Assembly: GCA_035536915.1 (NCBI GenBank)
Contig: DATLNE010000039.1
Location: 1 to 53,270, forward strand
Source: Acidimicrobiales bacterium
GTDB lineage: Bacteria; Actinomycetota; Acidimicrobiia; Acidimicrobiales; JAHWLA01
Length of the DNA: 53,270 nucleotides
Direction of reading: 5' to 3'
The position numbers and the translations under genes are program-made. Below are positions 1-53,270 of this stretch, in pieces; within the stretch, counting starts at the first letter, position 1; the number at the start of each line of letters is the position of its first letter. The notes under the pieces are model-generated. The model had not been told where the DNA came from, made no database searches, and was given only the letters and a program-made list of their open reading frames with translations.

Positions 1-2
1 GC

Positions 3-1013
3 CCGCCCTTCTGGGCCTTCAAGCGCTTCAGCTTCGCAAAGCTGACCGGCCAGTACGACCACGTGATCGGCCTCATGGCCGCCATGGCCCGGCTCAACCT
101 GCTGGCCATGATCGGCATCGAGGACGCGGTGATGTCGGAGACGAACGTCATCGGCGACACCGAGGCGGCGAAGTACCGCAAGGGCCGCAACGCAGTGAAC
201 TACTTCGCCCCCGGCACGCAGGTGACGAAGATGAACGACCGGGTGCCGTTCGAGTCGTTCACCCAACTCGACCGCCTGGAGCGCCAGTTGCGCATCGTGG
301 CGGGCTACCCCGTGACCGACGACGCCCAGCACCCCGGCGGCGGCTGGGCCACCGGCCGTGGCCTGCAGGAGTTGACCTCGGCCATCGACGAGGAAGTGCG
401 CGAGTACCACACGATCCTCGCCACCGGCCTCATGCAGCTCGACGCGCTACGCCTGGAGTGGGACGAGACCTACTACGGCAACGTCGACAAGACCATGGAG
501 GGAGCGTACGGCGGCGCCGCCTTCGTCGAGACCTACACACCGTCGAAGCACATCAAGGGGCATCGCCGCACCCGGCGGGTCTACGGCGCCATGGCCGGCT
601 GGGACGACGCCACCAAGATCGTCGGCGGGCTCCAGTTGATGCAGGGCGGCATCATCGACGACGACACGTTCCGTGAGAACCTCGACGGCCTCGGCAACCT
701 GGAGAAGATCAAGGAGCGCATCCTTGCGTCCAAGGCCGAGGGCGTCCTGTTCGGCTCGCTCATGGCCATGGCGGAGCAGGGCGACCCCGCGGCCATGGCG
801 ATCGCTGTCGAGTTCCTCCCGGCGGGCAAGCTGCGCACGAAGATCGAGGGGGTGCTTGCCGGCCTGCAGGAGCAGCAGGCCGCGGCCGAGCAGCAGGCAG
901 CCCCGCCCGAGGTGATGACCGGCCAGCCGCCGCCCGACGTGGCCACCGTGCTGAGCCGGCTGACCGCCGGGGGCGCAGCGACAGGCGGCGTCCAGACGGT
1001 CGGGAGGATCTGA
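3..1013 (+). CDS. Phage portal protein, C-terminal part (gene starts before the window)
   Basis: The reading frame is open from the first bases of the window, so the gene is cut by the left edge and about 336 residues remain. A portal forms the dodecameric ring at one capsid vertex through which DNA enters and leaves. The visible part has the alpha-helical crown-like end typical of actinophage portals: a segment running DGLGNLEKIKERI then a KAEGVLFGSLMA helix, followed by a Pro/Gln/Ala-rich tail. The ring-forming clip and wing would lie in the first third and upstream. It overlaps the next gene by TGATG, indicating translational coupling. The assignment rests on pattern resemblance and position ahead of the scaffold and capsid genes. 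Confidence 0.72.
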   Translation, partial: PPFWAFKRFSFAKLTGQYDHVIGLMAAMARLNLLAMIGIEDAVMSETNVIGDTEAAKYRKGRNAVNYFAPGTQVTKMNDRVPFESFTQLDRLERQLRIVAGYPVTDDAQHPGGGWATGRGLQELTSAIDEEVREYHTILATGLMQLDALRLEWDETYYGNVDKTMEGAYGGAAFVETYTPSKHIKGHRRTRRVYGAMAGWDDATKIVGGLQLMQGGIIDDDTFRENLDGLGNLEKIKERILASKAEGVLFGSLMAMAEQGDPAAMAIAVEFLPAGKLRTKIEGVLAGLQEQQAAAEQQAAPPEVMTGQPPPDVATVLSRLTAGGAATGGVQTVGRI

Positions 1014-1213
1014 TGGAGCACTGGTACCTCCTGGCCGAGGACCGCTTCCGCGAGGCCCTCGTGCGCGCGTCGACGGGCGAGGACATCGACCTGCTGTTGG
1101 TCCAGCTATGGAGTGAGTCTCACCCCTGCACGGAGAACCACGGCGAGGACTGCGACGGGTGCGACCTTGAGGGGGGCATCGCCACCTTCAGCTTGCCGGT
1201 GGAGGCGATCTGA
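1013..1213 (+). CDS. Small phage protein, 66 aa, unknown
   Basis: A short acidic protein coupled by TGATG overlaps to the portal gene before it and to the next gene after it. It has a helical N-terminal half (MEHWYLLAEDRFREALVRAS) and then a Cys-rich stretch with CTENHGEDCDGCD, in which three Cys and one His could bind a metal. I do not recognise a family. Its place directly behind the portal suggests a small morphogenesis factor, but this is inference from position only. Confidence 0.6.
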   Translation: MEHWYLLAEDRFREALVRASTGEDIDLLLVQLWSESHPCTENHGEDCDGCDLEGGIATFSLPVEAI

Positions 1214-1632
1214 TGGCCCGCGGCAAGGGCCGGGGCGGCTCCCGCACACCGTCGAGCCCGGCCGCCGTGTCCGGCCCCGGCGCACTCTCCCGCCGGACCG
1301 ACAGCCAGCCCGTGCGTCCGGTCCCCGGCGGCACGTACGGCGACCGTAAGGCGACAGTCGAGCAGCAGCAGGCCGCGCCCATGGCCAGTGCGCCGACGCC
1401 GCAGGGCGCGCCTCCGCAGGCTGGCCCCGCAGGCGTCCCGATCGACCCCCGCTCGATCGACCCGTTCGGCCCGACGGCTCGGCCGAACGAGCCTCTCACC
1501 ACCGGTGCGGAGCCGCTCGCCGGCGGCACGCCGAACATCGACGTCGTCGAGCACCTTCGGGCGCTCTACGCCCGCTACCCGTCCGAGGACTTGCGCGAGG
1601 TTCTCGAAGACGCCGAGACGGGGGCGTTCTAG
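1213..1632 (+). CDS. Phage protein, 139 aa, disordered, unknown
   Basis: The protein starts with a basic Gly/Arg/Ser stretch (MARGKGRGGSRTPSS) and continues with Pro, Ala and Gln-rich sequence of low order; only the last 35 residues, with a helix around VVEHLRALYARYP, look folded. Such proteins occur next to portals in actinophages without known function. It is coupled by TGATG to the preceding gene. The gene after it is on the opposite strand, so the compact head operon is interrupted here. Confidence 0.6.
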   Translation: MARGKGRGGSRTPSSPAAVSGPGALSRRTDSQPVRPVPGGTYGDRKATVEQQQAAPMASAPTPQGAPPQAGPAGVPIDPRSIDPFGPTARPNEPLTTGAEPLAGGTPNIDVVEHLRALYARYPSEDLREVLEDAETGAF

Positions 1633-1634
1633 TG

Positions 1635-1973
1635 CTACGAACCGAACGGATTGTCGAATCTCGTCCTGTCATCCGAGCATGTGTCGGGCGGCCCCCCACT
1701 CTGCAGTCGACACCTGAAACCACGATCCTGCATGCACGTGGCCCAGTCGTAGGCCCGGCCTTCTTCGCGGTCCTCCTCGGACACCACGTCAGCAGCGGAA
1801 TCCGAAAAACCGTGCTCTCGTGCGCTTTTCCGCCACTGCGCTGCCGTGTTGTTTTCCCTCGCCCAGTCCGCACAATCGCTAGTCGCTTTCATGTCTGCCG
1901 TAACAGAGCACCCGAAACCCGACCAGATGGCGACAACGGCGATGGCGACATGTTTCCCCCCACGGTTTCCCAT
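1635..1973 (-). CDS. Putative secreted Cys-rich protein, moron-like
   Basis: This 112-residue gene is the only one in the head region on the opposite strand. It sits between two structural genes and its DNA is visibly less GC-rich than its neighbours. The protein starts with a basic MGNRGGKH stretch and a hydrophobic segment AIAVVAIWSGFGC, which reads as a signal peptide with a possible lipidation Cys at 22. The rest is hydrophilic with several more Cys residues (DCADWARE, TCMQDRG, FRCR, DTCSDD). A TAGCGT -10-like box lies 8 bases before the ATG, so the transcript could be leaderless. Opposite strand, own promoter and export signal fit a lysogenic-conversion gene. No family recognised. Confidence 0.6.
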   Translation of the reverse strand: MGNRGGKHVAIAVVAIWSGFGCSVTADMKATSDCADWARENNTAAQWRKSAREHGFSDSAADVVSEEDREEGRAYDWATCMQDRGFRCRLQSGGPPDTCSDDRTRFDNPFGS

Positions 1974-1981
1974 GGATGCAG

Positions 1982-1987
1982 ACGCTA
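1982..1987 (-). promoter_or_regulatory. Candidate -10 box of the moron-like gene
   Basis: TAGCGT on the minus strand, eight bases ahead of the ATG at 1973. The spacing places the transcription start at or next to the ATG, and no ribosome binding site is present. The expected -35 region is weak. Confidence 0.35.
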
Positions 1988-2023
1988 TCCCTGGTCCCTC
2001 CGTAGTGCGACGGGCGCTAGCTC

Positions 2024-5000
2024 GTGAGCGCCCGCTTCTTCAACGCGGACGAGGACGCTGCGTTCGAGCGCATGAACGCCGAGTTGGCGCGCATGCGGAC
2101 CCAGCGCGCCACGGCGAACGTGCAGACGGTGTCGAATCTGGCGTCGATCCGCCGGATCGCCCCGTGGATGCCTCCTGGCACCACGTACGCATTGGCCGCT
2201 GGCGGGCACGACGGTGCGTCGCCTGTCACGCAGGTCGCGGCGCAAGCTGCTGCCAAGCGCAAGGTCAAGCGCGGGCTCGGCTGGCATTCGATAGGCGACG
2301 TGGTGACGGCAACGGCCGACGCCGTGAGCGACGCCGTGAAGCCCGTCGTGCGCTCCGGCCTCACCGCCCTCTCTGCCCCGCTGGAAGAGGCGCAGGGTCT
2401 CTTCCGGGAGGGCGTCCAGATGGTCCGCGAGGAGGGCTTCGTCGGCGCGTTCGTGGAGCACGCGAAGCAGGGGGGCGCGGTCAACATGCTGGCCGACAAC
2501 ATCGTGCGCGGCCAGCACTCGACCGCAGGCCAGTCCGTGCGAAAGGTGCTACAGGGCGAGGCCGTTGACCTCGGCTCCGGGTTCATGCCGGGCGGGCAGG
2601 CCGTGCAAGACCAGGCCGCCTACGCCCGGACGTTCGGGACCACAGGCGGCAAGGCGATCACCCCCGGTCGCTTCGCTGCCAGCCTGGTGGTCGAGCCGGG
2701 GACGACGCCCTTCAATGTGCTCTCGGGCCTGACGGATGCGGCCGTGGCCATCTACGCCGACCCGGGCGGGCGGGCGCTCGATGGGCTTGGCGCCGCGGCG
2801 AAGGCCAACAAGCTGTTCGATCCCCCTTCGGTCGGCCTGGTCAACGGCAACCGCACCACGGTGTTGTCGGAGCGGGCGGAGCAGTGGCTTGCCGGTGACG
2901 GTTCCAAGGTCGTCGACTACCTGGCGACAGAGACGAACCTGAACCGTATGCGTAGCACGGTGAAGGGCAAGCTGCCCGTGGCGCTCCTGCGCGACCTGAC
3001 CGACGCCCGCACCACCGACGAGGTGGTCGACGTCCTCGCACCGGCACTCGGCGTCGCCGTGCGCTCGACGGACGAGTTCGCCATGGGCAAGATCGCCCGC
3101 TTCGCCCCCGACTTCCGCAAGCGCCTCGACGGCGTGCGAATGCTCCAGCAGATGCCGGGCGAGGCGGTCGACGTGAACGACCTCGACGACGTGGTCGAGC
3201 GGATGGACCGCTTCATGCGCAACGCCAAGCTCCCCGGTGAGGTGGTCGACCAGCGTATCGACGAGCTGGCCCGCACAGAGAACCGGGTCGATCTCTTCCG
3301 CGTGGTGACAGATGTACTCACAGACACGATGACGAAGGTGGGCGACTACACCGACGCCAACACGGCGCGGCGGATGACCGGCATCGTCCGCAACTACAAC
3401 GACGAGATGGCGAAGTACTTCGTCGACGAACTCGCCAACAACGTCCCCATCTTCGGCGTCGGGATCGACGGCGTGTCGGCGTCCCTGCCGTCGCCCCACC
3501 TGGCCGTTGAGTACCTGAACCGCTCGCTCCCGCTGCCCGACGCCCGTGCGATCCGCCGGATGACGTCGCGCTACGGCCGCCTGCTCAACAAGCCGGCGCT
3601 CGACCTGCCCGTCGCCTTCCTCGACTTCGCCCTGCAGGACGTGTGGAAGCCGATGGTGCTGATCCGAGGCGCCTGGACCGTCCGGGTCATCGGTGAGGAG
3701 CAGGTGCGCATGGCCGCGTCGGGGATGGACTCGCTGTTCCGTCACCCGTTGTCCTACATCGCTTGGGCTACGGGCCGTCGCGGTGGCGCGGGCCTGACCG
3801 GCGAGGGCTTCGCCGACGCCTCGGCTGCAGCCGCCGATGCCGACGAGTTCGCCAAGGCCATGAGCCGCAACGGAGGCGGGTGGCGTGACCGTGTCGTCCA
3901 CATGGGCAAGCGGAAGGTGTACCGGGAGGAGGACGAGTTCCCCGCCGCATGGGGCGATGAGTTGCTCCAGCTTCGCACCGACCCGGTGGCTTCCCGGGTG
4001 GCCGGCGGCTGGGCCGACGGTGACGCCGTACCGGGCCGAACTGTCGTCGACATTATCGACGAGGAAGTCGAGGAACTGGCCGAAATCCCCGGCTCATCGT
4101 TCTACCACGGCACCTCGCGCCGGTTCCTAGGCGACGCCATTGATCCCGACGAATTCGGGACGGGCTCAGGCGCCGACAATCTTTTCGGTCCCGGCTTTTA
4201 CCTGACTGATAACCCCGACGTGGCGCGCAGTTACACGAAAAAAGGTAAGGGCAACGATCCTCGGGTTTACGGCGTCGAGTGGGCTGGAGACACCCCACCC
4301 CGCCTCATCGACATCGAGCGGCCGCTCCCCGAGGACGTACGGGGAGCGTTCCGCCGCCACTACGAGGGGTTCTTGGCAGACTCCGACTTTTATGTCGACA
4401 CTGAGGAGGCCATCCGAAGGGCTCTCGACGACCCGTCCGCAACGGGTGCCCGCCTTTACCAACTCTTTCGTCGCGCCTACGGCGAGGCGGGCATGGTCAA
4501 GTACGAGGTGGATGAGTCGTTGCACAGCCTCCACGATGAACTGGTCGACCTCGGCTACGACGGCTTCACGTATAAGGGCGGCGTACGGACTAAGTCCCAA
4601 AAGCACAACCCAGTCGTGATCTTTCGGCCGGCGAAACTCCGGGTCGCCCACAGCACCGAACCGGTCACGCGTCGAACGGTGCAATCGACTACAGAGCGGT
4701 TCGAGCCCGGCCTCACCGGCAACCACGTCGAGGACGCCAAGCGCTGGTTCTGGGAGGGCCCCGGCCAGAAGTTCCGCGACGAGATGGCAGGCGCCGAGGG
4801 CCGCGAGATGCTCAACGTGAGGCACCGACCGGACGGCACCTCGTACCGCGACGACGGCAAGGTGCTGAGCGCCGACGACTACATCGACAGCGTGTTCCAC
4901 CGGCTGCAGGTGAAGACCGGCGGCGACCAGCGCCTGACGGATGCCGTCGCCACTGGCGTGCTCGACGGGGAACCCATCCGCGAAGGCATCAGGGCGTCGA

Positions 5001-7159
5001 AGGCGCTCCGTGCCAAGCTCGACGCATTGCGGGCCGAGGGCGTCGGTCCCGAGGGCGTCAAGGGCGACATCGCGCTCGTCGGACGTGGAAGCGCCGGGGG
5101 CAAGGTGGCGTCGGCGCTCGACCACGCCGTCGACACGATGTTCTCGGTGCTGATGTCGAAGCCCACGAACAAGCTGTCGCGCTCGCCGTCGTTCCGTCAG
5201 TTCTATTGGCAGCGGGTCGAGGAGTTGCTGCCGGGCATGGACGCTGCCGCTCAGGCTGCTGCCCGCCAGGCGGCCGAGAAGGCGGGATTGGGCCGTTCGA
5301 CGCTGAAGCGCTTCGACGAGCAGATCGGAAGAAGCGACGCCGCCCCCGAGGGTTTCGTGCGGCTCTATCGAGGCGAGGCGGAGCACCTCACCCCCGAGCA
5401 GCTCGCGGCGCTTCCTGCCGACGCCCGTGAAAACGTCGGGCGCTGGTTCACTCATCGTCGCGACATCGCAGAGGAGTACGCGAAGGGCGGTGACATCCTC
5501 GCTGTCGATGTGCCCAGCGCTGTGTTCGACGAGAAGTTCACAGCGCTGCCCGGCGACCGTGGGTTCGCTGTGCTCCCTGCGGAATGGGCCGGCGCCGCTT
5601 CGTCGCGAAGCGGGCTCACGCTCGACGACGTCGACACGCTCGCCAAGGGGTTCGGGCTCGACAAGACCAAGGAGCTGCTCTACGACCTGAGCGACCGCAG
5701 CCAGTTCTTCGACATCACCCGCCACATCTTCCCCTTCGGTGAGGCGTGGAAAGAGGTCGGCACCCGGTGGGCCAAGATCGGCGTCGAGAACCCGAAGGTG
5801 ATCCGGCGTGGCCAGCAGCTCGTGCAAGGCGCCCGCGGCTCGGGGTTCTTCTACACCGACGAGACGACCGGCGAGGAAATGTTTGCCTACCCCGGCAGCC
5901 AGTTCGTCACCGAGAAGATGATCGGGGTTCCTGTGCCGATGGCGGGGCGCGTACAGGGTCTCAACGTCTTCGGCGGCACCGTGCTGCCCGGCTTCGGCCT
6001 GGCGGTCACCGTGCCCGCCGGCGCGTTCCTGCCCGACAAGCCCGAGTGGGACGCGGTGCGCAAGATCGTCATGCCGTTCGGTGAACTCGACACCGAGGGC
6101 GGCCTGATCGAGTCGGTACTGCCCGCGTGGCTGCAGAAGTTCCGCCAGACCGGCAAGACGCCCTTCGGTCGCCAGGACGACCGCATGTGGAACAACACCG
6201 TGTGGGACGTGGCCCGCTACCTCAAGTCGACCGGCGACTACCCCACCGACTCGATCGAGGGCCAGGAGCGGCTCCTGAAGGACGCCAAGGACAAGGCCAA
6301 GCTCGTCTACGCCCTCCGGGGCGCTGCGCAGTTCGTGGCGCCCTCGGCGCCGTCGCCCCGGTTTCTCGCCTTCGACAAGGACGGGAACCTCCTCATGCAG
6401 CAGCGCATGATCGAGGAGTACCAGAAGCTCGACGAGGCGGAGAAGGCGGGCGGCACGCCCGCCCTGGAAGCGTTCCTCGAGCGCTTCGGCGAGGACGCGC
6501 TGCTCGTCGTGCAGGGCAAGACCGAGGGCCCGTCGGCACCCACGAAAGAAGTGGCCGACTGGCAGCGTGAACACCCCGAGTTGGCCCGCCGTTTCCCCGA
6601 CGTCTACGGGTTCTTCGCCCCGGGCGGCGGCGAGTTCGACATCGACGCCTACACACGTCAGATCGCCTCCGGTGAGCGCAAGGCGATCAGCCCCGAGGAC
6701 GCGCTCAAGCGCGTGAACGCTCGCATCGCCGGGATGGTCTACCGGAACGCCAAGGACAAGCTGGGCGATCGGCGCGACCCCGGCGCCACCGAGTGGCTGC
6801 GCACGATCCGCGAGGCGCTCATGGAGGAGTACCCCGGCTACGACCCGGGCTCGTACGACCCGGGGCGCACCGACCGCAACATCCGCCAGGTCGAGGCCGC
6901 CCTGGAGCACGAGGCCGTCCGGGCGACCGACGCAGGCGAGGGCGCCCGCCTGTACCTGCTTGCGAGGGAGCGGGCCATCGAGTCCGCGAAGGCGTCCGGG
7001 CTGACCACGTTCGGCTCGGCCAAGAAGGCTCGCGGCATCCGACAGTGGCTGCGTGCGGTCGCCACCTCCATCGCGGAGGAGCATCCCGGCTTCGCTCCGC
7101 TGTACGAGCGGGTCTTCGAGCAGGAGATGGTCGACGACCGAGAGGAGGCTGCTGCCTGA
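2024..7159 (+). CDS. Giant internal virion protein with ADP-ribosyltransferase-like modules (polyvalent-type)
   Basis: This 1711-residue protein lies between portal and scaffold, where short-tailed phages encode proteins ejected with the DNA. The start is GTG with no clear Shine-Dalgarno site. Residues about 691-876 look like an ADP-ribosyltransferase module of the kind found in phage and plasmid polyvalent proteins: SSFYHGTSRRF, then GPGFYLTDNPDVARSY, then LGYDGFTYKG and NPVVIFRPAKL. Residues about 1106-1189 carry a weaker second match: GFVRLYRGE, GRWFTHRRDIAEEYA, ILAVDVP, FAVLPAEW. The remaining helical and beta sequence is unassigned; residues 1200-1420 hold a phage-like region with RHIFPFGEAWKE. 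No membrane segments are obvious. The first module is less GC-rich than its flanks, suggesting later insertion. By analogy with T4 Alt, these modules could modify host proteins on entry; that is inference. The gene overlaps the next by TGATG. Confidence 0.65.
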   Translation: MSARFFNADEDAAFERMNAELARMRTQRATANVQTVSNLASIRRIAPWMPPGTTYALAAGGHDGASPVTQVAAQAAAKRKVKRGLGWHSIGDVVTATADAVSDAVKPVVRSGLTALSAPLEEAQGLFREGVQMVREEGFVGAFVEHAKQGGAVNMLADNIVRGQHSTAGQSVRKVLQGEAVDLGSGFMPGGQAVQDQAAYARTFGTTGGKAITPGRFAASLVVEPGTTPFNVLSGLTDAAVAIYADPGGRALDGLGAAAKANKLFDPPSVGLVNGNRTTVLSERAEQWLAGDGSKVVDYLATETNLNRMRSTVKGKLPVALLRDLTDARTTDEVVDVLAPALGVAVRSTDEFAMGKIARFAPDFRKRLDGVRMLQQMPGEAVDVNDLDDVVERMDRFMRNAKLPGEVVDQRIDELARTENRVDLFRVVTDVLTDTMTKVGDYTDANTARRMTGIVRNYNDEMAKYFVDELANNVPIFGVGIDGVSASLPSPHLAVEYLNRSLPLPDARAIRRMTSRYGRLLNKPALDLPVAFLDFALQDVWKPMVLIRGAWTVRVIGEEQVRMAASGMDSLFRHPLSYIAWATGRRGGAGLTGEGFADASAAAADADEFAKAMSRNGGGWRDRVVHMGKRKVYREEDEFPAAWGDELLQLRTDPVASRVAGGWADGDAVPGRTVVDIIDEEVEELAEIPGSSFYHGTSRRFLGDAIDPDEFGTGSGADNLFGPGFYLTDNPDVARSYTKKGKGNDPRVYGVEWAGDTPPRLIDIERPLPEDVRGAFRRHYEGFLADSDFYVDTEEAIRRALDDPSATGARLYQLFRRAYGEAGMVKYEVDESLHSLHDELVDLGYDGFTYKGGVRTKSQKHNPVVIFRPAKLRVAHSTEPVTRRTVQSTTERFEPGLTGNHVEDAKRWFWEGPGQKFRDEMAGAEGREMLNVRHRPDGTSYRDDGKVLSADDYIDSVFHRLQVKTGGDQRLTDAVATGVLDGEPIREGIRASKALRAKLDALRAEGVGPEGVKGDIALVGRGSAGGKVASALDHAVDTMFSVLMSKPTNKLSRSPSFRQFYWQRVEELLPGMDAAAQAAARQAAEKAGLGRSTLKRFDEQIGRSDAAPEGFVRLYRGEAEHLTPEQLAALPADARENVGRWFTHRRDIAEEYAKGGDILAVDVPSAVFDEKFTALPGDRGFAVLPAEWAGAASSRSGLTLDDVDTLAKGFGLDKTKELLYDLSDRSQFFDITRHIFPFGEAWKEVGTRWAKIGVENPKVIRRGQQLVQGARGSGFFYTDETTGEEMFAYPGSQFVTEKMIGVPVPMAGRVQGLNVFGGTVLPGFGLAVTVPAGAFLPDKPEWDAVRKIVMPFGELDTEGGLIESVLPAWLQKFRQTGKTPFGRQDDRMWNNTVWDVARYLKSTGDYPTDSIEGQERLLKDAKDKAKLVYALRGAAQFVAPSAPSPRFLAFDKDGNLLMQQRMIEEYQKLDEAEKAGGTPALEAFLERFGEDALLVVQGKTEGPSAPTKEVADWQREHPELARRFPDVYGFFAPGGGEFDIDAYTRQIASGERKAISPEDALKRVNARIAGMVYRNAKDKLGDRRDPGATEWLRTIREALMEEYPGYDPGSYDPGRTDRNIRQVEAALEHEAVRATDAGEGARLYLLARERAIESAKASGLTTFGSAKKARGIRQWLRAVATSIAEEHPGFAPLYERVFEQEMVDDREEAAA

Positions 7160-7956
7160 TGCCAGGCCTGGAAGAACTCATCATGGCGGGCCCGCCGCCC
7201 GCTGCTGGGCCGCGGTTGCCGATCGGCGTCCCCCAGGACTACGTTGCCGTCCGAGAGCACACAGACCCGGTGACGTCGATGGACCCGTCGATCACCACGA
7301 CGACAGCGATCCCGCCGTCGTACTACACGGGCGACGAGTGGCTGCCGGTGAACCTGCCGCCGGAAGACCTCGCCCGGCTACAGCGGCGCATGGTCGACGC
7401 GGGCCTGATCCCCAAGGGGGCCAAGTTCCAACTCGGCACCTACGACGAGGTGACCCGTGCGGCCTTCACGGAGCTGCTCGCCTATGCCAACGCTTCGGGC
7501 CTCGGTAGTCGCAACACCATCCCGCTCGACGCCTTGGAGCAGTACGCCGCCGGCAAGCAGCAGTTCCCCGAGGACACGAAGCCCCTGCCGCCCCTCCGGC
7601 TCCCGGGTGCCGACGAGATTGCCCAGGCGGTGAAGTCGACGGTGCGCTCGATGCTGGGCGGGCGAGACCCCGACGCCGAGGAGATGGCCGAACTCACAGG
7701 GCTGCTCGCCGGCTTCAGCCGCGAGAGTGCCGAGCAGGAGCGTTCGCTTCTCGTGGCCCAGCGTGATGCGGCCGAGGGTGAGGCGACCTCCGACGCTGTC
7801 GTGGTCGAAGACCCGGTGGCCCGGTTCAAGGAAGAAATGGAGCAGCGTTACCGGCCGGAGATTGAGCGTCTCGACAACATCGAGGAGGTCGAGGTCGGCC
7901 GCAACAACCTCCTTAAGAGCATCGTGGGGATGGACCAACTGATGGGCGCGCGCTGA
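7159..7956 (+). CDS. Putative internal virion protein with peptidoglycan-binding-like region
   Basis: I place the start at the ATG overlapping the previous stop (TGATG), giving 265 residues; the frame is open further upstream but that part lies inside the preceding gene. Residues about 70-120 (LPPEDLARLQRRMVDAGLI, then GTYDEVTRAAFTELL) follow the helical pattern of peptidoglycan-binding repeats: a helix with LQ, an exit Gly, then a D..T..A helix. The rest is charged and helical. Next to an M23 peptidase and an ejection-type giant protein, a role in wall binding or penetration during infection is plausible but unproven. Confidence 0.55.
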   Translation: MPGLEELIMAGPPPAAGPRLPIGVPQDYVAVREHTDPVTSMDPSITTTTAIPPSYYTGDEWLPVNLPPEDLARLQRRMVDAGLIPKGAKFQLGTYDEVTRAAFTELLAYANASGLGSRNTIPLDALEQYAAGKQQFPEDTKPLPPLRLPGADEIAQAVKSTVRSMLGGRDPDAEEMAELTGLLAGFSRESAEQERSLLVAQRDAAEGEATSDAVVVEDPVARFKEEMEQRYRPEIERLDNIEEVEVGRNNLLKSIVGMDQLMGAR

Positions 7957-8705
7957 TGGCCGACAACTCCATGAAGGAACTCCTGCAGGGGGTGCTCGTC
8001 GACATGTCGTCCCGCATCGCCGGGAGCGGCCCCACCGGGATGATCCCCGACTTGATGTCGATGCCGGGCGAGGAGCCCGAGGAGGAAGCGGAGCACGACC
8101 ACGACCACGAGGGCGAGGAGGACACGGCTACCACCGCCGCTCCTGCCTCGGGCGACGGCAGCACGATCATCAACCCCGTGCCCGGGGGCACATTCGTCGA
8201 CACCATGGGGGCCGACCGCGACGGCGGGAAGCGCAAACACAAGGGGACCGACATCTTCGGCAAGAAGGGGTCACCTGCGGTTGCGCCGATCGGCGGCACA
8301 GTGGTCAAAGCAGGCAGTTCTGGAAAGGGCGGCCTCCGGGTGTGGATCAAGGGGACCGACGGCCGGTATCACTACCTCGCCCACCTTGATCGCATCGACG
8401 TGAGACAAGGTCAGACGGTCACGCAGGGTCAGCAGATTGGGACGGTCGGAAACACCGGCAACGCCAAGACCACCCCGCCCCACGTCCACTACTCGATCAA
8501 CTCGCAGTCCGAGGCAGAGGACGCCATCGGCAACCCGGCCTTGGAGCTCAAGGGCCAGAAGTCGCCGCCCGCCAAGCCCGCTCAGTCCTCGCCCAGGACC
8601 AGGAGCGCCGCCCGTGCGGCGCGCGCCGCCGTCGGGAGTACGCAGGCGTTGGGTGAGCCGGCGCCGACCACGGACAACGGGATGACAACGAGAAGGGCCT
8701 TCTGA
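7956..8705 (+). CDS. M23 (LytM-type) metallopeptidase, likely virion-associated
   Basis: A 249-residue protein with a complete M23 core: HKGTD gives zinc ligands H95 and D99, YLAHLD supplies H143, and PHVHYS supplies H176 and H178. M23 enzymes cut peptide crosslinks in peptidoglycan. The N-terminal 90 residues are acidic with a His/Asp/Glu run (EHDHDHEGEE) and look like a flexible arm; the C-terminal 50 residues are Ala/Arg-rich. There is no signal peptide, and the gene sits inside the head operon far from the lysis cassette, so a particle-borne enzyme opening the wall for DNA entry fits better than an endolysin. TGATG overlaps on both sides. Confidence 0.85.
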   Translation: MADNSMKELLQGVLVDMSSRIAGSGPTGMIPDLMSMPGEEPEEEAEHDHDHEGEEDTATTAAPASGDGSTIINPVPGGTFVDTMGADRDGGKRKHKGTDIFGKKGSPAVAPIGGTVVKAGSSGKGGLRVWIKGTDGRYHYLAHLDRIDVRQGQTVTQGQQIGTVGNTGNAKTTPPHVHYSINSQSEAEDAIGNPALELKGQKSPPAKPAQSSPRTRSAARAARAAVGSTQALGEPAPTTDNGMTTRRAF

Positions 8706-9838
8706 TGGCCGATCTTCGCAACGTGCCCGGCGGCGCCGAACTGCTGCTGATCGGTGACCCGTCGAAGGGCCAGAACTACTGGTACCACCTCTCCTACACG
8801 ATCCCCGGGACCAACACACGGATGGTGTGGGCGTTCCCCGCGGGGACCGACACCGTGAAGGCGATCACCGGCGAGACCGCCCCCGCTGCTCGCCAGGTCA
8901 CGTGGGACACATTCCGCGGCGAGGGGATGCTGCACTTCGGCACAGTCAACGAGCTGGTGAACCGCAGCGAGCACCCCTTCGATGCGTTCGTGGCCGACTT
9001 CGAGAAGGAGGCGCAGATCCGGCCGTGGCTGCGCGACGCCGAGGTGCTCGCCCTCACGGCCCAGGCGATCCTCGAAGGCCGCACCGTCACGCAAGCAGAG
9101 CTGCAGACCACCAAGTGGTGGACCTCGCGCAACGAAGCGCAGCGGCAGTGGGCGGCGCTGGTGGCCGGCGACCCTGCGCAGGCCCGACGCATCCAGGAGG
9201 ACAACCGGATCAAGGTCGCGGAGATGCTGCGCAAGAGCGGCCTCCAAGGCGTGCCGGAGTCGGCTGTGCACCTCATGGCCGACAGGCTCACCGTGGGCGA
9301 CTGGAGCGAAGAGTACGTGGGCGAGCAGGCCCGTCGCCTCGTGAACCCGACGCTGGGCGCCGTCGACCCCGCGCTCACCGGCGCCATCGGCAAGGCGCCG
9401 GTGCGCACCGGCGTCGACTTCATCGAAGACGTCCGGGCCGAGGCGCGGCGTTGGCTCGGCCCGGTCCACGGTAGGTGGGACGACGCGCTGGTACAGAAGT
9501 GGGCCGGTCGGCTGGCCACCGAGCCCGGCGCCCAGGACATGCTCACGGAGGAGCTGCGGCGTCAGCGCCTCGCTCTGTTCCCCGAGTACGAGGACGAGCG
9601 GCTCGACTACGAGTCGATCGCCCAGCCGTGGCGCGGCGTGGTGTCGACGGTGTGGGGGCAGGTGGCCGACGAGTCCGACGCGATGTTCGAGCGCATCGTC
9701 CGCATGAACGACCGCACCACGGCGGAGGGGCTCCTGCGCAGCGAGGGGCTCAAGCGTGGTGTCAAGAAGGTGACCGCTGACGGGCTGGAGGCGCTCAGCG
9801 CCGCCTTCGCCGGCGGCGGCGTGAGGAAGGCGACCTGA
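8705..9838 (+). CDS. Putative internal virion protein, 377 aa, unknown
   Basis: A charged, mostly helical protein with a short beta-like N-terminal part (GAELLLIGDPSKGQNYWYHL). Several helices carry Trp (TKWWTSRNEAQRQWAALVAG; RRWLGPVHGRWDDALVQKW). No signal peptide, membrane segment or catalytic motif is seen. It overlaps both neighbours by TGATG and belongs to the same co-translated block as the giant ART protein and the M23 peptidase, so I infer a structural or ejected role. No family recognised. Confidence 0.6.
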   Translation: MADLRNVPGGAELLLIGDPSKGQNYWYHLSYTIPGTNTRMVWAFPAGTDTVKAITGETAPAARQVTWDTFRGEGMLHFGTVNELVNRSEHPFDAFVADFEKEAQIRPWLRDAEVLALTAQAILEGRTVTQAELQTTKWWTSRNEAQRQWAALVAGDPAQARRIQEDNRIKVAEMLRKSGLQGVPESAVHLMADRLTVGDWSEEYVGEQARRLVNPTLGAVDPALTGAIGKAPVRTGVDFIEDVRAEARRWLGPVHGRWDDALVQKWAGRLATEPGAQDMLTEELRRQRLALFPEYEDERLDYESIAQPWRGVVSTVWGQVADESDAMFERIVRMNDRTTAEGLLRSEGLKRGVKKVTADGLEALSAAFAGGGVRKAT

Positions 9839-10815
9839 TGGACATCACATCCCCCGGCTCCTCTAAGACGTGGACAATTCCCGACGAGGCGCTCCAGCAG
9901 TGGCACCCTGGCCAGCCCCCGGCGTCGACTCCGCCGACGACGCCCCCCGTCACCCCGCCGCCTCCGGCCACGCCGGCGCCGGGCTCCGACTTTTACTCGC
10001 AGGTGCGCCTGCTGTTCCCCTACCTGCCCGAGCCTTTGGTGCAGGTCTTCGCAGACGCATGGACCACCACGGGCTCGCCCGAGATGGCCTTGCACACGAT
10101 GCGCCAGAACCGGGCGGTGTACGACGTGTATTTCGCCGGCAACCGGCGCGAGGACGGCACGCTGCGACTCAGCGAGTTCGAGTACCTCTCCAACGTCGAG
10201 GGCTACAAGCGGCGCCTCGCAGAGTTCGGCGTGCCGCCCGACTTGGTGCTGACGCCCGAGCGGCAGCGTGCACTCATCGAGGGCGAGAAGTCGCCGGCGG
10301 AGTTCGAAGCGGAGTTGAGCGCCCTGTACGTCGGCGTCATGTCCGCGGGCGAGCACGTGCGGGCCTGGTACGCCGACAACTACGGCGCCGTCGAGATCTC
10401 CGATGCCGCCCTGTTTGCCTCCGTCATCGACAGGGCGGCATCGCCCATGGAGTTCGAGCGTCGCATCCGCGCTTCGCAGGTCGGCGGCGAGGCTTCCCGC
10501 TACGGCTTCGGTGCGCAGGTCGACCTCGAAGAGGCCGAGCGGCTGACCGCCTTCGGCCTCGAGGGCGAGGGCGCTCGGCGTCTGTTCTCGCGGGCGGCGC
10601 AAGAGCTGCCCGCGCTCAACGACCTGGTGCGCCGGTTCAACGACCCCGACGACGAGTTGACGGTCGACGAGTTCGCAGACGCCTTGGTCGTGCAGGACGC
10701 CGACCAGATCCGCACGATAGGGCGGCTTCTCTCCCGCTCACGGGCGCAGTTCGGCAGCGACGAGTTGGTCGAGCGCGACCGCTCGGGCAGGCTCACGGGC
10801 CTTCGTCCGACGTAA
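9838..10815 (+). CDS. Putative internal virion protein, 325 aa, unknown
   Basis: The first 18 residues are followed by a Pro/Thr-rich linker (about residues 20-45), and the rest is helical and acidic. The segment LFPYLPEPLVQVFADAWTTT begins the folded part. Two later stretches (VRAWYADNYGAVEISDAAL; LVRRFNDPDDELTVDEFAD) suggest paired helix units. It overlaps the preceding gene by TGATG and ends the pre-capsid block, after which there is a 237-base gap. No known family; role inferred from position only. Confidence 0.6.
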   Translation: MDITSPGSSKTWTIPDEALQQWHPGQPPASTPPTTPPVTPPPPATPAPGSDFYSQVRLLFPYLPEPLVQVFADAWTTTGSPEMALHTMRQNRAVYDVYFAGNRREDGTLRLSEFEYLSNVEGYKRRLAEFGVPPDLVLTPERQRALIEGEKSPAEFEAELSALYVGVMSAGEHVRAWYADNYGAVEISDAALFASVIDRAASPMEFERRIRASQVGGEASRYGFGAQVDLEEAERLTAFGLEGEGARRLFSRAAQELPALNDLVRRFNDPDDELTVDEFADALVVQDADQIRTIGRLLSRSRAQFGSDELVERDRSGRLTGLRPT

Positions 10816-10819
10816 ATGC

Positions 10820-10848
10820 TTGACGGCGCGCGCGCCGAATGGCATCGT
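10820..10848 (+). promoter_or_regulatory. Candidate promoter ahead of scaffold and capsid genes
   Basis: The longest gap in the head cluster (10816-11052) begins with TTGACG at 10820-10825 and, 17 bases later, CATCGT at 10843-10848. The spacer starts with an alternating GC run of ten bases that is self-complementary. A dedicated promoter would allow extra capsid and scaffold synthesis. The -35 match is good and the -10 match poor. Confidence 0.3.
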
Positions 10849-11052
10849 TGTGACTCAGCAGGTGGCCCGCTCCCTGAGACGAGTGGGAAGGTCGATCGGT
10901 CATCACCCGAACCGGTCGTAGAACCAGGGTGTGCGGTAGCAGCGGCACGACGTCGGGGCAGCAGCGCGACGTGTCGTTCCCGTTCTCTTCTGCGCCGGCC
11001 GCGATCCAACGCCCGAGTTCGCGTATCGCCGTGTGGGGCGTAGAGGAGAGAG

Positions 11053-11574
11053 ATGCCCGAGCCCGAAGTCGACGACAGCAAGACCGCCCAGCAGCAGCCC
11101 ACCGAGGACTCCAAGGACTTCGCGAAGCTGCGCAACAAGAGCGAGGCCCAGGCCGCTGAGATCACGGCGCTCCGCAGCACCAACGCCAAGCTGCTGGCCG
11201 CCGCTGCAGGTTTCGACACCTCCACCAAGCTCGCATCCATCGCCCTCGACCAGTTCGCCGCCGAGCGCAAGGTCGACGAGTTCACCCCCGAGGCGTTCAA
11301 GGCGTTCGCCGAGGAGATCGGCCTTCCCGCCACGGTCGCACCGGCCGGCACGGAAGGCGACGGCACGCAGGCGCCGGCAGGGACCGACGCGGCGACCGCG
11401 CTCGGTGCCGTGCAGGCCCAGGCCGACGCCATCAAGGCAGGTACCGGGCAGGCCGCGCCTGCCGCTCTCCCCGAGCAGATCGCAGCCGCCGAGCAGGCGG
11501 GCGACTACCGGAAATCCATGGAGCTGAAGGACACACTCACCCAGCAGCAGATGGCGCCTCGGGCACCCGCCTGA
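11053..11574 (+). CDS. Capsid scaffolding protein
   Basis: A 173-residue acidic, Ala/Gln/Glu-rich protein directly upstream of the major capsid gene, the standard position of scaffold. Residues about 20-52 form a predicted coiled coil (FAKLRNKSEAQAAEITALRS), followed by a helical middle and a low-complexity Gly/Ala/Thr linker. Scaffolds guide capsid shell assembly and then leave. A strong GAGGAGAGAG ribosome site precedes the ATG. Sequence conservation is low in this family, so composition and position carry the call. Confidence 0.75.
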   Translation: MPEPEVDDSKTAQQQPTEDSKDFAKLRNKSEAQAAEITALRSTNAKLLAAAAGFDTSTKLASIALDQFAAERKVDEFTPEAFKAFAEEIGLPATVAPAGTEGDGTQAPAGTDAATALGAVQAQADAIKAGTGQAAPAALPEQIAAAEQAGDYRKSMELKDTLTQQQMAPRAPA

Positions 11575-11603
11575 GCCGCGACCACCGAGAAAGGTAACGA
11601 ACG

Positions 11604-12530
11604 ATGGGCGCAGTCACAGGCCAGGGCACGACATTCAACCTCCCCAACTACGTGGGCGAGCTGTTCTTCGTCACGCCCAAGGAGACGCCGTTCCTCAGCA
11701 TGATCGGCGGGCTCACCGGCGGCATCCCCGCTACGGCGACCGAGATCCAGTGGCAGTCCATCGACAACGCCGCGGCCGCACAGCCGGCCATCCTCGAAGG
11801 CGCCGATCCGGTCTACAACGCCCGGACGCGCTCCCCGATCAGCAACATTCTGCAGATCTTCCAGTACGGCGTGGAGCTGAGCTACACGAAGCAGGGCGCC
11901 GTCGGCCAGATCTCGGGGGCGTCGATCCTCGGCACCCAGCCGGTGCAGAACGAGCGGGTCACCCAGCGCCGGCTCAAGCTGGAGCAGGCCGCCCGGGACA
12001 TGGACTACTCGTTCCTGCAGGGCGCCTACCAGAAGCCGGTCGACAACACGACCGCCCGCAAGACCCGCGGCATGAAGAACGCCGTCACCACGAACGTGGT
12101 GGCCGCCGCCGGCGCCCGTCTGAACCGCGACCATTTCCAGTCGCTGTTCAAGTCGATGGCCGACAGCGGGGCGATCTTCTCCGAGCTCATCCTGTTCGCC
12201 AACGCCTTCAGCCGCCAGCGCATCAGCGACATCTACGCCTACGCGCCGGAGTCCCGTAACGTGGGCGGCTTCTCGATCAATCAGATCGAGACGGACTTCG
12301 GGATGGTCGGCGTGTGCTTCGAGCGGCACCAGCCGGTCGACGAGGTGCTCGCCGCCGAGATGTCGGTCATCAAGCCCCGCTTCCTCACCATCCCGGAGAA
12401 GGGCCACATGTTCTTCGAGCCCCTCGCCAAGACGGGCGCCGCCGACAAGGAGCAGCTCTACGGCGAGGCCGGGTTGGAGTACGGGCCCGAGCAGTGGCAC
12501 GGCAAGATCACCGGCCTGGCGACGGCGTAA
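11604..12530 (+). CDS. Major capsid protein, SU10/DUF5309-like
   Basis: A 308-residue protein with the recognisable start of the SU10-like capsid family: a short N-terminus, then FFVTPKETPFLSMIGG, then an ATEIQWQSIDN strand and an ILEGADP turn. The rest alternates helix and beta as in HK97-fold capsid proteins (YGVELSYTKQGAVGQ; long helix RRLKLEQAARDMDYSFLQG). The family includes podovirus capsids, which fits the missing tail genes. Scaffold precedes it with a gap of 29 bases carrying a GAAAGG ribosome site. Confidence 0.8.
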   Translation: MGAVTGQGTTFNLPNYVGELFFVTPKETPFLSMIGGLTGGIPATATEIQWQSIDNAAAAQPAILEGADPVYNARTRSPISNILQIFQYGVELSYTKQGAVGQISGASILGTQPVQNERVTQRRLKLEQAARDMDYSFLQGAYQKPVDNTTARKTRGMKNAVTTNVVAAAGARLNRDHFQSLFKSMADSGAIFSELILFANAFSRQRISDIYAYAPESRNVGGFSINQIETDFGMVGVCFERHQPVDEVLAAEMSVIKPRFLTIPEKGHMFFEPLAKTGAADKEQLYGEAGLEYGPEQWHGKITGLATA

Positions 12531-12543
12531 GGGAAGGAGCCCG

Positions 12544-12966
12544 ATGAACGGAGTCCCCCCCGCCATCCGAGCTGCACTGCGCGGCAAGACCTCGCAGTGC
12601 AGCCTCCCGGCGGCACTCGCAGCCGACGCCACCAAGGAGTGGCCCATCTTCATGGCCGAGCGGCCGTGCAAGATCCTCAGCATCACCGTGGTGCCCCAGG
12701 CGCTCATCACCGGCGCCAACGCCAACACGTTCCACTGGAACGTGAAGAACCGGGGCACCGACGGCTTGGCCACCACGGAGATCGGCAACGTCGACTTCGT
12801 GGCCGGCACCAACGCCGCCGCCTTCGACGGCAGGGAAATCGTCAACGAGGTCGCCGGTCGCCGCATGACCGCCGGCCAAGTCCTGACGATCGAGCGGGAG
12901 AAGATCGGGACCGGCATCGCCGCCCCCGAAGCTCTCGTCGTCGTCGCATACGAGTACGAGGCTTAG
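12544..12966 (+). CDS. Probable head decoration or head-completion protein
   Basis: A 140-residue, beta-rich protein (ILSITVVPQALITGANANTF, VLTIEREKIGTG, LVVVAYEYEA) immediately behind the capsid gene, with a good GGAAGGAGC ribosome site. Size, fold type and position match small capsid-stabilising proteins, but I see no family-specific motif. Confidence 0.5.
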   Translation: MNGVPPAIRAALRGKTSQCSLPAALAADATKEWPIFMAERPCKILSITVVPQALITGANANTFHWNVKNRGTDGLATTEIGNVDFVAGTNAAAFDGREIVNEVAGRRMTAGQVLTIEREKIGTGIAAPEALVVVAYEYEA

Positions 12967-12975
12967 GAGGCCGCC

Positions 12976-13686
12976 ATGGGCAAGACCACACGCACCGCCA
13001 ACGCAATCCCGACCGCCAACGACGAGTCGGTCGAAGTCGTCACCGAGGAGGTCGAGGCGCCGAACACCGACGCCGCCGTCTCGGGCGACGCTGCCGACGA
13101 CCGGGGCGAGGAGGTCACGACCGACACCGTGGCCGTGCTGGGCGCCGAGCCCGACGCGTCGGACCCGAAGGACGGCGACCCCCTCACCGCCACAGTGGCC
13201 GCCGCCATCGAGCGCAACCGCGAGGCGGCTGCCGACTTCCTCGACGGCCAGGCCGGCGGGGGCATCGACTTCAGGGACCGCGCGCTGGTCAACCTCTCCG
13301 ACGCGGGCCAGTTCCCGTCGTCGGTGACGCCGGCCGACGCCGAGGTCGTGGCTCCGTCGGCCGGCGAGATCGCCGGCACCGACGCCGCCGCCCCGGTCGA
13401 CGAGCCCGCCGCCGCTGCGGACCTGTCCGACGGCACCGATGTCTCGGCCGCTCCCCACGCGGCCGACGACGTGGAGCCCGAGGCGACCGTCGAGCCGGAG
13501 CCTGAGGCCGTCAAGGCCGCCCCCGAGCCGGAGCCCGTCACCTTCGTGTGCGACCGGTACCCGAACCTCATCGCCTACTCGCCCAACGGCGAGCTGGTGG
13601 GCCAGTTCGTCGACGGCAAGCTCGTCGTCACCGCGCAGCGCGACATCGACATCCTCGAAGCGCTGCCCGAGGTGAAGCGGGCGTAA
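12976..13686 (+). CDS. Acidic low-complexity phage head protein with small C-terminal domain
   Basis: This 236-residue protein is dominated by Ala, Asp, Glu, Val and Pro over residues 15-185 and is probably disordered. The last 50 residues look folded and beta-rich (VTFVCDRYPNLIAYSPNGE, then LVGQFVDGKLVVTAQRD). Such an arrangement could be a surface fibre or linker anchored by its C-terminus. A GGAGG ribosome site overlaps the previous stop. The TAATG overlap with the next gene couples their translation. No family recognised. Confidence 0.5.
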   Translation: MGKTTRTANAIPTANDESVEVVTEEVEAPNTDAAVSGDAADDRGEEVTTDTVAVLGAEPDASDPKDGDPLTATVAAAIERNREAAADFLDGQAGGGIDFRDRALVNLSDAGQFPSSVTPADAEVVAPSAGEIAGTDAAAPVDEPAAAADLSDGTDVSAAPHAADDVEPEATVEPEPEAVKAAPEPEPVTFVCDRYPNLIAYSPNGELVGQFVDGKLVVTAQRDIDILEALPEVKRA

Positions 13687-14036
13687 TGGCAACTCCGGGC
13701 CTTGCCTACGGGGGCGACAGCCTCATCCCCTTCTTCGACGCCAGCGCTTCGGCGGCCGTCGAGACGATGAAGGCCGCCCCCGGCAGGCTCGGGTACATCG
13801 AGGTCTACAACCAGAACGCCACCGGCATCTTCCTCCAGTTGTTCGACGCCGACACAGTGACGCTCGGCTCGACCACCCCGAAGCTGTCGTTGTTCGTTCC
13901 GGGCAGCAGCGCAATCCGTGAAGCCCTGCCCGCTCCGTTCGACTTCACACGCTCGATCAAGTACGCCGTCACGGCGACCGCCACCGGGAGCACAGCGCCC
14001 GCCGCGGCGGGCGTCCTCAACGCCGGCTACCGCTGA
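13686..14036 (+). CDS. Small beta-rich phage structural protein, 116 aa
   Basis: I start this gene at the ATG overlapping the preceding TAA (TAATG). The protein has alternating strands (LGYIEVYNQNATGIFLQLFD; KLSLFVPGSSAIREALPAPF; SIKYAVTATATGS), resembling small phage beta-sandwich proteins of heads or necks. Its site between capsid genes and the fibre-like gene fits a minor capsid or vertex protein. No catalytic features. Confidence 0.5.
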   Translation: MATPGLAYGGDSLIPFFDASASAAVETMKAAPGRLGYIEVYNQNATGIFLQLFDADTVTLGSTTPKLSLFVPGSSAIREALPAPFDFTRSIKYAVTATATGSTAPAAAGVLNAGYR

Positions 14037-14044
14037 GGCCGGCC

Positions 14045-15364
14045 ATGGCGTACACCTACGCCGGGCTGTACCAGGAGACGTTCCTGGCGCCCCGAGGCGC
14101 CCTGCTGAAGAACACGCAGGTCTCGGTCTTCCTGGCCGGCACCACGACACTGGCCACGCTCTACACGTCGCACACCAAGGCGACACCGGCGCTCAACCCC
14201 TTCTCGACCGACGCCGCCGGCAACGGCCGCTTCTACGCCGACCCCGGGCACTACGACCTGGACTACGGCGACTCGACACTGCCGATCGTCGTCCACCGCG
14301 ATCCCGACGAGCCGGTGTCGCTCGACGACCTCGTTGAGACGGTGGCCACCGACGCGGACGTGACCAACGCCGTGGCAGCCCACGCAGCGCTGCCCGATCC
14401 GCACCCCGGCTACCTCACGCCTGCCGAGGCCGACGCCAAGGTCGCAGACCACGCCGGCGCCGGAGATCCCCACCCGGGCTACTTGACCGCGGCAGAGGCA
14501 GCGTCCGCCTTCGAGCCCGTAGGTGCCGTGGCCGGCCATGCAGGCACACCGGACCCGCACCCCGGCTACCTCACGCCTGCCGAGGCCGACGGCATCTACG
14601 CCCCGGCGTCGGCAGTGGCCGCCCACGAGGCCGTGGAGAACCCCCACCCCGTCTACACGACCGTCGGCGAGGTCGACCAAGCGATCACCGACCACGTCGC
14701 AGGGGCCGCATTCGAGCGACAGGAGCGGCGCGGGGCGGCCGGTGGTTACGCCGGGCTCGACGCGTCCGCCCTTGTCCCCGCCGACCAGCTCGGTTCCGGT
14801 GTGCCCAGCGCCGTGACCTTCCTCGACGGCACACGGGTTTGGGCTGCCCTTCCATCGGGCGGGGCCGTTCTGTTGGCCCCCGCTGGGAGCCACAACCAGG
14901 GCGCTAGTAACACCGCGACCGAGCGGACCCTCGTGGCGTTCGACTTTGCGGCGGGGCAGCTTTCCGCCGGTGACGTCGTGATGTTCGCGACGAGCCTCAC
15001 CATCCAGAACACGACTGCCGGTGACATCACCTGCATCTTCCGGGCCAAGCTCGGGGCGACGACCGTCCTGCAGAGCGACCCGATAGTGGTCGCGAACGGG
15101 GGCACGCGAAAGGGAACGCTGGACGGCCACCTCGCCGTGGTCTCCGCGACGAGCGAGCGGCTCGCCGCGTGCCTCGCTTTCGGCGCCCCGACGACGGGTT
15201 CGTGGTCGGGTGGAGGCACATTGACCATCGGGGAGGGCGCCGTCGGCGAGGACATCGCGACAGCTCTCCGGCTTGATCTGACCGTGCAGTTGAGCGTGGC
15301 GTCTTTGGGCGCCAGGTGCCTGTCGCACGGGGCGCACTCCGCGCTGGTGAAGGCGCCCTCCTGA
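14045..15364 (+). CDS. Fibre-like phage protein with HPGYLTPAEAD repeats
   Basis: A 439-residue protein in three parts. Residues 1-95 (YAGLYQETFLAPRGALLKNT, FYADPGHYDLDYGDS) look like the beta N-terminal domain of fibre proteins that carry a linking function. Residues about 105-225 contain four repeats built around H-P-x-Y followed by an Ala/Glu helix (DPHPGYLTPAEADAKV, DPHPGYLTAAEA, DPHPGYLTPAEADGIY, NPHPVYTTVGEVDQ), typical of trimeric phage fibres. The last 200 residues are beta-rich and could be a receptor-binding head. A vertex or head fibre is possible because it is encoded before the connector gene. Confidence 0.55.
   Translation: MAYTYAGLYQETFLAPRGALLKNTQVSVFLAGTTTLATLYTSHTKATPALNPFSTDAAGNGRFYADPGHYDLDYGDSTLPIVVHRDPDEPVSLDDLVETVATDADVTNAVAAHAALPDPHPGYLTPAEADAKVADHAGAGDPHPGYLTAAEAASAFEPVGAVAGHAGTPDPHPGYLTPAEADGIYAPASAVAAHEAVENPHPVYTTVGEVDQAITDHVAGAAFERQERRGAAGGYAGLDASALVPADQLGSGVPSAVTFLDGTRVWAALPSGGAVLLAPAGSHNQGASNTATERTLVAFDFAAGQLSAGDVVMFATSLTIQNTTAGDITCIFRAKLGATTVLQSDPIVVANGGTRKGTLDGHLAVVSATSERLAACLAFGAPTTGSWSGGGTLTIGEGAVGEDIATALRLDLTVQLSVASLGARCLSHGAHSALVKAPS
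14399..14591 (+). repeat. 37-bp direct repeat inside the fibre gene
   Basis: Bases 14399-14435 and 14555-14591 are identical and 156 bases apart, encoding the DPHPGYLTPAEAD unit. A diverged copy lies between them around 14466-14500. The near-perfect identity suggests recent repeat expansion or conversion within the gene. Confidence 0.85.
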
Positions 15365-16248
15365 TGCCCGTCCTCGGCTCCGACGCCCGCCCCGTCTCCG
15401 GCCTCATCGACCGGATGATGCGCGAGTTCCTCGAACCCGCAGACGACCAGCCCACCCGGTTCACCCTGGCCGCCGAGCTGGCCGAGGACGCGACGTCGCT
15501 GAGCTACGACCCCGCACTGCTGTCGCCCGAGGAGGAGGACATTCTCGGCCCGGGCATGCTGATCGAGGTCGGCATCGAGGAGATCGTCGTCGGTGCGGTC
15601 GACGCCTCGACGAACGTGCTGTCGTCGCTCATCCGGGGCGCCAACGGCACCGAGCCCGCGCTGCACGCCGTAGGCGGCGTGGCCAAGGTCATGCCCACCT
15701 GGCGCCGCCGTGCGGCCTTCGACGCCGTGTGCGACGCCATCGACGCCCTCTTCCCCGAGTTGTACGCCGTGGACACCATCGCGGTGTCGGCCGGGACCGG
15801 GAGCACCACAGAGATCCCCGCCGCCGTCGCGTGGCCGCTGTGGATGTGGGACATCAGCGGCGCCCGCCACGACGAGTTGACCTTCCTCGACCACTACGGC
15901 GGCAGCTCGACGGGCAAGGCCCTCATGAACGGGGTCACCGGCCACCTGGTCTACGCCAAGTCCTTCGAGCGCCCCGACAGCGAGGACGTCGACCTGGCCG
16001 ACCTGTCGATCGACCCGGCATGGGAGCGCCTCGTCATCGTGTCGGCCGTCTCGTACCTCATGTCGGGGCGCGAGGCCGACCCGATCGCACAGAAGTTCCT
16101 CACCGAGCAGCAGGCCCAGCAGGGGTTCCCCGTTGGCAGCGCCACGAGGCTGCGTGACGCCCTGATCCGCGAGTACGAGTACCTGCTGGCCAAGGCCAAG
16201 CGCCAGCTCCGCAGCCGCTACCCCATCACCGTGGCGAGGGGCTGGTAA
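15364..16248 (+). CDS. Putative head-tail connector/adaptor protein
   Basis: I start at the ATG overlapping the preceding TGA (TGATG), giving 294 residues. The N-terminal third is beta-rich with an exposed acidic loop (SYDPALLSPEEEDILGPG), and the middle is helical (RRRAAFDAVCDAIDALFPEL). Its position between capsid genes and the tail propeller-like gene, and its mixed beta then helical layout, fit an adaptor that extends the portal in short-tailed phages. The C-terminal helix pair ends in RQLRSRYPITVARGW. No decisive motif. Confidence 0.45.
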   Translation: MPVLGSDARPVSGLIDRMMREFLEPADDQPTRFTLAAELAEDATSLSYDPALLSPEEEDILGPGMLIEVGIEEIVVGAVDASTNVLSSLIRGANGTEPALHAVGGVAKVMPTWRRRAAFDAVCDAIDALFPELYAVDTIAVSAGTGSTTEIPAAVAWPLWMWDISGARHDELTFLDHYGGSSTGKALMNGVTGHLVYAKSFERPDSEDVDLADLSIDPAWERLVIVSAVSYLMSGREADPIAQKFLTEQQAQQGFPVGSATRLRDALIREYEYLLAKAKRQLRSRYPITVARGW

Positions 16249-18215
16249 TGCCGCTCCCCAACACCTCGACCATGGCCCGGCCCCGGGCCTACGGCTACGG
16301 CTGCCGCCTGGGCGACACCTTCTACCGCCTCGCCGTCGGCCCCGACCGGCCGTTGGAGATCACATCGGCCCCGCTGCAGGCGCCGCAGGTGTCGATGGCC
16401 GAGACCCCCGAGGATCTCCGCAACGACTTCGGCTCCTACTTCAGCCGCACGAGGTTCTCCGGCGGCGAGGGCCTCGCCTTCGCCCACACCCGCGAGCCGG
16501 CGCCCGAGGACTCGCTGCGCTTCTTCGACTCGGCGCACGTCGACATCCGCCCGGGCCGCCCCGGTGAGCTCGAATCATTCACCCTCCTGCCCGAGACCCG
16601 CCTGGTCGACGCCAGCGCAGCGTCGAACCTCGCCCTGGCGTGGGACGGCACCGCGCAGTACATGGCCAGCGGCACCACCGTCCGGCGCTGCACCGACCCC
16701 GCGGCGGCGGCGGGCGGCGCCTACAACGACGACAGTCCGCACGTCGGCGAGGCGGCCACCACCGTCGAGGACCTGGTTGCCGTCGGCACCACCGTGTACG
16801 CCGCCCTGGGCGCCAACGGCATCCACCGGCGCATCGGGGGCGCCTGGGCCCATTGGAGCGACCTGGCGGCCTCGAGGGTGTGGGCGGCCAAGGCGACGTC
16901 GACCGGCGGCTTCGTACTGGCGGCCAAGGACAACGTGCTGTACGAGGCCAAGCCCGGCGTCGGCTCGATCGCCTTGGTGACGCTCGGGCCGGGCGAGACG
17001 TGGGTCGACCTCGTGGACGCGGGCGCCGCCATCCTCGCCTCGGCCTCGAACGGCTACGTGTACGCCCTCGGGCTCAACGAGGGCCTGACGGCCTTGGAGC
17101 TCAAGGGCCAGACGAAGGTGAGCGACTCGGCCCGTGTGCAGGCCCTCGGCTACGGCGGTGGGTTCGTCTTCTACTCGTTGCGCGAGCCCACCGGCACCGG
17201 CGCCGTGGGCTCGTTCTGGCGGGCGCAGCTCGACCCCGACAGCTTCACCCTCGTCAACGCCTCGGTGCGCAAGCAGTGGGACCACCAGGACAGCGACGAC
17301 CACTCGCCCGACCACGCTCCGCACCGGATCGTCACGGCGCGTGACGCGGTGTACCTCGGTGTGCTTGGGCACGGGGCGGCGGCCGGGCTCTGGCGCTACG
17401 ACCTCGCCACGGCGGGCATGTCACGCGACCTCGACACGCACAGCTCGGCCGGTGTCGTCACCGACGTGCAGGCGCTGTTCGACCGGCTGTTCGTCGCCGT
17501 CGCCGGGGCCGGGCTCTACCGGGAGGAGACGACCTACGAGGTCGAGGGCCACCTGATCGGCCCGTTGGGCGACCTCTTCACCGCGTCGGAGAAGTCCTGG
17601 GTGGGCGCCTACCTCGACGCCGAGGCCGTGGTCGACGACACCCGCATCGAGTTCTACGCCACCACCGACCCCGCTGCCCTGCTCGACGCCGACTCGCCTG
17701 CGTGGCGCCGCATCGTCAACCTGACGACCGGCACCGTGCCCGACGAGCAGAGCATGCGGGGCGTCACCGGCCGCTACGTGGCCGGCATGGTGAAGCTCTA
17801 CGCCAGCCCCACCCGCACGGCCCGCCCCGCGGCCCGGGGCTTCGTGTTCCGGGCCTACCCGGGAGCGGGCGACACGATCATCCGCATGCCCATCTCGTGC
17901 GGCGACCAGGTGGAGATGCCGGGGCGCCGGCCCATTCGAGCCAAGGGTCTCGGCCGACGGGTCCACGCCTCGCTCAAGGGCATCGAGGGGTCCAACCTCG
18001 ACCTGTACCTGTTGGAGCCCGCAGAGGAGCTTTACCGCGGCACGGTGATCGAGGTGGGGGCGCCGGTCACCGTGCTGCCCCAGCGTGGCTCGCCCCTCGT
18101 CGTCTGCTGGGTGACCTTCCGCGGCGGCATCGTCAGTCTCAGCGGCGGCTCGCAGTCGCCCGGGGCCTTCAACGTCGGCCTGCTGGCCGAGATGTTCCTT
18201 GGAGGGCACGAGTGA
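16248..18215 (+). CDS. Beta-rich tail protein, possible nozzle or propeller
   Basis: A 655-residue protein starting at TAATG overlap with the adaptor. From about residue 110 it consists of repeated short strands with Gly-rich turns (NLALAWDGTAQYMASGTTVR; TVYAALGANGIHRRI; GFVLAAKDNVLYEAK; AAILASASNGYVYALGL; AVYLGVLGHGAAAGLWRYD; RLFVAVAGAGLYREET), which suggests a beta-propeller. The C-terminal 200 residues are beta-sandwich-like. Large propeller-bearing nozzle proteins form the tail tip in several short-tailed phages; I infer that role. It overlaps the next gene by GTGA. Confidence 0.5.
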   Translation: MPLPNTSTMARPRAYGYGCRLGDTFYRLAVGPDRPLEITSAPLQAPQVSMAETPEDLRNDFGSYFSRTRFSGGEGLAFAHTREPAPEDSLRFFDSAHVDIRPGRPGELESFTLLPETRLVDASAASNLALAWDGTAQYMASGTTVRRCTDPAAAAGGAYNDDSPHVGEAATTVEDLVAVGTTVYAALGANGIHRRIGGAWAHWSDLAASRVWAAKATSTGGFVLAAKDNVLYEAKPGVGSIALVTLGPGETWVDLVDAGAAILASASNGYVYALGLNEGLTALELKGQTKVSDSARVQALGYGGGFVFYSLREPTGTGAVGSFWRAQLDPDSFTLVNASVRKQWDHQDSDDHSPDHAPHRIVTARDAVYLGVLGHGAAAGLWRYDLATAGMSRDLDTHSSAGVVTDVQALFDRLFVAVAGAGLYREETTYEVEGHLIGPLGDLFTASEKSWVGAYLDAEAVVDDTRIEFYATTDPAALLDADSPAWRRIVNLTTGTVPDEQSMRGVTGRYVAGMVKLYASPTRTARPAARGFVFRAYPGAGDTIIRMPISCGDQVEMPGRRPIRAKGLGRRVHASLKGIEGSNLDLYLLEPAEELYRGTVIEVGAPVTVLPQRGSPLVVCWVTFRGGIVSLSGGSQSPGAFNVGLLAEMFLGGHE

Positions 18216-19582
18216 CCGCCATCGAGACGCACCTGCTCGCCGCCTTCGAGACGACCCTGACGGGCAACGTCGGTCCGAACGACATCGTGTTCCCCGTCGT
18301 GACCACGGGCGGTGGCACATCGCCCATGTACCTCGTGTTCGAGCCGACCAACGACGCCCGACGTGAGATCGTCCTGTGCGACGGCGCGTTCGACGCTGCG
18401 ACCTTCCGGTCGACGTCGCTGGCCAAGCGCTACCTGACGGGCTCGGCCGCAGGCTCGGGCCTCACGCACGCCTCGGGGACCGTCGTGCGCTGTTGCCCGG
18501 TCCCGCAGCACTTCGAGGACATCTACGACCTCATCACAGCGGCCGACCTACGGGGCCTGGTCGACGCCAAGGGCGACCTCCTGGTCGGCACGGCCGCCGA
18601 CACCGTGGGCCGCCTGCCCGCCCCGGCCGACGACTCTGTGCTCATGGCCGACTCGTCTCTGCCCTCGGGCTGGAAGGGCGCCCCGCTGGCCGTCGTCGAC
18701 ACAGTGGCCGACGTCGCCGCCACCGAAAGCGCCGGCGTGACCGACACCCTCGCCCGCGGCGACCACGTTCACCGGGGCATCCCGACCACGCTGGTCGACG
18801 CCAAGGGCGACCTCCTGGTCGGCACGGCCGCCGACACCGTGGGCCGCCTGCCCGCCCCGGCCGACGACTCTGTGCTCATGGCCGACTCCACAGCCGCTAC
18901 CGGGTGGAAGGCGGCTGCGCCGGCGGACGCCTCGACAATCGCGGATGTCACCACTGGCGCCGAGTCCGCCGGCGTGACCGACACCCTCGCCCGCGGCGAC
19001 CACGTTCACCACGTCGACCCTGCGACAGTCGGCATGACCGGCGAGATGCGGATGTGGCCGGGTGCCGCTGCTCCCGCGGGCTGGCACTTCTGCGACGGCA
19101 GCCAGCGCTCCGACGGCGCTCCCGGGCAGGCCGGCGCCGCGCTGTACGCAGTCATCGGCACGACCTACGGCGGGACCGGCCCGGCCGACTTCCTCCTGCC
19201 GAACCTCAAGGGCCGCTTCCCGGTCATGCCCGACGCTGCGCAGGCCGAGTTCAACGTGCTGGGTGAAACGGGGGGCGCTAAGGCGGTCGCGCTGACCACG
19301 GCGCAACTGCCCAGTCACACCCACGTGCAGGACCCGCACGACCACAACCTCACAGACCCGGGCCACACACACGACGTGTTCCTCGCGGAGAGCGGCAACT
19401 TCGTGGACGGGGCCACGAACGCCGTGCCCAGCAACACCAACGGCGGGACAACCGACAGCGGCTCGTCGGTCACCGGCATCAACATCGTCCCCGCTACGGC
19501 GACCAACCAGCCCACGGGCAGTGGCGAGACGCACAACAACCTCCCGCCCTACTTGGCCGTCAACTTCATCATCAAGCTCTAG
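18212..19582 (+). CDS. Tail fibre protein with collar-type C-terminal domain
   Basis: A 456-residue protein starting at GTG (GTGA overlap). The N-terminal 110 residues form a beta attachment domain. Two tandem units follow (LVDAKGDLLVGTAADTVGRL, then ESAGVTDTLARGDHVH), a common shaft motif in actinophage fibres. After residue 270, GEMRMWPGAAAPAGWHFCDG, then TYGGTGPADFLLPNLKGRFP, match the phage tail collar domain. The His-rich end (LPSHTHVQDPHDHN, DPGHTHD, GETHNNLPPYLAVNFIIKL) closely follows receptor-binding tips of T4 gp12 type, where His residues coordinate metal. It likely determines host range. Confidence 0.8.
   Translation: MTAIETHLLAAFETTLTGNVGPNDIVFPVVTTGGGTSPMYLVFEPTNDARREIVLCDGAFDAATFRSTSLAKRYLTGSAAGSGLTHASGTVVRCCPVPQHFEDIYDLITAADLRGLVDAKGDLLVGTAADTVGRLPAPADDSVLMADSSLPSGWKGAPLAVVDTVADVAATESAGVTDTLARGDHVHRGIPTTLVDAKGDLLVGTAADTVGRLPAPADDSVLMADSTAATGWKAAAPADASTIADVTTGAESAGVTDTLARGDHVHHVDPATVGMTGEMRMWPGAAAPAGWHFCDGSQRSDGAPGQAGAALYAVIGTTYGGTGPADFLLPNLKGRFPVMPDAAQAEFNVLGETGGAKAVALTTAQLPSHTHVQDPHDHNLTDPGHTHDVFLAESGNFVDGATNAVPSNTNGGTTDSGSSVTGINIVPATATNQPTGSGETHNNLPPYLAVNFIIKL
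18557..19010 (+). repeat. Tandem shaft repeat in the tail-fibre gene
   Basis: Bases 18557-18654 recur without change at 18791-18888, and 18731-18773 recurs at 18968-19010. The periods, 234 and 237 bases, differ by one codon. Two nearly identical shaft modules at DNA level suggest recent duplication by recombination and provide a means of changing fibre length. Confidence 0.9.
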
Positions 19583-19590
19583 GAGGCACG

Positions 19591-19758
19591 TTGAGCAGAC
19601 TGACGCCCGGCGAGGAGGACCAGCTCGACGGCTGCGACATCGACTTCGCCGCGGAGGCGGTCAACGACGAGACGACCGAGTACCTGCCCCTGTTCCCTCT
19701 CGAAATCCCGGACGTGTACCGGGCGGCCGAGTGGAAGGCGCTGTTCGATGCCTCGTGA
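19591..19758 (+). CDS. Small acidic phage protein, 55 aa, TTG start
   Basis: A short gene between fibre and endolysin. A perfect AGGAGG (19581-19586) overlaps the fibre stop codon and sits four bases from a TTG, the only reasonable start. The protein is acidic (LTPGEEDQLDGCDIDF, EYLPLFPLEIPDVYRAAEW). It overlaps the endolysin start by 11 bases, so translation is probably coupled. Possible roles are fibre chaperone or lysis accessory; the sequence does not decide. Confidence 0.6.
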   Translation: MSRLTPGEEDQLDGCDIDFAAEAVNDETTEYLPLFPLEIPDVYRAAEWKALFDAS

Positions 19759-20623
19759 CGTCGGGATGGCCGACCGCCTGCGTGCGGCGGGGCTCAAGGT
19801 CGTCGAGGTCGACGGCTGGCGCACGAGAGGCTCGGACAGCTTCTTCCCCAAGGGCGTCGTGGTACACCACACGGCCGGTGCGGCCACGGGCAACATGCCC
19901 TCGCTGGGCATCCTCATCCGGGGCCGCTCCGACGTGCCCGGCCCCCTCTGCAACGTCGGCATCGGCCGTGACAACACCGTCTACGTCATCGCCGCGGGCC
20001 GGGCCAACCACGCGGGCCGGGGCGGCTGGCGTGGCCTGATGTACAACTCCTCGGTTCACGGCATCGAGGTCGAGAACGTCGGCACGTCCCGCGAGCCGTG
20101 GCGCCCTGACCAGATCGAGACGGCGGCGAAGGTAGCGGCTGTCCTGCTCGACGGCCATGGTCCGGCCGACAACGTGTGCGAGCACAAGGAGTGGACGAGC
20201 CGCAAGGTCGACCGCCACTCGATCAGCGGCGCCGACACCCGCCGTCGCGTGGCCGGCTACCTGAGCGGCGCCACTCCGTTCGTGCCCGGCTCCATCACCG
20301 CGCTGACCCCCGACTACCCGGAGGACGACATGAAGCTCTACGAAGTGATCCCGCCGAGCACGAGCGGGGCGGCCGACCACAAGGGCGACGGGTGGATACT
20401 GCTGCCCTTCAAGCGGGTTCACGTCGTCACGGTGGACGCCATCCCGCAGTTCCCGGTGGGCGACGCCGACGTGACAGTGCCCGACGCCGCCCCGATGTTC
20501 GGCGACAACGGCTACCCGCTGCTCGCCATCGACGACGCCGACGCCGGCGGCCGGTACGGCTGGTTCGTGTGGGCCGTGGCACCCCCCGAGCCGTGGCCCG
20601 GCTGGGTCGTCAAGGCCGCCTGA
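19748..20623 (+). CDS. Endolysin: N-acetylmuramoyl-L-alanine amidase (Amidase_2)
   Basis: A 291-residue lysin. Residues 35-175 form an Amidase_2/PGRP-type domain: VVVHHTAG provides H40 (or H41), CEHKEW provides H146, and RKVDRH provides D155 as likely zinc ligands. The enzyme cleaves the bond between muramic acid and L-Ala of the stem peptide. No signal peptide is present, so release depends on a holin. Residues 190-291 are a separate beta-rich domain, probably for wall binding. An in-frame ATG at 20330 with its own GGAGG could yield this domain alone. Downstream lie holin-like membrane proteins. Confidence 0.9.
   Translation: MPRDVGMADRLRAAGLKVVEVDGWRTRGSDSFFPKGVVVHHTAGAATGNMPSLGILIRGRSDVPGPLCNVGIGRDNTVYVIAAGRANHAGRGGWRGLMYNSSVHGIEVENVGTSREPWRPDQIETAAKVAAVLLDGHGPADNVCEHKEWTSRKVDRHSISGADTRRRVAGYLSGATPFVPGSITALTPDYPEDDMKLYEVIPPSTSGAADHKGDGWILLPFKRVHVVTVDAIPQFPVGDADVTVPDAAPMFGDNGYPLLAIDDADAGGRYGWFVWAVAPPEPWPGWVVKAA
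20320..20332 (+). promoter_or_regulatory. Internal ribosome site within the endolysin gene
   Basis: GGAGG at 20320-20324 is five bases ahead of an in-frame ATG at 20330-20332, exactly at the boundary between the catalytic and C-terminal domains. Translation from here gives a 97-residue protein containing only the putative wall-binding domain. Several known endolysins assemble from full-length and internally started chains. Confidence 0.55.
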
Positions 20624-20651
20624 GGCCGCCGACAACGAGAGGGGGAGGAAC

Positions 20652-20987
20652 GTGAGGGTTCGCATCGTGGAGGACACCAAGGCCCTGGCCCACCTGCTGA
20701 GGCTCGGGCTAGAGGACGAAGGCCACGACGTGGTGACCTCCACGCGCGAGTTCGAGCGCCTGCTGACGCCCGCGCCGTGGGAGGACGTCGATGCGGCCCT
20801 CATCGACCTGTACCTGCCCGGCATCAAGGGCACCGACATCCTGCGGTACCTGCTCGACCACCACCCCGAGGTGAAGCGGGTCGCCATGACCGCCTCGCTG
20901 TCCATGGCAGATGACGCGGTGGGCCTGGCCCGGGCCGTCCTCGTCAAGCCGTTCCGTACGGCCGATCTTGTGGAGGCGCTGCGATGA
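20652..20987 (+). CDS. Stand-alone response-regulator receiver domain
   Basis: A 111-residue protein, GTG start, with a strong GGGGGAGG site. It is a complete CheY-like domain: acidic pair E7/D8 in RIVEDTK, phospho-acceptor D52 in ALIDLYLPG, T80 in AMTAS, K99 in LVKPF. No output domain follows. In bacteria such domains take phosphate from a histidine kinase; no kinase gene is present in this part of the phage. It sits in the lysis cassette and overlaps the next gene by four bases. It could intercept host two-component signalling or act as a protein-protein switch in lysis; both are inference. Confidence 0.85.
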   Translation: MRVRIVEDTKALAHLLRLGLEDEGHDVVTSTREFERLLTPAPWEDVDAALIDLYLPGIKGTDILRYLLDHHPEVKRVAMTASLSMADDAVGLARAVLVKPFRTADLVEALR

Positions 20988-21466
20988 GCTCGGCGGAAGA
21001 AATCGCACAGCAGGCCCAGGTGTCGATCGCCCGCATCGACGCGACTCTCGTGGCCATCAAGCAGCAGCAGGACCACGCCGGGCGCACAGTCGAACAGCTC
21101 GTGCGGCTCGTCGAGGAACGGCTGTCGGCCAAGTTCGACGCCTTCGGCGCCCGCTTCGACACGCTCGAACGGAGGCTCGACGACATGGAGGCTTCCCGCG
21201 CCGCCGCCCGGGTGGAGCAGGCCGCCGAGTTCCGTGCCCTCGACCTCCGCATCGACCAGGCCAAGGTCGACCAGGCCGCCGAGTTCCGGGCGCTCGATCT
21301 CCGCCTCGATGCCGACTTCAAGGCGCTCGACGCCCGGATCGAGAACGTGGAGAGGTGGCGGGACAAGGTCACAAACCGGGGATGGGGGCTCGCTGCGGGG
21401 ATGACGCTCGCGGGCGGGGGCGTGGGCGCTGCGCTCGCCACCCTGACGACGAGGCTTACAGCGTGA
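20984..21466 (+). CDS. Coiled-coil membrane protein of the lysis cassette (holin-like accessory)
   Basis: A 160-residue protein: a long coiled coil (about residues 5-125) with internal repeats (QAAEFRALDLRIDQ, QAAEFRALDLRLDA), then a single C-terminal membrane segment (GWGLAAGMTLAGGGVGAALATL). The layout resembles XhlA/hemolysin-type or actinophage holin-accessory proteins that anchor to the membrane next to the endolysin. ATGA overlap with the receiver gene and GTGA overlap with the following small membrane gene show tight coupling. Confidence 0.6.
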   Translation: MSSAEEIAQQAQVSIARIDATLVAIKQQQDHAGRTVEQLVRLVEERLSAKFDAFGARFDTLERRLDDMEASRAAARVEQAAEFRALDLRIDQAKVDQAAEFRALDLRLDADFKALDARIENVERWRDKVTNRGWGLAAGMTLAGGGVGAALATLTTRLTA

Positions 21467-21594
21467 TCCGCCGGATTTCATACCGGGAAATATGCCGTCT
21501 CGCAGGCGCCGGGGCCGTGGGCTTCCTGCTGGGCGCCGTGTTCTTCATCGTCCATCAGGTGACGGTCGACGTGGCCATGGGGCACCACCGGTGA
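21463..21594 (+). CDS. Small single-span membrane protein, putative holin
   Basis: A 43-residue protein beginning at a GTG that overlaps the previous stop (GTGA). A positive N-terminus (MIRRISYREICR) precedes one hydrophobic helix (LAGAGAVGFLLGAVFFIVHQ), with a short outside tail. Size, topology and position fit a small holin or pinholin, but holins lack conserved sequence so this remains a positional call. It overlaps the HNH gene by GTGA. Confidence 0.5.
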   Translation: MIRRISYREICRLAGAGAVGFLLGAVFFIVHQVTVDVAMGHHR

Positions 21595-21992
21595 CGGGCG
21601 ACCTCGCTGGGCTGGGCACATGTCCGCTTGCCGTGGGCGACAACCCCGGCCACTGCGGCTGGTGTGGTGTCGTCCTGAAGGGGCGGCGCACACGGTGGTG
21701 CAGCGACGAGCACCGGACCGCCTTCGCCAACAACCACGAGTGGACCGCCGCTCGCAAGGCAGCGGTAGAGCGGGACGGCCACGCATGCACGCGGTGCGAC
21801 GCCCACGACCGTCTCGGGCCTGACGGCATGTGGATCGGCGTGCAGTTGCAGGTGAACCACATCGAGCCGCGCTGTGGGCGGGGCTACGGCAACGGCTGCC
21901 ACCACCACCTCGACAACCTCGAAACGCTCTGTCACCCGTGCCACGTCGAGACGACCAACGAGCAACGGCGAGCGCGGATGGTGTCCGTATGA
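21591..21992 (+). CDS. HNH endonuclease with N-terminal zinc knuckle
   Basis: A 133-residue protein from GTG. The N-terminal CGWCG and RWCSDEHR motifs form a zinc knuckle seen in some phage HNH proteins. The nuclease core is VNHIEP (H90), DNLETL (N109) and CHPCH (H118), with structural Cys pairs CTRC (66/69) and CHPC (114/117). Phage HNH proteins near terminase genes assist DNA packaging; after circularisation this gene would lie on the side leading to terminase and portal. Overlaps both neighbours. Confidence 0.85.
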   Translation: MTGDLAGLGTCPLAVGDNPGHCGWCGVVLKGRRTRWCSDEHRTAFANNHEWTAARKAAVERDGHACTRCDAHDRLGPDGMWIGVQLQVNHIEPRCGRGYGNGCHHHLDNLETLCHPCHVETTNEQRRARMVSV

Positions 21993-22213
21993 GTCGCGTG
22001 TGGTGGGTGGTGCTCGGCGCCTCCTGGCCGATCGTCTTCGTGGCGCTGCTGCGCCTGTGGAACGCCGCCAAGCGGCTTCCCTTTCGCTCCCCGGTGCGGC
22101 CGCTGTTTATGACCGATGTCGAGCGCGCGTCGGTAGGGCTGCGACGAATGGGCTTTCGCCTCCGCTGGCGTGGCTTCGTGCTCGGCAAGCACCTGGGCTT
22201 CTCTACGCGATGA
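21989..22213 (+). CDS. Small membrane protein, 74 aa
   Basis: Starts at ATGA overlap with the HNH gene. One hydrophobic segment (VWWVVLGASWPIVFVALLRLW) is followed by a basic tail (RLPFRSPVRP, RRMGFRLRWRGF). No family recognised. Co-transcription with the lysis cassette is likely. Confidence 0.55.
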   Translation: MSRVWWVVLGASWPIVFVALLRLWNAAKRLPFRSPVRPLFMTDVERASVGLRRMGFRLRWRGFVLGKHLGFSTR

Positions 22214-22267
22214 AGCCGAAGGAAGGCGAGAGTCCGTGACCATCCCCAACCACACAGGAGCGACCCC

Positions 22268-22399
22268 ATGTCCATGAAACTCGTCCTCGCCATCGTCGCC
22301 GCGCTTCTGGCCGTCGCCGCCCTCGTCGGCGTCATGGCTCCCGCCACGGTTCCCCTTGCCATCGGCCTGCTCGTGCTGGCCGTCGCCGTGGCGGCCTGA
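22268..22399 (+). CDS. Very small hydrophobic membrane protein, 43 aa
   Basis: ATG at 22268 has an AGGAG site seven bases upstream. The product is almost entirely hydrophobic with two short spans (LVLAIVAALLAVAALVGVM; VPLAIGLLVLAVAVAA) separated by a Pro-containing turn. Two-span proteins of this size occur as phage antiholins or superinfection-exclusion factors; which applies cannot be told. Confidence 0.5.
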   Translation: MSMKLVLAIVAALLAVAALVGVMAPATVPLAIGLLVLAVAVAA

Positions 22400-22409
22400 C
22401 CGGGGCACC

Positions 22410-22595
22410 TTGCCGTCCGTCTCGTGGACCTGCCTCGGTACTCGCTCGTGCGAAGCCGACACCTGCATCGGATGTGGCGCCCCGACGCTCTGGCAGGCGA
22501 GCGACGGCGGCGAGCAGCTCGGCGTCTGCGACGACTGCGGCCCCACCGACGAAGCCGCCCTGCAGGTCATCGATAACTACCGAAATGGAGCGTGA
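22410..22595 (+). CDS. Small zinc-ribbon-like protein
   Basis: The frame is open further upstream but that part lies inside the preceding gene, so I choose the TTG at 22410 (61 aa). CIGCG and CDDCG, about 25 residues apart, form a likely zinc ribbon. Possibly a DNA-binding or adaptor protein of the phage. The start has no strong ribosome site, and confidence is moderate. Confidence 0.45.
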   Translation: MPSVSWTCLGTRSCEADTCIGCGAPTLWQASDGGEQLGVCDDCGPTDEAALQVIDNYRNGA

Positions 22596-22596
22596 C

Positions 22597-22728
22597 ATGA
22601 AGAAAACCACCACGCGCGAGTACGACGCCGAAGGGCGGCTCGTGAAGGAGACGGTCGTTGAGGAGACGCCGCCCCAGGCCCAGCAGGTGCCCGTCCTGGT
22701 CGTGCGCCAGAAGGTGACGCCGGTCTGA
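22597..22728 (+). CDS. Small phage protein, 43 aa, unknown
   Basis: ATG one base after the preceding stop, with GGAG six bases upstream. The protein (MKKTTTREYDAEGRLVKETV, then a Pro/Val end) has a YDAEGRLVKE turn like a beta hairpin. Last gene of the rightward late operon, followed at once by a strong hairpin. Confidence 0.5.
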   Translation: MKKTTTREYDAEGRLVKETVVEETPPQAQQVPVLVVRQKVTPV

Positions 22729-22730
22729 CT

Positions 22731-22768
22731 ATCGGTTTTGCCACCTCAAGTGAGGGGGCGAAACCGAT
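22731..22768 (+). terminator. Long hairpin ending the late operon
   Basis: A 17-base arm beginning ATCGGTTTTGCC pairs with an arm ending CGAAACCGAT around a four-base AAGT loop; 16 of 17 positions pair, including one G-T. It begins two bases after the last stop codon of the lysis operon. There is no T-run on the right, so it is either a hairpin-only terminator or a structured RNA end. Confidence 0.65.
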
Positions 22769-22873
22769 GAAGCCGCAGGTAGCGGCGGGCCAGGAGGGTC
22801 GCTCCGAGTCGTCGTCGGGCCGGAGTTGGGAACCAACCGACGTGGGGGTCCGGGCGTCTCCCCCTGGCCCGCA

Positions 22874-22906
22874 CCTAGCAAGCTAGGCGGACTAGGCTCG
22901 CTAGGC
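22874..22906. promoter_or_regulatory. CTAGG motif cluster, candidate operator of the RHH gene
   Basis: CCTAGC-AA-GCTAGG forms a perfect inverted repeat (22874-22887). From 22882, GCTAGGCGG, ACTAGGCTC and GCTAGGCAA give three copies with a period of exactly nine bases. Short repeated half-sites of this kind suit cooperative binding by ribbon-helix-helix dimers. The RHH gene starts 41 bases downstream. Confidence 0.5.
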
Positions 22907-22933
22907 AACCGCGGCAGGTGGGGGCCGCCCTCT

Positions 22934-22939
22934 TACCCT
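22934..22939 (+). promoter_or_regulatory. Candidate -10 box of the RHH gene (leaderless)
   Basis: TACCCT fits TANNNT and ends eight bases before the GTG start. No ribosome site lies between, so the transcript probably begins at the start codon. Confidence 0.4.
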
Positions 22940-22947
22940 CATGCTCT

Positions 22948-23094
22948 GTGGCCGTCATCAACTACGAGATCCCTGACGACCTCCACCGTCGGGCCAAGGT
23001 CGTGGCGGCGCAGCGGGACACGACGCTCAAGCAGGTGCTCATCGACGCCCTGCAGCGGTACGTCGAGGCGGAGGAGTCACCCCGGAAGTCGTAG
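22948..23094 (+). CDS. Ribbon-helix-helix (CopG/Arc-type) regulator, 48 aa
   Basis: A small protein from GTG with the full RHH pattern: a strand (VAVINYEIPDDL), helix 1 (HRRAKVVAAQRD), a TTLKQ turn, and helix 2 (VLIDALQRYVEAEE). These proteins bind DNA as dimers through the paired strand. It is separated from the late operon by a hairpin, has its own apparent promoter and CTAGG repeats upstream, and is followed by a strong hairpin. It may be a lysogeny or excision regulator close to attR; an antitoxin role is less likely because no toxin gene follows. Confidence 0.75.
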   Translation: MAVINYEIPDDLHRRAKVVAAQRDTTLKQVLIDALQRYVEAEESPRKS

Positions 23095-23129
23095 CCCTGC
23101 GGTACTTTGGCGGTGGGACAGTGACGTGT

Positions 23130-23165
23130 CGATGCCCCGCCCGGGGTCTCAGGGGCGGGGCATCG
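23130..23165 (+). terminator. GC-rich hairpin after the RHH gene
   Basis: A perfect 13-base stem starting CGATGCCCCGCCC and closing with GGGCGGGGCATCG around a ten-base loop, followed by GTCATTCTT. The weak T-rich tail supports transcription termination of the RHH gene before attR. Confidence 0.65.
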
Positions 23166-23173
23166 GTCATTCT

Positions 23174-23257
23174 TGATCACACTTCTGATCACAAGTAGGG
23201 CGCACGAGGGGGTACGTAGCACGCCGAACCCCCGGATTCCTGGTCTAGGCGCTACGT
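23174..23257. repeat. Short repeats beside attR, possible integrase or excisionase sites
   Basis: TGATCA palindromes at 23174-23179 and 23186-23191 each continue as TGATCACA with 12-base spacing. ACGTAGC at 23214-23220 is inverted as GCTACGT at 23251-23257. Phage att regions often carry arm-type protein sites within about 150 bases of the core. This is a positional suggestion only. Confidence 0.3.
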
Positions 23258-23287
23258 GACGGCACGTCCCGAGGATCACCCTCCGGC

Positions 23288-23328
23288 CTTCCAAGCAGAT
23301 GATGCGGGTTCGATTCCCGTCACCCGCT
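23288..23328 (+). other. attR: 3' fragment of tRNA-Gly(TCC)
   Basis: The bases encode the anticodon loop CTTCCAA, 3' anticodon stem, variable loop, a complete T-arm (GCGGG TTCGATT CCCGT) and the 3' acceptor strand CACCCGC plus discriminator, but no 5' half is present. Anticodon TCC reads glycine codons. Phages that integrate at tRNA 3' ends leave one intact gene and one such fragment; the intact copy should mark attL to the left. Phage-type genes end here and chromosomal ones begin. Confidence 0.8.
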
Positions 23329-23366
23329 CTCTTCCGAGGGTCGACCGCGAGCGCCGGCGGCGCCGG

Positions 23367-23372
23367 TAGTCT
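23367..23372 (+). promoter_or_regulatory. Candidate -10 box of the surface-protein gene (leaderless)
   Basis: TAGTCT fits TANNNT and stands eight bases before the ATG at 23381, with no ribosome site between. Same geometry as several other genes here. Confidence 0.4.
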
Positions 23373-23380
23373 CGGCCCCG

Positions 23381-23869
23381 ATGAGCACTCCGAGGCAATT
23401 GCGCGGGCTGGGGGCGCTCGTCGCGCTGTTGTTCTTGGCCGGGCTGGTGGGTCTGGTCACCCAGGCAGGTGACGACGGCGACGGCATCGACACGGCGGCG
23501 TCGAGCTCGTCGTCGAGCACCACGGCGTTTGCCACCACTGCGCCGTCGCCCACGTCGTCCACGTCGACCGTGGAGACCACGACCACCACGGTCGCGCCGA
23601 CGCAGCCGGGAACAACGTCAGTCGGCGCCAGCAGTACGGGCACAGCGGTCGATCCCGGCTCGGGTTCGGGTTCGGGATCGGGTTCGGGATCGGGTTCGGG
23701 ATCGGGTTCCGGCGGGAGTGGGTTGGGCGCCGGCGGCAGCGGCACGGTGACCGGCAGCGACGCCATGGCCGACACCGGCGCCGAAGACCTGCTCGTCCCC
23801 GGGTTGTTGCTGCTTGGGCTGGCACTGGCCGGACGTCGGCTGGCTGCCCGAGTCGCCGACCAGCGGTAG
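23381..23869 (+). CDS. Secreted, wall- or membrane-anchored low-complexity protein
   Basis: A 162-residue protein: N-terminal membrane or signal segment (LGALVALLFLAGLVGLV), a Ser/Thr-rich stalk, a Ser-Gly repeat (about residues 93-112), then MADTGAED, a hydrophobic segment (LLVPGLLLLGLALAG) and a basic RRLAAR end. The last part resembles a sortase signal (LPXTG/LAXTG type) with degenerate first positions; without sortase it would simply be a two-span protein. Function unknown. First chromosomal gene right of the prophage. Confidence 0.6.
   Translation: MSTPRQLRGLGALVALLFLAGLVGLVTQAGDDGDGIDTAASSSSSSTTAFATTAPSPTSSTSTVETTTTTVAPTQPGTTSVGASSTGTAVDPGSGSGSGSGSGSGSGSGSGGSGLGAGGSGTVTGSDAMADTGAEDLLVPGLLLLGLALAGRRLAARVADQR
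23665..23709 (+). repeat. 12-bp tandem repeat coding Gly-Ser
   Basis: Units of GGTTCGGGATCG repeat about three and a half times, inside a longer run of six-base GGTTCG-like units. Unit length is a multiple of three, so copy-number changes would alter stalk length without breaking the frame. Confidence 0.75.
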
Positions 23870-23874
23870 CTCGC

Positions 23875-24282
23875 TTGGCCCGCCGGCGGTGGTTCGTCGG
23901 CCTGTTCCTCGGGGTACTCGCCGTCGCCGCCGTGGCCGACGTCAACGCCTGGCCGATGACGGGGTGGCGGCTGTTCAGTACAACCCGCGGGCCCACACAG
24001 GCGGGGTGGGAAGCGGTCGTCGTCTCATCGACGGGGGCCGAGGCGCCGGTGCCGTTCGAGCGGCTGCCGCGGGGGTACCGCGGTGGGCGGCATGTCCTGC
24101 AGGAGTTCCCGAGGTTGTCGCCGTCGGCGCGCGGCGCCGTGTGCCGCGCGTGGGTCGACGGCGCCCGGGCGGCCGGCGTCGACGCGGCCGGGGTGCGGGT
24201 CTATCGCACCCGTTCGACCGTCTCGTTGGGCGGCTCGCCTCCCACGACGACGGTGCGTCGGGAGGAGGGGTACTCGTGTTGA
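23875..24282 (+). CDS. Small membrane-anchored partner of the HTTM protein
   Basis: A 135-residue protein, most plausibly from TTG at 23875 (no better start gives the hydrophobic N-terminus). ARRRWFVGLFLGVLAVAAVAD is a signal or membrane anchor; PMTGWRLFSTTR and the remaining outside region follow. Proteins of this size with a WPMxxWRLFS-like segment are often encoded directly before HTTM genes. It overlaps the HTTM start by a few bases, with a GGAGGAGGGG ribosome site for the latter inside its end. Function unknown. Confidence 0.5.
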   Translation: MARRRWFVGLFLGVLAVAAVADVNAWPMTGWRLFSTTRGPTQAGWEAVVVSSTGAEAPVPFERLPRGYRGGRHVLQEFPRLSPSARGAVCRAWVDGARAAGVDAAGVRVYRTRSTVSLGGSPPTTTVRREEGYSC

Positions 24283-25088
24283 ACGCCCTCTTCGCGCCGG
24301 GATCGTGCCACCGCTTCCAGTGGGTGGTCCGGGGGTTGGCCGTGCTCATCGGCGTGCGGGTGGCGCTCGGGCCGTACCGGGCGCTGGCGGGGCAACCGGG
24401 GGCGCTGTTCCGGCCGGTGTGGTTTCTGGAACTGCTGCCTGCCATGCCCTCGGCCGCGGTGTTCGTGGCGCTCCAGGTGGTGGGGGTGGCGGGCGCTTTG
24501 GGCGTGCTCGCGCTGCGGGGCCGGCGGCGCTGGGTGGCGTTCGTCGTGGCGTGGCTGGCGTATCTCGTGCTGGCCGGGCTGCGGTCGAGCCTGGGCAAGA
24601 CCCTCCACAACGACGTGCTGTTGCTGCTGGCGGCGGTCCCGTTCCTGTGGCCGGTGAGCGACGACGACGAGGCCGACTGCGGGTGGCCCGTGCGGCTGGC
24701 GTCAGCGGTTGTGGCCAGTGGCTACTTCTTCGCCGGACTGGCCAAACTGCGCCACTCGGGGTTGGCCTGGGTGACCGGCGACAACATGCGCTACATCCTG
24801 TCGTGGGCGGTGATCGACGGGCGCATGCGGTTCGACTCGTGGACGGCATGGGTGGCCGACCGGGCATGGCTGTCGACCGCGTCGGCGGCAGGGATCCTGG
24901 CCTTGGAGCTGGGCGCGCCGGTGGCCGTCGCGGTGCGGGTGCTGCGGCCTGCGTTCGTCGGCGCCGCCGCCGCCCTGCACGTGGCCACGTGGTTCCTGTT
25001 GGGGCTCGACTACTGGGCGTGGATCGGCACCGTCGTCGTCGTGCTCGTTGACTGGGACCGGCTGCGCGCCCCGGCAGCCGCCGAGTAG
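24276..25088 (+). CDS. HTTM-domain integral membrane protein
   Basis: I place the start at the GTG 24276, preceded by GGAGGAGGGG, giving 270 residues. The protein has about six to seven membrane helices (VVRGLAVLIGVRVALG, VFVALQVVGVAGALGVLAL, WVAFVVAWLAYLVLAGL, and others), with the typical loops LGKTLHNDVLLLLA and FAGLAKLRHSGLAWVTGDNM. These are features of the HTTM (horizontally transferred transmembrane) domain related to vitamin-K-dependent gamma-carboxylase. The catalytic activity of bacterial versions is mostly unknown. Confidence 0.75.
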   Translation: MLNALFAPGSCHRFQWVVRGLAVLIGVRVALGPYRALAGQPGALFRPVWFLELLPAMPSAAVFVALQVVGVAGALGVLALRGRRRWVAFVVAWLAYLVLAGLRSSLGKTLHNDVLLLLAAVPFLWPVSDDDEADCGWPVRLASAVVASGYFFAGLAKLRHSGLAWVTGDNMRYILSWAVIDGRMRFDSWTAWVADRAWLSTASAAGILALELGAPVAVAVRVLRPAFVGAAAALHVATWFLLGLDYWAWIGTVVVVLVDWDRLRAPAAAE

Positions 25089-25300
25089 GTGACAGCCGCC
25101 GGGGACGCGTCCGGCCCCTCGATCAGGCCGCCGACGAGTCGTCTCGATGGCGTGCGCCTTGCAGCCGTTCATCGGCATTCTCGTCACGCGGCGAGGACCG
25201 CTCCACCCGAAAGACACCGAAGGCGGCCGAGTGTTCCCGGATTCGCCGCGCGCCCCCCGGGTGGGCGCCCCCCGTTGCCCGCCCGGAGGGCGTCCGGCGG

Positions 25301-26046
<746 letters not shown>

Positions 26047-26047
<1 letters not shown>

Positions 26048-29000
26048 CAGAGCTCGGCCCCCGTCCTGGCCAAGCGGCTCCGCCGCGCCCGTGGTTGCTC
26101 GGGGGCCGTGGCCTCGGCGCCCAAGTAGGCGGCGATCACGCCCGGGTGTCGACGCACGGAATCGGGTTCGCCGTGCGCCAGCATCCGCCCTTGGTCGAGC
26201 ACGTACACGTAGTCGGAGAGCTTCGTCACCATGCGCACGTCGTGCTCGATCAGGAGGACCGACACGCCGAGGTCTCGGACGCCGCGGACGACGTCCATCA
26301 GGCGATCGGTCTCGGCGTCGTTGAGGCCCGATGCTGCTTCGTCGAGCAGCATGAGCCCGGCTCCCGTCACCAGCGCCCGGCCCAGCTCCACCATGCGGAG
26401 GATGCCGAACGGGAGGTTCCTGGCGTACTCGTCGGCAACGCCTTCGAGGGCAAGGAGTTCCAGCACGTCCTGCACCCGGCGGCGCGCCCGGTTCTCGGCG
26501 GCAAGCGTGCCCGACGACGCCACGAGGTTGGCGAACAGCCCGGAGTCGTTCTGCAGGTGGGTGGCCACGAGGAGGTTGTCGAAGACGGTGAGCTCGTTGA
26601 AGAGCTGGAGCACCTGAAAGGTGCGGGCCACGCCCATGGCTGCTCGCACGTGCGCGGGCAACGCGGTGACATCGCGCCCGTACATGGTGATCGTCCCGGC
26701 GGCGGGCTCGTTGAGCCCCAGCACGGCGTTGAACAAGGTGGTCTTCCCAGCACCATTGGGGCCGATGAGCCCGACGATCTCGCCCTCCCGCACCTCGAGC
26801 GAAGCGTCGGCGACGGCGGTGAGGCCGCCGAAGCGGACCTCGATGCCCGACGCCTCGAGGAGCAGCGTCCGGTCCGCGCGGGGAACGGGCGCCAGGGGGT
26901 CGCGAGCAGCAAACGACAGAGGCATCCGCGGGGTCTCCGTTTGGAGGTGAACGGCATCGCCGTCGGCCGGAGCTGCTTCCGCTGTCGGCCCGCGCGCACG
27001 GGTGTACCAGTCGAAGGTTGCCGAGGACGGGGCCTCGGCGATCTCGGACGGAGCGTCGGCAGGCGACACCTCTGCGCCCCTCTCCCGCCGGCGCCGCAGC
27101 CACGCCGCCACGCTCTCGGCCAGAGGCTCCACCCGTGCTTCCACTCGGTCTTCCACGACCCGAATGGCGGCGCGGAGCCGGCGTCCACCCGCCGCCAGCC
27201 CACCGGGGTATGCCAGCAGCACGAGAGCCAACAGCGCTGCCGACACGACGTCGAGCCAGCCGGACAGGAAGTCGACGCGGAAGAAGACCTCGTTGAGGCT
27301 GGCAAACACCACCCCGGCAGCGACGGCGCCCGGGAGGCTCGCCAGGCCACCCACGACCGCGATGGCGAGGTACTGGAGCGACACCGTGAACAGGAACTGC
27401 GACGGGACGACGGTCCGCTGCTCGACCATGATCAGCGCTCCCCCGAGGCCGGCCAATGCCCCCGACAGTGCGAAGGCGACGAGCTTGTAGCGCACGACGT
27501 CGATCCCCAATGCCGCCGCCGCCATCTCCGAACCCCTGACGGCCGAGAAGGCCCGGCCCGTGCGGGTGTCGCGCAGGTTCGCCATGCCGACGATCACGAG
27601 CACGAGCACCACCACCAGCGTCAGGAACACGGCGCGGCGGTTCGTGAGGTCGAGCGAGGGGAAGCCACCAGGACGCCCGATGTGCTGGTTGGGGATGGTC
27701 GAGTTGCCGCCTTTGATGCCGACCCACGGCGACTGGAACAGGAAGGCATCGGCCATCCAGGCGAAGATCAGGGTCGCCACGGCGAGGTACAGGCCGCGCA
27801 CCCGCAACGCGACCGCGCCGAGCCCCGTCGCCACGGCCGACGCGGCCACGACCCCCGCGATCACGTTGAGCGGGAACCCGATGCCCAGTTCGCGCGCCGC
27901 CATGCCCGTCATCAGCGCACCGAGGCCGACGAAGCTGGCGTGGGCCAGCGAAATTTGGCCGACCCATCCCGTCAGGAGCACGAGCGACACGGCGATGACG
28001 GCGTACTCGATCGCCAGCAGCGAGCTCCCGAGCACGGAGAAGGGAACGAGCCACGGCCACGCCACCAGCAGCGCCACGCCACACACCAATGCCACCTGCG
28101 CCGTGCGCGTGCGATCGCCGGACGCCCCGCCCCCGGTGGACTCCGTCAAACCCGCCTCGGCGCTGTCGCTGCCGGAGAAACGGCGACCACGGGTCACCAT
28201 CACGGCCACCGCGAGCACCGTCAGGACCAACTGCGGCGCACCGGTGAGCTGGAAGATGCGCTTGAAGCCCGGCAGTGAGCTCATCGCCGGCACGATGCCG
28301 AACGCCAACCCTGCGACGACGGAGCCGCCCATAGCGCCCGGCAGGCTCTCCAGTCCGCCGATCAGGGCGGCGACGAAGGCCGGGAGCACCTGCAGCGACA
28401 ACGTGTACGGGCTGAGATTGGTGACCGATGCCAGCAGGATCCCGGCAAAGGCAGCGAGACCGCCGCCAAGTGCCCACGCGGCCGACGCGGCGCGATTGGG
28501 GTCGATGCCCATCAGCAACGCAGCGGCACGGTTCTGCGCTGCCCCGCGCATGGCGAGGCCGAACTCGGTGAACTGCAGGAAGGCGAACAGCGCGGCGCAC
28601 GCGGCGATGCCGCACACCAAGAGGCCGAGGTCGCCGATACGAACGCCCGCACCGCCTACCCGCAACACGTCGGCCGGGAAGATCGTCGGCGCGGCGATCG
28701 TGCCGGTGCCGTACAGCTTGCCCACCAACGCGATGAGCAAGCCCGTGACGGCCACCGTGCCGACGGTCTGTGCCGTGGGGCCCTGGCGTCGGAGCCGCCG
28801 CACGAACGCCCACTCGACCCCGACGCCCAGCGCTGCACCGACCGCCACGCCGAGCACGAGGGCCACCACCGGCGGCAGTCCCAGCTCCGTCAAGGAGTAA
28901 TACGCATACGCGGGTGCCATTGCCATGGCGCCGTGGGCCAGGTTCAACACCCGAGATGCGCGATAGATGACGACGATGCCCAACGAGAACATGCCGAACG

Positions 29001-29049
29001 CGCCGATCAGAGGGATCGACAGGAAGGCGAAGACCAGTACCCGTGTCAT
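26047..29049 (-). CDS. livHMG: LivH-LivM-LivG fusion: two permeases and an ATPase in one chain
   Basis: One open frame of 1000 residues joins three subunits usually encoded apart. Residues 1-290 are LivH-like (SLGIVVIYRASRVLNLAHGA; MRGAAQNRAAALLMGID). Residues about 310-640 are LivM-like (VLLTGWVGQISLAHASFVG; SEMAAAALGIDVVRYK). A polar linker (about 650-720) leads to a LivG ATPase with Walker A GPNGAGKTTLF near 761 and Walker B GLMLLDEAASG; its signature LPFGILRMVELG departs from LSGGQ, as LivG proteins often do. The linker is rich in Ala, Glu and Pro. Start ATG overlaps the binding-protein stop (ATGA). Confidence 0.9.
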
Positions 29050-30566
29050 CAGGAGGTGCCGGACTCGGGCCGCGGGTCCTGCACGGCGGGCCCGGCCCGC
29101 CAACGGCCCCAACCACCCTTGTGCTGCATCACGAAGCCCTGCATCGTGACGTTGGCGAACCTCGTAGTCGGCGTGAACGAGACCTTGTCCTGGATGGTGA
29201 GGCCGGTGGCGATCGTCATGTTGTCGAGCGAGGCCCGGAGGCGGTCTCTGGTGAGCGTGGGACCGACCTCTCGCAGCGCTTGTACGAGCAGCTGCATGCC
29301 CACGTAGGCGCCCTGCGAGAACTGGTTGTAGAAGTCGACGTTCGGCTTGACCGCCTTCATCGCCTCGACGTAGGCCCGCACCGCCGGGTCGTTCTCGTAT
29401 TGCTCGATGTACGGCTTGAAGCCGGTCCACACCTGCATCTGGTCACACTTGGCGCCGCAGTCGACGCCGAACTTGTTGGTGAACAGCGGCTGGGCCGCCC
29501 CGTAGCCATGTGGCACCCTCGAGTTGTTTGCGGAGACCGCGTTGGGGTCCTTCATCCACGTCAACGCCGTCTCCGGCTCGAGGAAGAGCGCGATGAAGTC
29601 GGGTGGATCTCGGTAGAACTGCGCCACTTCGCCGGAGTAGCTGTTCTGGCCCACCTGCACGCCGCAGAAGCGGGAGTCGCACGCGTTGCCGATGGGCTTG
29701 GCTCCCGAGAGGCGGCCGACCTCTGCCCTGAACGCAGCCGCCCCCTCCTCGCCGAACTTGTAGGTCTTGTCGAAGACGACACCGAAGTCGCGCGCGCCAC
29801 GCTTGTAGGCCTCGTTGGCCATGACCCGCGCCGACGACACCGTGGCGGTGGCTACCGGCCAGACCCACGGCTGCGCCTTGTCGCCCTTCCGGTACTGCGA
29901 GATCTCAAGGCCGTCGGAGCCCACGACCGGCGTCTTCGTCTTTTCGAGGTCACCGGTCTCGATGACTGCGCCCACGCCTTCGGAGCTGGCGCCCACGGCG
30001 ATGGCGAACACGCCCTCGTCGATGAAGTTGCGCAGGTACTGGCCGCCGCGCTGGGCATCCCACCCGTCGTCTTTGTAGGTGATGTTGATGAGGCGGCCGC
30101 AGACGCCGCCTGCGCGGTTGGTGGCGCGCACCACCGCTTCCATGGCGTCCTTCATCTCGGCCTGGAAGGCGGCACCGGGTCCCGAGTTGACGACGGTGGT
30201 CGCCAGGCTGATCTTGTCGGCGGCGACGCCGCGGTCCGTCTTGCCGCCGTTGCCGCCGCGATCACACGTGGCATTTGGGTTGCCCGCGCCGCCACCCGCC
30301 CCCGCCCCGGCAGGCCCCCCGGCGCCCGGCCGCCCTCCGGTTGACCCCGTCGCGCCTGCGGGACCGCCTGCGGACGGGCCGGCAGCCTCCCCCGCCTCGC
30401 CGAGGAGCTCGGGATCACCGCCCGCGCTCAGCGCGTCGCCATCGCCTCCGGCGGCGCGCAACGATGTCGCCGGGACCACCTCGAACATCGATGCCATGCC
30501 CACCAGCATCCCGGCAACGAACACCGCCGCGACCTTGACGCGAGGACTCCAAGTGAGAGGTCTCAT
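29049..30566 (-). CDS. Liv-type substrate-binding protein with N-terminal anchor
   Basis: A 505-residue protein. Residues 9-30 (VKVAAVFVAGMLVGMASMF) form a membrane anchor or signal; a Gly/Ala/Pro linker follows to about 100, then a type-1 periplasmic binding fold (ISLATTVVNSGPGAAFQAEM, AGGVCGRLINITYKDDGWD, VFAIAVGASSEGVGAVIE, VMANEAYKRGARDFGVVF). The long flexible linker suggests it stays tethered to the membrane. Four or more Cys residues in the domain may form disulphides. A GAAGGA ribosome site precedes the ATG, 20 bases after the previous gene. It delivers substrate to the fused permease. Confidence 0.85.
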   Translation of the reverse strand: MRPLTWSPRVKVAAVFVAGMLVGMASMFEVVPATSLRAAGGDGDALSAGGDPELLGEAGEAAGPSAGGPAGATGSTGGRPGAGGPAGAGAGGGAGNPNATCDRGGNGGKTDRGVAADKISLATTVVNSGPGAAFQAEMKDAMEAVVRATNRAGGVCGRLINITYKDDGWDAQRGGQYLRNFIDEGVFAIAVGASSEGVGAVIETGDLEKTKTPVVGSDGLEISQYRKGDKAQPWVWPVATATVSSARVMANEAYKRGARDFGVVFDKTYKFGEEGAAAFRAEVGRLSGAKPIGNACDSRFCGVQVGQNSYSGEVAQFYRDPPDFIALFLEPETALTWMKDPNAVSANNSRVPHGYGAAQPLFTNKFGVDCGAKCDQMQVWTGFKPYIEQYENDPAVRAYVEAMKAVKPNVDFYNQFSQGAYVGMQLLVQALREVGPTLTRDRLRASLDNMTIATGLTIQDKVSFTPTTRFANVTMQGFVMQHKGGWGRWRAGPAVQDPRPESGTS

Positions 30567-30586
30567 GTGTCTCGTCCTTCTTGCGA

Positions 30587-33346
30587 TCAGCGTGCAGTGA
30601 GCACGGACGTCAGCCGGCGGCGGCGCGTCACGCCACCGACCGCGCTTCCGAGCAACACGATGAATGCGGCCATGAGGAGGCCTTCACCGAGACCTCGCCG
30701 GGTGACGATGAGCCCCGCCAGTTCCGTCCCGGCCGACGGCCGGCCGCCAAGGCCGTCGCCCCGGACGCCTTGGGCGACACCGGAGCCCGCTGCCGAGGTG
30801 CCGAGGTCCGACGAAGCGTCAAGGCCACCGGACGTTCCGTCGGGCCCGCTTGCCGTCTCGGCGGGGAGGCCGTCGCTGCCACCGGGGATGCAGCCCCCGG
30901 TGTGGCACGGCGGCTCGTCGGGGTTCCGGTTGACCGTGAAGACCGACGTGTTCTCCACACCCGCGAACTGCACGATCGTCCGGGACCGTTCGGCCGAGTC
31001 GTTGTAGATGTCGACCTGGACCGCAGGGACGGCGCGGCGCGTCGTGGTGTCGCCTCCGAAGAGCTTGCCCTGGTCGTTCAGGGTGACTTCTTTGGCGAAG
31101 TCCGCCGCGCTTTGGCCGATTCCGGCAAAGGCACCCTTGGGCGTGGCATGCACGGCGGCGTCGGGGAAGAAGAGGCGCACCCGGGTCTGGAGCGCCCGCC
31201 GCACGGCCTCGGCAAGCTGCTCACACGCAAGCGAATCGCCTGAGCGCTCCAACTTGTGGCCGTCGTGCCTCACCTTGGTGGTGCACCCAGGGCTGTCCAG
31301 GACGACGGCGCCCTTGGCATCCTTGACCACGACGCCCCGTAGCGTCCTCGTCCATTCGGCGGAAGCGGTGCCGCGGCGACCGTGCGCGACGGTCGCCGCC
31401 GTGACTTCCACGCTCCCGATCTCCAACCGGCCCGCACCGGGAACGTCGATGCCGATGCCACTGCTGCGCGCCACCGAATGCGTGCGCATCCCGTCCTTGA
31501 CCGTCCGCTTGACCGTCGCGTTGACCACGCTTTCCCCGACGGCCAACCCGGCTCCCGCGGCACCGGCATGCCGGGCTACGGCAGTGCCTTCGTACTCCTT
31601 GAGCGCGCACTTCACCTGGGCGGAGTCGGCAGAGCCTGTCGGTTCCGCCGGTTCGGTGGAACCGCCGTCGAGGCAGGTCTCGCTCGGGTAGTTCCAGGGG
31701 ACGGCGTTGCGCTTGGCGGCCTCCGTCGACGTCGTGTCGAGGCCCGCCTGTTGCGCGGCGGCGGCGGCGCCGGCGGGCTGCACGGTGACCGTCGGCACCC
31801 GACCGAGCACGACACCCCGTGACTCAGGGCGAAGCGCGTCCCTCCCCCTCGGCACGAAGCCGACGACGTTGGCGGTGTCGCCGAGCGCGGAGACCCTCGT
31901 GCCGAACCCGGCGGCATCGCCGGAGAACGAAATGTAGGTATCGGTTGCTTCCGGAATGTCGTCGGTCAGGCTGTCGTAGTCGGCCACGGCTTCCGGGCGC
32001 ACCGACTCGGTCAGGTCACGGAGCACCCGGTACTTCGTTCTCCCGAGGTCGCCCATGGGAACGAACATCCGGTCACTTGTCGGGTCGGCCACGATCAACC
32101 CGCTGGGTGCGAAGTCAGGCCCGAGCACGACACCGTTCTGCGGGGGCGTCGCCCGTCCGTCGGTGATCAGCAGGAATTTCTTGTCCTCACTTCCACCGCC
32201 CATGTAGTAGTGGCCCGTCGTCTGGTTCAGGCCGTAGATGTAGTTTGTGTCGTCCGGAGACGTGATCGAGCCCACCCACGTACCGAGGCGCGCATCGAAC
32301 ACCCACGCGTTCGGGGTCGTGCTCGACAAGCTCTGCACGAACAGCCGGTCGCTGCCGTAGTCGTAGCTGGCGATGCCGTTCGCGCCCCCGTCGAAGTAGG
32401 TGCCCGCCACAGGGTGGAACTGGAGATCGAACAGCGCTGCGTCCGCTGCGGTCGCCGTCGGTGAGATCGCCAGTTCGACAACCCCCGGTTGATTCGGAAA
32501 GTTGTCGTTGCCGCTAGAACCGGTGGAGCCCGCTGCGCAGGTGAACAGCAATTCGTTGCGGCCGAGCTTGGGGCTGCTGCGGGCGATGAGCGCTCCCAAG
32601 CCCATCGTCCAGAGCGGCTGGTTGCACTCCGGGACCGGCTTCGCCCACAGCAGCGAACCGTCGTCGGGGCTGAAGGCGGCCACGGTCGACACCATCCCGG
32701 CAGGCTTGCGCTGGTAGCCCCACTGCTGGCCGAGGACTGTTGTGGACATCTCGCCCACCGCGTAAATGCGGTTGTCCTCGGCGGAGTACGTGATGCCGCC
32801 GATGAAGTAGCCAGGCAGTTTCTCGGTCATCGTCCACTTCTTGACCGGCGCGGCATCAGGACCGATGCCGACGCTGTACAACGCGCTGTCGAGGATGGAG
32901 TCGCCCGGGGCCGTGAAGAAGAGGCGCTTTCCCGCGAGGTCGACGGCGCTCTTCAAGGGCGACGCGTCGGCGGTGCCGTTCAGGAGTGGGCGCTTGGCGA
33001 CGAACGTCGGCACCCTCGGTCGCAGGTCGTACTCGACGAGGTACGTCGTGTACTCCGGCCCCGTCGTCACCGGCCCGACCATGTGGGGGCCGCTTTTCGC
33101 GTACATGCCGAACATCCGTTGCGACACAGGATCGATCGCCGCGATGTTGAACGGTTGATCCGGCACCTCGGGGTCCGGCTGAGGCAGGGTCCCCAGAATC
33201 TCCACCGGCGACTTGGGCGCGGCCTCGGCGACGCGCGGCGCTTGGATCCAGACGGTCACCGCTCCCCCGACAAGAGCCAGCGTAAGCAGCAGCGCACGTC
33301 GGGAGAGGGTGTGGCTTCGGGGCGAGAGTGACGAGCGAGTACGAAT
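30587..33346 (-). CDS. Large secreted propeller-like protein with C-terminal membrane anchor; apparent ATT start
   Basis: The product (about 919 aa) has a signal peptide (SRRALLLTLALVGGAVTVW, then APRVAEA) and a C-terminal anchor (GEGLLMAAFIVLLGSAV followed by RRRR). Between them repeated strands with DPVSQRMFGMYAKSG, YSAEDNRIYAVGEM, FDARLGTWVGSITSPDD and ADPTSDRMFVPMGDLG suggest a beta-propeller; later a beta/helical region and a Gly/Ser/Asp stalk. No ATG, GTG or TTG precedes the signal core in frame after the upstream noncoding region; an ATT at 33346 lies six bases from AAAGGGG and is the best start. It is the first gene of the operon, 20 bases ahead of the binding protein. Role unknown, perhaps sensing or binding at the cell surface. 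Confidence 0.6.
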   Translation of the reverse strand: MRTRSSLSPRSHTLSRRALLLTLALVGGAVTVWIQAPRVAEAAPKSPVEILGTLPQPDPEVPDQPFNIAAIDPVSQRMFGMYAKSGPHMVGPVTTGPEYTTYLVEYDLRPRVPTFVAKRPLLNGTADASPLKSAVDLAGKRLFFTAPGDSILDSALYSVGIGPDAAPVKKWTMTEKLPGYFIGGITYSAEDNRIYAVGEMSTTVLGQQWGYQRKPAGMVSTVAAFSPDDGSLLWAKPVPECNQPLWTMGLGALIARSSPKLGRNELLFTCAAGSTGSSGNDNFPNQPGVVELAISPTATAADAALFDLQFHPVAGTYFDGGANGIASYDYGSDRLFVQSLSSTTPNAWVFDARLGTWVGSITSPDDTNYIYGLNQTTGHYYMGGGSEDKKFLLITDGRATPPQNGVVLGPDFAPSGLIVADPTSDRMFVPMGDLGRTKYRVLRDLTESVRPEAVADYDSLTDDIPEATDTYISFSGDAAGFGTRVSALGDTANVVGFVPRGRDALRPESRGVVLGRVPTVTVQPAGAAAAAQQAGLDTTSTEAAKRNAVPWNYPSETCLDGGSTEPAEPTGSADSAQVKCALKEYEGTAVARHAGAAGAGLAVGESVVNATVKRTVKDGMRTHSVARSSGIGIDVPGAGRLEIGSVEVTAATVAHGRRGTASAEWTRTLRGVVVKDAKGAVVLDSPGCTTKVRHDGHKLERSGDSLACEQLAEAVRRALQTRVRLFFPDAAVHATPKGAFAGIGQSAADFAKEVTLNDQGKLFGGDTTTRRAVPAVQVDIYNDSAERSRTIVQFAGVENTSVFTVNRNPDEPPCHTGGCIPGGSDGLPAETASGPDGTSGGLDASSDLGTSAAGSGVAQGVRGDGLGGRPSAGTELAGLIVTRRGLGEGLLMAAFIVLLGSAVGGVTRRRRLTSVLTAR

Positions 33347-33496
33347 CGGAGTCCCCTTTCGATGCGCGGCAAACGCATCGCGACCCTGGATGGGGCGTCT
33401 ACAGGTGACTAGTAGTCGGCGCGGGCGTTTCCTTACGGCCGTTCGAAGGTTTTTTCCGGGCCCGTAATCACATCGCCTGACCCCCGTGTATCCCCC

Positions 33497-34171
33497 GTGA
33501 GAAGCATGTACAGGAGCCGGGGGGCGGCCGTGTGCGGCATGGATGCGCGGACGTGCACCTCCTCCCGTGCACGGTGGGTCGACGCAAAGGACGCAGTGGC
33601 CACGGGCAACTCGGCGGCACATCCTCAAGGGCCCGACGGTGCGCCGTCGTCCGGCTACGAAACCGACCTTGTCGGAGAGATGTACTACCGGTACTACCGG
33701 GCGCTGGTTCGGTTCTGCCTGCGACGGGGTGCGGACGCGCACCTGGCGGAGGACGTCGCACAAGAGACGTTCGTGCAGGCGATGAGGTACCTGCATCACT
33801 ACGACCCGGAGCGCCCGATGTGGCCTTGGCTCTCAACGATCGCGGCTCGAATCGCGCAGCGTGAGACGACCAAGGCCCGCCGAGAATCACCCCGCGACGT
33901 CCCGGGAGAGGTCGACGAACAGGCGCTTACGCCTATCGACCCGTCGGACTCCGATGACGCCGTTGTGCTGCAAACCGCCATGGCCGCGGTGCCGTCCCGG
34001 CAGCGACTGGCACTGATGTTGCGGTACGAGCACGACTACACCGGCGCCGAGGCTGCTCGATTCCTCGGCATCGACGACAACGCCTTCGACCAACTGCTGT
34101 GGCGGGCGAGGCGAAGGCTCGCCGTCGAGTTCAGCCGAGCGGTCTCGAAGGAGCGCCGCGGAACTTCCTGA
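33497..34171 (+). CDS. ECF sigma factor
   Basis: An RNA polymerase sigma factor of the extracytoplasmic-function type. Region 2 covers YYRYYRALVRFCLRRGADAH, AEDVAQETFVQAMRYL and WPWLSTIAARIAQRE; region 4 is AAVPSRQRLALMLRYEHDYT with GAEAARFLGIDDNAFDQLL. The first 60 residues from GTG 33497 look non-homologous; ATG 33539 is another possible start. It is divergent from the secreted-propeller/Liv operon and convergent, 15 bases apart, with the sigma-like membrane protein. No anti-sigma gene is adjacent. I infer it could control the divergent operon. Confidence 0.8.
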   Translation: MRSMYRSRGAAVCGMDARTCTSSRARWVDAKDAVATGNSAAHPQGPDGAPSSGYETDLVGEMYYRYYRALVRFCLRRGADAHLAEDVAQETFVQAMRYLHHYDPERPMWPWLSTIAARIAQRETTKARRESPRDVPGEVDEQALTPIDPSDSDDAVVLQTAMAAVPSRQRLALMLRYEHDYTGAEAARFLGIDDNAFDQLLWRARRRLAVEFSRAVSKERRGTS

Positions 34172-34186
34172 CCGCTGGGCGCCGGC

Positions 34187-36007
34187 TCACGACGTGCGGC
34201 GGCAGCTATCGCGCCAGGTGCGGCCTCCGTCGACCGAACAACGGACTGGCGCTCCGAGCCCCGGCTTCCGTCCTTCGACCAGCGTCCCGTCGCCGAGCAC
34301 GACGATGCTCCAGTACGAATGATCCTCTTCGGCCACCAGCCGCCACGTGTCGCCCCGGTCGTCGGAGATGTACAGGCTGTTCGGCTTCCGCTGGAAGTAG
34401 CTCACGGCGCTGTAGATGCGCCCGTCGGGGGCGGCCTCGACAGCGATGAGCGAACGGGTGTCGGGTGCACCGGGGAACTCGACGGGCCGGAACGTCCGGC
34501 CACCGTCGTCGGACCGGTGCAGAGCCCGGTTCGTGCCGACGAGCACCGTGTCGGGGCCGCTCCATGCAAACTTCGTCCAGGTGGTGTCGAGCCCGCCTTC
34601 GATGACCCTGTCGCAGCGGCCGTGGGTGCAGGAGTACATGCTGTACTTCGCCACCAGCCCGGGCGGGCCCCCGACGGTGAGCTCGATGGTGGTGGCCAGC
34701 AGCCGTCCCTCACGGGCGAAGTCCGGACTGAAGGAAACCTGCCACGGCACCACGTTGGGGGGCAGCGGAAGATCAAGGGGACGGAGGACGGGGTCGCCGT
34801 CCACGTACTGCTTGGCGAGGGGTGCGGTGACTCCCGGCTCGACGCCGAAGAGGATCCTGGGGTCACCGTCGGAGAACAACGGCGACATCGTCGCCGCGCC
34901 GTTCAGCGTCGAGATGACGCGAAACGTCTGGCCCCCGTCGGTCGACACCGAGAACGACACGGGCGAGACCGAGAAAATCCTCGCGTCGCGGGGATACGCC
35001 GGCGGCAGCAGGATCTCTCCGAAGTCGCGGCCGATCGCCGGCAGCTGCCGCCAGGTGGAGCCACCGTCGGTCGACTTGAACAACACCGGGCACCGGACGT
35101 CGCAGTCGGTCTCGGCACCGGCGGCGAACATGGTCTTGTCTTCTTCGTACGACGGCGAGGGCGTGATGTCGGAGGCCCACCATTCGGTGGTGGTCGACGG
35201 AGTCGCCCCGGTGGCGTTGCCGCCGCCTGTCGATGTGATGCTCGCTCCGGGGGCAGGCGTTCGTGACGAAGCACCGCGGGCGGGCGCAGCGGTTGCGGAC
35301 GCCTCGGACTTCGACGGTGCGGCAACGTCCACCGATGGCGGAGCGGAGGGCAACTGCCCGGTCCCGGCCTCGGGGGTGAGCCAGGCGACGGTGGCGGCGA
35401 GGAGCGGAACGACGAGCGCGCCGAACGAATCCGACGAGCTTGTGAACCGCCAGGGCCAATGTGGCCAGAACCGGCGACCGAGAAAGGCGCCCGCCTGTCC
35501 GAGCGCTTGGTGGAGGCGGGTGCGAGCCCGATGGCGCCGCACCGCCTCCTTCACGCTTTCACGGCGCGAGACGGTGGTGACGGGATCGTCCAGCGTGCTC
35601 AGCAACGCGGCACGATCGGTCAACGAGAGCGACCGCATCGCCGCCGCCGTCTCGCGCCACCGCTGGCGTGCTTCGACGTGGCGGCCCAGGTCGTAGCGGT
35701 CAGGGCGCTCGGCGGGCACGACGCCGACGGGCAGCACTCGCGTCGAGGCCCGCTTGGCATCCATGGCCACGTTGCGGGCCACGATGTACGCCCATCGGCA
35801 GAAGTCGTCGACATCGGTGACGACGAGCCCGCGGCTCAGGGCGCGGGTGGCTGCTTCGGCAACCGCTTCCTCGGCGGTCTCGGCGTCGATCCCCTTGGCT
35901 CGAAGTGCGCCGACAAGCCGATCGCGCGCGACGGGCCAGAAGTCTTCGAGCAGAACTGGTGTGAGCACGGCCCCCGCAGTCCCGGCTCCAACTTCCTCCG
36001 ACTGCAT
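34187..36007 (-). CDS. Membrane-tethered ECF-sigma-like protein with external Asp-box propeller
   Basis: A 606-residue fusion. Residues 21-88 look like sigma region 2 (AEEAVAEAATRALSRG; DDFCRWAYIVARNVAMDAKR) and 121-172 like region 4 (AAMRSLSLTDRAALLSTL, then SVKEAVRRHRARTRLHQAL). One hydrophobic segment (196-211, FGALVVPLLAATVAWL) and a Ser/Thr/Pro linker lead to an external domain with five Asp-box motifs: STDGGSTW (312), STDGGQTF (355), SDDGGRTF (499), SDDRGDTW (548), SVDGGRTW (591). Asp boxes mark sialidase/BNR-type propellers. Sigma domain inside and propeller outside imply a sensor whose DNA-binding part is held at the membrane, perhaps released by proteolysis; this is inference. The sigma homology is convincing in pattern but diverged. 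Confidence 0.7.
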   Translation of the reverse strand: MQSEEVGAGTAGAVLTPVLLEDFWPVARDRLVGALRAKGIDAETAEEAVAEAATRALSRGLVVTDVDDFCRWAYIVARNVAMDAKRASTRVLPVGVVPAERPDRYDLGRHVEARQRWRETAAAMRSLSLTDRAALLSTLDDPVTTVSRRESVKEAVRRHRARTRLHQALGQAGAFLGRRFWPHWPWRFTSSSDSFGALVVPLLAATVAWLTPEAGTGQLPSAPPSVDVAAPSKSEASATAAPARGASSRTPAPGASITSTGGGNATGATPSTTTEWWASDITPSPSYEEDKTMFAAGAETDCDVRCPVLFKSTDGGSTWRQLPAIGRDFGEILLPPAYPRDARIFSVSPVSFSVSTDGGQTFRVISTLNGAATMSPLFSDGDPRILFGVEPGVTAPLAKQYVDGDPVLRPLDLPLPPNVVPWQVSFSPDFAREGRLLATTIELTVGGPPGLVAKYSMYSCTHGRCDRVIEGGLDTTWTKFAWSGPDTVLVGTNRALHRSDDGGRTFRPVEFPGAPDTRSLIAVEAAPDGRIYSAVSYFQRKPNSLYISDDRGDTWRLVAEEDHSYWSIVVLGDGTLVEGRKPGLGAPVRCSVDGGRTWRDSCRRTS

Positions 36008-36220
36008 GTCAGACAGTGTTCGGGGGGTGGCCCGCCTTTCCCTCCTCTTTTTGGAAGCTCAAGAGCACCGTAAGGGAAGGGCCTCCTCGCGCACTAGTAG
36101 ATGTCGTAGCCCTCGGGCCGGATCGCCCCCCGTTCCTGTCCGAGGGCTCCTTCTCGCGCCCGCCGCGCGCTGTACGCAGGGCGCCGGTGCCGATCTCGGA
36201 TGGCGGTGCACGCCCCCCGG

Positions 36221-36226
36221 TACGGT
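36221..36226 (+). promoter_or_regulatory. Candidate -10 box of tRNA-Arg
   Basis: TACGGT fits TANNNT and lies 14 bases before the mature tRNA 5' end. The -35 region is not distinct. Confidence 0.35.
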
Positions 36227-36240
36227 GGTGGCCTGTCCCG

Positions 36241-36314
36241 GCCCCGGTAGCTCAGCTGGACAGAGCGACGGACTTCTAATCCGTTGGTCGCAGGTTCGAG
36301 TCCTGCTCGGGGCG
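36241..36314 (+). tRNA. tRNA-Arg(TCT)
   Basis: A full cloverleaf: acceptor GCCCCGG with TCGGGGC, D-arm GCTC-AGCTGGACA-GAGC, anticodon arm ACGGA-CTTCTAA-TCCGT with anticodon TCT, T-arm GCAGG-TTCGAGT-CCTGC. The encoded discriminator is G and CCA is not encoded. It borders the decayed end of the immunity array. Confidence 0.95.
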
Positions 36315-36355
36315 CAGTCCCAGATCCCACGACATAGGCGACATCTGTGTCAGGA

Positions 36356-36389
36356 CACAGGAGACACCCGAGCCGAGGAGTCTCCTGTG
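36356..36389. terminator. Hairpin between tRNA-Arg and the immunity array
   Basis: CACAGGAGAC (36356-36365) and GTCTCCTGTG (36380-36389) are perfect inverted repeats with a 14-base loop. It could end transcription of the tRNA from the left, the immunity array from the right, or both. No T-run is present on either side. Confidence 0.45.
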
Positions 36390-36634
36390 GACATGCGGCA
36401 GTACCTGGTCGAGGCGCAGTGGCCGCCAGCTTGTCGACGGTCTCGCCGGCACGGGCCCAGTCGCCGAGCCCGAACCCGATCGGCGCACAGGTCGCGGAGC
36501 TCGTCGATCTGCTCTGTGGTCAACCGGTGCGTGACCTCGACCGAGATGGTTTCGGACGCACGTCGCGTCGCCGGTTCCATCGGCAGGACGCTGAGCATGT
36601 AGCAGCGTTCACCGACGGTGAGTCGGGTCGTCAC
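36390..36634 (-). pseudogene. Decayed immunity-like gene next to tRNA-Arg
   Basis: From a GTG overlapping the previous stop (GTGA) the frame reads TTRLTVGERCYMLSVLPMEP and SVEVTHRLTTEQIDELRDLC, then turns Arg-rich. A shift of one base at about 36480 restores a sensible continuation (IGFGLGDWARAGETVDKLAA), which then runs into the tRNA without a stop. I read this as a frameshifted and truncated gene at the end of the array. The reconstructed protein has no family I know. Confidence 0.5.
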
Positions 36635-36882
36635 AGCTGATCGACTATCGCGATGACGTCGACGTCGTGCTGGGCGAGTTCCAGCCAACGTCGCATGACA
36701 ACCACGGGGACGGGCCCTGCGAGTGTGATCCGACCCCGCCGGTCAGGACCCACGCGGATGATCCCCACCAGGCCACCTTCGGTAGCGTGCAGGTCGTAGC
36801 ATTCGAGAACGATGTCGTCGCCTGTCGATTCAGACAATGCCCCGAACTCGAATAGGTGGCCGTCAGCCTCGAAGTAATCCAT
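36631..36882 (-). CDS. Small immunity-like protein, 83 aa
   Basis: A compact acidic protein (MDYFEADGHLFEFGALSEST, IVLECYDLHATEGGLVGIIR, VVMRRWLELAQHDVDVIAIV). Ends with GTGA overlap to the decayed gene after it. Size, acidity and position in an array behind an RHS toxin suggest an immunity protein; no family recognised. Confidence 0.5.
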   Translation of the reverse strand: MDYFEADGHLFEFGALSESTGDDIVLECYDLHATEGGLVGIIRVGPDRRGRITLAGPVPVVVMRRWLELAQHDVDVIAIVDQL

Positions 36883-36891
36883 CAGTGCCCG

Positions 36892-37290
36892 TCACTCTGG
36901 CGGAGTTTCCTCAACGTAAACGTCGAACGTTATGGAGCTCTTGGCTCGGTGAAGCACGGCGAGTGACTCGACATCCAGTTCGAACAGCGAGCCCATGCTA
37001 CGGCCCTCGGCCATGACCACGAGGTCGTACTCGACATCGTCGGGCACGCCGTGGGCAAGGCGATCGAACAGCGGGGCGAGGGCCGTCACGTGGTCGTGAA
37101 ACGTTCCGTCCTCGACGCCGGACTCGTATCTCCAGGTCGACAGCGTGCGGACTGGACCGTCGGGATTGCGGCTGCTCACGGGGGCACCCCGCTCCATGCA
37201 GCGAGTCGGCTCCGCGCCCACCAGAGCCGACAACTCCTTGCATGAGCGCTGTGCTGACTGGAGACGCAAGGCGGCCCGCAGGATCGTCAT
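36892..37290 (-). CDS. DUF4279-like protein, probable immunity protein
   Basis: A 132-residue protein with an early Leu-rich strand and the LVGAEPTRCMERGAPV segment, a central TWRYESG, and a helix LAPLFDRLAHGVPDDV, in the order seen in DUF4279 proteins, a family common among toxin-immunity arrays. Its ATG overlaps the upstream stop (ATGA). The cognate toxin is not present among the intact genes here. Confidence 0.55.
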   Translation of the reverse strand: MTILRAALRLQSAQRSCKELSALVGAEPTRCMERGAPVSSRNPDGPVRTLSTWRYESGVEDGTFHDHVTALAPLFDRLAHGVPDDVEYDLVVMAEGRSMGSLFELDVESLAVLHRAKSSITFDVYVEETPPE

Positions 37291-37538
37291 CGTTCTCCCT
37301 GAGTCGGAGCGGCGTCGCGCGTCTCCTTGAGGCGCGACACCACGACCGTGTAACGAGAGCTCTTCCCCTGCTTGAGCTCGTTGAGCCGTTCAGCTTCGGC
37401 GTCCGCCTTAGCTTCGGTGTAGAAGGCCGAGACGAGCGACAGGTGATCTTCGATTCGTTCTGACGTGCAGTAGTCGTCGATGCGCACGACGACAAAGATG
37501 TGGGTGATCCCGCGGCGAGGGTTCGGGGGCGTCGTCAT
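37287..37538 (-). CDS. Small protein of the immunity array, 83 aa
   Basis: Begins MTTPPNPRRG, then a beta strand (ITHIFVVVRIDDYC), a helix rich in Ala/Glu (YTEAKADAEAERLNELKQG) and a final strand (SRYTVVVSRLKE). This beta-alpha-beta outline occurs in many small orphan immunity proteins. Coupled to the DUF4279-like gene by ATGA. Confidence 0.5.
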   Translation of the reverse strand: MTTPPNPRRGITHIFVVVRIDDYCTSERIEDHLSLVSAFYTEAKADAEAERLNELKQGKSSRYTVVVSRLKETRDAAPTQGER

Positions 37539-37553
37539 CGGGTGTTTGTCAGG

Positions 37554-38153
37554 TCACTCATTCGACTCCAAGCCCTCCCTGGCCACGCGACGAACTTCCT
37601 CGGAGGGGTCGTCGACACGAAGCTCGGACAGGCGGGCTTCAATCCGGGGATCCCTCGACTCGTTCCACCAGGCCCCCAACTCGAAGACGGCGGACCACCT
37701 CACGTCCGTGTTGGGGTCATGCGACAGCTCGAGGAGGAGATCGGCGACCTCATCGAAGCGTTCGGCGCACCCGCTGAGTCCGTCCGGGACGGCGTACCGA
37801 ACCCTCGGGCTCGGGTGGTGGGCCAACTCGCGGAGCTTGGCTATCGCTGCCTTCGAACCCGTATGGCCAAGCCCGAACACCAGCCACCGCATCACCTTGG
37901 GCTCGGCTTCCTCGGACAGCACCTGCAGCACCTCGGCGAGGCGCCGCTCGGCGGGCATGGTGGCCTCGGAAAGCAGCCGAGCGTGAAGCTGCCTCTCATC
38001 GACCGTGCCGTCCCGTAGAAAGCGAGCCTCGTCAAGGAGAGGCTCGAAATCGACGGCTGTCGTCAGCTGGTACAGCGCCGGGTTCGGCCCTGTGAAACCT
38101 GTTTCCTCCTCGTGCTCCTGCAGGCGCAGGGCCTCGGACAAGAGATCTCTCAC
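37554..38153 (-). CDS. HEAT-repeat immunity-like protein
   Basis: A 199-residue protein from GTG with a GGTGGGGGTAG leader. Residues 60-199 form about four HEAT-like helical pairs (VMRWLVFGLGHTGSKAAIAK; LRELAHHPSPRVRYAVPDGL; LLLELSHDPNTDVRWSAVFE; LSELRVDDPSEEVRRVAREG). Proteins of this design occur as immunity factors in toxin arrays. The first 39 codons are duplicated, degenerate, at 39214-39326, fused to a HINT remnant. Confidence 0.65.
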   Translation of the reverse strand: MRDLLSEALRLQEHEEETGFTGPNPALYQLTTAVDFEPLLDEARFLRDGTVDERQLHARLLSEATMPAERRLAEVLQVLSEEAEPKVMRWLVFGLGHTGSKAAIAKLRELAHHPSPRVRYAVPDGLSGCAERFDEVADLLLELSHDPNTDVRWSAVFELGAWWNESRDPRIEARLSELRVDDPSEEVRRVAREGLESNE

Positions 38154-38214
38154 CTACCCCCACCTCCACCGCGACCGCGCCTGTCGGCTCATCGAAGATG
38201 GGTGCGATCCCGCG

Positions 38215-38501
38215 TCAGCAGTGAGACCGCACCCATGTCGAGCTCGTGGTTGCCCGCTCAGCTTCCTCGTTCGGCGCCAAGTCGAGGACATCTTCGAGTG
38301 ACGCGTCTTGGTCGACGAGATGGCCGAGCCCGACAACCGGAACGCCACGGCGTCGTCAGGATGATCGTCGGCACCACAAAGGAAGCACCAGTCGCCCTCC
38401 GGCCGAGTCACGTACAGGACGGGGCGTTGAGCGTCGAACACGTGCGTGCAGACGTAGCTCTTCGTGTGACAATTCAGCCGCCCGGGGGCCGGTCCACTCA
38501 T
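38215..38501 (-). pseudogene. Frameshifted immunity-type gene
   Basis: The first frame gives MSGPAPGRLNCHTKSYVCTH, VFDAQRPVLYVTRPEGDWCF and LCGADDHPDDAVAF; a one-base shift near 38340 continues with VVGLGHLVDQDASLEDVLDL and ends TTSSTWVRSHC with a stop at 38215. Together the halves make a coherent protein of about 95 residues similar to small DUF proteins of immunity clusters. A real mutation or a single sequencing error would both explain it. Confidence 0.65.
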
Positions 38502-38640
38502 CACGACGCACCCTAGTTTCAGGTACCTCAGATTGCGGCCACAATGGCGCGCAGCTGGTCAAGGCGTTCAGCCTGACCGATGAACGCCTTCGTTCGTCGA
38601 TGCGGAGTCCTCGGGCGCGCCGGTCTCGGGCAACGTGGGG

Positions 38641-38862
38641 TCATACGCTGCATACCGTGTGCACGACGCTCGCCGGTATTCGGAAGACACAGATCTCGAA
38701 ACGGGGACTTCCTTGGATAAGCAGCATGAACCTATAGAGACCCTCCTCAACATAGAACGAATGGGCGAGAATGGACGCTCTCTCCCCGCTCGTGAGCGTG
38801 ATCTCAAATGTCCCGGCGTGGGGGCAGAGGCGTAAGTCTTCTGGCAACGGATCCGGATTCAT
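38641..38862 (-). CDS. Immunity gene of the orphan toxin tail
   Basis: A 73-residue protein whose ATG overlaps the stop of the orphan toxin (TGATG), the arrangement expected for a toxin and its cognate immunity gene. It reads MNPDPLPEDLRLCPHAGTFE, ITLTSGERASILAHSFYVEE, GLYRFMLLIQGSPRFEICVF. The end (VVHTVCSV) is abrupt and may be truncated. No family recognised. Confidence 0.55.
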   Translation of the reverse strand: MNPDPLPEDLRLCPHAGTFEITLTSGERASILAHSFYVEEGLYRFMLLIQGSPRFEICVFRIPASVVHTVCSV

Positions 38863-39213
38863 CAATCCAATCCTAGATACTGTCGGCCCTTGCTGATCGC
38901 CCGCTCGACGACCGGATCGCCTTCGAGTTGCTTCTTCAGGTTGCGCGGCATGCCCACAAGACTCTCCGGCATCGAAGTCGTAGAGGCACTTTCCACCCGA
39001 GCGGTCCTGGAGGTGGAGCTGCCCCGGCCGTACGACCGGTGCGGGGTTCTCGGCGTCAATGCGCCACCCCTTTCCGGTTTCGAGGGTACGGCTCGTCGCC
39101 TGGGACCGCGAGCCCCGAGCATGCACGCGTTGGAACCCTCGTTGTGAACGAGGACGTCATCCTCACCCGCGCCCACGAAGTAGGTGTGGATGCCGTCGAC
39201 GGTCAGATTGACG
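38862..39213 (-). pseudogene. Orphan toxin module: HINT end plus toxin tail, frameshifted
   Basis: The first frame reads NLTVDGIHTYFVGAGEDDVL and VHNEG, nearly the same as the HINT end of the RHS protein at 40075-40144. A second frame then gives a coherent toxin-like piece (TLETGKGWRIDAENPAP, VRPGQLHLQDRSGGKCLYDF), and near 38965 sense returns to the first frame (GMPRNLKKQLEGDPVVERAI, SKGRQYLGLD). So at least two frameshifts break the gene, compensating each other. It lacks the RHS body. It is probably a displaced C-terminal tip left by an earlier toxin replacement. Confidence 0.75.
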
Positions 39214-39326
39214 AGAGGCTCAAAATCGCGACCCTGTCATCAGCTAATTCAGCGCCGGGTTCGGCCGCGAAACCGGTTTCCTCCTCGTGTCCTGCAGGCG
39301 CACGGCCTCGGACAAGAGGTCTTTCA
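39214..39326 (-). pseudogene. Duplicated 5' piece of the HEAT gene fused to the HINT remnant
   Basis: This stretch matches 38037-38153, the first 39 codons of the HEAT-repeat gene, with scattered substitutions and small indels (MKDLLSEAVRLQ versus VRDLLSEALRLQ), and then runs directly into the orphan HINT tail at 39209. It contains in-frame stops. The junction shows that recombination joined an immunity gene start to a toxin gene end. Confidence 0.75.
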
Positions 39327-39397
39327 TCTGCGTCATCCGCTCCCAGGCGTTGAGACCCGCTTCTCATCTGCGACAACTCCGAGCGGACGCTGGTGCG

Positions 39398-39811
39398 TCA
39401 GATCGCCGCCACGATGGCGCGCAGCCCGTCGAGGCGGTCGCCTTCGCTGATTAGCGCCTCCATCCGGGCGAAGTCCTCGGCGAGGTCTATAGCGCCGAGG
39501 AGGAGCCGTCGGACCTCTTGGTCTGGTTCGCCCTCTGGCGCGCCCTCGGGAATCGCCACCTGCACCATGAGGGTCCGTTCCTTTCGGGAGAACCGCCCGC
39601 TTCGGATGCCCTCGAACTCCGGTGTGAAGTCTCTTCCCGCTGGGACGTGGAATACAACATTCACGTTAAAAGGCGATGAATATGAGTCGCGGACCTCAGC
39701 GACTCGCCTCATGGCGTTGTCGATCGCCGTCGTCCAGGCCTTGTTGGACACGACGCCGGACACCGCTCCTATAGACAAGGCCTCCATGGACACACCATCA
39801 ATGCCGGTCAT
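39398..39811 (-). CDS. Immunity protein for the RHS toxin
   Basis: A 137-residue protein starting at an ATG that overlaps the RHS stop (ATGA), so translation is coupled as expected for cognate immunity. It reads MTGIDGVSMEALSIGAVSGV, then a strand-rich middle (FNVNVVFHVPAGRDFTPEF, TLMVQVAIPEGAPEGEPD) and a long helix (VRRLLLGAIDLAEDFARMEA). No known family. It would block the GIY-YIG-like tip. Confidence 0.7.
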   Translation of the reverse strand: MTGIDGVSMEALSIGAVSGVVSNKAWTTAIDNAMRRVAEVRDSYSSPFNVNVVFHVPAGRDFTPEFEGIRSGRFSRKERTLMVQVAIPEGAPEGEPDQEVRRLLLGAIDLAEDFARMEALISEGDRLDGLRAIVAAI

Positions 39812-42800
39812 GTCGCTGCTCCCGCCCACCTCTCAAAGTTCAACGGCCCCGGGTCCATTTCGACGATGATACGCTCGTAGCCGAGGATGTCGGACCGGTT
39901 TCCCGCGGTAAGGATCCTCATATTCTTGTCCTTCATAAACCCCTTGGTGTAGCGGCCAGCTGGGTTGCTGGTGATCCCGGTCTTCAGATAGTTCCCTGCC
40001 TTGTCCTCGAGGCGGTAGAGGTACGTCAGCTTGGGGCTGTTCCGGGAGTTGCCGTGGATGGGGCATGACGCCGTGTTGTGGACGAGGATGTCATCCTCTC
40101 CCACGCCGACGAAGTAGGTGGGGATGCCGTCGACCGTGAGGTTGAAGGCCCTCGTGCGGAGCGCGGATCGGACCTTGATGCCGCCGACGGGGACGAGTTC
40201 GCCCTGCGCCGTGCGCACGAGATCGCCGGTATCGAGCGCCGCCGCCTCCTGCCACTCCTCGTCGGTGGCGTTCCAGAAGGGATGGTCTTCGGTGGTGGTG
40301 ACGAGGTCGTTGTCGATCTCAAGGTCGATGACGGTGTCGTCGTGCTCCCACAGGTGCGTGACACGCCGCGCTCCTCGTTCACCCGTCTCGGGGTCCTCGG
40401 CCAGCACGTCGTCGCCCACCCGGACCTCGGAGATCGCCTTGCGGGTGCCGTCGGCCATCAGGACCGACGTGGCGGCCCCGAACGAACAGGCTCCTGCGGC
40501 TTTGGCGCTCACCGTCGCCGCTCGCCGCGCTGTCGCCGCCTGTTTCGCCGCCGCCGCTGCCCTGGCCGCCGCCGCCTTGGCCGCCGCTGCCGCCTTGGCC
40601 GCCGCTGCGCCAGTCGCTCCTTCGATGGCACCTGAGATGGCGCCCTTGACGGCGGCTCGCGCCAGCCCGCGCAACGATTTGTTTTTGGCGTTCGCCATGT
40701 AGTTGGCCGCACCGAGCGCGCCGCCGATAGCTGCCCCGGCCAGGATCAGGCACCCGACGCCGCCGGTGCCGGCGCAGAAGGCGGCGGCGGCCATGCCGGT
40801 CGCGATACCGCGCACGACGCTGTTCCTGAGCAGTCCCTTGCCGAACTTGGCCGCCTTCTTGAGCAGTCCCCACCGATGGCCGTCGTCGATGAGCCCGGCC
40901 GGGTTGGCTCCCGCATACAGGTACCGGTTGCCGGTCAACGGGTCGAGGGCAAGGTCCATGTTCGCCGCCGCCGCCACGTACGAGTCGGCGCCCACGAACC
41001 GGTTGATGCCGGGATCGAGCAGGCGGGCTCCCAGGTTGTATGCACCGGTAGCCGGGTCACGCGGTGCCATCTGGAACCGCAGCCGGGAGTCCCACTGCGA
41101 CGAGCCCACCTTGGTGAGGCCCTTCTTCTCCTTGCCGTAGGCGTCGTAGTTGTAGACGGCCACGACGTTCTGGGCGCCGTCGAGCTGCTGGGTCAGGTTC
41201 CCGCGGGGGTCGTCGACGTAGTACGACCGGCTGCCGTCCTTGTCCTGGGCGACCGGCTCGCCTGTCGAGTCGAGCACGTAGCGGGTCTGCACTGCCCCGA
41301 CCCCGTCGGTCTCCAGTACCGCCTGCTCGGACGTGCCGTCATGGAAGAACAACGTCGTGCCGGGTGCCGCTCCGCTGTGGTCGACCCGTCGCACCATCCG
41401 CCCGAGGGCGTCGTAGGCGTACTCGACCTTCGACGCGGGCTCGGTCGCCACCACCGCGATCGGATGCGACGCCGCGTCGTAGCTGAAGGTGCGTGTGGGT
41501 TGGCTCGTCGCCGTCCTCGGCGAGTCGTCTGTCGAGACCAGCGTCGATGTCCGCGTCATTGTCTCGGCCGCCTGGTTCCCCAGGTGGTCGTAGCTGTACG
41601 TGGCCGCCTCGTTGGTGGTCGTTGTCTCGTTCTGCTCCTTGTCTTCCTCGACCTCGGTGGTCGTCCTGCGCGTCAACCGGTTCTTGGCGTAGGAGAACGT
41701 CGACTCGTCGTCCTGCAGCGTGTTGCCGCCGTCGTCGAGCGGGTACGACACCGTCTTCGCCTCGAACGGGTGCTTCGCCGCGTTGAGCCTGCCTAGCGAG
41801 TCGTAGGAGTAGGTGCCCGTCCCCGCAGTGAGCGGGTCGGGGGCGGCATCGGCCGTCAGCTTCCGCTGCGTGACCGTCTCCGACGTGCGGTTGTCGTCCT
41901 CGTCGTAGGCAATGCCCGTCCACGCCGAGAGCTGCGTCATCGTCGTGTCCTGCTTGCGGTAGATCCTCGACGCCAGCCGGTCGGACGGGTCGAAGAGCTG
42001 CTCCATGAGGACGGTGTTCGGCAACGTCGTCTGCTTCAGCAGGCCGTTCTCGAAAAAGTCGTTGGTGAAGCTGCCCAGGTTCCCCCACGGCGTCACCGTC
42101 TTCTCAAAGCCGTTGACGGTGTAGCCGTAGCTGGTGGTCAAGCCGTCTGTCGTGCGAGATGCCGGCAACCCGTCGGCCTGGTAGGCGTACGAACCGGCCT
42201 TGGTGTGGGCTACGCCGCCCGCGTCGTGGATCGTCTCGCTGTACGACGAGACCGCGTACGCCTGGTCATAGGCCAGTGACAGCGACGCCACCGGGGCACC
42301 GCCGAGTGTCGCCGACGCCGACGTCATGTTGCCGACGTTGTCGTACCCGAAGGTCGACTGGTGCGTGGGCAGGTTCAGGCCCGTCGCCGTCCTCGACAAC
42401 AGCGCGCCGTCGCTGCGATAGGTCTGCTCGACGGTTCGCTCGATGCCACCGTCGTACCGGTCGTAGCGGTAGCGCTGCCTGCCCTCGGGGTCGTAGACGT
42501 AGTGGGTGGTGTGCGAGCCGTCGGACGGGTCGGTTTCCGACTCGATCTCGTTGCGCTTCGTGTACGAGTACGTAGTGGTGAGCTGCCCGCCCTGGCCTTC
42601 CGGCTGGGTGAGCGTCATCAAGTTCCCGACCGGGTCGTACGTGCGCGACGACTGGCGTCCCTGGGCATCGATGCTGCGAAGCATGCGGCCCGCCTTGTCG
42701 TACACGAAGCTCGTCACCTGGCCCTTGGCCGTCTTGGTGGAAAGCACCTCGCCGTGCAGGCTGTAGGTCATCGTCGTCGGGTTGGAGTGGCCCGACTCGG

Positions 42801-45800
42801 TGGTCGACGTCACCTGTCCGCGGCGGTTGTACGTGTGGGTGGTGGCGTGACGACCGGCCCCGCCCGGCGGCTGGATGGAGGAACGTACGAAGCCATCGGG
42901 CGTGTAGACGACATCGCTCCGGGTCCCGGCCTCGTCGAGCATGGCCGACACCCGGTTGTTGGGGAACCGCAAGTACGTGACCTTTTGCGTGAGGGCAGGC
43001 GCGGTCGCCGTTCCTGCGAAGGACCGCGGCTCGAAGATCTCCTTGAGCTGGCCGTCGTCGTAGTAGCCGTAGGTCGACTTCCGCAGGCCGCCGTTCACGG
43101 TGGCCGATGCCGCCTTGACCAGGTCGCGGGAGTCGTACTCCCGGGTCAGCGTCGCCCCACTGGGTGGTGTTGCCGTGACCTGGTTGTCGTTGCCGTCGTA
43201 GCCGTAGGTGGCGGTGGCGAAGGGCGTCGAGCGTGTCACGACGTTGCCTCTGGCGTCGTAGCCGACGGTCCACGTGACGCCCGTGCGGTCGACGATCGAC
43301 GTGGTGCGACCGAAGGCGTCGTAGGCGAACTGCTTGGTGTGGCCCAGCGGGTCTGTGATGCGCTCCGGCTGGCCGGAGGCGTGATAGCTCCCGTACGTCG
43401 TGGTGTTGCCCTTGGGGTCTGTCGCCGAGGCCAGTCGACCGCCCGGGTGGTACGTGAAGGTGGTGACGGTCCCGTCGGGCGCCGTCGTCGACATGAGGTT
43501 GCCCTGTTCGGACAAGCCGAACTTTATGACCCGTTCGTCGTGGGTGCCTGCTGCCACCCGGGCTTCCACCATGTCGGCCACGCCGGGCGCCACGTCGCGG
43601 TAGGTGAGCGTGGTGGTGATTGGCTCGTCGCCCGCACCACTCTCGCGTTTCATCACGATCTGGCCGTTGGCGTTGTAGAGGTAGTCGGCCGAGTTGCCTG
43701 CTGCGTCGGTCTCGGAGACGACTCGGTTGTTCTCCCACAGGTAGCTGCGCTGGTTGCGCGCCGTGTCGCCTGCGTCCAGGTGGGAGATGAGGTTGCCTGC
43801 CGCCGACGAGGTGTAGACCTCGGTGGCTCCTTCGGGGTCTGTGATGCAGGTGGCCACCACCGCCTGCGGGTCACCGGGCTGGCACGAGCTGGTGTTGTAG
43901 GTGACGTTCCACTCCTTGCCCGCCCGGTCGGTCACCTTGCGCAACATGCCGCCCGACACCGACAGGTTGGTGGTCGCGCCCCGCCCGTCTGTGACCCCCG
44001 CCAGGCCGTCGCCGCTGTACGCGTAGCTGGTGGTGCGTCCCGCCGCTGTGATCGAGTCGAGCCGCCCGCTCCACGTGTTGACGTTGTATGTGACGGTGGT
44101 CCCGGCATACGAGGCCGATGCCAGGTAGTCGCCGCTCCACGCGAACGACATCGTGCGACCGGCGGGGTCTGTGATCCCCGACAACCGCCCTGCCGCATAG
44201 GTGAACGTGAGCGTGTTGCCGTTGCGGTCGGTGACCGACCGCAGGGTGTAGCCCGAGTTCCCCACCCCCGCGGGGTGGAACTCGTAGGTCACGCCATCGG
44301 GCCGCGTGGCCTTGTAACGGCGCTCGACGCCGACGAGGTAGTCGGTCAGCGTCAGGTCGACGCCAGGAGGCGAGTGCCACCCGGGCCCGGCCAGCCCGCC
44401 CTTGATGAAGTGGTGCCTGGTGCCGTCGGAGTCGAAGAAGTCGAACTGGTCCTCGGTGACCACCACTTCGAGGATCTGGCCCACGTCGGCCGACAGGACG
44501 GCCGAGACCACCGCGCCCAGGAAGTCGGCGGAATCGCCGTCGGCCACGCCGAGCCGCCAGCCGCGGCCCAACGGGCCCTCGCCTTGGTCCTTCTGCGAGT
44601 TGTAGGTGTGCGTGAGCCGCATGTTGAGGCCCTGGCCCGGCACGTTCAGGTCGGTCCCCTGCACCACCAGGTTGCCGTTCGACACGTTGAGGTAGGCGGC
44701 CTCGGCCCCCACGTCGAAGGCGTGGTAGGAGTAGAAGTTTTCGAGCCCGATGCGGTCGGACGACGCCTTGAAGCCGTAGCCCGACAAGCAGCCGACGGCC
44801 GACAGGGCACCCGCGGCGCACGTGAGCGACAGCTTGCGGTTGTAGGCGAAGACGTCGGAGCTGAAGTTGGCGTCGGCAGGCACCAGGTTCGTGGCAAACG
44901 ACGAGAAGGCGATGTGCATGGCGTCGCTGCTCACCGACGGCGTGCTGCTGCGGCTGTTGGCCTGATGGCCGTCGGCGTCGTGGGAGATCAGCAGCGTCTT
45001 CGACGCTTCGATGTCGCGCAGGAAGATGTCCTCGGCGCCGTTGCGGTCGCCTGCCGCCAGGTTGGTGGCGTCGGACCGGAAGGCCACGTAGCGGCCGTCG
45101 GGCGAGACGGCGGGGTCGAACGAGTAGCCGTTGGCCTGCGCCTGCGCCGAGCTCACCGACAGGCGCGTGGTCTCGTCCCAGTAATCGTCGTAGACGAAGA
45201 CGTCGGACTTCGCGTTGGTGTCGCCCGCCACGAGGTTCGAAGCCGACGACCGGAAGACGACCTGGTTGCCAGCGATCTTCGGGTTGGTGCTGTAGCCGTC
45301 GGGCTGGCCGTAGTTGATGCCGTTGGAGACCCGCATGGTGCCGTAGCTCGAGTGCCGGTCGTGCAGGAACACGTCGGTGTAGAAGTTCTCGTCCATCGGA
45401 TCGAGGTTGTTGGCATCGGACTGGAACGCCACCATGCGGCCGTCGTACGACAGCGTCGGGTTCGTGCTCCAACCACCGGAGCTCTCCCCTTGGTACTGGA
45501 AGGTCGTCGACACCCGTTCCGTGGTGCCGGCCGCGATGTCGCGCACGAAGATGTCGACGTCCCAGTTGTTGTCCCAGACGAGGTTGTCGGAGTCGGACGA
45601 GAACGCAACGAACATGCCGTTGCCGGAGATGGCCGCTTCGTAGTTGCTGCCGTTGCCCTGCCACTCCCAACTGTCGACCGAGGCCCGTGTGGTGACGCGC
45701 GACTCGCGGTCGTGCACGAACACGTCCTGACGGTCGTTGGTGTCACCGGGCACGAGGTTGGTGGCGCTGGAGATGAAGGCCACATAGCGCCCGTTGGCCG

Positions 45801-48800
45801 AGATGGAGGGGCCGAAGGTGTCGAACCATCCAGGTGCCGATGCCTGCGCGCCCGAGCTCGACACCGAGACGCGCTCGGTGACGCCGAGCACGCGATCGTG
45901 CACGAAGATGTCCTTGCGGAAGTTCGTGTCGTTGGAGACGAGGTTGTGGGCGTCGGACTCGAAGGCCACGTAGCGGCCGTCGCTGGAGATGGCCGGGTTC
46001 TCGCTCTGGCCGCCCGTCGCTTCCTCCCGGAGCGTGCTCAGCGACGCCCGTGTCGTGGGGATGTCGGAGGGAAGCGCGGCAGGCGGGACGCTCGACTTCG
46101 ACGACACCGTGAACTCACCGTCGACCGAGTTCTGCCCCGTCGCCTCGTGCTCGTCGGTCGCCGTGGCCGACCACGTGTAGGTGCCCGACGACAGCGGGAC
46201 CGTGGGCACGCCCGAGGAGTAGCCGCCGGAGGTGGCGGGCGTGGTGGCGAAGGTGTCGCGGGTCAGGCCCCAGCGGTCCTTGATGGTGACCTTTCCGCGG
46301 TAGGTGTCGTTGTTGGGGTCGGTCGCTGCGATGGTGAAGACCTGGCTGTCTTCGAGGTAGAAGGTCTTGCCCGCGGTGGGCGCCACGAGCGTGGGGATGC
46401 CCGGGGGCCGGTTGACGATGACGCTGAAGGCCCGCTGGGGCGTCTCCGCGCTGCGCGCACCTTTGATGTCGGCCGCGCTGGCCGCCCACGTGTAGTCGCC
46501 CGCGGCCAGGGCGGGCGCCGGCGTGCCCTGTGAGTTGGTGCCTGACTCGGCGGGTGCGGTGTTGAACGAGGTCACCACCGCGCCCGTCGGGCGCCGGATC
46601 GTGATGGTGCCCGTGTAGGCGTCTCCATCGGGGTCGGTCGACGCGATCGAGAACGTCTGCACGCCGTCGGTGGAGAACGCCTTGGCCGCTACGGGCGCCA
46701 CCAGGGTGGGCGTCACCGGTGCCTGGTTCGCCACGGTGAAGGCGCCTTCGGCCGACGCCGGCCCGTTGGCGCCGTGCACGTCTGTCGCCGTGGCCTGCCA
46801 CGTGTAGCGCCCGGCGGGCAGCAGCTGCGGCGGCGCGCCGGTGGCGTCGGACCCCGATCCGGCGGCCGCGGTCGGGAACGTGGTCACCGCGTTGGTCCCC
46901 GTGTTCCGCACGCGGATCGACGCGGTGTAGGCGTCGCCGTCGGCGTCGCCTGCGTTGACGGTGAACAGTTGCTCCTCGGTGGTGGAGAACGCCTTGTCGT
47001 CGTGGGGCGCCACCAGGGTCGGCCGCCCAGGCGGGGTGTTGGGCATGTCGGCCGACACCGAAAAGGCGCGAGGTGTCGACGCCGGTCCTGCCGAGCCGTT
47101 GAGGTTGGTGGCGCGAGCGGTGAACGTGTAGTCGCCGGGGCCGAGCGCAGGCTCGGGTGCACCGGACGACGGCGTGCCCGACATGGCCAGGCTCGTCTTG
47201 AACGTGGTGGCGACGGTGCCGTCGGGCCGTCGGACGGTGACCTCGGCCATGTAGAAGGAACCGCTGGGCTCGGTCGACGAACCGGTGTAGACAGGGCCGT
47301 CGGGATCGGTGGCGCTCACGACGAACGTCTGCGGCTCGCCTTGGAAGTAGACCTTGCCGTGGTCGGGCGCCACGACGGTGGGCGCGCCCGGCGGCTCGTC
47401 CTCCGCGCTCGCGGCGACCGTGAACAGCCGCGCCGCCGACGGCGGGCCTTGGGCGCCGCGTGCGTCGACGGCCACCGCCGTCCACGTGTAGCTCCCGCCG
47501 GGCAACGGGGGAATCGACGCCCCCGACGAGCCTTGCCCTGACTGCGCGGCGGTCGTCGTCACCGACGTTGTCGCACCGGTGGCGCGGTTGGTGATCGTCA
47601 CCGAGCCGGTGTAGGCGTCGCCGTCGGGGTCGGTGGCGTTGACCGTAAGCGTCTGCGCCTCGTTCCTGGCGAACTGCTTGCCGTCCGCAGGGCTGACCAG
47701 CGTCGGTGCCGCCGGTGCTCGGTTGGGCGCGGCAGCGGCCACCGCAAAGGGCACGGCCGCCGAGGTCGCCCCTTGCGCTCCGTGCACGTCTTTGGCCCGC
47801 GCCGCCCACGTATAGCTCCCGGCGGCCAGCGGCGGCACCGCCGCCGCCGAGGAGTTCTGCCCCGACGGCGCCGCCGATGCGTTCAGGCTTGTCGTCGCAC
47901 CGGTGGCGGCGTTGGTCACCACCACGGTCGCCGTATAGGCGTCCGCGTCGGGATCGACGGCGTTGAGGGTGAACACCTGCGCTTCGTCGGCGCGGAACGT
48001 GCTGCCGCCCGCGGGGGTAACGAGGGTCGGCACGTTCGGTGCCTTGTTGCCCGCAGGCGCGGCGACGGTGAACGACCGCGACGCGGACGCCGGCCCCTCT
48101 GCCCCGTAGCCGTCCTTGGCCCGGGCGACCCACGTGTACGTCCCTGCCGCCAGCGGTGGCAGTGCCGTCCCCGAGGCATCCGTCCTCGGCGGCGCCGCCG
48201 ACGTGGAGACAGTGGTGACGAGGCCGGTCGCCGTGTTGGTGACGGTGAGGACGGCCGAATACGGGTCGCCGTTGGCGTCGTCGGCATTGACCGTGAACAC
48301 CTGTGCCTCGTTGTGCGCGAACGCCTTGCCGTCGGCAGGCGCCACCAACGTCGGTGCGCCCGGGGGCTGGTTCTCCGGACGCGGAGGGACCGTCGTCGTC
48401 GGCGACGGGGTGCCCGCTGGGCGGGCGGTGACGGTCACGGGCCACGTCGGCGTGGACTCGCCGGTGTAGCCGTCGGAGGCCTCGATGCGGTACTCCAGGC
48501 CCGCGGGCGTGACGCCCGAGCCCGGGATGGCGGCGCTGTAGGCCACGGTGTCGTTGCCCTGTGCGACGGCCGCGGGCGCCGAGCTCGTCATCGGCGCCGC
48601 CTGCCACGGCTGGCCCGTGATGCGCCAGTGCACGGTGGCGGTGCACGACGGCGTCGCGCAGTTCGACGTCGCCTCGATGGGCATCGGCTCACCGGTGTAG
48701 GCGGTGGGCACCGGCACGTGGGCCGGGTGCGGCGGCTCCAGCACCCGCACCACGAAACGGGCATCGGGCGCCACCGTGCCGCCTTGGACGGGGACGTAGC

Positions 48801-50445
48801 CGCCCCAGTACGACCGGCCCGGCACCGCCGCGGTGGTGAAGCCGTCGGACGCGGTCATGACGTAGGCGAGCCCTCGGGTTGTGACCTCGGCAGCGGGCAC
48901 TGTCACCCGCCACAGTTCCACCCGGGAGGCAGTCGTCGTGCTCAGGACCGAGACGCGGCTCATGGGCACGGTCGTCGAGGTGCTGGGGACCGCAGGCGAG
49001 GTGGTGTAGACGAGGTCGGCCTTGCACCCTTCGGTGGCGCAGGTCAGCTCGGCCTCCAGCGTCAGGTCCTCCATCGCCGGGGCGGTGGCGGGCGGCACGT
49101 GGGCCAGGTGCACCGGCTCCTGCACGTGGATGTGGTGGTAGACGTTGTAGTTGCCCCCGTTGACCCAGACGCCGGGGGCGTCGACCGACGACAGGCCCGG
49201 CCACCACGCCGTGGTGGTGCCGTCGCTGACCGAGAAGAAGTAGTCGACGCCGCGGGTGTCGACGACCGCGGCAGGGATGGTGCCGCTGACGGAAATGGCA
49301 TCGGCACCGTTCGCACCGTCGGTGCGGGTCACGGCCATGGGCGCGGAGCTGAACATGAGGGCCGTCGACGCCGTGGCTGCCGTGTTGGTTGTGCGGTAGT
49401 ACAACGTGGCCGAGCAGTCGCGATCGGAGGCACAGGTGGCCTCGCCGGAGACGGGGATGTCCTGGCGATAGGTCGCCGTCGGCACCGGCACATGGGCAAT
49501 GTGCGGGGGTTCGAGGACGTGCACGTGGTGGCTGCCCGCCGGGCTTTGCTGGCCGTCGCGAGGGGCGTAATAGCCCTGGTACACCGTCCCCGGCGAGAAC
49601 GCCTGCGTGTGCCCGTCGGTGACATGGATGTAGTAGTCGAGGCCCTGGGTGGTGACCGCCGAGCCCGGCACCTGGGCGCGGTAGGTGATGCGAGTGGCGC
49701 TACCACCCAAGCTCGTCCCTGGACCCTGCGCGCCCATTGCCGTGGACGTCCACGCCGCGGCCGCACCGCCCTGCGGCGGGGTGGCCCGGTACGAAAGCGT
49801 GGCCTGGCAGTTGCCGGTCGAGCACGACGCCCGTGCTTCGAGGTCGATGGGGCGGCCGGAGGTGCCGTAGGTCGCCGGTACGTGGTCGAGCAGCGGCGGA
49901 GCGAGCACTTCGACGTGCAGGTACGACCCCGTCGACGGGCTGCCTTCGGCTTCGGTGGTGCCGGGGAACGTCGTGGTACGGCTGTTCTGGTCGACGGCGA
50001 GGAAGTAGTCGACGCCCTTGGTGGTGACCGCAGCGCCGGGGATGGAGCCCGACCAGGCGACGACGTCCTCGGTTCCCGTGGCCGTGGTGGCGCCACGGGT
50101 CAGCGCCACGATTTGAAAGCCGGGCTCGGCGACGACGCCGGGAACGGCATACAGCGCAGCGGGCGTCGTGCTGCGGTAGTAGAGCAACGCCGAACAGGTG
50201 GCGCCCGTGGCGCACGTCGCCGTCAGCGAGATGGCGATGGGCTGCCCGTACGGCGCTGTCGTCACCGGCTGGTGCACGACCACGGGGCCGGCGGTGTCGG
50301 CCGTCACCGGTGTCTCGGTCAGCGAGGAGGCGGTGACTGCCACCACCAGGGCGGTGGCCACGACCTTCACCCACTTGGGCACCGATCGCAGTGCCCGGAA
50401 AAACCACAGACTGCGCCCTTGGCGCTGAAGGAGTCCGACCCGCAT
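39808..50445 (-). CDS. Giant secreted RHS polymorphic toxin with HINT and GIY-YIG-like nuclease tip
   Basis: 3545 residues from ATG 50445, preceded by AAGGGAG. In order: signal segment (WVKVVATALVVAVTASSL), about six N-terminal repeats with HVP and paired Cys (50-665), eight or so Fn3/PKD-like repeats of about 100 residues with PPGAPTLVAP starts and YTWxA cores (680-1455), PD40/TolB-like repeats (SSDGRYVAFESDAHNL; 1465-1870), RHS/YD shell (1900-3150) ending in YNLGARLLDPGINRFVGADS, a hydrophobic Ala-rich region, and a HINT autoprotease domain from Cys 3320 to His-Asn 3457. The 88-residue tip has YLYRLEDKAGNYLKTGIT, NPAGRY, a Glu in GYERIIVEM and PGPLNFERWAG, which fits a GIY-YIG/URI nuclease. 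RHS shells encapsulate toxins for delivery to competitors. Overlaps its immunity gene. Confidence 0.9.
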   Translation of the reverse strand: MRVGLLQRQGRSLWFFRALRSVPKWVKVVATALVVAVTASSLTETPVTADTAGPVVVHQPVTTAPYGQPIAISLTATCATGATCSALLYYRSTTPAALYAVPGVVAEPGFQIVALTRGATTATGTEDVVAWSGSIPGAAVTTKGVDYFLAVDQNSRTTTFPGTTEAEGSPSTGSYLHVEVLAPPLLDHVPATYGTSGRPIDLEARASCSTGNCQATLSYRATPPQGGAAAAWTSTAMGAQGPGTSLGGSATRITYRAQVPGSAVTTQGLDYYIHVTDGHTQAFSPGTVYQGYYAPRDGQQSPAGSHHVHVLEPPHIAHVPVPTATYRQDIPVSGEATCASDRDCSATLYYRTTNTAATASTALMFSSAPMAVTRTDGANGADAISVSGTIPAAVVDTRGVDYFFSVSDGTTTAWWPGLSSVDAPGVWVNGGNYNVYHHIHVQEPVHLAHVPPATAPAMEDLTLEAELTCATEGCKADLVYTTSPAVPSTSTTVPMSRVSVLSTTTASRVELWRVTVPAAEVTTRGLAYVMTASDGFTTAAVPGRSYWGGYVPVQGGTVAPDARFVVRVLEPPHPAHVPVPTAYTGEPMPIEATSNCATPSCTATVHWRITGQPWQAAPMTSSAPAAVAQGNDTVAYSAAIPGSGVTPAGLEYRIEASDGYTGESTPTWPVTVTARPAGTPSPTTTVPPRPENQPPGAPTLVAPADGKAFAHNEAQVFTVNADDANGDPYSAVLTVTNTATGLVTTVSTSAAPPRTDASGTALPPLAAGTYTWVARAKDGYGAEGPASASRSFTVAAPAGNKAPNVPTLVTPAGGSTFRADEAQVFTLNAVDPDADAYTATVVVTNAATGATTSLNASAAPSGQNSSAAAVPPLAAGSYTWAARAKDVHGAQGATSAAVPFAVAAAAPNRAPAAPTLVSPADGKQFARNEAQTLTVNATDPDGDAYTGSVTITNRATGATTSVTTTAAQSGQGSSGASIPPLPGGSYTWTAVAVDARGAQGPPSAARLFTVAASAEDEPPGAPTVVAPDHGKVYFQGEPQTFVVSATDPDGPVYTGSSTEPSGSFYMAEVTVRRPDGTVATTFKTSLAMSGTPSSGAPEPALGPGDYTFTARATNLNGSAGPASTPRAFSVSADMPNTPPGRPTLVAPHDDKAFSTTEEQLFTVNAGDADGDAYTASIRVRNTGTNAVTTFPTAAAGSGSDATGAPPQLLPAGRYTWQATATDVHGANGPASAEGAFTVANQAPVTPTLVAPVAAKAFSTDGVQTFSIASTDPDGDAYTGTITIRRPTGAVVTSFNTAPAESGTNSQGTPAPALAAGDYTWAASAADIKGARSAETPQRAFSVIVNRPPGIPTLVAPTAGKTFYLEDSQVFTIAATDPNNDTYRGKVTIKDRWGLTRDTFATTPATSGGYSSGVPTVPLSSGTYTWSATATDEHEATGQNSVDGEFTVSSKSSVPPAALPSDIPTTRASLSTLREEATGGQSENPAISSDGRYVAFESDAHNLVSNDTNFRKDIFVHDRVLGVTERVSVSSSGAQASAPGWFDTFGPSISANGRYVAFISSATNLVPGDTNDRQDVFVHDRESRVTTRASVDSWEWQGNGSNYEAAISGNGMFVAFSSDSDNLVWDNNWDVDIFVRDIAAGTTERVSTTFQYQGESSGGWSTNPTLSYDGRMVAFQSDANNLDPMDENFYTDVFLHDRHSSYGTMRVSNGINYGQPDGYSTNPKIAGNQVVFRSSASNLVAGDTNAKSDVFVYDDYWDETTRLSVSSAQAQANGYSFDPAVSPDGRYVAFRSDATNLAAGDRNGAEDIFLRDIEASKTLLISHDADGHQANSRSSTPSVSSDAMHIAFSSFATNLVPADANFSSDVFAYNRKLSLTCAAGALSAVGCLSGYGFKASSDRIGLENFYSYHAFDVGAEAAYLNVSNGNLVVQGTDLNVPGQGLNMRLTHTYNSQKDQGEGPLGRGWRLGVADGDSADFLGAVVSAVLSADVGQILEVVVTEDQFDFFDSDGTRHHFIKGGLAGPGWHSPPGVDLTLTDYLVGVERRYKATRPDGVTYEFHPAGVGNSGYTLRSVTDRNGNTLTFTYAAGRLSGITDPAGRTMSFAWSGDYLASASYAGTTVTYNVNTWSGRLDSITAAGRTTSYAYSGDGLAGVTDGRGATTNLSVSGGMLRKVTDRAGKEWNVTYNTSSCQPGDPQAVVATCITDPEGATEVYTSSAAGNLISHLDAGDTARNQRSYLWENNRVVSETDAAGNSADYLYNANGQIVMKRESGAGDEPITTTLTYRDVAPGVADMVEARVAAGTHDERVIKFGLSEQGNLMSTTAPDGTVTTFTYHPGGRLASATDPKGNTTTYGSYHASGQPERITDPLGHTKQFAYDAFGRTTSIVDRTGVTWTVGYDARGNVVTRSTPFATATYGYDGNDNQVTATPPSGATLTREYDSRDLVKAASATVNGGLRKSTYGYYDDGQLKEIFEPRSFAGTATAPALTQKVTYLRFPNNRVSAMLDEAGTRSDVVYTPDGFVRSSIQPPGGAGRHATTHTYNRRGQVTSTTESGHSNPTTMTYSLHGEVLSTKTAKGQVTSFVYDKAGRMLRSIDAQGRQSSRTYDPVGNLMTLTQPEGQGGQLTTTYSYTKRNEIESETDPSDGSHTTHYVYDPEGRQRYRYDRYDGGIERTVEQTYRSDGALLSRTATGLNLPTHQSTFGYDNVGNMTSASATLGGAPVASLSLAYDQAYAVSSYSETIHDAGGVAHTKAGSYAYQADGLPASRTTDGLTTSYGYTVNGFEKTVTPWGNLGSFTNDFFENGLLKQTTLPNTVLMEQLFDPSDRLASRIYRKQDTTMTQLSAWTGIAYDEDDNRTSETVTQRKLTADAAPDPLTAGTGTYSYDSLGRLNAAKHPFEAKTVSYPLDDGGNTLQDDESTFSYAKNRLTRRTTTEVEEDKEQNETTTTNEAATYSYDHLGNQAAETMTRTSTLVSTDDSPRTATSQPTRTFSYDAASHPIAVVATEPASKVEYAYDALGRMVRRVDHSGAAPGTTLFFHDGTSEQAVLETDGVGAVQTRYVLDSTGEPVAQDKDGSRSYYVDDPRGNLTQQLDGAQNVVAVYNYDAYGKEKKGLTKVGSSQWDSRLRFQMAPRDPATGAYNLGARLLDPGINRFVGADSYVAAAANMDLALDPLTGNRYLYAGANPAGLIDDGHRWGLLKKAAKFGKGLLRNSVVRGIATGMAAAAFCAGTGGVGCLILAGAAIGGALGAANYMANAKNKSLRGLARAAVKGAISGAIEGATGAAAAKAAAAAKAAAARAAAAAKQAATARRAATVSAKAAGACSFGAATSVLMADGTRKAISEVRVGDDVLAEDPETGERGARRVTHLWEHDDTVIDLEIDNDLVTTTEDHPFWNATDEEWQEAAALDTGDLVRTAQGELVPVGGIKVRSALRTRAFNLTVDGIPTYFVGVGEDDILVHNTASCPIHGNSRNSPKLTYLYRLEDKAGNYLKTGITSNPAGRYTKGFMKDKNMRILTAGNRSDILGYERIIVEMDPGPLNFERWAGAAT

Positions 50446-50685
50446 TCCCACTCCCTTGCTTCGCTTCGACCGGTGGGTCCAGCCGAGCGCCCTGGGGAAG
50501 CAGGGACAAGCGACCTACTGAACAAATCGGTCAAATCCGCCTTTTGCCTCGGGCCGTTTACCCAACGCCGTGCCCGACGAACCGGGACCTGCCGAGGCTT
50601 CCGCGAAAAACGAAAAAGGTTTGAACGCCGAAAGAACCAAATAGCGGGCTGTTCCGTTGCGCCACACGCTGCATCAGGTCCTCGA
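50446..50685 (-). promoter_or_regulatory. Leader of the RHS gene
   Basis: Read on the minus strand, this stretch has AT-rich patches (CCTTTTTCGTTTTTCG, GGCAAAAGGCGG) unlike the surrounding coding DNA, and then a GC-rich end with AAGGGAG before the ATG. A GGTAAAC and CAAAAGGC pair recalls GEMM riboswitch pieces, but the stem between them is missing. It probably holds the RHS promoter; the exact boxes are not clear. Confidence 0.35.
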
Positions 50686-51207
50686 CTACACGGGAACCTC
50701 AAGACCCTCGCCGTTGAACGTCAGCATGCGCTCGGCGTCGATGCGGGCGTAGAGGGCGCCGTCGTCGAGGATCTTGGCCCACTCTTCGCCGTAGCGGGGC
50801 ACATAGATGCCCAGCACGGCGTCGAGGAAGCCTTTGTTCTCGGGCGCCAGCGGCTCGACGATGGCGGCCTTGCCGTGCACCGAGACGCTGAGCTCCTCCC
50901 CCGGCAGGTGGGTGGCGCTGACCCACGGGCGCTTGCGGATGTGGCGGAAGCGCACCGACTCGGGCGACGAGCCGAAGTAGAACGCGCCTCGGTAGAAGAT
51001 GCCGTCGAACGGCCCACTGATCGGGCGGCCGTCGGCCGTCACCGTCGCCACCACGAGCAGGCGCATCCCCTGCAACCGCTCGCACACCTGCTCGGCCGAC
51101 AGGCGCCGTTCGGGGGTGACGATCTCCCGCAGGTGCTTCCCGGCCCGCTCGTAGCTGTCGTCGAGCAACGCCTGCAGGGCGGCCATGTCGTCGGGGGTCT
51201 CGTGCAT
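50686..51207 (-). CDS. PNPOx-like (pyridoxamine 5'-phosphate oxidase fold) flavin protein
   Basis: A 173-residue protein. After a helical N-terminus (residues 1-45) come split-barrel strands: LLVVATVTADGRPISGPFDG, FYRGAFYFGSSPESVRFRHI, PWVSATHLPGEELSVSVHGK. This is the common pattern of FMN- or F420-binding PNPOx-fold proteins that act as small oxidoreductases or cofactor binders. The specific reaction is unknown. It starts leaderless, with TACGGT seven bases before the ATG, and is divergent from glgE. Confidence 0.8.
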   Translation of the reverse strand: MHETPDDMAALQALLDDSYERAGKHLREIVTPERRLSAEQVCERLQGMRLLVVATVTADGRPISGPFDGIFYRGAFYFGSSPESVRFRHIRKRPWVSATHLPGEELSVSVHGKAAIVEPLAPENKGFLDAVLGIYVPRYGEEWAKILDDGALYARIDAERMLTFNGEGLEVPV

Positions 51208-51214
51208 GGCGCCG

Positions 51215-51249
51215 ACCGTAGTTACCCCTCGAAGGCCGGGGGTTATGGT
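51215..51249. promoter_or_regulatory. Divergent leaderless promoters of the PNPOx-like gene and glgE
   Basis: On the minus strand TACGGT (51220-51215) stands seven bases before the ATG at 51207. On the plus strand TATGGT (51244-51249) stands seven bases before the ATG at 51257. Both fit TANNNT and neither gene has a ribosome site. Confidence 0.45.
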
Positions 51250-51256
51250 TCAACCC

Positions 51257-53218
51257 ATGCTGGGTCGCATCGTGATCGACGGAATTCGCCCGAGCACGCC
51301 CCGCCGGTACCCGGCCAAGGCGATCCTCGGTGAGGCCGTGCGGGTATCGGCCGACGTCTTCCGTGACGGCCACGACATCCTCGCCGCCCGGGTGCACTGG
51401 GGGCCCACGGGCAACGGCAAGCACGCCACCGTGCCGATGCACCCGCAAGGCAACGACCGGTGGGACGTGGTGATCGAGCCGACGACACTGGGCCCCCACG
51501 AGTTCTGCGTCGAGGCGTGGACCGACCAGTACGCCACCTGGCGCCACAAGGCCACCACCAAGATGGGCGCGGGCCAGGAGATCGCCGTCGAGCTCGCAGA
51601 GGGTGCGCTGCTGGCAGAGCGCCGCTTGGCCCAGGCCAAGAGCGACGAGCGCAAGCTGCTGCAAGGCGTGGCCAAGGCGCTGCGCAACGAGAAGCTGTCG
51701 TTGCAGGAACGGCTCGCACCGGCCCTGCAGCACGAGGTGGCCGAGCTGCTGTCGGGCCCCGACCTGGCGACCGACCTCACCCGCAGCGAGCAGTGGCCGT
51801 TGTGGGTCGACCGGGAGCGGGCGCTGGTGGGCGCCTGGTACTCGCTGTTCCCCCGCTCCTACGGCGGCTTGCGGGGCACGGCCGAGCACCTGCCGTACGT
51901 GGCCGCCATGGGCTTCGACGTGCTGTACCTGGTGCCCGTCCACCCCGTCGGCACCACGTTCCGCAAGGGGCCGAACAACACACTGACATCGACAGCCGAC
52001 GACGTGGGCAGCCCGTGGGCCACAGGCAGCGAGCACGGCGGCCACACCGCCATCGAGCCCTCGCTGGGCGACTTCGACGACTTCGCCTACCTGGTGGAGC
52101 GGGCCCGCGGCGCGGGCATGGAGGTCGCCCTCGACATCGCCCTCCAGTGTTCGCCCGACCACCCGTGGGTGACAGAGCACCCCGAGTGGTTCCACCACCG
52201 CCCCGACGGCTCGATCGCCTACGCCGAGAACCCGCCGAAGAAGTACCAGGACATCTACCCCATCAACTTCTGGCCCGCGGCCGAGGCCGACCGGGTGGCG
52301 TTGTGGGAGGCGTGCAAGGAGATCTTCGACTTCTGGATCGCCCGCGGCGTGCGCATCTTCCGCATCGACAACCCCCACACCAAGCCCATGGCGTTCTGGG
52401 AGTGGGTCATCCCTGCCGTGCAGGAGACGCACGCCGACATCGTGTTCCTGTCGGAGGCGTTCACCCGCCCCAAGGTCATGGCCAAGCTGGCCGAGGTCGG
52501 CTTCAGCCAGAGCTACACCTACTTCACCTGGCGCACGGGCAAGCAGGAGCTGGCTGCCTACCTGCTCGAGGTGTCGTCCGGTCCGAAGGCCGACTACATG
52601 CGGCCGAACTTCTGGCCCAACACGCCCGACATCCTCGCCGGCCCGTTGCGGAACGGGCCCCCGTCGGCGTTCCGGTTGCGCCTCGTCCTGGCCTCCACCA
52701 TGGTGCCCTCCTATGGCATCTACAGCGGGTACGAGCTGTACGAGAACGACCCCGCCTCGGTCGCCAACGAGGAGTACCTCTTCTCGGAGAAGTACCAGCT
52801 GAAGCACCGTGACTGGGACACCACCGACTCGTTGGTCCCGCTGATCACCCGCCTCAACGAGATCCGCCGCCGCCATCCCGCCTTGGCCCAGCTGGGCAAC
52901 GTCGCCGTCCACCCGACCCACAGCCCCGACCTGCTGGTGTGGTCGAAGCACACCGACGACCGCTCCGACGTCGTCCTCGTAATCGTCAACCTCGATCCTC
53001 ACGCCGCCCACGACGACACGCTGTCGCTCGACCTGGAGCTTCTGGGCCTGCCGTGGGACGAGCCCTATGAGGCCCACGACGAGCTCAGCGGTGCCACCTA
53101 CACCTGGCAGGGCCCCCACCCCTACGTGCGTCTCGATCCCGCCAACGGGCCCGCCCACGTGTTCTCGCTGCGCGCCGCCGCCCCGGCGGCGGTCGGCGCG
53201 GCATCCCCCGCGCCATGA
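51257..53218 (+). CDS. glgE: GlgE: alpha-1,4-glucan:maltose-1-phosphate maltosyltransferase
   Basis: 653 residues from the ATG 51257; an upstream in-frame ATG at 51245 overlaps the -10 box and is less likely. GH13_3 family: N-terminal beta domain (VRVSADVFRDGHDILAARVH), helical insert (AERRLAQAKSDERKLLQGVA), then the TIM barrel with FPRSYGGLRGTAEHLPYVAA, VLYLVPVHPVGTTFRKG and the nucleophile D371 in FRIDNPHTKP, acid E400 in FLSEAFTRP, 29 residues apart as in mycobacterial GlgE. The enzyme extends alpha-glucan using maltose 1-phosphate. Its stop overlaps the next start (ATGA), putting treS in the same operon. Confidence 0.93.
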   Translation: MLGRIVIDGIRPSTPRRYPAKAILGEAVRVSADVFRDGHDILAARVHWGPTGNGKHATVPMHPQGNDRWDVVIEPTTLGPHEFCVEAWTDQYATWRHKATTKMGAGQEIAVELAEGALLAERRLAQAKSDERKLLQGVAKALRNEKLSLQERLAPALQHEVAELLSGPDLATDLTRSEQWPLWVDRERALVGAWYSLFPRSYGGLRGTAEHLPYVAAMGFDVLYLVPVHPVGTTFRKGPNNTLTSTADDVGSPWATGSEHGGHTAIEPSLGDFDDFAYLVERARGAGMEVALDIALQCSPDHPWVTEHPEWFHHRPDGSIAYAENPPKKYQDIYPINFWPAAEADRVALWEACKEIFDFWIARGVRIFRIDNPHTKPMAFWEWVIPAVQETHADIVFLSEAFTRPKVMAKLAEVGFSQSYTYFTWRTGKQELAAYLLEVSSGPKADYMRPNFWPNTPDILAGPLRNGPPSAFRLRLVLASTMVPSYGIYSGYELYENDPASVANEEYLFSEKYQLKHRDWDTTDSLVPLITRLNEIRRRHPALAQLGNVAVHPTHSPDLLVWSKHTDDRSDVVLVIVNLDPHAAHDDTLSLDLELLGLPWDEPYEAHDELSGATYTWQGPHPYVRLDPANGPAHVFSLRAAAPAAVGAASPAP

Positions 53219-53270
53219 GCCGTCCCATGGACGGCTGGTACCAGCGGAGCGTGTTCTACGAGGTCTCGGT
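53215..53270 (+). CDS. treS: Trehalose synthase TreS, first 18 codons (cut by the window edge)
   Basis: ATG overlaps the glgE stop (ATGA). The visible residues MSRPMDGWYQRSVFYEVSV match the WYKDAVFYEVHV-type start of TreS and related GH13 enzymes. TreS interconverts trehalose and maltose; with maltokinase it supplies maltose 1-phosphate to GlgE. The call relies on the N-terminal motif and operon context only. Confidence 0.7.
   Translation, partial: MSRPMDGWYQRSVFYEVS

Follow-up and report, generated by a model that had tools for sequence, protein, structure and literature searches.

A candidate ejection protein with an inserted ADP-ribosyltransferase domain in a podovirus-like prophage of an Acidimicrobiales bacterium

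Ejection proteins leave the phage head through the portal channel and form a conduit across the cell envelope, as reviewed in PMC8954989. It is already known that ADP-ribosyltransferases (ARTs) occur in ejected phage proteins, and a fold resembling that of ARTs is present in a pre-ejectosome of known structure. Phage ARTs were predicted in survey work to be packaged in many cases (PMC9503650); section 13 of that survey puts their frequency among siphoviruses and podoviruses at only about 3%. Fusions of an ART to a giant structural-type protein are read as packaged in the surveys that treat them (PMC5512222, PMC9503650). Injected phage enzymes act before phage gene expression and can therefore decide the outcome of an encounter with host defences. 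In this study, we describe a prophage in which the ART is a discrete and compositionally distinct insert in a giant protein, and insert-free relatives serve as natural controls. The locus thereby makes two questions testable: whether effector cargo enters the cell on the ejection proteins of podoviruses, and whether these proteins have dedicated slots for such cargo.

The window, that is, the whole stretch of DNA analysed here, is a contig of 53,270 bases, one of 54 in the 3.2-Mb genome of an Acidimicrobiales bacterium. About the first 21.5 kb hold a tailed-phage late-gene block. The C-terminal part of the portal gene is followed by small genes, the giant gene, a gene for a 265-aa protein, an M23 peptidase gene, two further genes and the capsid gene; tail genes with a collar-domain fibre and then an amidase gene come after the capsid gene. 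The remainder of the contig looks like host genes (transporter, RHS-repeat protein, GlgE). The main features of the phage block are as follows.

3..1013, + strand: C-terminal part of the portal protein, truncated at the start of the contig (63-1013 is the longest frame that begins with GTG)
1213..1632, + strand: small conserved protein, homologue of Manuel gp08 (phrog_8200, E 2.5e-7; Manuel gp08, E 3.9e-6)
2024..7159, + strand: giant 1711-aa protein, candidate ejection or internal virion protein (open frame, coding bias, full-length viral homologues, phrog_10618)
7159..7956, + strand: 265-aa conserved protein directly 3' of the giant, with homologues at the matching position in relatives
7956..8705, + strand: M23 peptidase, candidate wall-degrading virion protein (PF01551, E 1.1e-25)
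8705..9838, + strand: homologue of Manuel gp13, which is annotated as a glycosylase (E 9.5e-6); kept in relatives
9838..10815, + strand: conserved protein of the same block (phrog_8424, E 9.7e-19); some relatives' homologues match Manuel gp14
11604..12530, + strand: major capsid protein, MCP (phrog_1328, E 5.5e-70; 28 phage records)
17702..19582, + strand: tail fibre-like protein with a tail collar domain (PF07484, E 4e-17)

The contig begins within the portal gene, and the left half of the phage lies off the contig. Positions 3-1007 align with residues 252-582 of the 584-aa portal of a relative (E 6.1e-70), and the portal of Manuel matches the same fragment at E 2.5e-15. The sequence-only reading had placed the 1711-residue protein between portal and scaffold. 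The portal side of this placement was borne out and the MCP lies downstream, whereas the scaffold candidate, a 173-aa protein upstream of the MCP gene, is assigned by position only, and four larger genes separate the giant from the capsid and scaffold region. Elsewhere in the genome, neither a single terminase query nor an alignment of six terminase rows gave a match, a result that is not proof of absence. With the truncation at the contig edge and this negative search, the block may be incomplete. The same two observations would fit a defective remnant or an assembly artefact, in which a broken prophage holds fused modules that are not expressed as one protein. We consider this extremely unlikely, because no stop interrupts the 1711 codons of the giant, coding bias is seen in core and inserts alike, and the neighbouring structural genes are open.

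Some other parts of the contig deserve mention. The tail fibre-like gene (17702-19582, +) has a GC3 of 0.81, below the 0.86-0.96 of the remaining phage genes for which it was determined; a host-range gene that is exchanged would be expected to show such a difference. At its right end (20652-20987, +), the phage block encodes a response-regulator receiver domain that stands alone and has 111 aa. The RHS-repeat protein in the host part has 3547 aa (39808-50451, -) and a pretoxin-HINT domain near its C-terminus.

The gene order is the same as in Manuel and Stella, which belong to the Streptomyces Beephvirinae, and the portal, gp08 and gp13 are homologous. Abafar, a Manuelvirus of the Beephvirinae, is described as having podovirus morphology with a tail of 16 nm (PMC11536984). 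Judged by this synteny and by kinship to Abafar, this phage very likely has a short tail, and its giant lies at the place of the ejection proteins. By MCP, the nearest cultured phages include some with siphovirus-type genomes that carry tape-measure genes. A siphovirus assignment by way of the MCP was nevertheless set aside because no tape-measure-sized gene follows the capsid gene in the phage block of the contig and the portal block matches the Beephvirinae. It is also conceivable that the giant is another tail or head component, tape-measure-like or structural, which holds the ART on or in the particle for another purpose. The MCP kinship to siphovirus-type genomes would agree with this, as would a core for which no similarity to a solved ejection protein was found. 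However, the gene order is that of Beephvirinae podoviruses with a homologous portal, and the M23 peptidase and the homologue of the gp13 'glycosylase' that lie alongside fit ejection proteins. We therefore regard another role in the particle as very unlikely.

The 1711-residue frame is a real gene. It begins with GTG at position 2024 and stays open on the + strand to 7159, its position-specific GC gives a GC3 of 0.88, and it is the best-scoring frame at the locus. The coding bias and this score identify a 972-aa antisense frame over the giant as a shadow. Homologues that cover the full length of the protein are present in viral contigs. They were reached from the MCP, which led to a syntenic viral contig (L008/L020), and alignments then led to 30 IMG/VR loci. 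These loci gave 31 giant frames, two of them from one contig, which were reduced by hand to 21 representatives by dropping 10 near-duplicates. One of these frames, at 4210-8934 of locus L034, seems to be interrupted after the conserved GFF motif by an intein-like Hint start (a C and a Hint-type stretch) that runs from about residue 1490 to the contig end; Pfam Hint matches it only at E 0.065-0.083, and the contig ends inside it.

The giant was found in 3 of 396 genomes of the phylum, its own included, and the two others hold further giants; among the 99 nearer genomes only its own has it. A scan of genome contigs with the giant alignment gave 134 pattern matches and zero relatives. A tblastn search of phage records with the whole giant gave nothing at 1e-5. 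The nearest cultured relatives are the giants of the Streptomyces Beephvirinae, which are weakly matched in tblastn (E down to 7e-4 from one relative). The family of these giants, phrog_10618, shows a remote match to the window protein, with E 7.2e-6 across some 90 residues; against the same family, Manuel gp10 reaches 2411 bits. Searches of Pfam, NCBIfam and PHROG revealed no MPTase, polymerase or other named polyvalent domain in the giant. Sequence searches of the PDB returned no credible relative, whether the query was the window protein or the profile of the ART or of the giant, and the core has no sequence match to A-4L ORF27 or to any PDB chain. A model of residues 535-1290 had a pLDDT of 52.6 and a best structural match of Z 4.0, a confidence too low to mean anything.

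Three features were delimited within the giant gene.

4028..4723, + strand: insert 1, residues 669-900, absent in most relatives (GC3 0.746)
4091..4651, + strand: ART-PolyVal domain, residues 690-876, with H695, Y726 and D846 (Pfam, own profile, fold)
5333..5626, + strand: insert 2, residues 1104-1201, a true insertion that is weakly ART-like (RLYRGE ... GRWFTHRRDIAEEYAKGG)

Residues 690-876 (module 1) are an ART of the ART-PolyVal (Tox-ART-HYD2) kind, as judged by sequence profiles and a predicted fold, and the domain is presumably active. Pfam ART-PolyVal (PF18760) matches residues 693-873 at E 9.2e-7 with 30.1 bits, which is 1.1 bits short of its curated cut-off of 31.2 bits. A viral ART profile built without the row of the window protein finds module 1 at residues 693-881 with 59 bits (1.4e-18). 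When this profile was run against 37 sequences, duplicates included, the other giants, Manuel and Stella among them, all fell below the inclusion threshold, and apart from module 1 only ORF27 of Anabaena phage A-4L passed it (E 0.0012). In section 9 of PMC5512222, the Tox-ART-HYD2 clade is defined by H in strand 1, Y in strand 2 and D in strand 5. H695 and D846 are kept in 8/8 aligned sequences and Y726 in 7/8 (F in L097), and on our reading of the alignment D846 would be the published strand-5 D. An AF2 model of residues 670-907, made from 8 sequences, is of moderate confidence (pLDDT 63.3, pTM 0.62). Its best structural match in the PDB is 9k3a_B (Z 13.7 over 168 residues, rmsd 3.3), which is also the only PDB match below 0.001 in Foldseek; the next structural matches are mostly ART-fold enzymes at Z 5.5-8.7. 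In BFVD, the model has 26 matches at E <= 0.001, several of which are named ART-PolyVal. Hence the polyvalent-type ART that had been proposed at residues 691-876 held up in the profile searches, in the predicted fold and in its catalytic residues.

The ART-alignment scan of the genome contigs gave 42 pattern matches and zero relatives. The nearest viral relative of module 1 that was found is in L060 (IMGVR_UViG_3300031555_001552), which shares the string YTKKGKGN with it. The protein in L060 is of the polyvalent type and has a tandem pair of ART-PolyVal-like domains.

The chain 9k3a_B is ORF27 of A-4L, a protein of 1717 aa, and belongs to a PDB entry titled 'Cyanophage A4 pre-ejectosome'. Residues 1423-1583 of ORF27 match the ART profile in a one-sequence test, and the protein aligns with module 1 at the YHGT, G.YF and D positions; by Pfam alone the stretch reaches only E 0.23. 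Together, the structural match of module 1 and the profile match of ORF27 indicate that the assembled pre-ejectosome of a podovirus is already known to contain an ART-like domain, at any rate at the level of the fold. The counterpart in A-4L is an ordered part of this assembly, and relatives of the window protein function without the inserted ART. Both observations would suit an inactive inserted ART whose role is to pack or dock within the core stack before ejection. Such a role is unlikely, in our judgement, since H695, Y726 and D846 are kept despite divergence to about 30% identity, and a filler with a purely structural role need not keep them. We therefore continue to treat module 1 as a probable enzyme.

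On the evidence of alignments and base composition, both modules are insertions into a conserved giant. At site 1 (residues 653-908), the window protein has 256 residues and 19 of the 21 relatives have 18-50, the exceptions being L047 (141 residues) and L044 (422). At site 2 (residues 1062-1222), 161 residues in the window protein stand against 69-102 in 18 of the 21 relatives; L052, L056 and L034 have 205, 315 and 323. The flanks of both sites align well on either side, and the G211 giant lacks both inserts. The base composition also differs, with a GC3 of 0.746 in insert 1 and 0.776 in insert 2 against 0.89-0.93 in three parts of the core. Core windows of the same length, which overlap one another, never had a GC3 as low (0/716 for insert 1 and 0/1090 for insert 2). 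These alignments, the variety at the insertion sites and the GC3 values point to modules gained by a conserved protein, with different content at the same sites in different phages. L034 and L056 have paired helix-turn-helix domains at site 2 in place of module 2, and L044, L045 and L050 carry further extra material between positions 959 and 1032. The inserts may move between phages; among these giants, only the window protein carries a confirmed ART. The helix-turn-helix domains of L034 and L056 are themselves an instance of a virion-type giant with DNA-binding modules. The site 1 insert of L044 (giant frame 5227-12486) looks ART-like by eye (FHSSS ... ALYVST); since neither Pfam nor an hhalign comparison with the ART profile returned a match for it, we do not claim it as an ART.

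The second module is less clear. The sequence-only reading had taken residues 1106-1189 for a weaker second ART. That it is an insertion was upheld; its assignment as an ART was not. HMMER scores were non-significant (E 0.11 with Pfam ART-PolyVal and E 0.32 with our own ART profile), R1113/R1116 and W1141 stand at the expected places of H and Y, and the H-Y-D residues are absent. In hhalign, the module resembles the part of the ART profile that comprises the second strand and helix (GRWFTHRRDIAEEYAKGG), over 22 residues only. It outscored 754/755 other 103-aa windows of giants and 300/300 shuffles, and the sole window above it overlaps the first row of the ART profile itself. The structural model over the module is of low confidence. 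Because of the residues at the H and Y places, the scores and this model, we did not file module 2 as an ART. Module 2 has no relative in viral contigs. It matches at E <= 0.1 in 43 of 396 genomes of the phylum, its own included; 29 of these, as loci L063-L091, were searched again and were chance-like where they aligned to the module. A match in a marine virus leaves out the RLYRG part, and the plasmid matches are one short stretch in nine Phaeobacter plasmids. As no relative was found in viral contigs and matches elsewhere are chance-like or partial, we leave the assignment open: module 2 may belong to an R-type ART clade or may be something else.

Taken together, the giant is probably a virion protein of the ejection type whose cargo slots are exchangeable, and the ART in one of these slots would act inside the host upon infection. 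Its position, its size and its company, namely the M23 peptidase and the gp13 'glycosylase' homologue, suggest an ejection protein. It adjoins portal and capsid genes and wall hydrolases in a phage that is short-tailed by kinship. This agrees with the ejection-protein position in a short-tailed phage that had been claimed for it, as do the Beephvirinae gene order, the homologues and the best structure match, which lies in a pre-ejectosome. Since the core matched neither A-4L ORF27 nor any PDB chain and its model was poor, the case for ejection is drawn from position and synteny. In the process that we propose, a conserved scaffold of roughly 1,400 residues would be produced with the late genes and placed near the portal inside the head. 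The giant would then exit through portal and tail, with the DNA or ahead of it, helped by the neighbouring wall-degrading proteins. Two positions of the scaffold appear to tolerate extra domains. Position 1 would hold an NAD+-using ADP-ribosyltransferase of the H-Y-D ART-PolyVal kind, and position 2 a second module, unrelated or very divergent. As infection starts, the ART would reach the envelope or the cytoplasm and, after entry, might modify a host macromolecule, favouring the phage or blocking a defence.

Another reading is that the giant is a true virion component whose ART does its work in the cell that makes the phage, at a late stage of infection or during lysogeny, for instance to counter competing phages, rather than once it has been ejected. 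The gene sits in the late structural block of a prophage, and phage ARTs made in the cell exist, such as T4 ModA and ModB in PMC9503650. On the other hand, the ART is not free but forms part of a giant of structural type that occupies the ejection position, and the surveys cited above (PMC5512222, PMC9503650) take such fusions as packaged. Action in the producing cell thus seems quite unlikely to us, and delivery at infection is the reading we retain.

A more far-reaching form of this reading can be offered only tentatively. A lineage of short-tailed phages may perhaps use its giant ejection protein as a carrier that offers two or three cargo slots at fixed places, with phages exchanging the host-acting domains that fill them. 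This cargo would comprise the H-Y-D ART, a second, new ART-like clade, the paired helix-turn-helix domains and others. If so, swaps of domains in one virion protein would drive the evolution of the arsenal that is delivered at time zero.

Among the described systems, T4 Alt is the functional model, as an ART that is packaged in the head and injected with the DNA (PMC5512222, PMC9503650). The parallel to Alt that had been drawn for the window protein stands as a functional analogy and fails as to clade. Alt is a separate protein of a T4-like phage and belongs to the R-S-E clade according to section 9 of PMC5512222, whereas module 1 lacks the R-S-E active site of Alt and VIP2 and has H-Y-D. Nearer in this respect are the polyvalent proteins with Tox-ART-HYD2 domains, including N4-like virion RNA polymerase fusions, in which PMC5512222 describes an H-Y-D ART within a large protein predicted to be injected. 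They differ from the window giant, which has one confirmed ART and, by the domain searches above, neither an MPTase or polymerase nor any other of the named polyvalent domains. The Beephvirinae giants (Manuel gp10 and Stella gp10; phrog_10618) have the same genome position and length class. No ART was found in gp10 of either phage, and the window giant has one. In a limited literature search, we did not meet a description of an optional ART slot and a second variable slot in a conserved Beephvirinae-like giant. A-4L ORF27 carries its ART near the C-terminus (residues 1419-1606), whereas that of the window protein lies mid-protein, and outside the ART the two have no detectable similarity. Like the window protein, however, ORF27 is a podovirus giant with an ART-like domain and the pattern YHGT ... 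G.YF ... D.

Follow-up and report, generated by a model that had tools for sequence, protein, structure and literature searches.

A chimeric gene of an Acidimicrobiales bacterium joining a sigma-like head through the membrane to an Asp-box propeller, and its small family of one-piece ECF fusions

One-chain ECF sigma factors and the fusion gene

ECF signalling normally takes a sigma factor, an anti-sigma factor and a sensor. ECF sigma domains that share one chain with a membrane helix and an outside domain have nevertheless already been published. In actinobacteria, ECF52 (SCO4117 of Streptomyces coelicolor), ECF53 and ECF48 carry a sigma domain, a membrane helix and a regulatory extension in one chain; ECF52 has a proline-rich stretch and a carbohydrate-binding outside domain, and its release by proteolysis has been proposed (PMC5826349, PMC8999054). 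In IutY (ECF243) of Pseudomonas putida, sigma is fused to a membrane-spanning part and activated by regulated intramembrane proteolysis (PMC8999054). ECF57 and the planctomycete WD40 ECFs join sigma to a propeller-forming repeat (PMC8999054, PMC8567305). An earlier note, made from the sequence alone, contrasted the gene described here with typical ECF systems of separate sigma factor, anti-sigma factor and sensor; since ECF48, ECF52, ECF53 and IutY already have sigma joined to a membrane helix and an outside domain in one protein, that contrast was overstated (PMC8999054, PMC5826349).

The gene lies in the window, by which we mean the whole stretch of 53,270 nucleotides analysed. It is a single intact frame of 606 codons with an ATG start, as first described, and is read on the minus strand. 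GC at codon position 3 is 0.80, 0.80 and 0.88 over three sections of the gene, which is coding-type throughout. The protein is built, in order, of a sigma-2-like head, a membrane helix, a Ser/Thr/Pro/Ala linker and an Asp-box propeller (table 1). Our main reading, to which we give a probability of about 0.6, is that it is a single-pass, one-piece receptor derived from an ECF sigma factor, with a cytoplasmic sigma-2-type head and an outside, ligand-sensing propeller, and that the window copy has been reshuffled.

Table 1. Positions of the fusion gene, its parts and associated genes (window coordinates, except the last row, which gives coordinates within other loci)
Feature	Position	Strand	Basis or remark
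Whole fusion gene	34187..36007	-	606 aa, ATG; stop codon 34187-34189
Sigma-70 region 2-like segment, residues 29-90	35738..35923	-	Sub-threshold Pfam Sigma70_r2, family profile, hhalign
Region 4 remnant, residues 127-170	35498..35629	-	33 residues between anchors, without Pfam region 4 match
Predicted membrane helix, residues 194-212, N-in/C-out	35372..35428	-	Hydropathy maximum of the protein and K/R bias
Ser/Thr/Pro/Ala/Gly-rich linker, residues 213-273	35189..35371	-	Composition; BLASTP boundaries 216 and 279
Predicted extracytoplasmic propeller, residues 274-606	34190..35188	-	AF2 model, GH74 structural match, PDB profile matches
Asp-box 1, STDGGSTW, residues 312-319	35051..35074	-	
Asp-box 2, STDGGQTF, residues 355-362	34922..34945	-	
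Asp-box 3, SDDGGRTF, residues 499-506	34490..34513	-	
Asp-box 4, SDDRGDTW, residues 548-555	34343..34366	-	
Asp-box 5, SVDGGRTW, residues 591-598	34214..34237	-	Between two C-terminal cysteines
Ordinary ECF sigma factor gene (P0002)	33497..34171	+	Convergent with fusion gene; Sigma70_r2 6e-13, r4_2 4e-10
Secreted-partner genes of other fusion genes	L033:4540-5103, L041:4736-5365, L102:3092-3697, L100:5956-6462, L094:1184-1732, end of L101		

Other genes of the window are of different kinds. Divergent from the ordinary ECF gene is a minus-strand gene (30587-33799) whose large product has no Pfam match and, with a signal-like N-terminus and a membrane anchor at the C-terminus, is probably exported. 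The minus-strand gene at 39808-50451 encodes an Rhs/YD-repeat protein of 3547 aa that has PD40 repeats and, at the C-terminus, a PT-HINT pretoxin domain. Among the small genes behind it, a short minus-strand ORF (38862-39176) starts with VGAGEDDVLVHN, which also occurs near the end of the Hint domain of the Rhs protein, so that the short ORF resembles a displaced Rhs tip. A phage structural region spans about 2000-21000, with a major head protein (11604-12530, 5.5e-70) and an endolysin (19748-20623, 2.6e-42).

The outside propeller and its family

The C-terminal half had been described as a propeller with five Asp-boxes, and all five are present as exact matches to S/T-x-D-x-G-x-T/S-W/F, where shuffled sequences give an expectation of 0.008; they fit the published Asp-box consensus (PMC2716378). 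Structure prediction of the propeller alone by AlphaFold (AF2), a check that the earlier note had proposed, returned a good model (pLDDT 82, pTM 0.82) of one complete folded unit. The model aligns with the N-terminal GH74 propeller over 296 residues (Z 24, 3.2 A), and a profile search of the PDB led to GH74, sortilin and Ycf48. Both Pfam BNR (7.6e-10) and Sortilin-Vps10 (1.7e-8) matched the window propeller over their cut-offs, and the WD40 family gave no Pfam match in the window protein or the other fusions. With repeated boxes within a predicted propeller fold, this half is, as modelled, an Asp-box (BNR) propeller. The model also makes it seven-bladed, judged from the full-length match to the seven-bladed GH74 unit rather than from a blade count in the coordinates.

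The single membrane helix that had been claimed is borne out, as there is one candidate, only moderately hydrophobic (Kyte-Doolittle 1.64), which coincides in position with the relatives' helix and lies about 25 residues from the head; the Ser/Thr/Pro linker likewise stands, with Ala and Gly added. The 40 residues before the helix contain 8 K/R and the 40 after it 3, and over 24 membrane-anchored members, which are mutually related and hence not independent, the corresponding numbers are 166 and 68. Cysteines beyond the helix are even in number (0, 2, 4 or 6) in all 24, whereas odd and even numbers both occur on the cytoplasmic side; the window propeller has the cysteine pairs C302/C306, C460/C465 and C590/C602. 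Because of the even cysteine counts and the positive-inside charge, the propeller is placed outside, as the earlier note had it. The predicted arrangement, with the head inside and the propeller or tail outside with disulfides, fits both patterns.

To find how widely the architecture occurs, a propeller profile was searched against 397 genomes of the order. It gave 11 full-length matches (E < 1e-80) in six genomes; the next match (1e-13) was partial. Three are in the bacterium's own genome (the window gene, C15 and C44), two in a congener (Actinomycetota bacterium 0813_bin7), one in Acidimicrobiaceae bacterium BP_115 (G008) and five in one further genus, the congener and G008 being named from a search with a four-row propeller alignment. 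In a phylum sample of 396 genomes, the complete architecture was found in the window's own genome only. A Pfam BNR search of the own genome gave no matches, controls included, the model being too short for absence to be inferred. Two of the 11 frames are cut at contig ends, and each of the nine that can be read through has a membrane-helix candidate and a BNR match. Sigma regions 2 and 4 are both present in eight of these nine, the window protein being the exception, and no zinc-finger anti-sigma family reaches E 0.01 in any of the nine. The one-piece ECF-membrane helix-propeller receptor is thus a real, small gene family, which puts an outside propeller and a sigma head on a single chain where no anti-sigma domain is recognisable. 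The earlier proposal of sensor and sigma in one chain holds for the family, while the window protein has diverged and its region 4 is truncated.

Six of the 11 fusion genes (C15, C44, C107 and C119 of the congener, G008 C17 and G196 C280) adjoin a gene for a secreted cysteine-rich protein of about 170-220 aa, whose cysteines are conserved; no Pfam family was found for it in the four scanned. A profile built from five of these neighbours recovered the six and no others in the 397 genomes, and since it was made from them, their refinding is expected; the information lies in the lack of further matches. The secreted protein is probably the ligand of the canonical propeller fusions or controlled by them, and with a dedicated secreted protein at six of 11 fusion genes, a ligand-receptor pair is directly testable. 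In the genus, each of the four canonical fusion genes (L033, L041, L101 and L102) is preceded by TGTCACCCG boxes or one-mismatch versions, repeated or inverted, which also occur upstream of one partner gene. The box resembles the ECF41 -35 element TGTCACA (PMC3426412), and is only a lead, as it has no convincing -10 partner; a search for an ECF-type GGAAC...CGT promoter in front of the canonical fusion genes gave no match. The window gene has neither the boxes upstream nor a secreted-partner gene beside it. Instead it faces the ordinary ECF gene P0002, which occupies the position where some relatives carry the partner gene.

A sigma-like head with a shortened region 4

The head had been described as containing both sigma region 2- and region 4-like sequence, and only the former was recovered. 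In the proposed profile search, Pfam Sigma70_r2 matched the whole window protein at E 0.017 and the head alone at E 0.0025, both under the curated cut-off. A profile of the window head and seven relatives, however, matched solved ECF sigma factors (best 3.2e-10), including M. tuberculosis SigL, and by hhalign it matched the canonical fused ECFs with 98% probability (E 2.7e-14); region 2 is matched in 10 of 11 members of the window-head clade. The window protein alone is marginal, and it is the relatives' profile that settles the homology of its head, as judged by sequence profiles, to ECF sigma region 2. The structure searches barely probed the ECF fold of the head, since the propeller fills the list and almost only propellers were returned.

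Region 4, in contrast, has no Pfam profile match listed in the window protein even at E up to 10, and none of the 11 clade members matches it. From the start of region 4 to the terminal R-x-R there are 26-33 residues in those clade members that can be measured cleanly (33 in the window protein), against 37-38 in canonical ECFs including the propeller fusions (38 in C15). The segment is 5-12 residues short in the clade; therefore, the helix-turn-helix part before the last helix has been lost or reduced. The window protein keeps the first helix of region 4 and the last helix's Arg-rich end, whose R-x-R is invariant in the clade; the helix-turn-helix middle is shortened. The full-length AlphaFold model is poor (pLDDT 54) and draws two low-confidence helices at residues 127-170, and because of this pLDDT the region 4 geometry was not taken from it. 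By its profile matches, the window protein lacks the region 4 of an ECF sigma factor, which all eight canonical propeller fusions have, and it has probably lost part of the DNA-reading end.

A freed window head might still join RNA polymerase and start transcription alone as a full sigma factor, with the Arg-rich last helix reading the -35 element. Region 2 is retained in 10 of the 11 clade members, the R-x-R is invariant, and the canonical paralogs in the same genome carry complete sigma domains. However, the clade lacks any region 4 match and its anchors lie closer together than in canonical ECFs, and the conserved glutamine of region 2.2 is replaced in the window protein (EEAVAEAA for AEDLVQEAF). 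With region 4 cut short, the window head probably does not read a -35 element by itself, and with region 2 sub-threshold as well it may have lost its function as a sigma factor. We regard the full-sigma explanation as possible but doubtful.

The shortened region 4 extends beyond the window protein. Its clade (L002, L004-L006, L008, L022, L133, L134, L147) comprises mostly membrane-anchored sigma-like proteins and is spread across several families of the order; most members carry an outside tail that is short and finishes with a D-x-L-x-C...C-V-x-x-P-like motif. In the own genome, about eight to ten ECF or sigma-like proteins are anchored in the membrane and have a short tail instead of a propeller; about 40 sigma region 2 matches occur in its 3.2 Mb (L024-L063), about one-quarter of them followed by a membrane-helix candidate. 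The loss of region 4 in the clade poses the question of what role a sigma head without a -35 reader has at the membrane. One tentative answer is a mimic or decoy, in which a non-transcribing head at the membrane would, by binding core polymerase or an anti-sigma factor, tune another sigma factor, for example that of the convergent P0002 or one of the two propeller paralogs. The sigma-like domain of PhyR, which works in partner switching, is a model for such a role. The retention of region 2 and loss of region 4 over the whole, mostly membrane-anchored clade speak for this explanation, as does the complete ECF gene adjoining the window gene, but that adjacency was observed once only and no anti-sigma gene was recognised beside the window gene. 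The output question is divided evenly between full sigma factor and mimic, and either is compatible with the receptor reading.

A chimeric gene and its place among known systems

The two halves of the window protein have different relatives. In BLASTP, residues 5-216 match a propeller-less membrane-anchored sigma-like protein of another genome (G008_C27; 51%, E 2e-47), whereas residues 279-603 match canonical propellers at 34-36% identity (E as low as 5e-45); at 1e-3 the window head has no match among the canonical heads. A tree of 37 head sequences pairs it with the G008 protein (100/99) within a clade of propeller-less, mostly membrane-anchored proteins, and well-supported branches force three separate head-propeller unions; in a propeller-only tree, the window propeller is unplaced, with long branches. 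The window gene is a chimera, with its junction within or at the end of the linker. The head tree and the BLASTP split together show that propellers and heads have been exchanged between lineages, and the window copy unites such swapping with membership of a whole, mostly membrane-anchored clade without region 4.

No ortholog of this head-propeller pairing was found in the one congeneric genome (76% complete) or among the 397 genomes of the order, and the window gene may thus be decaying, a recombinant of two membrane-anchored ECF genes that is losing function. Its diverged head and the lack of a secreted partner and upstream boxes would fit such decay. On the other hand, the frame is intact over all 606 codons with coding-type GC, none of the five Asp-boxes or three cysteine pairs has been lost, and the head is 51% identical to a relative in another family; decay is thus improbable. 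The uniqueness of the union in a draft genome of 54 contigs could also reflect a misassembly that joined two unrelated genes. However, the frame is open across the joint, and the window propeller shares just 34-36% identity with the others of the set and therefore is not an assembly copy of another locus, which leaves misassembly very improbable.

Under the preferred reading as a receptor, the cysteine-paired Asp-box propeller would sense a ligand outside and the membrane helix would anchor the cytoplasmic sigma-2-type head. A ligand bound outside would alter the state of the head, most likely through cleavage by a protease in or next to the membrane, so that the head could reach RNA polymerase and, presumably, its target genes. 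Cleavage is suggested for the fusions because it has been proposed for ECF52 and shown for IutY (PMC8999054, PMC5826349). That the sigma part is held at the membrane until release, as the earlier note proposed, is less secure for the window protein than for its paralogs because of its diverged sigma part and truncated region 4. The region 2 of its head should contact polymerase, or else an anti-sigma or sigma partner, and its output may be that of a sigma factor with altered promoter reading, of a sigma mimic or of a decaying recombinant. More speculatively, and on balance unlikely in our estimate, the window protein and its clade would be sigma mimics anchored in the membrane. An outside sensor would switch their sigma-2 heads, which have no -35 reader, and the targets of these heads would be other sigma or anti-sigma factors. 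In this reading, the canonical fusions and their secreted partners would form a ligand-receptor-sigma system without a separate anti-sigma factor.

Open-licence PMC literature yielded no ECF fused to an Asp-box or Vps10 propeller; the papers searched likewise gave no example of the Asp-box propeller as outside domain, of the missing zinc anti-sigma domain, of the secreted neighbour dedicated to the fusions or of the clade without region 4. The propeller shares its fold with GH74 xyloglucanases, sortilin/Vps10 receptors and Ycf48, which are the best solved neighbours by both profile and fold, at about 9-18% identity in structural alignments. GH74 has two propellers and the Vps10 propeller ten blades; the window protein has a single propeller, without the two-propeller cleft of GH74. 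In ECF57 and the planctomycete ECFs, the repeat is WD40 rather than Asp-box, and regulation has been proposed to occur via protein contact and linked sigma-2/sigma-4 cysteines. The C-terminal part of IutY, unlike that of the propeller fusions, is the anti-sigma factor of an iron-siderophore cell-surface system. Most similar are ECF52, ECF53 and ECF48, with which the window chain shares a predicted membrane helix and outside C-terminal domain. These three, however, carry a zinc-finger anti-sigma domain before the membrane, of which the propeller fusions have no match, and where ECF52 exposes a carbohydrate-binding domain, the window protein combines an Asp-box propeller with a head without region 4.
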